Virus record (IMG/VR): IMGVR_UViG_3300042691_010113
Coordinates: 1 to 26,680 of that record
DNA length: 26,680 nt
From: a virus
Strand: one strand, 5' to 3'
In this document: in pieces, positions 1 to 26,680 of the stretch
Layout: the number at the start of each line of letters is the position of its first letter
How positions within the stretch are numbered: position 1 is the first letter of the stretch
The notes under the pieces: model-generated
What the model was told of the DNA's origin: nothing
The model's input: only the letters and a program-made list of their open reading frames with translations
Databases searched by the model: none
Translations under genes and position numbers: made by a program

Positions 1-82
1 AACAGGAAGCAAGCAGCAGGGCAATCATGGCCAGCCCTGCGTATGCGATGTGTGCGCCGCAGCCTTTATTCTTCATCATCAT
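1..82 (-). CDS. small lipoprotein, N-terminus only (partial)
   Basis: A leftward frame opens at a run of three ATG codons (first bases at 82, 79 and 76) and leaves the window at its left edge. From the last ATG it reads MKNKGCGAHIAYAGL, then AMIALLLASC. This is a short basic head, a hydrophobic stretch and a lipobox (L-A-S-C) whose cysteine falls on bases 2-4, so the product is probably an exported lipoprotein. It overlaps the last codons of the upstream gene, a spacing typical of coupled lysis genes. A small lipoprotein at the end of a holin-endolysin run could be a spanin-like outer-membrane component, but only the signal peptide is visible, so this role is inference. Confidence 0.5.
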   Translation of the reverse strand, partial: MMMKNKGCGAHIAYAGLAMIALLLASC

Positions 83-293
83 CTATAGTTGTAAATACAT
101 CGCCGCGAAACTCTTCCAGCAGCGTTTCCATAGCGTTCAGCAGCGAATCCGAATGAAACCCAACCGCGATGGCCTGTGCGAAGAACGCCCTTACCACTTC
201 ATCAGGAAAGGCAGGTGGCTTAATTACCGCGCTGCCGCCATGCCCGCCGTGGTTTATGGTGACGATTGCGCCGAGGTCAGAAAATGCGTCCAT
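66..293 (-). CDS. small acidic hypothetical protein
   Basis: A 75-residue leftward frame starting at ATG 293, which overlaps the end of the phosphoesterase gene by 17 bases. The sequence has no membrane segment or recognised domain. It has a glycine-histidine stretch near residues 14-20 (NHGGHGG) and a strongly acidic tail (DDDEE). The rest looks helical (SLLNAMETLLEEFRG). Its place at the end of the lysis run, the tight overlap on both sides and the coding-like composition support a real gene. I do not recognise the family and assign no function. Confidence 0.6.
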   Translation of the reverse strand: MDAFSDLGAIVTINHGGHGGSAVIKPPAFPDEVVRAFFAQAIAVGFHSDSLLNAMETLLEEFRGDVFTTIDDDEE

Positions 294-1290
294 CTATTAT
301 CTCTTTATTTTCAACTTGAAAAGTTCCGTCCGCTTCTACCGTGACATAAGCGAACCCGTGTTTCCACTTGGTGTATGCGAAGGGCCGATATTCCGGGGTC
401 AGGGAACACAGGCAACCTGTTGACCATACGCCCACCTTGTTGCCGTTCAAATCGCCCTCTGAATGGTGTGAGGATTGGTGGTAATGGCCTACCAGGGTAT
501 TCGCCTTAGCCTTCAGGAAGTAGCCCCGTGCAGGGTTTACGGGTGAAAACACGCTTTCGCCCATCTCATGCCCGTGCAGAATGTTCAGCTTGCCCGCTTT
601 GATGATTTCCCTGTTCACACGCTCAATTCCGAGCCGCTCAAATTGCAGCAGCGATTCAAACTCCAAGGCCTTGAGGTTGCCAAATTGCGGCGCGTTCTTC
701 AAGATGTAATGCCGCATCCGCTCTTCGTGATTGCCGAGTTTGTAAATAATCCGCGCCGATGGGAACGCCTTTCGCAACAATTCTAAGAACTCAATGCCCA
801 TCGCGATTTCGTCGGTTATGGTTGGCCTGTCCTGTTCCTTCATAAAGCGACTGATGTCGTAACAATCGAGGATGTCACCGTTTAATAGGATAACATCAGG
901 CTGCCGAGATTCGCCGTATTCTACCGCAGCGGTCAGGCTGGGCAAGTCATGGAACGGCAGGTGAATATCTGAAAGAACAAGTATTTCGACATCGGTCAGG
1001 TGAATAGGTTGCGCTTTGCTTTCTTCGAAGGCTCGCAGCTTTGCCAGCCCTTCAGCGATGGTAGATTTAGATGGTGTTATTTGCATTTCAAGATATTTTT
1101 TAGACTCTTGCCCACGCGCCCCGGTGATATAGCGGATAAAGTCCCGCCCTGTTTCCACGCTGCCAAACTCCCGTGGGTAATTCGTATGTAGCCACCTGCC
1201 CGCCGTGCGTTTTGGCATTGCGTCAATTTCTTCGCGATGTTGAAGGTAAATTTCAAGCCGTCTTTGTGGTGTGCCGTTGTGTCGGTTCAT
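277..1290 (-). CDS. calcineurin-like metallophosphoesterase
   Basis: A 337-residue protein with the full metal-binding set of the calcineurin-like phosphoesterase superfamily: D108-x-H110 (LSDIHLPFHD), G138-D139 (LNGDILD), GNHE at 186-189, histidines 239 and 241 (LHGHEMG) and GHYH at 268-271. Such enzymes use two metal ions to cleave phosphoester bonds in nucleic acids, nucleotides or proteins; the substrate cannot be read from sequence. The first 95 residues are helical and basic and could be a nucleic-acid-binding extension. I chose ATG 1290 over a TTG at 1314 because a 12-bp palindrome lies between them and the TTG adds only eight residues. It follows the endolysin gene at short distance, so it is co-transcribed with the lysis genes, although nothing in it suggests lysis. 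Confidence 0.85.
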   Translation of the reverse strand: MNRHNGTPQRRLEIYLQHREEIDAMPKRTAGRWLHTNYPREFGSVETGRDFIRYITGARGQESKKYLEMQITPSKSTIAEGLAKLRAFEESKAQPIHLTDVEILVLSDIHLPFHDLPSLTAAVEYGESRQPDVILLNGDILDCYDISRFMKEQDRPTITDEIAMGIEFLELLRKAFPSARIIYKLGNHEERMRHYILKNAPQFGNLKALEFESLLQFERLGIERVNREIIKAGKLNILHGHEMGESVFSPVNPARGYFLKAKANTLVGHYHQSSHHSEGDLNGNKVGVWSTGCLCSLTPEYRPFAYTKWKHGFAYVTVEADGTFQVENKEIIDGRIF

Positions 1291-1293
1291 GTT

Positions 1294-1305
1294 GGTAAAT
1301 TTACC
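1294..1305. repeat. 12-bp perfect palindrome GGTAAATTTACC
   Basis: A perfect inverted repeat ending four bases before the preferred ATG (1290) of the phosphoesterase gene, in the short gap after the endolysin gene. It could be an operator, a weak hairpin or an AT-rich initiation region. Palindromes of this size also occur by chance, and it would be coding if the TTG at 1314 were the start. Confidence 0.3.
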
Positions 1306-1333
1306 TTTGCTCAATAAATCTGGTCAATTTATG

Positions 1334-1774
1334 TTACAAATCCGGGTATTGCTTCCCTGTTGCCAGCAGTTGCGCCGTGGTTTTGCCAAATGTTTTTTCC
1401 AGATGTGGAGGGTCTTGAAATTGCTTCCATCTGTAACCGCTTTTCCAGCCGTAACTCTCGAAGATGGAAATTACTGCAAGCCAGTTTTTGTCAACCGTCC
1501 AACTCACTTTCCCGTTTATAATCAGCACAAAATCTATGGCCAAGCCGTAATTGTGGTAGCTATGGCCCCCGCGTTTGTATGTTTTAATTGACCCCGGCTT
1601 TGTGCGTCCTTCGGCATAAATTGCGTCCTGTTCTTCCTTCGTGCGTAGGGTATGCGTGAACCTGCACACCACGCCCGCAGGCATTGCCGCGCAGATGTCA
1701 GCATAGATTTTGCCCGCTTCTTCACGCAACGCGGGGTGCAATAGCTTAATTCGGTCGAGTGTTATTTTGTCCAT
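1334..1774 (-). CDS. endolysin, M15-family L,D-peptidase
   Basis: A 146-residue protein with the M15 zinc peptidase signature: S72-x-H74-x-x-G77-x-A79-x-D81 (SYHNYGLAID) and the third ligand H124 (DPPHLEK), plus a conserved RTKEEQ region near residue 44. M15C enzymes such as the Ply500 and CwlK types cut the L-alanyl-D-glutamate or neighbouring bond of the peptidoglycan stem peptide. There is no signal peptide or cell-wall-binding domain, so it fits a single-domain cytoplasmic endolysin released by a holin. Its ATG overlaps the stop of the previous gene (TAATG). The holin lies two genes upstream in the same transcript, which supports the lysis role. Confidence 0.9.
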   Translation of the reverse strand: MDKITLDRIKLLHPALREEAGKIYADICAAMPAGVVCRFTHTLRTKEEQDAIYAEGRTKPGSIKTYKRGGHSYHNYGLAIDFVLIINGKVSWTVDKNWLAVISIFESYGWKSGYRWKQFQDPPHLEKTFGKTTAQLLATGKQYPDL

Positions 1775-1998
1775 TACTTCTTGCGCTTTCGTGCCTGCCT
1801 TGCTGCCTTATTTTTTTTGCGCCTTTTTTTAACAACCGCCTCAAAATCTTTATTCAGCATTGTCGATTTTCTACTTTTGCCACCTCTGCCGTGTATTGTT
1901 GGTAGCTTGAATGGTGGCAATTCTTCAATTGCAGGGCCAGAATTGATTGCGTATGCCGCATAAATTAGAGGCATTAATTTATTAGTTTTTTGTGTCAT
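1774..1998 (-). CDS. small basic protein of the lysis run
   Basis: Starting at ATG 1998 the product has 74 residues; a TTG three codons earlier is a less likely start. The first 17 residues (MTQKTNKLMPLIYAAYA) include a short hydrophobic patch that is too weak to call a membrane segment. The C-terminal third is extremely basic (VVKKRRKKNKAARQARKRKK), as in proteins that bind nucleic acid or acidic surfaces. It overlaps the holin gene by 17 bases and the endolysin gene by one, so it is part of the lysis operon. I do not recognise the family. An antiholin or lysis accessory role is possible from position only. Confidence 0.65.
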   Translation of the reverse strand: MTQKTNKLMPLIYAAYAINSGPAIEELPPFKLPTIHGRGGKSRKSTMLNKDFEAVVKKRRKKNKAARQARKRKK

Positions 1999-2452
1999 CG
2001 TCAACAAAGCTACGAATTAATTTCTGAAGCAGGTTAAATATCCGTTTCCGTGCTGCTGCAAGCACCGCGCTGACCGCGTCAAATTCTTCTTTATGTTCCC
2101 GTGTGTATGCGTTGTGACTGTTGCTTATCGCGCTGTAACCTTCTGCAATTAATAGGATGGTAAGGTAGCCATTCACAAGGGCTGATGCGTCACGGTCAAT
2201 TGCTAAAAGCACGATAAATACAATTATCGCGGGAATAAGCGATGTGAATTTCTCGGTCAGCCCTTGCTTCAACACCCGGCTTTTTATCTGCCCCGGGTCA
2301 ACGCGCAGCCACATCAACACAGCGGTGAAGATGTCCAACAGCATCACAAGCCCCAGCCCGTTTATCAGCTTCAATTCAATGCCGTGAGCGGTCAGGAACA
2401 CGGCAATCGGAGGCAGGCCGATGTAAGCCAGTATCTTAAATTCCTGTGTCAT
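1982..2452 (-). CDS. phage holin
   Basis: A 156-residue protein with three predicted membrane segments, near residues 8-45 (possibly two passes: AYIGLPPIAVFLTAHG and LINGLGLVMLLDIFTAVLM), 72-90 (SLIPAIIVFIVLLAI) and 95-112 (GYLTILLIAEGYSAISN), followed by a charged cytoplasmic tail ending DDDTKN. The pattern, with a conserved D in the segment before a MWLR turn and an EGYS/ISN motif in the last segment, resembles the toxin-secretion and phage-lysis holin family (holin 4 type). It would form inner-membrane lesions that release the endolysin encoded two genes downstream. Its ATG overlaps the stop of the upstream gene by four bases. Confidence 0.8.
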   Translation of the reverse strand: MTQEFKILAYIGLPPIAVFLTAHGIELKLINGLGLVMLLDIFTAVLMWLRVDPGQIKSRVLKQGLTEKFTSLIPAIIVFIVLLAIDRDASALVNGYLTILLIAEGYSAISNSHNAYTREHKEEFDAVSAVLAAARKRIFNLLQKLIRSFVDDDTKN

Positions 2453-2874
2453 AATTCAAGTAGTGAGGTTGCTTCCTTGATTGCTTGCTCATAGCTTACC
2501 GATGGCAGTGGCCAGTCGCAGCGGGGTGATTGGTCTTCGGCGAATATCTTTAAGATACTCTGAAGATACGTTTCCACAGCGTCAAGTTTAGGTGATTGCA
2601 AGCCTTTAGCCGTTAATTGCAGGCGCAAATAAATCAATGTCGGCTGTTGGGTGTATCCCATGCCCTGAAGGTGCAGCCATTCGGAGGCTGTGTATTCGGG
2701 GAGGTCTTGCAACCTGTAACGCTGAATCCAATAATCCCCTGCCCATTCGCGGTGGTCATCTACCACCATCTGATGCGCCGCAGGTGTCGGTTTAGTTCCT
2801 GCGATTACAGGGAAGAACCCAGGTTTCTCGGTGGGGCTAATCGCCCCGGTCATGTCAGAGTAGTGCAATATCAT
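2449..2874 (-). CDS. hypothetical protein between tail fibre and holin
   Basis: A 141-residue soluble protein with no signal peptide or membrane segment. It is rich in aromatic residues in its middle (GDYWIQRYRLQDLPEYT, then ASEWLHLQGMGY) and ends with a helical region. It overlaps the fibre gene by four bases and the holin gene by four, so it is translationally coupled to both. Small proteins directly after a fibre gene are often fibre-assembly chaperones or fibre-bound proteins. That reading rests on position alone, because I do not recognise any motif of a known chaperone family. Confidence 0.7.
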   Translation of the reverse strand: MILHYSDMTGAISPTEKPGFFPVIAGTKPTPAAHQMVVDDHREWAGDYWIQRYRLQDLPEYTASEWLHLQGMGYTQQPTLIYLRLQLTAKGLQSPKLDAVETYLQSILKIFAEDQSPRCDWPLPSVSYEQAIKEATSLLEL

Positions 2875-5372
2875 GGTGCTGGGTATTTAACGATGGAACA
2901 CGCTTGAGCGAGCATATATAAGTCCTGCCCTGCTGTTACTGCGTATGGCGTGGTGACGGCTATCTGCCAGGTCTTGGCGGTGGTCAGGTTCTCGGAAGCC
3001 GTGCCATATCCGTTGTGATTCCAAGGCAGTGCCGTATTAGCTGTGTTCATTACTGCCGATGCACCCGGGGCTGCACCTCCGGTGAACGATATAAGGCTAA
3101 TCTTCTGCGAGGTCGTAGACACAACAAACAGCAACATCCTAATTTCAAATATCCTATCGGTTGTTTGGTTAGCTGCCGTTACCGAAGCGGTAAATACTGA
3201 TGTCGCTCCTAATTCTATGGCGATGGTCATCGTGCGAGTGCTGCCTCCGGTATTGTTTTTCCAATACCCTACAACTTTCATTTCCAACACATCGCCTGCG
3301 GCAAGGTTGGTAGGCAATGCGTAGGAAGCTATTGCCGTCTTGGTGGTCGTGTTGTTTGGGCCTGTCGATGCGGTGCTGTTGTATAGCTGCACTGCTCCGC
3401 CTCCACCGCCCGCCGGGGCCGCCCAAGTACCGTCAGCCCGGAGGAAGTTTGTCGTTCCGCCGCCGGATAAGGGCGCAAGCCCGTTGGTAGTGCTGGTAAA
3501 AACCGCCTGCCCGTTAATTTCCTGCCTTACGAATGCCGTAGTTGCAAGGGTGAGGTTATTAGTAGCCGCCGCCTGTGTCACCCCATTGGTTGTTCCCTGT
3601 AAGGTGGTTGTGCTTGTTCCGGTGGGAGAGCCGATGTTGATATTCGTGGTCGACCCGGCAACGCCGCCCGTGCCGAAATTGACCGTCTTTGTTGCGCCAC
3701 TGATGGTCGCACCCGAGGCAAAGTTGTACGTGCTGGCGGCTGTGGAACTGCCGAAAGTTCCATTGGCATTGCTAAAGGTCTTGTTGCCATTGATTGTTTG
3801 CGACGTGTCGAAGTCAACAAATTGTTTATTCACTCCATTCTGGCGCATAAATAGCCCTGTGGTCGTTGTCCATAAATCGCCATTGGTAGGGGCTGTTGGT
3901 GCTGTGCCGTGCGGTATTCTCAATCCAGCGCCCGCGGTTGTTGCCGCCGGGGAAACAATTAACCCGGTGAAGGTTGCGCCCGCTAATGCAGCCTTTGCAT
4001 CAAGGGCGGTCTGAAGCCCGGTAATGTCGGATATACCCGCATCGGCCCCAGCTGTGACCAAGCCTTTTTCATCGTATGTTATCTTTGTCTTTGTCGCTGC
4101 GGTTATTGCCGCGTTTTCATCAACCTTGCCGTCAAGGGTGGTCTGAAGGTTGGTCACATCTCCGATAACGTGAGTATGCACTATGGCTGCATACACGGTG
4201 TCAAAGTAGGCCTTTGCCGTTGCCTTCAGGTTCGCCCATGTCAGCCGCTTCCACACCGATGAATCCGCGCTGTCCTGCAATAGGATCGCATCCGCGTCAA
4301 TAGGAGTAGTCTTGCTTTCGGTGGTGTCCACATCGTGCAGCTCACCTAACTCCCATCCGTTCATGACCTTTACATATAGCTTACCATTGTTTGCGTGAGC
4401 GTACTCAACATATCCAATGATAACTATATGGTTCGGGGCAACTGGCTTGACATTAGTTAAAGCACCTGCCGTTGTAGGACTAAGATAAATGACATCACCA
4501 TCCACCCAAGTTTCGCCTTGTAAAGAACCTGTTGTGTTGATGTTCTGTAACTGACCAACAGTCATAATAAACCCTTCTTGGTTGGTGTCTATCGTTTCTA
4601 TTACAAGACCAATGGTATCCGCACTATTGTTATCGTTATTTGCTTGCGCAAGAGCCACCGCCAACCTCTGACCTTGCGCACCACTCACCCTCACCGCTTG
4701 ATAGGCTGCCTTAGTTAGTGTTGTGTTTGGTGTAACCTTATTGACTACTCTTGCCACCAAGTCCACGCCATTCTTCAGAATAACGTTACCGCCTTTAAGA
4801 GTGGTTTCGCTGCTTCCAATAGTGTCGTTCCATCGCGTAGTTCCTACGGTTGCCGTCCCTGTTGGCGATGTATCTAAGTCAATTTGCCCGGCTTTGATGC
4901 CGTGTTCGCCGAGGTTCACATCGCCGCTTGCGCCAGAGTAAGGAACTTTATTTGCGGTCAGGAAATCAAGTGCCGCTTGAATCGGTGCGGTTACGCCGTT
5001 CAAGTACTGAAACTCTGTATTGCTTACCGTTCCATTTGCGATTTTCGCCGCGTCAATGCCGGAGGGCAAATCACCTGCCGCGATGGTCAGCGTTCCAAAC
5101 TCCAGCCCGCTTTCATCTGCTTTTACTTTGACGTATTTCCCCGCCGCTCCCGTGTAGCTTGCAGGAACATCGCCCAAATCAGTAAAATCAGCAGCCCCGC
5201 CACCGCTACTGCCCCAGTATTGAAGGGAGTTCCACGCGGTTACACCGTTGCCAATCTTGAATTTCCGGGTATCGGTTTCCGCGCCAAATTCGCCCTCTGC
5301 GAGTACGGGGTTTGTTGCTGTCCATTGCGCTTGTGTCCCGCGCCTTAATTTTATAGTTATGTAATTGCTCAT
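2871..5372 (-). CDS. tail fibre / receptor-binding protein with Mtd-like N-terminus
   Basis: An 833-residue fibre. The N-terminus (ITIKLRRGTQAQWTATNPVL, then GEFGAETDTRKFKIGNG) matches the short domain found at the start of major tropism determinant and many phage fibre proteins, which attaches the fibre to the tail. Residues of about 205-345 form a beta-rich segment typical of Bacteroidota phage fibres (GDVIYLSPTTAGALTNVKP). Repeated shaft units follow (LQTTLDGKV, LQTALDAKAAL, TFTGLIVSP, TINGNKTFSN). Next come a FLRADGTWAAPAGGGGG linker and a C-terminal beta-rich head from about residue 690 that probably binds the receptor. It heads no transcript of its own and overlaps its neighbours by four bases. 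No chaperone or protease domain is visible at the C-terminus. Confidence 0.85.
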   Translation of the reverse strand: MSNYITIKLRRGTQAQWTATNPVLAEGEFGAETDTRKFKIGNGVTAWNSLQYWGSSGGGAADFTDLGDVPASYTGAAGKYVKVKADESGLEFGTLTIAAGDLPSGIDAAKIANGTVSNTEFQYLNGVTAPIQAALDFLTANKVPYSGASGDVNLGEHGIKAGQIDLDTSPTGTATVGTTRWNDTIGSSETTLKGGNVILKNGVDLVARVVNKVTPNTTLTKAAYQAVRVSGAQGQRLAVALAQANNDNNSADTIGLVIETIDTNQEGFIMTVGQLQNINTTGSLQGETWVDGDVIYLSPTTAGALTNVKPVAPNHIVIIGYVEYAHANNGKLYVKVMNGWELGELHDVDTTESKTTPIDADAILLQDSADSSVWKRLTWANLKATAKAYFDTVYAAIVHTHVIGDVTNLQTTLDGKVDENAAITAATKTKITYDEKGLVTAGADAGISDITGLQTALDAKAALAGATFTGLIVSPAATTAGAGLRIPHGTAPTAPTNGDLWTTTTGLFMRQNGVNKQFVDFDTSQTINGNKTFSNANGTFGSSTAASTYNFASGATISGATKTVNFGTGGVAGSTTNINIGSPTGTSTTTLQGTTNGVTQAAATNNLTLATTAFVRQEINGQAVFTSTTNGLAPLSGGGTTNFLRADGTWAAPAGGGGGAVQLYNSTASTGPNNTTTKTAIASYALPTNLAAGDVLEMKVVGYWKNNTGGSTRTMTIAIELGATSVFTASVTAANQTTDRIFEIRMLLFVVSTTSQKISLISFTGGAAPGASAVMNTANTALPWNHNGYGTASENLTTAKTWQIAVTTPYAVTAGQDLYMLAQACSIVKYPAP

Positions 5373-5920
5373 GAAACGCCTCCATCAATAGTGAGTGAGT
5401 AGGTGGAATTGTAGTAGCCACCGTCAATAATCTGAATATCCTGGTCAATGTTAGGGAACGCATAATCGTTGGAAGGGACGCTGCAAAAGTCCCGGTTAGC
5501 TGGAACGCCTACTTCCATCCTAATCGTGTACCCTGCCACAACATCACCGTGTGCATCGTAAAACGGCAAAGCGTCGTCATTTACCGCGAAGTTTACGCGG
5601 CTGTCACGGTAGATGTATTGAAGGGAACTGATGATGTCTTCGAGGATTTGCAGTGTATCCGATAGCACTTCCATCTGATTCGTGCTGTCTTCGAATTGCC
5701 TATCCATAACAGACATGACGAAGGAGTATGTTTTCTCTTTATCGTCTGTGGACATGTCAAACAGCATCGTGGTGGTGTCGGGGATCACGAACAGCAGCGG
5801 GTAGTTATCTTTGCCGCCGTCAGCCACAAGGTCATATTCCGGCCCGAAAGCCACGGAACGAATCATCTTGTGGTTTTCACCTGCCCGCCTGATTGCTGCT
5901 ATTATCTGGTTTAGAGTCAT
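5369..5920 (-). CDS. probable neck or tail-completion protein
   Basis: A 183-residue soluble protein that starts with a helix (TLNQIIAAIRRAGENHKMIR) followed by a beta-rich core (YPLLFVIPDTTTMLFDM, YSFVMSVMDRQFED) and a long helix (VLSDTLQILEDIISSLQYIY). Its place between the connector-like gene and the fibre, and this small mixed alpha-beta design, fit a tail terminator or neck protein, but I see no diagnostic motif. It overlaps the tail-fibre gene by four bases and the tiny ORF upstream by 44. Structural role 0.6; exact role inferred from position only. Confidence 0.7.
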   Translation of the reverse strand: MTLNQIIAAIRRAGENHKMIRSVAFGPEYDLVADGGKDNYPLLFVIPDTTTMLFDMSTDDKEKTYSFVMSVMDRQFEDSTNQMEVLSDTLQILEDIISSLQYIYRDSRVNFAVNDDALPFYDAHGDVVAGYTIRMEVGVPANRDFCSVPSNDYAFPNIDQDIQIIDGGYYNSTYSLTIDGGVS

Positions 5921-6023
5921 CTAAAAATTTCCTTAACTTTTCCTCGTTCTTTTTGCGCCACGCCTTACTTTTCAAAATAGAAGCCGAGGTTTTGACCGAA
6001 TTTATTGGGTTTGTCGATTGCAT
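5877..6023 (-). CDS. possible 48-residue basic protein
   Basis: A short frame from ATG 6023 to TGA 5877-5879 fills the only gap in this gene run (5921-5964) and overlaps the genes on both sides by 59 and 44 bases in other frames. Its middle is charged and helical (KAWRKKNEEKLRKFLDD). The part in the true gap is coding-like and uninterrupted. This may be a small co-translated gene, or simply an open frame by chance, because frames of this length are common. No family is recognised. Confidence 0.35.
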   Translation of the reverse strand: MQSTNPINSVKTSASILKSKAWRKKNEEKLRKFLDDSKPDNSSNQAGR

Positions 6024-6471
6024 CGGGGTCAGGGTTTTGCCACTTGGGGTACTTTTCAGGATAGGTGCAAAGATATTTGTTCATCCGCTCGATGAAGTGG
6101 TCACGTTTCTGCGCGTATCGCTGCTCGATTTTCACCATTTCCTCCATGCTGATGGATGTCATGTTTTCGCCGTCCCGCTTCATGATGGATTTATTCATGA
6201 ACTTGTAGGTTAGTGGCAGGACTGCTTCGTAAAGCACGGAATACTTCAAAACAGGTTTAATGTAGTCGTTTAGGAGCGTGGTATTGTCCGCACTCAGGCT
6301 GCTCGGAAATTGGCTGTAAATCTCGTTATACAGGTCGCTGCCGATGGTGTCACGCAACGTCACTTCCTGCGCTTCCTGCAAGGACATCTGAATGAGTTTC
6401 GGGTCAAGGTTGTCCTGAATAGGTGTGTTTTCCTTGATGTACACCGTATCTATAAAGTACTTGAAACTCAT
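5965..6471 (-). CDS. head-tail connector-like protein
   Basis: A 168-residue, mostly helical protein. The N-terminal half (LIQMSLQEAQEVTLRDTIGS, then DLYNEIYSQF) and the following helix-rich region (VLKYSVLYEAVLPLTYKFMN) are typical of a family often found directly after the portal gene in Bacteroidota phages and usually annotated as an unknown structural or connector protein. Such proteins plausibly form the adaptor ring below the portal. It overlaps the portal gene by four bases, which supports co-assembly. The family memory is from pattern only, and I cannot confirm the domain number. Confidence 0.7.
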   Translation of the reverse strand: MSFKYFIDTVYIKENTPIQDNLDPKLIQMSLQEAQEVTLRDTIGSDLYNEIYSQFPSSLSADNTTLLNDYIKPVLKYSVLYEAVLPLTYKFMNKSIMKRDGENMTSISMEEMVKIEQRYAQKRDHFIERMNKYLCTYPEKYPKWQNPDPDAIDKPNKFGQNLGFYFEK

Positions 6472-8228
6472 CGAATTGTCCTCCTGTATAGTTTAGATTC
6501 CCAAATGTGCCTGCATTGCGGAACGTGAGTGTTTGTTCCGGCAATGGTGCGCCATCCGCCGCGCCGCTGCCATACGTTGTAACCTAATTCGCGGCTCATT
6601 GCGTCAATTTCTTCGCGGCTGTAAAGTTTGTTTTCTTCCACAAGGAACTTACAAAAGTCACGGGAGGTATCGAGCAACAACGGCCCACCCACATCGGGGT
6701 TTTTCCCGTACTTGTAAAGCACGAATATTTCCGTATCAAGCCCGCCGCTGTCAGCGATGGAACGCGCCCCGCTGTCGGTGATTTTGATCTCCGTATTTGT
6801 CCACTCAATAAGCCGATTAGCCTGCATGGTTTTTAGGATGTTCGCTGCTTCAGTAGTGGTCAGCCGTGCGCCCTTTGCGAGTTCTTCAAGTGTTGCTTTT
6901 GGGTTGTCGCGAATCACCGCCACAAGGCGCAGTTCGGGGTTGGTCAGTTCGGCGAAAGTTTCAGGCAGTTCTTCAAAGTCAGCCGCGCTGCGTCCGTATT
7001 TGCGAAAAACCGCTTTGTCGGCTTCGTCGTTCCATCCGAAAGGGTTCTGAGCAGACATGGCCACGGGCTGTTCCACCTTTAAACCAAGGCTTTCGCGCAC
7101 CTCGTCACGTGTCATGATGCCCGCTGTGAACAACTGCACCGCGTCTTCGCCTGCCGGTTCTGCTGCAATGGTGTACAATTCGCCTTCCTGACCTGTGGCA
7201 TTGAACATCGTGGTCAGCACTTTGTCCATTTGGGTTCGTTTCGGCGCAACGTATGCCCTGTCGAAAACCTCATAAGCCTGTTTCAGTTCGTTGCGTCCAC
7301 CGAGTTCACCTGCTACGCGCACTCCGAACAACATTGGTGAAGTTACGCGGTGGGCATAGAAGATGTTATCGCGCACGGTTTCGGAGAGTTGCAGATATTG
7401 CTTGTCAAAATCCCCGGGCATCAAGTCCACCACCTGAAGCGGGTCTTCGCCCTTCTCCATCCAGCTAATAAGAACGCCGTTTGCGTTTTCTGTGCCTGTG
7501 GTGTTGGCTTTAAACTTGCGGTCAAACTCCGCCTTTATATCTTCGGTTGGCTCGCCTTTGAAAATCTGAATGATTTTGCCGAGGGAAAAGCCGTTGCTGA
7601 TGTTGTTGTAATGGAAATCGCTAATCTTCGTGTCAATTTCAATATACGTGCGGGCCGGGTACCAGTCAGGAAGAGGGTAAACGCCTTCGCCTGCGCGGTA
7701 TTGCTTGAACCACAATACCTGAGTACCGCCCGGTTTTTCCAGGTCGAAAGCGGGAAATTCCAAACGATCTTCGCGCTTGTCGTTCCAGTCATCCGAATAC
7801 CACACCTTCGATGCGTCCTTGTTCACCCTGCACTTATCGAATGGCAGATGATACCAGTACAGCACACGTGTTCCAGGTGCGTTCCAAATAGCCTGGAAAG
7901 CGAAGCCGCCGAAGTTTTCCAAATCCATCGCAGCCTTGTACTTAATGTCCTGCCACGATTCGTAAGGGTTCGCAATCTCAAGTGCTTTCTGTGCACCTAC
8001 CTTTTCGCCTACCGTACCTTCAACACGAACAGCCGTTTCTTTTCCCGCGATAAAGTGCGCCTTTTGGGTAACGATTGCGTTGTGAAGGGAACTGCTGTTG
8101 TATAGGTCAAGAATAACCGCTGGGAAGTTGTTCTTTTGCCCGTATTCGTACCACTCCTGCCCGCGTGCCTCTTTGAACTTAGGCGGGGGTTGAACGGCAA
8201 AATTTATCCTCTGAAATTCTACTTTCAT
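6468..8228 (-). CDS. portal protein with C-terminal extension
   Basis: A 586-residue protein. Residues 1-385 have the layout of phage portal proteins: an N-terminal clip and wing region (VILDLYNSSSLHNAIVTQKA, YWYHLPFDKCRVN) and a core with HRVTSPMLFGVRVAGELGGR followed by a long helix, the usual receptor for the DNA channel. Twelve copies would form the channel through which the terminase loads DNA. About 190 residues follow that most portals lack: a winged-helix-like segment (NPKATLEELAKGARLTTTEA, LKTMQANRLIEWTNTEIKI) and a terminal domain with DTSRDFCKFLVEENKLYS and an RGGW...PQCRHIW motif like the C-termini of minor head proteins. The gene overlaps both neighbours by four bases. Confidence 0.85.
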   Translation of the reverse strand: MKVEFQRINFAVQPPPKFKEARGQEWYEYGQKNNFPAVILDLYNSSSLHNAIVTQKAHFIAGKETAVRVEGTVGEKVGAQKALEIANPYESWQDIKYKAAMDLENFGGFAFQAIWNAPGTRVLYWYHLPFDKCRVNKDASKVWYSDDWNDKREDRLEFPAFDLEKPGGTQVLWFKQYRAGEGVYPLPDWYPARTYIEIDTKISDFHYNNISNGFSLGKIIQIFKGEPTEDIKAEFDRKFKANTTGTENANGVLISWMEKGEDPLQVVDLMPGDFDKQYLQLSETVRDNIFYAHRVTSPMLFGVRVAGELGGRNELKQAYEVFDRAYVAPKRTQMDKVLTTMFNATGQEGELYTIAAEPAGEDAVQLFTAGIMTRDEVRESLGLKVEQPVAMSAQNPFGWNDEADKAVFRKYGRSAADFEELPETFAELTNPELRLVAVIRDNPKATLEELAKGARLTTTEAANILKTMQANRLIEWTNTEIKITDSGARSIADSGGLDTEIFVLYKYGKNPDVGGPLLLDTSRDFCKFLVEENKLYSREEIDAMSRELGYNVWQRRGGWRTIAGTNTHVPQCRHIWESKLYRRTIR

Positions 8229-8539
8229 TTTATCTTCAATATGCCCGTTTCCACGGACTGGTTAGCTAAAGTTGGGTCTGTGTTACTGCTGCTGGACTGA
8301 GCGTAAATGGTGTATTCGTACTCTCCTTTTTCCCATGCGCCGCTTTGGCCGGTTGTGATGTTAAATTGATTGTACCTGGTGGGGAAGCTGCTCAAATCCG
8401 TGACGATTAAATTATAGGTGATGTCACGTTCTTCGCGGTTGTTCAATGACAGCAGGAAGTAATACGGAGGGTTTAACGTTACCTTTTCCGTGGCTGTCAC
8501 GTATAGCGTACTCAGTTGAGTGGTGTCAATTATGAGCAT
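8225..8539 (-). CDS. small beta-rich structural protein
   Basis: A 104-residue protein that looks like one beta-sandwich: alternating strands (YYFLLSLNNREERDITYNLI, FNITTGQSGAWEKGEYEYTI) and no cysteines, membrane segment or signal. The GEYEYTIYAQ pattern recalls Ig-like or decoration domains found in phage virions. It is the first gene of the portal-fibre-lysis run, starts four bases from the third copy of the 26-bp element, and overlaps the portal gene by four bases. A head-decoration or portal-associated role is inferred from position and fold type; no family is recognised. Confidence 0.7.
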   Translation of the reverse strand: MLIIDTTQLSTLYVTATEKVTLNPPYYFLLSLNNREERDITYNLIVTDLSSFPTRYNQFNITTGQSGAWEKGEYEYTIYAQSSSSNTDPTLANQSVETGILKIK

Positions 8540-8544
8540 TTACT

Positions 8545-8570
8545 TATAATGGGAAAAGTTGCTTTTTGTC
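8545..8570 (-). promoter_or_regulatory. 26-bp regulatory element, copy 3
   Basis: On the plus strand it begins TATAATGGGAAAAG and ends GCTTTTTGTC, with dyad AAAAG-TTG-CTTTT. It lies five bases before the ATG (8539) of the leftward gene and in the divergent gap with the rightward operon. It has the same length and fixed ends as the copies at 15372 and 21468. It is likely a late promoter or operator for the leftward transcript; effects on the rightward operon are also possible. Confidence 0.6.
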
Positions 8571-8582
8571 GTAACTTTGAAT

Positions 8583-9185
8583 ATGCGTTATCCGAAAAGT
8601 TGGAATGAAGTAAATTTAGCGCAACTGCATGAACTTGACCTGCTCCGGCAGCGAACTGACCTCGACCCCGAGGAAATCATGAACCAAATTCTTTCGGTTC
8701 TGAGTAATGAACATATCGAAAAAATTGAGGAGTTGCCGCACAACGAGCGCATCGCAGCCTATCGAAAGCTGACCTTCCTTAACGAGTACCCTTCAAAGAA
8801 GCCAAAGCGCAAAAGGTTTAAGTTGGGCGGTAAATGGTATCGCATCGTGACAAATCCAGCTGAGGTGAGTGCAGGCGAATACGCAACCTTGCAGGTGGTG
8901 GCAGCGGATGGAAAGTTCATACAGAATATGCCGCAGGTAATCGCCTGTCTGATGATAGAACAGGAGCGCAAATGGTTCAGATGGGTGGACGTAAGGTATG
9001 ATAAATCACGCAGTGCGCAAGAATTTCAACGTAAAGCAGCATTAGTCAGTCAGAAAATGCCTGTTGGGCAGGCGTACCCCTACGCGCTTTTTTTTTCGAA
9101 TCTCTTACCCGAATTATTGAAAGCTTCCCTCACCTTTTTCCAACAGCAGGAGAAGAAGCTGAGGAAGGAAGCAATGACTGGTTAG
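8583..9185 (+). CDS. tail assembly chaperone, short form (frame 0)
   Basis: A 200-residue protein starting at ATG 8583 (MRYPKSWNEVNLAQLHELDL); a TTG at 8559 would place the start inside the 26-bp element. It is soluble and mostly helical with a basic beta segment (KRKRFKLGGKWYRIVTNPAE) and a helix with VSAGEYATLQVV. This layout is seen in Bacteroidota phage proteins thought to be the lambda gpG counterpart. The chaperone coats the tape measure protein and recruits tail-tube subunits. Near its end a T run contains a slippery T TTT TTT (9089-9095), and the -1 frame beyond it is open to 9379. It is unusually placed, ahead of the terminase and on the strand opposite the tail genes. Confidence 0.7.
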   Translation: MRYPKSWNEVNLAQLHELDLLRQRTDLDPEEIMNQILSVLSNEHIEKIEELPHNERIAAYRKLTFLNEYPSKKPKRKRFKLGGKWYRIVTNPAEVSAGEYATLQVVAADGKFIQNMPQVIACLMIEQERKWFRWVDVRYDKSRSAQEFQRKAALVSQKMPVGQAYPYALFFSNLLPELLKASLTFFQQQEKKLRKEAMTG

Positions 9186-9379
9186 GAATGTTTTACAGAA
9201 TGGCCGGGAAAGACCTCACGAAGATGGACGCCGTCATGGCAATGCCCCTGATGGAGTTCTTCAATTATGCCGCCCTTCTGAAGACAATGGATAGGGATAG
9301 AGAAGATAGGTTGAATCGAGCGAGCAATGCTGGGCCTGAATTCTATATGGCTCAACTTATGTGGGAATTAAAGCAATGA
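8583..9379 (+). CDS. tail assembly chaperone, long form by -1 frameshift
   Basis: Reading frame 0 to the codon ending at base 9095 and then slipping back one base gives 171 + 94 = 265 residues ending at TGA 9377-9379. The -1 frame between the slip and the internal ATG at 9188 reads FESLTRIIESFPHLFPTAG and then EEAEEGSNDWLG with no stop, and the following part is helical (DLTKMDAVMAMPLMEFFNYA). This is the G/GT arrangement known from lambda and many tailed phages: two products with the same N-terminus in a fixed ratio. The last four bases (ATGA) overlap the terminase start. Treating 9188-9379 as a separate gene would miss the fusion. A sequencing error in the T run is the alternative. Confidence 0.7.
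9088..9096 (+). promoter_or_regulatory. slippery T run for -1 frameshifting
   Basis: Nine T in a row after GCGC. In frame 0 the codons are CTT TTT TTT TCG, so T TTT TTT at 9089-9095 is a perfect X XXY YYZ heptamer. Slipping back one base opens the frame to 9379. I see no clear downstream hairpin or pseudoknot. Transcriptional slippage on nine T could give the same products. Confidence 0.7.
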
Positions 9380-10560
9380 AGATAAAGTACCAACGCCCAC
9401 CCCTTGCGCCGTATCAAATCGCTATACTTGACAGCACGGCGCGTTATACCGTAACCGCTGCCAGCACGAAGGCTGGAAAGACCGCATCGCATATTGTATG
9501 GCTGTTTGAAAAGGCACTTCAGGGAAAGAAGGGGCAGTCCTTTTGGTGGGTTGCGCCTGTTTACGGTCAGGCAGAAATCGCGTTCAGGCGTTTTAAGCAG
9601 CAATGCTCTGAGCGGCTGTTCGATGCGAACGAAAGTAAATTAAGATTGACCTTGCCAACGGGCGCAATGATTGAATTTAAGTCAGCAGAAAAGCCCGACA
9701 ACCTTTATGGCGATGATGTGTACGCGGCTGTGTTTGATGAGTTCACACGCGCCAGGGAAGAAGCATGGTTTGCCCTTCGTTCCACGCTGACCAAAACCCG
9801 GGGGCAATGCAAGCTGATCGGGAACGTGAAAGGCAAAAAGAACTGGGGCTATCGTTTAGCAGAACGCGCAAGGCAGGGGGAGGACAATTACGAATTCCAC
9901 AAAATTACCGCTTGGGACGCGGTAAACGCTGGCATATTGGAACGCGAAGAAGTCGAACAGGCAGAACGTGACCTTCCCGCGCACGTCTTTAAGGAGTTGT
10001 ACCTCGCCGAACCCGCAGACGATGATTCAAACCCTTTCGGACTGGACCACATTCGCTCATGCATCGAACCTTTAGCGCAAGGCCCGGTTGAGTGGTACGG
10101 CATTGACCTTGCAAAATCCCGAGATTGGACCGTAATAATTGGACTAAATCAGTCCAAAAAGGTAGCCTTCTTTGAGCGTTTCCGGTTAGACTGGAAGGCA
10201 ACACGCGACACGGTGCAGCGAATTGTCGGGAGAACGCCTGCCGTAATTGACAGCACGGGTGTTGGCGACCCGATTGTCGAAGACTTGCAGCGCGTTTGCC
10301 CACGTATTCAGGGCTTCAAATACACCTCTACAAGTAAACAGCAAATCATGGAAGACCTGGCAGGCGCAATCCACGGGCGGGAAATCATTTTCCCGGACGG
10401 CCCGATAGTGGATGAACTGATGAACTTTGAATGGACGCACACAAGGACAGGCATAAGCTACAATGCTCCTGAAGGGCTGCATGATGACTGCGTGAACGGG
10501 CTTGCTTTGGCCCTGCATTGCAGCCGTGTAAACAAAAAGGGCCTATTTTTGCTGACATGA
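9376..10560 (+). CDS. terL: terminase large subunit
   Basis: A 394-residue motor-nuclease that packages DNA into the prohead through the portal. The start is ATG 9376, overlapping the chaperone stop by four bases (ATGA); a GTG at 9361 would extend it by five residues. ATPase motifs: an atypical Walker A S30-TKAGKT36, and Walker B AAVFDE at 117-122 with the catalytic glutamate E122. RNase-H-type nuclease acidic residues: D244 (YGIDLAKSRDW), D292 (VIDSTGVGD) and D370-D371 (HDDCVNGLALAL). The length is at the short end for the family. The small subunit gene lies about 14 kb to the right on the other strand, an unusual separation. Confidence 0.93.
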   Translation: MKIKYQRPPLAPYQIAILDSTARYTVTAASTKAGKTASHIVWLFEKALQGKKGQSFWWVAPVYGQAEIAFRRFKQQCSERLFDANESKLRLTLPTGAMIEFKSAEKPDNLYGDDVYAAVFDEFTRAREEAWFALRSTLTKTRGQCKLIGNVKGKKNWGYRLAERARQGEDNYEFHKITAWDAVNAGILEREEVEQAERDLPAHVFKELYLAEPADDDSNPFGLDHIRSCIEPLAQGPVEWYGIDLAKSRDWTVIIGLNQSKKVAFFERFRLDWKATRDTVQRIVGRTPAVIDSTGVGDPIVEDLQRVCPRIQGFKYTSTSKQQIMEDLAGAIHGREIIFPDGPIVDELMNFEWTHTRTGISYNAPEGLHDDCVNGLALALHCSRVNKKGLFLLT

Positions 10561-11195
10561 CACACACCAGCGAAACATACAACGTGGACTGCATGGAACT
10601 TATGGCGCAGTACCCTGATAAATACTTTGATTTGGCAGTTGTTGATCCTCCGTATGGGATAGGAATAATTAAAACAGAACTAGGGAATTACGGTATAAGG
10701 CCAAAAAACTTTACAGGAAGTATGGATAAAAGCTGTGGGTGGGATTTTGAAAGGCCAAGCAAAGAATATTTTATTGAATTGGATAGAATAGCTAAAAATT
10801 ACATTGTTTGGGGTGGTAATTATTTTATGGATTTGATACAAAAAGCATCTTCCTGTTGGTTGGTTTGGGATAAAAAAAATGGAGCAAGCTATTGGGCAGA
10901 TAGCGAATTGGCTTTTACAACTTTTAAAACTGCTACAAGGCTTTTTAGTAATACATCTGTAAAGAATAACCGCATCCACCCCACGCAAAAACCCGTTGCG
11001 CTTTACGATTGGATTTTTAAGAACTACGCGCAAGAAGGGCAGAAGATACTTGACACGCATTTAGGGTCAGGCAGCAGCAGGATTGCCGCGTGGAAGGCTA
11101 AACTAAACTTTGTCGGGTGCGAACTTGACACGGACTATTTCGGCGCACAAGAAAAAAGATTCGCGGAGTTCCGCAAGCAATTAACTATGTTTTGA
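10557..11195 (+). CDS. DNA methyltransferase (N6-adenine or N4-cytosine type)
   Basis: A 212-residue enzyme starting at ATG 10557, four bases overlapping the terminase stop. The catalytic DPPYG is at 30-34. HPTQKPVALYDWIFKNY precedes the SAM-binding DTHLGSG at 166-172, followed by FVGCELD. The order catalytic motif then SAM motif is that of the beta class, which methylates the amino group of adenine or cytosine. No restriction endonuclease is adjacent, so it is likely an orphan enzyme protecting phage DNA from host restriction or marking it for regulation. Bases of about 10621-10980 are AT-rich (about 35% GC by hand count), but both ends of the gene match the surroundings, suggesting recombination inside the gene. 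Confidence 0.88.
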   Translation: MTHTSETYNVDCMELMAQYPDKYFDLAVVDPPYGIGIIKTELGNYGIRPKNFTGSMDKSCGWDFERPSKEYFIELDRIAKNYIVWGGNYFMDLIQKASSCWLVWDKKNGASYWADSELAFTTFKTATRLFSNTSVKNNRIHPTQKPVALYDWIFKNYAQEGQKILDTHLGSGSSRIAAWKAKLNFVGCELDTDYFGAQEKRFAEFRKQLTMF

Positions 11196-11683
11196 AAACA
11201 CCTATTGAAATCCTCGCCTCCGAAACATGGCCGGAAATGGTCTGCAAGAAGTATAGCCCCGCGCATTGGAAAGACTTGCAGCAGGAGTTGTTTCTACTGA
11301 TTGCCACGGAGTTGAGCGACAAGGCAGCACGGGCGCAGGAGGCAGGGTACTTCGAGTTTTTTTACATCCGGTGCGCCGCGAACCTTTGCAAGCCGAACGG
11401 CACGTTAGGCAGCCTGAACATCGGAACAGATAGCATTGAGGGCTGGGATATTGCCGAGGAAGAAGACGAATTTAGGGAACGCAAAGAGGCTGATGTGCAG
11501 GAAAAGTTAGACGCGATTGCGATTGTTCAAAGCCGCGAGCCGTGGTATGAATCGAAGATGATGGAGTTGTACCTATCGGGAATGAGCATGAGGAAGATAC
11601 ACCGCTTGACGGGAATTGCCCTGAATGAGGTGAGCCGGGTAATTAATGACTTCCGGGCGAAGTGCCGCGAGGAATACTTTTAA
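11192..11683 (+). CDS. sigma-factor-like / helix-turn-helix protein
   Basis: A 163-residue protein. The start is TTG 11192, overlapping the methyltransferase stop (TTGA), the same spacing as the two upstream junctions; no early ATG is better placed. Residues 25-60 (HWKDLQQELFLLIATELSD, EFFYIRCAANL) resemble the core-binding helices of sigma-70 region 2. The end (MELYLSGMSMRKIHRLTGIA, LNEVSRVINDFRAKC) resembles region 4, a helix-turn-helix. The acidic middle is a linker. It may direct host RNA polymerase to phage late promoters, or be a terminase-linked DNA-binding protein. It ends convergently with the PAPS-reductase-like gene, their stops overlapping. The function is inference. Confidence 0.65.
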   Translation: MKTPIEILASETWPEMVCKKYSPAHWKDLQQELFLLIATELSDKAARAQEAGYFEFFYIRCAANLCKPNGTLGSLNIGTDSIEGWDIAEEEDEFRERKEADVQEKLDAIAIVQSREPWYESKMMELYLSGMSMRKIHRLTGIALNEVSRVINDFRAKCREEYF

Positions 11684-12438
11684 TCCGTATTGCAGAAACA
11701 TTCAAACGAAGGGTCGTTGTCGAATAGCTGCGGACTGATTTCAGCAACTTCGCGTATTTGCCGATATGTGATTTCTTTCTTAAATGTCGCGCCGCCTTGC
11801 TCGAATTGTTCCCACCATGCGAAGAGGTCTGGACGCTCACGGGCAATAGTTGCAAGTTTACCCTTGCCTTTTAGGAAGCATAAATCGCAATTCCCGTAAG
11901 GTTCTTTTAAATTCAGGTCAAAATCTTGCTTCGCCCAAAATTCCAATACATCCTTTTTAGACACTCGCCAATGCACCAGAGGGTAAATCGGTGTCATGTA
12001 TTCAGGGTGGTTCGCCAATTTTCCCCAGCGGCGTGGTTCATCGTGCCGTATTCCGATGAATGAATCCCACTCTTGAATGCCAATGCTTTGCAAGTACCGC
12101 CGCGCTGTTTGGATTTTCATCTGATTGGTGCAATACCGCATCATTTGATTGGGTAAAAAGTGCTTATTGTGCGCGATTAATTCAGCAAATGGCCGTCCGT
12201 CACGGCTCGCGGTGTCGTAGTTAACCACTTCAAAATTATTGCCGTATCTGTACTCTAACCACACGATGTTCAGGCCCCATCGTACATCGCATTCATTGAT
12301 AAAATCCAATGTCTGCGGCATTTCTTTGCCTGTGTTTTGAAACAAAACGAGATATTCGCCCGGCTGTTCTGTAATTAGCCTGTGCGTCATGTAGGCCGAT
12401 GTGCGGCCTCCTGAGAATTGAATTACGTTTGCGTGCAT
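11680..12438 (-). CDS. PAPS-reductase-family PP-loop protein
   Basis: A 252-residue protein starting at ATG 12438 (MHANVIQFSGGRTSAYMT). An upstream TTG at 12501 is rejected because the terminator and promoter elements lie between them. The PP-loop SGGRTS at 9-14 binds ATP or PAPS. RYCTNQMKIQTARRYL and the cysteines CDLC and FECFC near the C-terminus are typical of phage members of the phosphoadenosine phosphosulfate reductase family and of DndC-like relatives. The cysteines may bind an Fe-S cluster or zinc. Roles known for the family include sulfate-adduct reduction, DNA phosphorothioation and nucleotide activation; none can be picked here, and no dnd genes are seen. It has its own TATATTTG element and stands alone. 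Confidence 0.8.
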   Translation of the reverse strand: MHANVIQFSGGRTSAYMTHRLITEQPGEYLVLFQNTGKEMPQTLDFINECDVRWGLNIVWLEYRYGNNFEVVNYDTASRDGRPFAELIAHNKHFLPNQMMRYCTNQMKIQTARRYLQSIGIQEWDSFIGIRHDEPRRWGKLANHPEYMTPIYPLVHWRVSKKDVLEFWAKQDFDLNLKEPYGNCDLCFLKGKGKLATIARERPDLFAWWEQFEQGGATFKKEITYRQIREVAEISPQLFDNDPSFECFCNTD

Positions 12439-12445
12439 AGTGTTG

Positions 12446-12453
12446 CAAATATA
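12446..12453 (-). promoter_or_regulatory. Bacteroidota-type -7 element TATATTTG
   Basis: TATATTTG followed by CAACACT and then the ATG at 12438 on the minus strand. It matches the TAnnTTTG consensus. No good TTTG lies 19-21 bases upstream, and the spacing implies a nearly leaderless transcript, so it is a moderate call. It follows the terminator directly, as expected for a separate transcription unit. Confidence 0.5.
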
Positions 12454-12457
12454 AAGC

Positions 12458-12485
12458 AAAAAGGCCACCCCGAAGGGCAGCCTTT
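12458..12485 (-). terminator. intrinsic terminator after the major tail protein gene
   Basis: On the minus strand a hairpin AAAGGCTGCCC-TTCG-GGGTGGCCTTT (11 pairs, two of them G-U) with a stable TTCG loop runs straight into TTTTT. It ends the leftward transcript that carries the major tail protein gene. On the plus strand the hairpin has only a short T tract, so it works mainly leftward. Confidence 0.85.
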
Positions 12486-12514
12486 CCACACCATAACACA
12501 AAACGTTTACGAAG

Positions 12515-13030
12515 TTACGATATTCCGAGCGAAGTCAATACACCGCTCTGAACAATTTGGGGCGGTTCTTTTTCAGCGTGGGTGAAGGTCAGGTCGTAGC
12601 CAGTCATATCCCCGAGGGCAACGCCAGTCATAAAGCTGCCAGCAGTCATGTCCATGCCGCGAGCAAGGCCCATAGCCCAGTAATCGCCTGCATTTGTTTT
12701 CACGATAGCCACAAGACGGGCAACACTCAGCAACTTCACTTCATTGCGCTTCGCGGTGGACAGCTTGCGCAGCTTGATGTTCAGTTCCGCGCTGTTAAAC
12801 ACCGTGCCATTTTCCACACTTGGTGTAATGGTGTTGGTGAAAGAAGCAGTGTCTTTAGGCAGTTCGTATTTGAAGAACGCCTTGCCGCCATTAAGGGTCA
12901 GGGCAGACACTTCGCCAGAGGCAGAAGTGTAAGAGGAAACGCCCTCGTATTCGAGGAGCCATATTTTGTCTACGCCACCTACTGAATCTTTGCAGTCGTG
13001 GCTAAATCCGGTTGTTAGTATGCAACTCAT
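12515..13030 (-). CDS. probable major tail tube protein
   Basis: A 171-residue protein, beta-rich with a central helix (KLRKLSTAKRNEVKLLSVAR), in the size range of siphovirus tail-tube subunits. It contains FTNTITPSVENGTVFNS and a GLARGMDMTAGSFMTGVALG stretch. Proteins of this design occur next to the capsid gene in Bacteroidota phages and polymerise into the tail tube around the tape measure. It is separated from the capsid gene by a terminator and followed by another, which would allow strong expression from its own transcript. No clear TAnnTTTG promoter is visible in the 70 bases upstream. Assigned from size, fold type and neighbours. Confidence 0.75.
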   Translation of the reverse strand: MSCILTTGFSHDCKDSVGGVDKIWLLEYEGVSSYTSASGEVSALTLNGGKAFFKYELPKDTASFTNTITPSVENGTVFNSAELNIKLRKLSTAKRNEVKLLSVARLVAIVKTNAGDYWAMGLARGMDMTAGSFMTGVALGDMTGYDLTFTHAEKEPPQIVQSGVLTSLGIS

Positions 13031-13044
13031 GTCTTTTTCTTAGG

Positions 13045-13079
13045 GTTTAAAAAGAAAGGGCGGGCATTGTTACCCGCCC
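13045..13079 (-). terminator. intrinsic terminator after the capsid gene
   Basis: On the minus strand a hairpin GGGCGGG-TAACAATG-CCCGCCC (7 GC pairs, 13058-13079) is followed by TTTCTTTTTAAA. It lies 25 bases after the capsid stop. It would end most capsid transcripts, with read-through or a further start feeding the tail-tube gene. Confidence 0.8.
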
Positions 13080-13103
13080 CTTCGGTTAATGTTTCCTGTC
13101 TAA

Positions 13104-14069
13104 TTACAGGGTGAAGTACACAATTTGAGTTGGGAAAGCAACCTGAACACCGTATTTGAACTCGGCGTTGAAGATGACGTTTTTCTTCACGGGGTCGCTG
13201 ATGAACTCAAAGTTCTCTTCTTCGCCCACCAGGTCAGTTCCAATGAAGTAGTTAGACCAGTAAGAGAAGTGGATTTTGTTTGATCCATTCAAGCCGGGCA
13301 GACCGTAAACCTTTGTTCCGGTGATAGGCTCGATAACCATGAACTGCTCACCGGTTTCTGGGTTATAGTGGTAGTTGTTGGAAGCAATCAGGTGCTGCTT
13401 GTACAACAGGAAGGTGTCTACGCCCATAGCAAAGAAGCGGTCTTCTTTGGCAAGGATGGCTTTGCCGTCGGTAGAAGCCTGAGCCTGATTGATCATCTTC
13501 AGGATGGCGTCGTCAATATTCGCAACGGTCAAAGAAGTGAGCTGAGTCCAGCCGCCACCAGTTGCGGGGTTGCCTTCGATTGGATCGCCTGCACCACCGA
13601 ATCCAAGAGCGGTAAGGATGGTATTGAAGCCGTCGAACTGGTTAGCAGCAATAGTTCCCTGCCAGATGTCTTCTTCCAGAGCGTCTGCAATCTTCGCGAT
13701 TTTCTCGTTACCGATTTGGTCAGCAAAAGGCAACTCATTGTCACCACCTGAACCAGCAGCCATTTGGGTCTGCATCCACTTGGTTTTGAGCGTCTTAGGG
13801 CACAGGGTTTCATAAACCTGAATGTCACCTACGCTCAAAGTGCGCTTGCTGAAAGTTGTGCTTCCAGAGGTGGTAGGTTCACAGCCGTTAGCTTGAAAGA
13901 AAACGGTGGAATCGAGGATGTTCAGGTTGTCGGAGGTTTTAATGCCCGGGATAACCTGCCCGGCTGCCTGAAGCATACCAGCGGTTTTGCCTCCGAAGAG
14001 GGCTTTGTACAGCAGGGGAAGGCGGTCTTCCTTGCCGTAGTTGTCTAGGTCAGTTACTACGAATGCCAT
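13104..14069 (-). CDS. major capsid protein
   Basis: A 321-residue protein with the features of a HK97-fold capsid subunit: an N-terminal arm (YGKEDRLPLLYKALFGGKTA), a spine helix region (DQIGNEKIAKIADALEEDIW), an axial region with ANIDDAILKMINQAQ, and a C-terminal beta region (VKKNVIFNAEFKYGVQVAFP). The first residues lack the long delta domain of self-scaffolding capsids, fitting a separate scaffold, probably the C-terminus of the gene just upstream. The start at ATG 14069 is two bases from the protease-scaffold stop. The strong terminator after it is typical of the most expressed gene in a phage. Confidence 0.85.
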   Translation of the reverse strand: MAFVVTDLDNYGKEDRLPLLYKALFGGKTAGMLQAAGQVIPGIKTSDNLNILDSTVFFQANGCEPTTSGSTTFSKRTLSVGDIQVYETLCPKTLKTKWMQTQMAAGSGGDNELPFADQIGNEKIAKIADALEEDIWQGTIAANQFDGFNTILTALGFGGAGDPIEGNPATGGGWTQLTSLTVANIDDAILKMINQAQASTDGKAILAKEDRFFAMGVDTFLLYKQHLIASNNYHYNPETGEQFMVIEPITGTKVYGLPGLNGSNKIHFSYWSNYFIGTDLVGEEENFEFISDPVKKNVIFNAEFKYGVQVAFPTQIVYFTL

Positions 14070-14071
14070 GT

Positions 14072-15367
14072 TTATTTTTGGGTTTTAATTTTTCGAATTG
14101 CTTCTGCAAATTTTTCAATGCGCTCTTCACGGCGTGCAGCTTCGCCTTTGAGTGCGTTTACTTTCTTAGCTGGTTCAGCAGCGGGAATCGCGCTGAACTG
14201 CTCGATAACTTCCAGCGTCTTTGCCTGTGCGTTGGTCAGATTTTCAACAAGTCCGGTCAGACGTGCGATAAGTGCTGATTGTTCGTTGAACTTCGCCTCA
14301 AATTCAGCCTCCACCCTGGCAAAGCCCTGATTTTGCTCAACGGGGACAGGCTCAACTTCACCCTTTTCAACGATTTGCGTCACTACACCGCCCTCGGTTG
14401 TTACCAAGTAGCCTTCGGCTGTTTCATGTGTGCCATCGGGTGCGGGTACGAACTCACCGTCTGGTGTCTGCACTTCAAGAACTGAACCTACGCCAAGCAT
14501 GGCGATTTCGTCACCGGGGAAACGGATAACCGTTCCGTCTACAAGAGTGCTTTCGGCAAACTTTACGGCAGGGGTTTCCTCCTCTACCGAAAAGCCGAGC
14601 AGCTTCTTGATTTCGTTAATTTTTGATATTGCGCTCATTTCATCTAATGGATTATTTTCTGAATTGTCGTACTTTGTAAGGATAGCTTCGATAGCCGCCA
14701 TTGTCTGTTCTTCGCTGCTTGCGGGTTTGTCCGTGAAATAACCCTCAATGGAAAATCCTTTGAACTTACCATCCTTGATGTTCTGCCACACAGCGTCATC
14801 TTCCACGTAATAGGAAAGAAACCAACTGCCCTCCGGAGCATCTGCCCACATCTGCGGAGGGTTTATCCCGCGTTCTTTGTCCACGATGAACGATTCCAGC
14901 AAGTGCATACCGCCCACGGGGTTCGCGTGTTCAGCGTTCACCGCGTTGTATTTGTTCTGCAAGGCCCACAGCTTCACCGCTTTCTGAATCGTTGCCGCGC
15001 TGAACTTCACATAATAGGTAGTGCCGTCTTCAGCCCTGCGAAGAATGGGCTTTTCTGCAATCATTGCCGGGCCTGTGATGATGCGGCGTTCCTCGGATTG
15101 AATAGCGAATGATTGCTGCACCTTGTTTCGGTCTTCCCAGTAGGAATAACAGATAGCCACCGCCTGTTCTTGGTCTTTGCCTTCGCCAATCAGCACAGGC
15201 ACACACCGACCGATAAAGTCCTCTTCGGTTTCGTTTGCTGTCGGGGTAACGAATTTATCCGCGCTGAAGAAGTGGAAATCTTCCTCAATAGCGGGTGACT
15301 GCACAAGGCTGACTTGGGTCAGGCCATCTCCGTCTTCAATCTCTAAATAGTATATAGGGTCGTTCAT
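14072..15367 (-). CDS. XkdF-like prohead protease with scaffold-like C-terminus
   Basis: A 431-residue protein. Residues of about 50-70 hold a CVPVLIGEGKDQEQAVAICY motif seen in many Bacteroidota phage head proteins. Residues of about 85-215 match the XkdF-like serine protease family: RRIITGPAMIAEKPILRR, AATIQKAVKLWALQ, an AEHANPVGGMHLLESFIVD stretch with the conserved histidine and serine, and KDGKFKGFSIEGYF. The tail (from about 330) has heptad-like ARVEAEFEAKFNEQSALIAR and a lysine-rich end, typical of capsid scaffolds, which are removed by the protease during head maturation. It starts four bases from the second 26-bp element, so it heads the head-gene transcript, and precedes the capsid gene by two bases. 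Confidence 0.85.
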   Translation of the reverse strand: MNDPIYYLEIEDGDGLTQVSLVQSPAIEEDFHFFSADKFVTPTANETEEDFIGRCVPVLIGEGKDQEQAVAICYSYWEDRNKVQQSFAIQSEERRIITGPAMIAEKPILRRAEDGTTYYVKFSAATIQKAVKLWALQNKYNAVNAEHANPVGGMHLLESFIVDKERGINPPQMWADAPEGSWFLSYYVEDDAVWQNIKDGKFKGFSIEGYFTDKPASSEEQTMAAIEAILTKYDNSENNPLDEMSAISKINEIKKLLGFSVEEETPAVKFAESTLVDGTVIRFPGDEIAMLGVGSVLEVQTPDGEFVPAPDGTHETAEGYLVTTEGGVVTQIVEKGEVEPVPVEQNQGFARVEAEFEAKFNEQSALIARLTGLVENLTNAQAKTLEVIEQFSAIPAAEPAKKVNALKGEAARREERIEKFAEAIRKIKTQK

Positions 15368-15371
15368 TTTC

Positions 15372-15397
15372 TATAATGGTGAAAAATGTCATTTGTC
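15372..15397 (-). promoter_or_regulatory. 26-bp regulatory element, copy 2
   Basis: On the plus strand it begins TATAATGGTGAAAAATG and ends TCATTTGTC, with dyad AAATG-T-CATTT. Its left end is four bases before ATG 15367 of the protease gene, and its right end covers the last codons and stop of the gp10-like gene. A regulatory element kept inside coding sequence is evidence that it is functional. Confidence 0.65.
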
Positions 15398-15985
15398 TTG
15401 CTTTGCCATGACGGAAATGGAAAGGGCTATCTTCTGCCCCATCGCCCGTCCAAGGTATTCCGCGAACTCATCAAAGGTTGCGTCGTTGATGATTTTGCTG
15501 AAGAACTTGTTGCCGACCGTACCCTTCTTGTTGATTTTCCGCGCCACGGCATAGGCGAAATTGTTTCGCCGCTGTGCATCGGTCTTGCCCCATTCATTGC
15601 CAAGGATGATTCCTTTTTGTCGTACCCATCCCATGTCACCACCAAGCGCACGGAACAAAGGCCCGACCGGCTGCCCTGGTTTTTGGCCTTGATCAACCTG
15701 AAGGTAGTAGTCGTTAGCATTGATTGCACCGATAACATCATCACCCCTCCTGCGCGTCTTTGCTGCGTCTATTGACTGATAAAGGCTCATGCTTGCCCGG
15801 CCCGATGTTGGATTTCCGGGCATGGTGGAAGTAATTAGGCTGTTCTTCAGTCGTTCCGTTGTGTACTTTGCCCATCCATCCACCAGGTCGGAAAGCAAAT
15901 CCCCTGTAAGGGTTGGCTGTTCTACCTCCGCTTTGCCGAGGCGGGAGAGGTACTGCCGCTGAAGTGCTGTGAGTTTGCCGTTCAT
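15389..15985 (-). CDS. gp10-like head-tail or minor tail protein
   Basis: A 198-residue basic protein. Its N-terminal half is helical (LLSDLVDGWAKYTTERLKNS), its middle has a YLQVDQGQKPGQPVGPLFRA loop, and the C-terminal part is NNFAYAVARKINKKGTVGNKFF. A loop followed by R-(K/R)-I-x-K-x-G-T near the end is typical of HK97 gp10-like neck or tail-terminator proteins of Bacteroidota phages. It overlaps the tape measure gene by four bases. Its stop (TGA at 15389-15391) lies within the second 26-bp element. The assignment rests on pattern and place. Confidence 0.65.
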   Translation of the reverse strand: MNGKLTALQRQYLSRLGKAEVEQPTLTGDLLSDLVDGWAKYTTERLKNSLITSTMPGNPTSGRASMSLYQSIDAAKTRRRGDDVIGAINANDYYLQVDQGQKPGQPVGPLFRALGGDMGWVRQKGIILGNEWGKTDAQRRNNFAYAVARKINKKGTVGNKFFSKIINDATFDEFAEYLGRAMGQKIALSISVMAKQDK

Positions 15986-17892
15986 AGCACAGATGTTTTG
16001 CGAAGGTTGCGCGTCCTACGCTGTGTTGCGCTGATGTCGCCCTCAGTTACATAAACTTTATTGCTCCATTGCCCGGCCTGCTGCGTTCCACCGCCGAGGC
16101 TGCTGCTGTTCATGGAAGGCATGGGAATGTTGCCACGGCCACCGCCTAACCCTGGAGAACCGCTGCCGCCTTGCTGAACATTGCCACCTTTGACAATCTT
16201 CACCGCCCTTGCAGACGCGCTGAGGATGGCTGCTGAAATGGCTGCGTATTTGGCAATACCTGCAAGGCCACCCGTTGCCACATTGTCCGGGGAAGGTGAA
16301 GAAGTGGTATTTAATGCCTTCGCAATCGCTACGCCCGTATCCGCTGCAATTTGTGCAAGGGCAATCGCTTTGCCTGCTGCTGTCTGCTGCCCAATTAGGT
16401 CAATTAGCGCGCTGCTTGCAGTCATTACATCGGCGTAGGCTTGTTTCTTCGTGTCGGCTACCGTCTTATCAATTTCTTTTTGCTTCGCCGCCGCGTCCTC
16501 TGCGTTCTTCAGGCGCATTGCTTCAAGTTCCTTTTCCTGTTCGATAGTAGCCTGCCCGTAATCGCGCCGCGCCTGGATTTCGTTTTGCAGTTCGCGTTTC
16601 CTGATTTCCGTTTGCGCCTTTTGTAAATCCTCCTGCGTTTTGGCTGCCTTCATTGCGGCAAGTTCTTCTTCATCGTATTTCGATTGGATGAAGGAAAGCT
16701 CATCCTGTGCTGCCTTTTCGCGCTGTGCCTTCAGCGTGTCCTGCTGTTTCTTTTGCGCGTCTTCCTGTTCCTTGTAATAGGTTGCACGAACCTTGTTTAG
16801 TTCAGCGTTTAGAAGCATTTGAATCTGAACTTCAGAATATCCTTTTTCTTTGAGCGTCCGGATTTCCTTTTCAAAATTCAGTTGAGTGATAGCCAGACGG
16901 TTATCGAGCGTATCTTCATGAAGTTTCAGCATTGCAACATTGCGTTCTATGCTGTTCTGTTCTGCCTCGATACGTTTTTCTTCCGCTTCGCGGGCCAGTT
17001 CTTCGCGCTTTTTCCTGCGCTCTTCAGCTTTATCCTCTGCGTCTTCCTGTTCTTCGATATTCTTTTTCTTAACGCGTGTCTTTTCACGTTCACGCTCCAA
17101 TGTCATGAGGTGGTTTAATTCTTCGCGCCGGGCATTTTCTTCTTCAGTCAATGCCCTCTGTTTCCAGACGAAATAAATTTGGTCAAGTTCTACCTTCAGA
17201 CGCTTAACCCTTGCCCTGTATATCTCCTCTTCAGTTGCACCCTTTGCCTCTAATAATTCTACCTCACGTTCCAAGCCTGTAATGGCTTTTTTGTTCATCT
17301 CCTCAAGTGTTTTCCAATCGGTAAGGCCAAAGAATTTACGAAACGCGCTGGTCACTTTATCCCAGTTCGCAGCAAGCATACCAACTGCCACCACTATTGC
17401 ACCTACTCCCGTGGCAATCAGCGCACCTCGCAAAGTTCCTAAAGCGGGAATGACCTGCGTCATGATTGTGGTTTGCAGCCCGGCAAACATGAACTGCATA
17501 TCCTTCAAGCTTGCTACACCTTGCGCAAGTGCCATTGCACCCTGAACGCGAAGCATAGCTTTTTGCAAATCCTCACTTTCCGAACCAAGTAAAGCCGCTG
17601 CCCCTTGTGCCGCTGCAAAGCCATTGGCCATCGTTCCTGTAATATTTGCAATCATTTGGAACTTATCGGGATGAAGACCTTTTATCGTGGCGTTTACATC
17701 ATCCATCCTGTCCTTCAGTTGCGCTACTTTCTGTGCCGCTGCAAGGGTTCTTGAATCCGTTTCGCCGAAAGCCGCCGCCAGCCTTAACGCCTCCTGCTGT
17801 GCTTCGCGTATCTGCGCTTTAAAGGATTTTACGGACTGATCCCCGCTCACGGAGGCTTGCACCTCAACTGGTTGTACTATTTTTTTCGCCAT
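15982..17892 (-). CDS. tape measure protein
   Basis: A 636-residue protein whose length sets the tail length. Residues 1-75 are helical (SVKSFKAQIREAQQEALRLA). Residues of about 140-175 form a hydrophobic stretch (IPALGTLRGALIATGVGAIV), probably membrane-active in DNA entry. Residues of about 195-490 form a long charged coiled coil rich in E, K, R and Q. Then an alanine-rich hydrophobic region (AGKAIALAQIAADTGVAIAK) and a glycine-rich tail follow. By the usual rule of about 1.5 angstrom per residue the tail would be about 95 nm; this is a rule-of-thumb estimate. Its stop and start overlap both neighbours, and the chaperone it needs is encoded in a separate rightward block. Confidence 0.9.
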   Translation of the reverse strand: MAKKIVQPVEVQASVSGDQSVKSFKAQIREAQQEALRLAAAFGETDSRTLAAAQKVAQLKDRMDDVNATIKGLHPDKFQMIANITGTMANGFAAAQGAAALLGSESEDLQKAMLRVQGAMALAQGVASLKDMQFMFAGLQTTIMTQVIPALGTLRGALIATGVGAIVVAVGMLAANWDKVTSAFRKFFGLTDWKTLEEMNKKAITGLEREVELLEAKGATEEEIYRARVKRLKVELDQIYFVWKQRALTEEENARREELNHLMTLEREREKTRVKKKNIEEQEDAEDKAEERRKKREELAREAEEKRIEAEQNSIERNVAMLKLHEDTLDNRLAITQLNFEKEIRTLKEKGYSEVQIQMLLNAELNKVRATYYKEQEDAQKKQQDTLKAQREKAAQDELSFIQSKYDEEELAAMKAAKTQEDLQKAQTEIRKRELQNEIQARRDYGQATIEQEKELEAMRLKNAEDAAAKQKEIDKTVADTKKQAYADVMTASSALIDLIGQQTAAGKAIALAQIAADTGVAIAKALNTTSSPSPDNVATGGLAGIAKYAAISAAILSASARAVKIVKGGNVQQGGSGSPGLGGGRGNIPMPSMNSSSLGGGTQQAGQWSNKVYVTEGDISATQRRTRNLRKTSVL

Positions 17893-20279
17893 TATACTTC
17901 TTTAATCAATACCACGTTCCAATCCGCGCCTGTCCATTCAATAGCAGGTCGGTAAACATCGCCTGTGGTGGGTGCGCCGATGTCCTTGTAAGTTAAATTA
18001 ACTACGCCTTGTGTCCAGTCTACTATCGGCCCTTTGCCGCCTTCGTTGCTGCCTCCGAGCGTACTCCATGCAAAGCGTTTCTTTTTGCCGATGGGCCGCG
18101 TCCTGATGTTGGGGAAAGCATCGTTATTCGTGTCCTTAATATCGTACCCTCCCCCGGCTGCCCCGGTCTGCGGGGTGAAGACGTTTGCCGTTTTGATTTT
18201 CAGGAACTCACACTCGATAAGTTCGCTTTCGCCCACCTGGTAGTCCTGTATTTTATTCAGTCGGAAATACTGCCCCTGGAAGAAATACAAATCACGAAAT
18301 GACCATTTAAGCCAATCCGCCGGAGTGATGTAAACGCGCGCCGTAACGATCCGGCTGTTTCGGTCGGTGATTTCCGTCAGGTACTTGCGCCAATACACGT
18401 TAAAAAGGTTATTGTTTGTGTAGGTGACGCCTGCCGGGAGGTTCACATAAGCAGGCATCCCGAAGGACAGGTCAATAGTCGGCGTGAAAGGGTCATCCAA
18501 ATGCCCCGCGTGGGGGTAGCCTTCCACCGTATCTACTCCGGTAGGGCCTGCAAAGAGTTTGAACGCATCGCATAAAACCCACTCTTCGTTACCTATTTTA
18601 CCTGACCAGTAAAGAATACGCAGCGTTCCCGCCTTTTCTTCCGCGGTTTCCATGCTTGCAATGCGGAAATTATTGCTGCTTTCCGTGCTGTACGGCGTGG
18701 AGGCAAATATGGTTTCCGTTTTGCGCTCATCCTTTATCAGGTCGTTATCTACAATAATCCGCGCTTCGCCGTACACCGTGCCGATTGCGTCTACATACTC
18801 CTTTGAATCATCATCATCACCTTTCGCGTAGGTGAAGACATACGGGTTGCCCTCAAGTTCGCCCATCGGGGTTATGGTCATTGGCTGCGAATAATCAATT
18901 TTGGCTGTTAGGTCATGAATCACCGTATCGCGGTAAAACGTGTCGCGTGGTGCAATGTATAACTCGTTGGTGCGTCCGGTTGGCTCAATGTAAAGGTTGA
19001 ACATCTTTACCAAGCTGTTTAGAAACTCATCCTGTTTCCACTTGCCACCGGTGAAAATGCCGTTCATGTCCACCGTGGAATCCAGTCCGTATGAAGTTTG
19101 GATAGGCTCAATGCGAATCCAGCTATTTGCCTTAATTGTAATAACTCCCCCGGTCAGCACTTCGCCCATCCGCGCGTCCGTGTAATCCAGCACTTCAATA
19201 ATACGGATGTCTATTTTCTCGTTTTTATCTGCATAAACATCATTAATGGTGAAGGTAAAGGTCTTTGTTGCGCCGCTGCCCGTGTTCACCATGCGCAAAG
19301 GGTTGTGCAGTTCTGCCAATTTCCCATCCACATAAACCCCGACCGTCATAGTGATGTAGGGCGTGGTGATGTGGTTAATTCCGGTAATGGTTACGCCGAT
19401 GCTTCCCGATACGCTGAACCTCCCGCCGCCGGTTGGGCTGTTGTATTTTCCCGTTGTGGTGTCAAAGTTGCCTCCATTGTCCCAATAACCGCTGCTGCTG
19501 TCGTCGTTAAAAACAATCGTGCTGCCTTCTAAATAGCTTTGGTCAGCCGTGCGCCTTGCTCGGGCCTTGCGTGAAAATATCACGGCCTCGTTTACTTGTG
19601 GAACGCCGGGAGAAGGAATGACCAGTTTTTTAAATAGTTCAGTATTGAAAAACGAATCCGAAGTATATGAAAATCCTGCGCTGGTAAATATCTTATCAAC
19701 TAAGGTTTTCGCAAAAACAGCCGGGTAAAAATCCTGCACCCTCCACACAATCGAAAAAGGAACATCGGTTCTGTTTCGGTCTATCATGGGGTAAACGTAC
19801 CCGCTTGCCGGGGTGAAGTTCCAACTGTTGATGATGTTGGTGCGGTTCAGGGTATGGTTAAATTCCGAAAGGTCAATGTCTGCTAATTGCTTATTTCGAA
19901 TCTTCGCAAACAGGTCAGCCGCCTGCCCATGAACTGAAACTTCGTATTCGATTTGCCCTTTGCGAACCACGCTGATGTTTAACAGCCTAACATATCCGCG
20001 CACCTGTTCCACCTCATCTACGGTAACGAGGGCAGCCGCTTTCTTGTTCGGGTTGAAGTCTGGCGCGAACTGCGTTCCGTTGTTTAGCTGCTCCTGATTT
20101 ACGTCGAAGATGTGGCCGAATAGCTTGTTATTGGCTGATGTTCCCGGGATGCGAAATGTGCGCGACCAATCGGATGAACGCTGCGATGGTTCCCGGATGT
20201 CGGCAATCTCCCGCGTTACTTGCAGAACTTCGTTTTCCGAAAGGTCAACCTGCCGCCCTTCAATGAACAGCCGCATCAT
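17892..20279 (-). CDS. tail-tip / baseplate protein
   Basis: A 795-residue protein with no membrane segment. It starts at ATG 20279 (MMRLFIEGRQVDLSENEVLQ); a second ATG at 20276 is possible. The N-terminus with ADIREPSQRSSDWSRTFRIP and KAAALVTVDEVEQVRGYVRL is typical of a large protein encoded directly after the tape measure in Bacteroidota phages, likely the tail-tip hub or tail-associated protein. The middle (about 225-390) is a beta-sandwich insert, perhaps carbohydrate-binding, and the C-terminus is beta-rich. It overlaps the upstream tail gene by four bases and the tape measure by one. The exact hub or spike role is inferred. Confidence 0.75.
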   Translation of the reverse strand: MMRLFIEGRQVDLSENEVLQVTREIADIREPSQRSSDWSRTFRIPGTSANNKLFGHIFDVNQEQLNNGTQFAPDFNPNKKAAALVTVDEVEQVRGYVRLLNISVVRKGQIEYEVSVHGQAADLFAKIRNKQLADIDLSEFNHTLNRTNIINSWNFTPASGYVYPMIDRNRTDVPFSIVWRVQDFYPAVFAKTLVDKIFTSAGFSYTSDSFFNTELFKKLVIPSPGVPQVNEAVIFSRKARARRTADQSYLEGSTIVFNDDSSSGYWDNGGNFDTTTGKYNSPTGGGRFSVSGSIGVTITGINHITTPYITMTVGVYVDGKLAELHNPLRMVNTGSGATKTFTFTINDVYADKNEKIDIRIIEVLDYTDARMGEVLTGGVITIKANSWIRIEPIQTSYGLDSTVDMNGIFTGGKWKQDEFLNSLVKMFNLYIEPTGRTNELYIAPRDTFYRDTVIHDLTAKIDYSQPMTITPMGELEGNPYVFTYAKGDDDDSKEYVDAIGTVYGEARIIVDNDLIKDERKTETIFASTPYSTESSNNFRIASMETAEEKAGTLRILYWSGKIGNEEWVLCDAFKLFAGPTGVDTVEGYPHAGHLDDPFTPTIDLSFGMPAYVNLPAGVTYTNNNLFNVYWRKYLTEITDRNSRIVTARVYITPADWLKWSFRDLYFFQGQYFRLNKIQDYQVGESELIECEFLKIKTANVFTPQTGAAGGGYDIKDTNNDAFPNIRTRPIGKKKRFAWSTLGGSNEGGKGPIVDWTQGVVNLTYKDIGAPTTGDVYRPAIEWTGADWNVVLIKEV

Positions 20280-21463
20280 AAACGCTGCCTCCTGTTTGTC
20301 AGGGCGCGTTGGATCGTGACAGAATACTGCACCAAGCCGTCCCTGTTGTACTTGCGCTCAAACTCAGTGGAGTTTACAGTAACCTTTTCAAGTGCGCTGA
20401 ACGCACCCATGTAAACCACAGGGCTAAAGAGTAATTGCTCGATGTACTCCGCCTCCGTGTCCGTGAGAAAGTCAGTATTCAAAGTCCATTGCTCCGTAAG
20501 CATGGTGTTGTAATTGGTGACACCGCCGCGCGCGTTGGAATAGTTGTAAGCCCCGGTGGTGTAGCGGAAAGAATCCTGCTCAAAGGTTTTCTTTTCTCCT
20601 GTCAAATTTCGCACCGTTCGTTTTCTGAAGGTGTAAGAATCGAACCCACCTAAAGTGTTCAGGAAGTGAAGTGTTACCGGGTCATATTTGCTGCACTCCT
20701 GCCACAGGTCGAAGCGCATGGTTTCCGATGCCTTGCCTGCATAGCCGGACGGGTAGGCCTGCACGGTGTAGTAATCAGCAGCCGAAGAAAACCCGATGTT
20801 GTTAAACGTGCAATCAGCCGCAAGCAGCCTGCTTTTGTAGTCAACATAGGTGAATGTCTTCTGCACCGTCTGAAGCAGCGAACCTGCCGCGTTGTAACTC
20901 TTGAACTCAAACACCTTGTTTACCGTGTCAGTACCAAACAGCGCATGAATGGTGTGCGCCTCATCTGCCTGCACCTTGCGAGGGCGAACCGTGGTCAGGA
21001 ATTGCGCCCCGGCTGTTCCACCTGAAGCGGTCAGGTAGTCGGCTTGAGCGTACCCTAAAAAGTCCTGAACAGGTAAGCAAGCATCCCAACTGAATTTGTT
21101 CCCGGTATTGACTACCCCGGTAGCCTCCGTTACAACCCCGCTGCCATATTCGTAACCGAACTTTGCCCGATAGGTAACGATGCGAGGCTGCCCGACAACC
21201 GCCGCCGCTGATGGTGGCTCAAAGTCGTTGCCAACGTAGGAAGCAATGATTTCGGTGATGTCGAAAACCGCTTCGTTTTGGCTGCTTCCATAGCGAATGG
21301 GGGCTTTAAGTTTTGCCTGAATCGTGCCGTCTATCTCCACCTCACATAGGTAGCGGAAATTGCTTGCTCCTGTTATTGCCGTGTCCGTTTCGCGTACAAC
21401 GAAGGTCAGCGGATTAAAAGCGGGTGAGTAGTCTTGCGGCTGCTGCTGAATTGAGTAGGCCAT
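20276..21463 (-). CDS. tail-tip protein, first gene of the tail transcript
   Basis: A 395-residue beta-rich protein (FNPLTFVVRETDTAITGASN, YRAKFGYEYGSGVVTEATG). The C-terminal third (EQWTLNTDFLTDTEAEYIEQ, LLFSPVVYMG) resembles a conserved domain in proteins that pair with the tail-tip protein in Bacteroidota phages. It may be a distal tail or collar component. It starts four bases from the first 26-bp element, and the gene-free block upstream holds a terminator, so this gene opens a new transcript of tail genes. No catalytic motif is seen. Confidence 0.7.
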   Translation of the reverse strand: MAYSIQQQPQDYSPAFNPLTFVVRETDTAITGASNFRYLCEVEIDGTIQAKLKAPIRYGSSQNEAVFDITEIIASYVGNDFEPPSAAAVVGQPRIVTYRAKFGYEYGSGVVTEATGVVNTGNKFSWDACLPVQDFLGYAQADYLTASGGTAGAQFLTTVRPRKVQADEAHTIHALFGTDTVNKVFEFKSYNAAGSLLQTVQKTFTYVDYKSRLLAADCTFNNIGFSSAADYYTVQAYPSGYAGKASETMRFDLWQECSKYDPVTLHFLNTLGGFDSYTFRKRTVRNLTGEKKTFEQDSFRYTTGAYNYSNARGGVTNYNTMLTEQWTLNTDFLTDTEAEYIEQLLFSPVVYMGAFSALEKVTVNSTEFERKYNRDGLVQYSVTIQRALTNRRQRL

Positions 21464-21467
21464 TTCC

Positions 21468-21493
21468 TATAATGGGGAAAATGGCATTTTGTC
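21468..21493 (-). promoter_or_regulatory. 26-bp regulatory element, copy 1
   Basis: On the plus strand it begins TATAATGGGGAAAATG and ends GCATTTTGTC, with dyad AAAATG-G-CATTTT. It lies four bases before ATG 21463 of the first tail gene and directly after the 32-bp dyad. It shares length and both ends with the copies at 8545 and 15372 and probably starts the tail-gene transcript. Confidence 0.65.
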
Positions 21494-21525
21494 TTATCAT
21501 TTTCCTGACGTCAGGAAGGTGATAA
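21494..21525. promoter_or_regulatory. 32-bp imperfect palindrome with a perfect 16-bp core
   Basis: The core TTCCTGACGTCAGGAA (21502-21517) is a perfect palindrome. After two mismatched bases on each side the arms extend by TTATCA and TGATAA. It lies between the terminator and the 26-bp element upstream of the tail transcript. This is the size and shape of a dimeric operator, for a repressor or activator not seen here. A near-zero loop makes an RNA hairpin less likely. Confidence 0.55.
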
Positions 21526-21552
21526 AAAGAAAAGGGCAGCTTTCGCCGCCCT
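21520..21552 (-). terminator. intrinsic terminator upstream of the tail transcript
   Basis: On the minus strand a hairpin AGGGCGGC-GAAA-GCTGCCCT (8 pairs, one G-U; 21533-21552) with a GNRA loop is followed by TTTTCTTTTTATC. It would stop leftward transcripts coming from the 21833-26680 genes and the tRNA block, isolating the tail operon. Confidence 0.85.
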
Positions 21553-21832
21553 AATCTATGGAACAGAATAAGCCGCCCCGCTCCACCTACATCAGCGTAC
21601 CTGTTGGAAACAAGTCGTTCGGAGGCTGCAGAGCGGCTTTGCGACCGGGGCAGGATTCGAACCTGCATCGCCGTTTTTACCTCAGCATCTCCTTTTTAAA
21701 GGATACGTTCTACCAATTCACGCTCCCGGTCAGTTGCCTTTAATCCGCTGAAGGCTAACAGCCGCACCTTACGATGTGCGCCCGGGATTTCGCAGCTTGC
21801 TGTTCCGGGGGTTACGTTCCGCTCGTCAGCGG
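21553..21832. other. gene-free structured block around the tRNA
   Basis: No convincing ORF is seen here. Besides the tRNA, the 70 bases at 21570-21639 are closed by AAGCCGC/GCGGCTT and hold a 6-pair hairpin (CTTGTT-TCC-AACAGG). The 100 bases at 21733-21832 hold several hairpins (CCGCT-GACG-AGCGG right after the upstream stop; CGCAC...GTGCG; CAG-CTTG-CTG within CCCGG...CCGGG). No second tRNA passes inspection, since no T-arm motif is present. It may be ncRNA or decayed tRNAs. Confidence 0.45.
21642..21731 (-). tRNA. tRNA, leucine-type (UAA anticodon), slightly degenerate
   Basis: A 90-base type II tRNA. Acceptor stem GACCGGG (5') pairs perfectly with CCCGGTC. The T arm GCAGG-TTCGAAT-CCTGC is canonical. 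The D loop contains AATTGGTAGA, as in leucine tRNAs, but the D stem is only 3 pairs. A long variable arm GCTG...CGGC has four pairs. The anticodon loop is TTTAAAAA, which reads UAA if counted from the 5' side, but has eight bases rather than seven, and the stem TATCC/GGAGA has one A-G mismatch. The discriminator is G, not the A usual for leucine. CCA is not encoded. A working phage tRNA, a frameshift-type tRNA or a decaying copy are all possible. Confidence 0.7.
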
Positions 21833-22039
21833 CTAATCTTCTTCTTCGACCAACTCCGGGCCATCCTCCATCCCATCGCGATAAATGAGTTTTAGTTCCC
21901 GTGGCTCGTAGCACATCTGCCCGTTTCCGACCCATACCCATACGCGGTTTTGCAGGTCGTTGATTTTGGCAACTCTGCCTTGTATGCCGAAGGTGTCCTC
22001 TACAAGGTCTGCCACTTTGAAATAGCGTGAGTTGTTCAT
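21833..22039 (-). CDS. small hypothetical protein
   Basis: A 68-residue protein starting at ATG 22039. The sequence MNNSRYFKVADLVEDTFGIQ, then GRVAKINDLQNRVWVWVGNG, looks like a small beta barrel (KOW- or SH3-like) and ends with an acidic tail (MEDGPELVEEED). Such small barrels often bind RNA or RNA polymerase, but this is only a fold impression. Its ATG overlaps the end of the upstream gene by four bases, and a hairpin follows its stop directly. Confidence 0.6.
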   Translation of the reverse strand: MNNSRYFKVADLVEDTFGIQGRVAKINDLQNRVWVWVGNGQMCYEPRELKLIYRDGMEDGPELVEEED

Positions 22040-22482
22040 AAGCCTTTCAATGCAATTATATCCGCGCCCGGGGTGTATGTAGCACCCTCTAAAAGTTCCC
22101 CGTCTTCGCTGACCATTGCCGCGCCGAACTTTGCCGCTGCCTGCGCTGCCGCCTTCGCGCGTTCCTCAATGGATTGTAAGGTTGCCTTTGCTTCGTTCCA
22201 CGCCTGCACGCCTTTGAAATCCCAACGCCCTGCGCCGGACTTCTTTTCGATTGTTGCTCCAAAGTAGCTGAATGTTTTTTCGTGCCAATGCCCCGCTTGG
22301 TCAATAGCATAGGGCTTGACCTCATCTTTGAGGCTGTCAAGCATTTTGCTAATGCGGTTCAGGGTGATGTAGGTGGCCAGCGCGTCAATGCTTCCTTCGC
22401 GCCATGCGTTGCCCAGTTCTTCGATCCGCTCCATTACGGGCAGGCCGTGGGCAAAGTGTTCTAATTGTTCTGTGTTATTCAT
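22036..22482 (-). CDS. hypothetical coiled-coil protein
   Basis: A 148-residue protein. The N-terminal half is helical (SIDALATYITLNRISKMLDS). A middle segment FSYFGATIEKKSGAGRWDFK and an alanine-rich helix (ERAKAAAQAAAKFG) follow, then an end TYTPGADIIALKGL. Similar proteins with a KxGAGRxDF segment occur in Bacteroidota phages without known function. It follows a 45-residue gene by four bases and overlaps the next gene by four. I do not recognise an enzyme or binding motif. Confidence 0.65.
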   Translation of the reverse strand: MNNTEQLEHFAHGLPVMERIEELGNAWREGSIDALATYITLNRISKMLDSLKDEVKPYAIDQAGHWHEKTFSYFGATIEKKSGAGRWDFKGVQAWNEAKATLQSIEERAKAAAQAAAKFGAAMVSEDGELLEGATYTPGADIIALKGL

Positions 22483-22486
22483 GGTG

Positions 22487-22624
22487 TTAAATGATGTTTA
22501 TGGTGAATCTGCGTCCTGTGATGTTGCTGCGTATTTCCACGCGGCCCAATCCAAAATCGGTCAAACATTCAACGCGGCCATCAAGAATGTGTCGCTGAAG
22601 TGTGGTGGCTTTAATTGTTCTCAT
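22487..22624 (-). CDS. 45-residue hypothetical protein
   Basis: MRTIKATTLQRHILDGRVEC followed by LTDFGLGRVEIRSNITGRRF and TINII: a short protein with a strand-rich end. The start is ATG 22624; a longer GTG frame is rejected because the promoter elements lie inside it. It is the first gene of a three-gene leftward unit with its own promoter. No family is recognised. Confidence 0.55.
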   Translation of the reverse strand: MRTIKATTLQRHILDGRVECLTDFGLGRVEIRSNITGRRFTINII

Positions 22625-22644
22625 TGTTTCGTTGTTTGGTATTG

Positions 22645-22678
22645 CAAATATATCATTTGTACACAATACCAAGCAACT
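22645..22678 (-). promoter_or_regulatory. Bacteroidota-type promoter (-33 AGTTG, -7 TATATTTG)
   Basis: On the minus strand AGTTG (22674-22678) and TATATTTG (22645-22652) are separated by 21 bases. This is close to the TTTG / TAnnTTTG consensus with the right spacing. Transcription would start about seven bases downstream and give a leader of about 15 bases before ATG 22624. It is the best host-type promoter in the window. Confidence 0.65.
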
Positions 22679-22686
22679 ATGCACAA

Positions 22687-23712
22687 TTATTTTTTCACAA
22701 GTACTTCAGTCAGCACCGCTATGCGGTCAAGATTCACCTTGTGCAGGTCGCCGTTCTTCTCCAGGTAGGCTGCGTTGGGCCTGCCGTCCAACTTGCCTTC
22801 GTACGCCTCATAAAGCCTCGCCTTCCATTCTTTCACGCCCGATGCCGTGTAAACGCCCGCGCTGGGGTGGTCATGGTACGGCCCGAAGTCTGAAGCAATG
22901 ACAGGCAGCGAATAGCACCCAGCCTCTTTCACCTTTAAATCAGACTTGCAGTTGTTGAACTGCGAACCCACCAACGGCGCCAGCACCACATCAATCCGCG
23001 AAAGGTAAATGCCGTATTGCGATGGGTGAACCCCAGGGCGAAGTTTAAGCCAGTCAGGATGCCCGACGGGCGCAACATCGTTGCCTACCGCCTGCCATTC
23101 CGGATCCTTTTCATCATATCCGCAAATGTTGTACTCGCTTTCCGTTTCCTCGCAGAACTCCCGCACTGCCTGACTGATTGTGAACAGGTCATACCGATGC
23201 GACCTGCTGCCAACAAAGCCCACGCGGAACTTATCGCTCGGCTGCTTTTCCTGATTCCATTGCAACTCTGTGAGGTTCAGGGCATTAGGAATAGTGTAAA
23301 CGTTGCGGTTCACTTTGTACACCTGTTCCCGCAATCGGTCATTCTCGCAGATAACCGCGTCTGCGTGGTACAATGCCGCCTGAACTTTAGCCGATAGCCC
23401 ACGGCGTTTCCACTCATCCACAGCAGGGTTATAGCGGTTTAACATCCAGTAATCGTCAATATCAACTATAAACGGTATGCCTCGGGTATTGAGTATCTGA
23501 ATAATCTGCTCCTGTGGTTCGGCAAGTGTGCCGTTCCATATTACAAGGTCATATTTATCAAGGTCTGGCAGCGGGCGGTAGTTGCCCTGCTCATCTCGTG
23601 GTGTCCAGATGTCTATCTGCGCGAAGCCGCGTATCTGCAAGTCATGGAGTGGTGCGTATAAGCGGTGGTAAGAAATACCGCTCATGCCGTTGAGTATGCC
23701 TAAAATGTTCAT
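22687..23712 (-). CDS. glycosyltransferase, GT4-like
   Basis: A 341-residue GT-B fold protein. The N-terminal domain (MNILGILNGMSGISYHRLYA, YDLVIWNGT, PFIVDIDDYWML) is like the acceptor-binding domain. The C-terminal domain begins near KFRVGFVGSRSHRYD and carries SDLKVKEAGCYSLPVIASDF, the GT4 nucleotide-sugar signature with the conserved glutamate. It would move a sugar from a nucleotide-sugar donor to a phage or host glycan, protein or DNA. It lacks a membrane segment, so it is cytoplasmic. It overlaps the next gene by four bases. With the GT9-like protein and the methyltransferase upstream it makes a glycan-modifying set. Confidence 0.85.
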   Translation of the reverse strand: MNILGILNGMSGISYHRLYAPLHDLQIRGFAQIDIWTPRDEQGNYRPLPDLDKYDLVIWNGTLAEPQEQIIQILNTRGIPFIVDIDDYWMLNRYNPAVDEWKRRGLSAKVQAALYHADAVICENDRLREQVYKVNRNVYTIPNALNLTELQWNQEKQPSDKFRVGFVGSRSHRYDLFTISQAVREFCEETESEYNICGYDEKDPEWQAVGNDVAPVGHPDWLKLRPGVHPSQYGIYLSRIDVVLAPLVGSQFNNCKSDLKVKEAGCYSLPVIASDFGPYHDHPSAGVYTASGVKEWKARLYEAYEGKLDGRPNAAYLEKNGDLHKVNLDRIAVLTEVLVKK

Positions 23713-24062
23713 GTTAGTTTTCCTTTGAAGTGTTCAATCAGCCGCTCCATGTGGTGTTCATAGAATGACGCAAAAGAGCCGAACCCTTGTGCATCCTGCT
23801 CATAGTTGCGATACAACACCGCGCGAAGCCGGGAACCGGGTGTTTTGCCGCCTGCCTCTGGGTCTGCCTTTAGCTGGTCGAGTAGCTGTTCTTCTTCGCC
23901 GCTGAAGTATTCAGGCTTGATGGCAACGTATGCGAGTTGGTGATTTAACGTCAGCAGGGCCGCCGCTTTATCCACGGGCAGTTCCTGAGTGCCTAATGTG
24001 ACCTTCCACGTCCTGTCCTTGCGCGTGGTTACGCCTTCAATGGTCGCCGGGAGTATTATCAT
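23709..24062 (-). CDS. conserved hypothetical phage protein
   Basis: A 117-residue protein from ATG 24062 (MIILPATIEGVTTRKDRTWK). Its N-terminal half is strand-rich (TLGTQELPVDKAAALLTLNH) and its C-terminal half is helical (KTPGSRLRAVLYRNYEQD, FYEHHMERLIEHFKGKLT). The pattern IEGVxTRKDRTxK, then KxPxxRLRAVLYxxxEQ, recurs in Bacteroidota phages near replication or recombination genes with no known role. It overlaps the DUF3310 gene by 26 bases. Confidence 0.7.
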   Translation of the reverse strand: MIILPATIEGVTTRKDRTWKVTLGTQELPVDKAAALLTLNHQLAYVAIKPEYFSGEEEQLLDQLKADPEAGGKTPGSRLRAVLYRNYEQDAQGFGSFASFYEHHMERLIEHFKGKLT

Positions 24063-24252
24063 CAATTAACCAATTAAGGTAAACGCGGGCTTTCTCCAAG
24101 TCCTGCACACCGCCTTTTTTCTCATAACGCCAAAGGTACTTCATGATGTTCCCTTTTAGGTAGCCGCGATAGCCTACCGGCGAAAGGCTGGCTTTAATTG
24201 CCGCGATGCACTCAACCTCGCCTTTGTAATGGTCAGGATCGTGCGCACTCAT
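24037..24252 (-). CDS. DUF3310 family protein
   Basis: A 71-residue protein with the DUF3310 pattern: HYKGEVECIAAI at the start and GNIMKYLWRYEKKGGVQDLE, then KARVYLNWL. This family is common in tailed phages, sometimes labelled nucleotide-kinase-like or SaV-like, but its biochemical role is not established. It overlaps the small terminase gene by four bases. Confidence 0.85.
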   Translation of the reverse strand: MSAHDPDHYKGEVECIAAIKASLSPVGYRGYLKGNIMKYLWRYEKKGGVQDLEKARVYLNWLIDDNTPGDH

Positions 24253-24647
24253 GAGGTCAGGTTCATGGTAACGGTGATTTCGCCTTCATGCTCGATGGTT
24301 GTTTTATCCTTCCACCCGTGGTTACACTTCAGGTCGAAGATTAAACCCGTGGTGTTCCCGTTGCCTTGCAGCAGGTGATACGCTTTGCGCTGTGCGATTG
24401 TTTCCTTGATGGTTTTTATAGTCGCAAAAAATTCTTCTTTCTCTTCCATCAGTCGGAGCGTTTCAGTAACGATTTTCAACTGATAGCAGAAATCCCCGAG
24501 CGTTGGGATGATAGGCCACGGCACGGTGGTAAGGCTGCCTTTGTTATTCAGCACTTCCTTAGTGGCATTGTCGCAGCGTTCAATGTATTCATCAAAAGCC
24601 GTTTGCAACTGCTCAGGCGTTTCAATTTTTATCGGTCTTCCTCTCAT
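24249..24647 (-). CDS. terS: terminase small subunit / DNA packaging protein
   Basis: A 132-residue protein starting MRGRPIKIETPEQLQTAFDE, with the region TLGDFCYQLKIVTETLRLME and an HLLQGNGNTTGLIFDLKCNH segment ending GWKDKTT. This order (GRPxKxxTPEEL start, helix-turn-helix-like centre, GLIFxLKxxxGWxDK end) is that of the gp3-type DNA packaging family, which recognises the phage genome end and loads the large subunit. It is 14 kb from the large subunit gene and on the other strand. It overlaps the HNH gene by 26 bases, a frequent pairing at packaging sites. Confidence 0.85.
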   Translation of the reverse strand: MRGRPIKIETPEQLQTAFDEYIERCDNATKEVLNNKGSLTTVPWPIIPTLGDFCYQLKIVTETLRLMEEKEEFFATIKTIKETIAQRKAYHLLQGNGNTTGLIFDLKCNHGWKDKTTIEHEGEITVTMNLTS

Positions 24648-24894
24648 GTAGTTTGGTGTTTACGATTTGTCTAAGATATTCCTTTGACAATCCCGTGCCA
24701 AAGTCAGCCTGATGATGGCAGCTTCTGCACAGGGCGATAAGGTTTTCTGGTGTGTCCCGTAGTTTGCTCCCGCCCATCCCCCGAGCCTGTATGTGGTGGA
24801 TGTCCACGGCCTGCGCTCCGCAGACTTCGCAGGGGATGAAATCGGTCGGGGTGAGGTTGCGTGCTTCAAGGTAAATGCGCTTGTACGGTTTCAC
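24622..24894 (-). CDS. HNH endonuclease
   Basis: A 90-residue nuclease: C22-x-x-C25, the HH of the ββα-Me motif at 33-34 (DIHHIQARG), N51 (PENLIALC) and the second zinc pair C56-x-x-C59, with H60-H61 following. HNH proteins beside terminase genes help DNA packaging in several phages (as in HK97), nicking at or near cos. The GTG start (24894) overlaps the stop of the upstream methyltransferase by four bases (GTGA). It overlaps the small terminase gene, supporting a packaging role over a homing role. Confidence 0.85.
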   Translation of the reverse strand: MKPYKRIYLEARNLTPTDFIPCEVCGAQAVDIHHIQARGMGGSKLRDTPENLIALCRSCHHQADFGTGLSKEYLRQIVNTKLHERKTDKN

Positions 24895-25541
24895 TTAACC
24901 AGATATTGAGCCGCCCACCTGTGCTGCCCGTTATCGGTTGCCTCCGCTATCAATTCTATCTTAGCGTCAATAACCTTAGCCGCAACAGCGATGGTGTCCT
25001 TCAGCCCCTGAATAGTTGGCATGAAGTAGTTAGTTTCGTCACCGTCATGAGTGGCAGGGTTAAAGCGCACGTTGTTCCCCATCGCGCCTGCCTGATTTAC
25101 CGCTGATTCAATACACATGATGCCGCCCGGAGCGGTTAGCCATAATGCGTTAAGGATGCCCTGCACAGGGTTGTAAAGATGGTAAACAACCCCATAGAAC
25201 AGCACCACATCTGAAGGCAGGGCCGTGTATGGTTTGTTAAAGTCAATGTTATGCCCGGCAAAGTACTTAAACTTAAAGGTTTGCGCGATATGCTCAGCCG
25301 TTTCCCGCTTGTTGTAGTCGAGGGCAATCACACTCTTTGCGCCGTTCTTCTTCGCCCGTGCGCTCCAATACCCGTCAAAAGTACCAATGTCAAGTACGGT
25401 TTTGCCTTTTACGTCCGGGAATAGATAGCGGTCGCCTGTTGCCGTGTCGTAATCGTGAACCCCTGCGGTCTTCGTGCCGTCAGGAAGTTGTATCGTGTGC
25501 CACCATGTCAGGGGCAAAGGGTCAAATGTGTATTTACTCAT
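24891..25541 (-). CDS. class I SAM methyltransferase, CmoB-like
   Basis: A 216-residue protein. WWHTIQLPDGTKTAGVHDYD resembles the N-terminal lead of CmoB-type (DUF1698) enzymes. VLDIGTFDGYWSARA is the SAM-binding motif I, ALDYNKRE the motif II acidic residue, VLFYGVVYHLYNPVQGIL the family motif with a conserved YHL, and FMPTIQGLKD the NxYFxPT region. True CmoB carboxymethylates tRNA uridine 34; shorter relatives sit in polysaccharide gene sets as O-methyltransferases. Lying between a GT9-like and a GT4-like gene, a role in glycan methylation is more likely, but a tRNA role next to the phage tRNA is not excluded. It overlaps both neighbours by four bases. Confidence 0.8.
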   Translation of the reverse strand: MSKYTFDPLPLTWWHTIQLPDGTKTAGVHDYDTATGDRYLFPDVKGKTVLDIGTFDGYWSARAKKNGAKSVIALDYNKRETAEHIAQTFKFKYFAGHNIDFNKPYTALPSDVVLFYGVVYHLYNPVQGILNALWLTAPGGIMCIESAVNQAGAMGNNVRFNPATHDGDETNYFMPTIQGLKDTIAVAAKVIDAKIELIAEATDNGQHRWAAQYLVK

Positions 25542-26323
25542 GACGGGTTTATTACAATGGGGTTTTCTTGTTTTTGTTCCATGCGGGCCAATCTGTCAAC
25601 GTGCCACTTCATGTTTGCGTTGTTGTACACCACGCCCCAGTTTTCACCGGTGCTTACCACGTTAGGGCAGTATGGCGAAAGTTCCAAAACTCGGGGCAGG
25701 TCGAATATCTCCGAAACGGCAAAGGGTGAAGATTGGTTTCCAAAGTGCATTAGCCCGTTAGCTATGACTTGTGCCATTTGCAGGAAATCGGGAGTTTCAA
25801 TGTGTTGCGCTTTCGGGCAAACCTTGGCGAACTTTTCAAACTCCTGCTGCACACCGATGAAAAACACATCGTACGGCTGTTCCTGTAACATTGCCCACTT
25901 TGCATCCCCTCCCGCCGCGTTGTTCCTGTACCGCTCCGAAAGGTTCACGGTGATGTAGCCATTGTTCAGACGATTGATGCGAAAGGCAGGCCCGGGCAAT
26001 AACTCAGGGTAAACCGAAAGAATCCAACGCCTGATGTCGTATGCAGAAAGGTTAATGCGCTGCTCCCTGAATAGGTCGAGATTGTAGTCAACTTTTTCAC
26101 CGTGCCACAATTCACACTTTATGCCGCAATACTCCACCAATGGCTTTAGCATTTCGCACATGGCCTCGTTAAGCATCACGCCGCCTCCCGGATGGGTCAA
26201 ACCCGCTGCGTATTGTGCAGGTCGGTCAGGGTTCAAGTACAGAGTGCCGCCGCCGTTTGCCCGGATGGTTGGCAGCATATAAATCACGTCACCCGCGTTG
26301 CCGCTGTGTAGGTAGGTCTTCAT
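25538..26323 (-). CDS. GT9-like glycosyltransferase
   Basis: A 261-residue protein with a heptosyltransferase-like GT-B layout. The N-terminal SGNAGDVIYMLPTIRANGGG matches the GDIIxxLPxxR start of the family. FFIGVQQEFEKFAKVCPKA and DFLQMAQVIANGLMHFGNQS, then SPFAVSEIFDLPRVL, match its C-terminal donor site. It would add a sugar to a glycan, possibly on the host envelope or the virion. It is shorter than bacterial heptosyltransferases (about 320-350 residues), with the middle reduced. It starts four bases into the upstream gene. Confidence 0.8.
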   Translation of the reverse strand: MKTYLHSGNAGDVIYMLPTIRANGGGTLYLNPDRPAQYAAGLTHPGGGVMLNEAMCEMLKPLVEYCGIKCELWHGEKVDYNLDLFREQRINLSAYDIRRWILSVYPELLPGPAFRINRLNNGYITVNLSERYRNNAAGGDAKWAMLQEQPYDVFFIGVQQEFEKFAKVCPKAQHIETPDFLQMAQVIANGLMHFGNQSSPFAVSEIFDLPRVLELSPYCPNVVSTGENWGVVYNNANMKWHVDRLARMEQKQENPIVINPS

Positions 26324-26523
26324 CCGTTGTATAGGTTTTCGAGTTGCCTCATTGCTTCAATCTTACACGATGGGCAGTTGTTCAGCGTGCGCCCCAACAG
26401 AACGTAAGCCAACTTTTCAATTATCGCTGTTTCTGCCCCGTCAAAAGTCCACACAAGGTTGCGTTTGTACCCTTTCCATTTTGGAAATAGTTGCTCAAAT
26501 TGCGCTTTTTGCTCCGGTGTCAT
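26320..26523 (-). CDS. small hypothetical protein with a CPSC motif
   Basis: A 67-residue helical protein. A C-P-S-C pair near its C-terminus (LNNCPSCKIEAMRQLENL) could bind zinc with partners elsewhere or act in redox, although only two cysteines are present. It overlaps the GT9-like gene by four bases and the next gene upstream by four (ATGA). Such small proteins appear beside GT genes in Bacteroidota phages; no function is assigned. Confidence 0.65.
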   Translation of the reverse strand: MTPEQKAQFEQLFPKWKGYKRNLVWTFDGAETAIIEKLAYVLLGRTLNNCPSCKIEAMRQLENLYNG

Positions 26524-26680
26524 ACGATAAAGTGTGGTGGTTCGTTGCGTCCTGTTTCTGCCCTGTGGCGGGTTTCTGCCCGAAATTGCGAAATAGCTTC
26601 CAGGTAGTTCGGCGAAAAGTTCTGAAAATAATCACCGCCCTTCGTCCAATGAATGTCAAACGGTGTGCGTGTTTCCGTCC
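26520..26680 (-). CDS. C-terminal end of a gene that continues beyond the window
   Basis: The frame ending at TGA 26520-26522 is open to the right edge and reads TETRTPFDIHWTKGGDYFQN, then FSPNYLEAISQFRAETRH and a tail ending HFIV. About 52 residues are visible. The stop overlaps the next start (ATGA), as for the other genes in this run. It is too short to assign. Confidence 0.6.
   Translation of the reverse strand, partial: TETRTPFDIHWTKGGDYFQNFSPNYLEAISQFRAETRHRAETGRNEPPHFIV

Follow-up and report, generated by a model that had tools for sequence, protein, structure and literature searches.

The window (the whole 26,680-base virus record analysed here) carries a 26-bp bipartite element directly before the start codons of four leftward reading frames. 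We consider these elements probable late promoters, read by a phage-encoded ECF-type sigma factor (11192-11683) together with host RNA polymerase and giving rise to leaderless late mRNAs. Conservation, exact spacing, a site nested within a gene, concerted change between lineages and a sigma-like predicted fold are the observations that form the basis of this model.

Start-proximal elements in the window and its relatives

Scanning the window for TATAATGG-N12-TTTGTC returned three matches on the plus strand, at 8545-8570, 15372-15397 and 21468-21493. The chance expectation for 14 fixed bases is 0.0002 matches, against three exact copies observed, and 60 shuffled windows contained at most two start-proximal copies of any two-block motif, compared with three in the real window. 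The minus (transcribed) strand gives the better reading: there TATAATGG appears as its complement, the conserved CCATTATA, and the three copies take the form GACAAA-N12-CCATTATA-N4/5-ATG. The genes that they head code for a 104-aa protein (its gene precedes the portal gene), the capsid protease (S78_2) and, at the start of the tail run, a 395-aa protein:

8545-8570, minus strand: element A, GACAAAAAGCAACTTTTCCCATTATA, 5 nt before the ATG (8537-8539) of the 104-aa gene preceding the portal gene
15372-15397, minus strand: element B, GACAAATGACATTTTTCACCATTATA, 4 nt before the ATG (15365-15367) of the capsid protease gene
21468-21493, minus strand: element C, GACAAAATGCCATTTTCCCCATTATA, 4 nt before the ATG (21461-21463) of the 395-aa gene opening the tail run

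The initial annotation had described these three copies, placed them 4-5 nt before the ATG of leftward genes, noted that one of them overlaps the end of a coding sequence, and judged the element to be unlike the host TAnnTTTG promoter. Each of these statements agreed with our scan: the matches were exact at all three positions with none elsewhere in the window, the distance to the ATG was true for all three, the copy at 15372 (element B) covers the last 9 nt (3’ end) of ORF 15389-15985, and the TAnnTTTG -7 box of the Bacteroidota sigma-A promoter was absent from every copy. A scan with the sigma-70 consensus yielded promoter-like matches that were no commoner than in shuffles. An additional copy with three mismatches is present at 7607. 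A fifth candidate element, at 25553-25578, was dropped because it is not conserved in relatives.

The TerL of this phage is below 60% identical to that of any annotated phage, with no cultured close relative, and a first genome scan using TerL alone gave no matches. Scanning IMG/VR with TerL produced 79 loci, which we divided by TerL identity into near (97-99%), medium (about 80-93%) and distant (67-71%) clades. The initial annotation had suggested looking for the element in related phages, and there it is indeed retained at orthologous genes. With the window included, the near and medium clades hold 17 sequence versions at A, 15 at B and 9 at C, and every near- or medium-clade relative examined has element A at the orthologous gene. 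When C sites were searched by the downstream part alone, 16 versions were recovered, 12 of which had ACA exactly in place; the remaining 4 have CGCATT instead of ACA and the medium-clade type of -10 block. In total, 55 distinct sites at four orthologous places hold the element at one length (26 bp) and one exact spacing, and the gap from element end to start codon is 3-6 nt. The conserved signal is a bipartite (G)ACA...CATTA, with CATTA invariant, ACA almost invariant and a freely varying spacer.

A copy inside the protease gene

A degenerate fourth copy escaped the initial annotation. A weight matrix ranks 14643-14668 (GACAATTCAGAAAATAATCCATTAGA-TGAA-ATG) fifth in the window, and this site falls within the protease gene itself:

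14643-14668, minus strand: element Bi, GACAATTCAGAAAATAATCCATTAGA, within the protease coding sequence; an in-frame internal ATG (14636-14638) follows after 4 nt
14072-15367, minus strand: capsid maturation protease, 431 aa, identified by Pfam Peptidase_S78_2
14072-14638, minus strand: nested 188-aa ORF, the C-terminal part of the protease gene, a probable scaffold protein

Bi is conserved at the DNA level in relatives. Synonymous variation, computed over 27 distinct protease sequences, reaches the minimum of 422 ten-codon windows in the Bi region (0.067-0.068, versus a gene median of 0.43). It is zero in these sequences at AAG, TRC, GAC, AAT, then xCA, TTA, xxx, GAA and ATG, and the leucine codon immediately before the frozen codons is freely variable. 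One relative (G003) has an equivalent site with CATTATA, and the CATTAGA form of Bi is also found at genuine B sites. Among loci fetched from IMG/VR, an ATG follows the internal pattern at the right spacing in 59, and when the pattern was made one base shorter as a spacing control, an ATG followed in none of 42 matches. Many copies inside genes, away from start codons, would have spoken against the element in the eyes of the initial annotation; the one extra copy, Bi, heads an in-frame nested ORF.

The homologue of the nested ORF in the distant clade is a stand-alone gene of 182-188 aa located between the protease and capsid genes (52-53% identity, E about 1e-15), and in part of this clade the stand-alone gene has its own start-proximal element (CTACCTTTTAAGATATG). 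The frozen codons, and the existence of a separate gene, partly with its own element, in distant relatives, indicate that the 188-aa ORF is very probably a nested scaffold gene, its position pointing to the scaffold role. A late element before the internal start suggests a separate transcript for the nested ORF, and such a nested promoter, if real, would explain how scaffold could exceed protease in amount.

A sigma-like protein and the late-promoter model

The proposed reader of the elements is encoded on the opposite strand:

11192-11683, plus strand: 163-aa ECF-sigma-like protein, from its AlphaFold2 fold, Foldseek and weak sequence hints

Relatives of this protein occur in the near, medium and distant clades. 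By sequence it reached none of the curated cut-offs (TIGR02937, Pfam, PHROG): TIGR02937 (sigma70-ECF) scored 12.3 bits, below its cut-off of 42.9, no Pfam sigma model matched, and the match to phrog_1740 (RNA polymerase sigma factor) was sub-threshold. Sequence searches of the PDB and Pfam returned nothing useful. Two AlphaFold2 models (pLDDT 81-82) have two helical domains and a poorly predicted linker, and the domains resemble sigma-2 and sigma-4, with modest E-values. The best Foldseek matches in the PDB are sigma factors, mostly of the ECF type (sigma-E, AlgU, SigK, SigW; E 0.02-0.05); taken by itself, the region-4 part can be superposed at about 2 A. Among the viral Foldseek matches (E 1e-4), most of those annotated with a function are phage sigma factors, one of them the ECF sigma factor of GAP52. 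As the individual E-values are modest, sigma identity rests on the consistency of these match lists, and we regard the protein as a candidate ECF-type sigma factor. An alignment scan covering prophage and MAG contigs of several phyla found the sigma-like protein in only three of them, all Bacteroidota (Mucilaginibacter pedocola and two MAGs).

The element varies between phage lineages and is alike at most sites within one genome. The -10 core is CCATTA in the near clade and ACATTA, usually TACATTA, in the medium clade, and distant genomes have CTACTTTT or GTACATTTA before homologous genes, again alike within a genome. Concerted change of this kind is expected if a trans factor reads the element. 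One relative (G001) is close to the window phage in TerL (98%) and portal (97%); its sigma-like protein, by contrast, shares only 80% identity, and ACATTA replaces CCATTA at three of the genome’s four sites. A diverging trans factor would leave this pattern, which nevertheless falls short of proof, because the G001 B site retains CCATTA, further G001 proteins have diverged too, and another locus (L230) has a mixture of site forms. In a Mucilaginibacter pedocola TBZ30 prophage (L274), TTTATAC occurs exactly 8 nt before the ATG at 1060, 3833, 14227 and 18774. This TTTATAC-N8-ATG motif is possibly that lineage’s version of the late element, a tentative reading given that the protease start is among the four, yet one gene looks TerD-like.

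Next to element A begins a divergent rightward operon that includes TerL, the methyltransferase and the sigma-like gene. Its start, and two hairpins on the leftward side, are as follows:

8572-8579, plus strand: TAACTTTG, a -7 box of host type; the ATG (8583) of the divergent rightward operon follows after 3 nt
21533-21552, minus strand: terminator-like hairpin and T tract, by pattern match only, 40 nt upstream of element C
13054-13083, minus strand: strong terminator-like hairpin, by pattern match only, after the probable capsid gene (13104-14069)

In many relatives, both near and distant ones, TAnnTTTG precedes the orthologous ATG by 3-4 nt; being the Bacteroidota sigma-A box, it supports a Bacteroidota host. 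With the sigma gene placed in a host-type operon, host-type transcription would make the phage sigma, and the leftward late promoters would then open. The hairpin at 21533-21552 would shield the tail run from transcription arriving from upstream, and that at 13054-13083, which separates the probable capsid gene from the gene following it in the run, may set their ratio. A tRNA-like gene (21641-21731, minus strand), to which ARAGORN assigns no amino acid, is directly upstream of the first of these hairpins and element C. The DNA methyltransferase gene (10518-11195, plus strand) adjoins TerL in the window; it is missing in some close relatives, and replaced or on the other side of TerL in others. 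Inside ORF 8583-9185 is a T9 tract (9088-9096, plus strand); in 32 relatives its TACGCGC-T9-C context is invariant and the surrounding codons show little synonymous variation. A -1 shift at this tract is open to 9379 and fuses the ORF to a 63-aa ORF (9188-9379), a layout that resembles the G/GT frameshift of tail-assembly chaperones.

In the model that we favor, the (G)ACA block would act as a -35 and CATTA(TA) as a -10 element, with an exactly fixed distance between them. Only about 6-8 nt separate the end of the -10 core from the start codon; transcription would therefore start at or next to this codon, and late mRNAs would be leaderless or nearly so. Four promoters would serve the portal/fibre/lysis run, the protease, the nested scaffold with the capsid, and the tail, and the rightward operon carrying TerL and the sigma gene would start at its host-type TAnnTTTG box, producing a switch from host to phage sigma. 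If the A of the ATG is the transcript start, CCATTATA occupies -12 to -5, the position at which the sigma-A -7 box sits in Flavobacterium (PMC9723704). A -10-like signal about 10-12 bp upstream of a start codon usually means a leaderless gene (PMC3160421), and the elements lie at this distance. Late promoters of a phage sigma factor are also recognizable by a repeated sequence upstream of late operons that is kept in related phages, as here; by fixed two-block spacing, here 26 bp in all 55 distinct sites, with medium-clade C sites lacking the ACA block; and by a phage-encoded sigma factor, here present by predicted fold and sub-threshold by sequence. From these features we infer promoter activity, binding by the 163-aa sigma, leaderless transcripts and late timing. 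Against the model stand the medium-clade C sites without ACA, the modest sigma E-values, and the fact that leaderless mRNAs are a minority in Flavobacterium, at 5.5% (PMC9723704).

The initial annotation offered three readings of the element, of which the late promoter is well supported, while the protein operator and the RNA hairpin did not survive. The latter two drew on a dyad said to be conserved and covarying, and each of the three window copies does contain a short inverted repeat, which would suit a site bound by a symmetric repressor or activator. However, near-identical phages have lost the dyad (GACAAATTGCACATTTCCCC, GACAAATGACCACTTTCACC), the three dyads of the window are centred at different positions, and the longest inverted-repeat arm over the 55 distinct orthologous sites has a mean of 2.5-3.3 bp, versus 2.4-3.0 bp in spacer shuffles. 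Because relatives lose the dyad and its register differs between copies, the apparent covariation is chance, and a dyad operator is almost certainly the wrong explanation. No stable fold of the element RNA was found (MFE usually 0, z near 0); on the relatives’ sites and this fold test, both operator and hairpin were rejected. The element could instead work in RNA without a hairpin, as part of a 5’ leader to which ribosomes or a translational regulator would be drawn, with transcripts starting further upstream. It does always lie immediately ahead of a start codon, even at the internal one, which requires an initiation signal of its own, and Bacteroidota lack Shine-Dalgarno signals (PMC6847099). 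We nevertheless find this very unlikely, since the motif drifts between phage lineages despite conserved ribosomes, the exact 26-bp length and free spacer suit a two-domain DNA-binding protein, and only four start codons in the window have the element, whose RNA shows no fold.

The elements might also be late promoters that a host sigma factor or a phage activator recognizes in place of the 163-aa protein, which is tied to them by fold, presence and partial covariation only. The -10 blocks of the medium and distant clades (TACATTA or TACNTTT-like) resemble TAnnTTTG, as recognition by the host would predict. The window form does not match it, though, while the divergent operon keeps a normal box; moreover, the motif drifts between phage lineages and the phage encodes a sigma-like protein of its own. 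Recognition by a host sigma factor or an activator is therefore unlikely, and we prefer late promoters read by the phage-encoded sigma factor.

Relation to known systems

T4 and SPO1 encode sigma factors with their own late promoters. That phage sigma factors can have late promoters of their own is thus already known, also from phiEco32 and 7-11 (PMC8948821). Here, unusually, the putative promoter is joined directly to the start codon at every late operon, one copy sits within the protease gene, and drift of the code can be seen. Our literature search found no description, for any Bacteroidota phage, of a late promoter or a late sigma factor, though its coverage was incomplete and this is weak evidence of absence. 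We put forward, tentatively and as something close to an even chance, that a widespread Bacteroidota-type phage group uses a handful of start-codon-fused promoters, leaderless late operons with a nested scaffold, and a fast-drifting ECF-type sigma whose code can be read lineage by lineage. The analysis supplies a candidate for the regulator together with its promoter code; it also supplies natural variants with changes in both regulator and sites, through which sigma-promoter specificity can be tested directly. Leaderless late mRNAs, if true, would bear on efficient phage translation in a phylum without Shine-Dalgarno signals.

Salmonella phage 7-11, with which Cronobacter phage GAP52 belongs, has several late promoters, bipartite and with a single spacing (GTAAtg-16-aCTA), whose sequence differs from those of related phages, and the role of its sigma factor, SaPh711_gp47, was shown in vitro (PMC8948821). 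The present phage likewise combines a phage-encoded sigma-like factor, here by fold, with bipartite, one-spacing elements upstream of late genes; it differs in the element sequence, the host phylum, the fusion of the element to the start codon, and the copy inside a gene. The middle/late promoters of phiEco32 gp36 (tAATGTAtA) start transcription 6-8 bp downstream of the element (PMC8948821), and CATTA here similarly ends 6-8 nt before the start codon and would form its own promoter class; the phiEco32 promoters, in contrast, are single elements without a -35, whereas the element here is bipartite. The Bacteroidota sigma-A promoter is matched in position, with CCATTATA placed as its box would be should transcripts begin at the start codon, and the medium-clade TACATTA shares TAnnTT with that box, but the window form lacks TAnnTTTG and the divergent operon has it. 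In lambda C/Nu3, the scaffold is read from an in-frame internal start within the capsid protease gene. The probable nested scaffold described here has the same arrangement, but in a protease of an unrelated family, and with a copy of the late element preceding its internal start.
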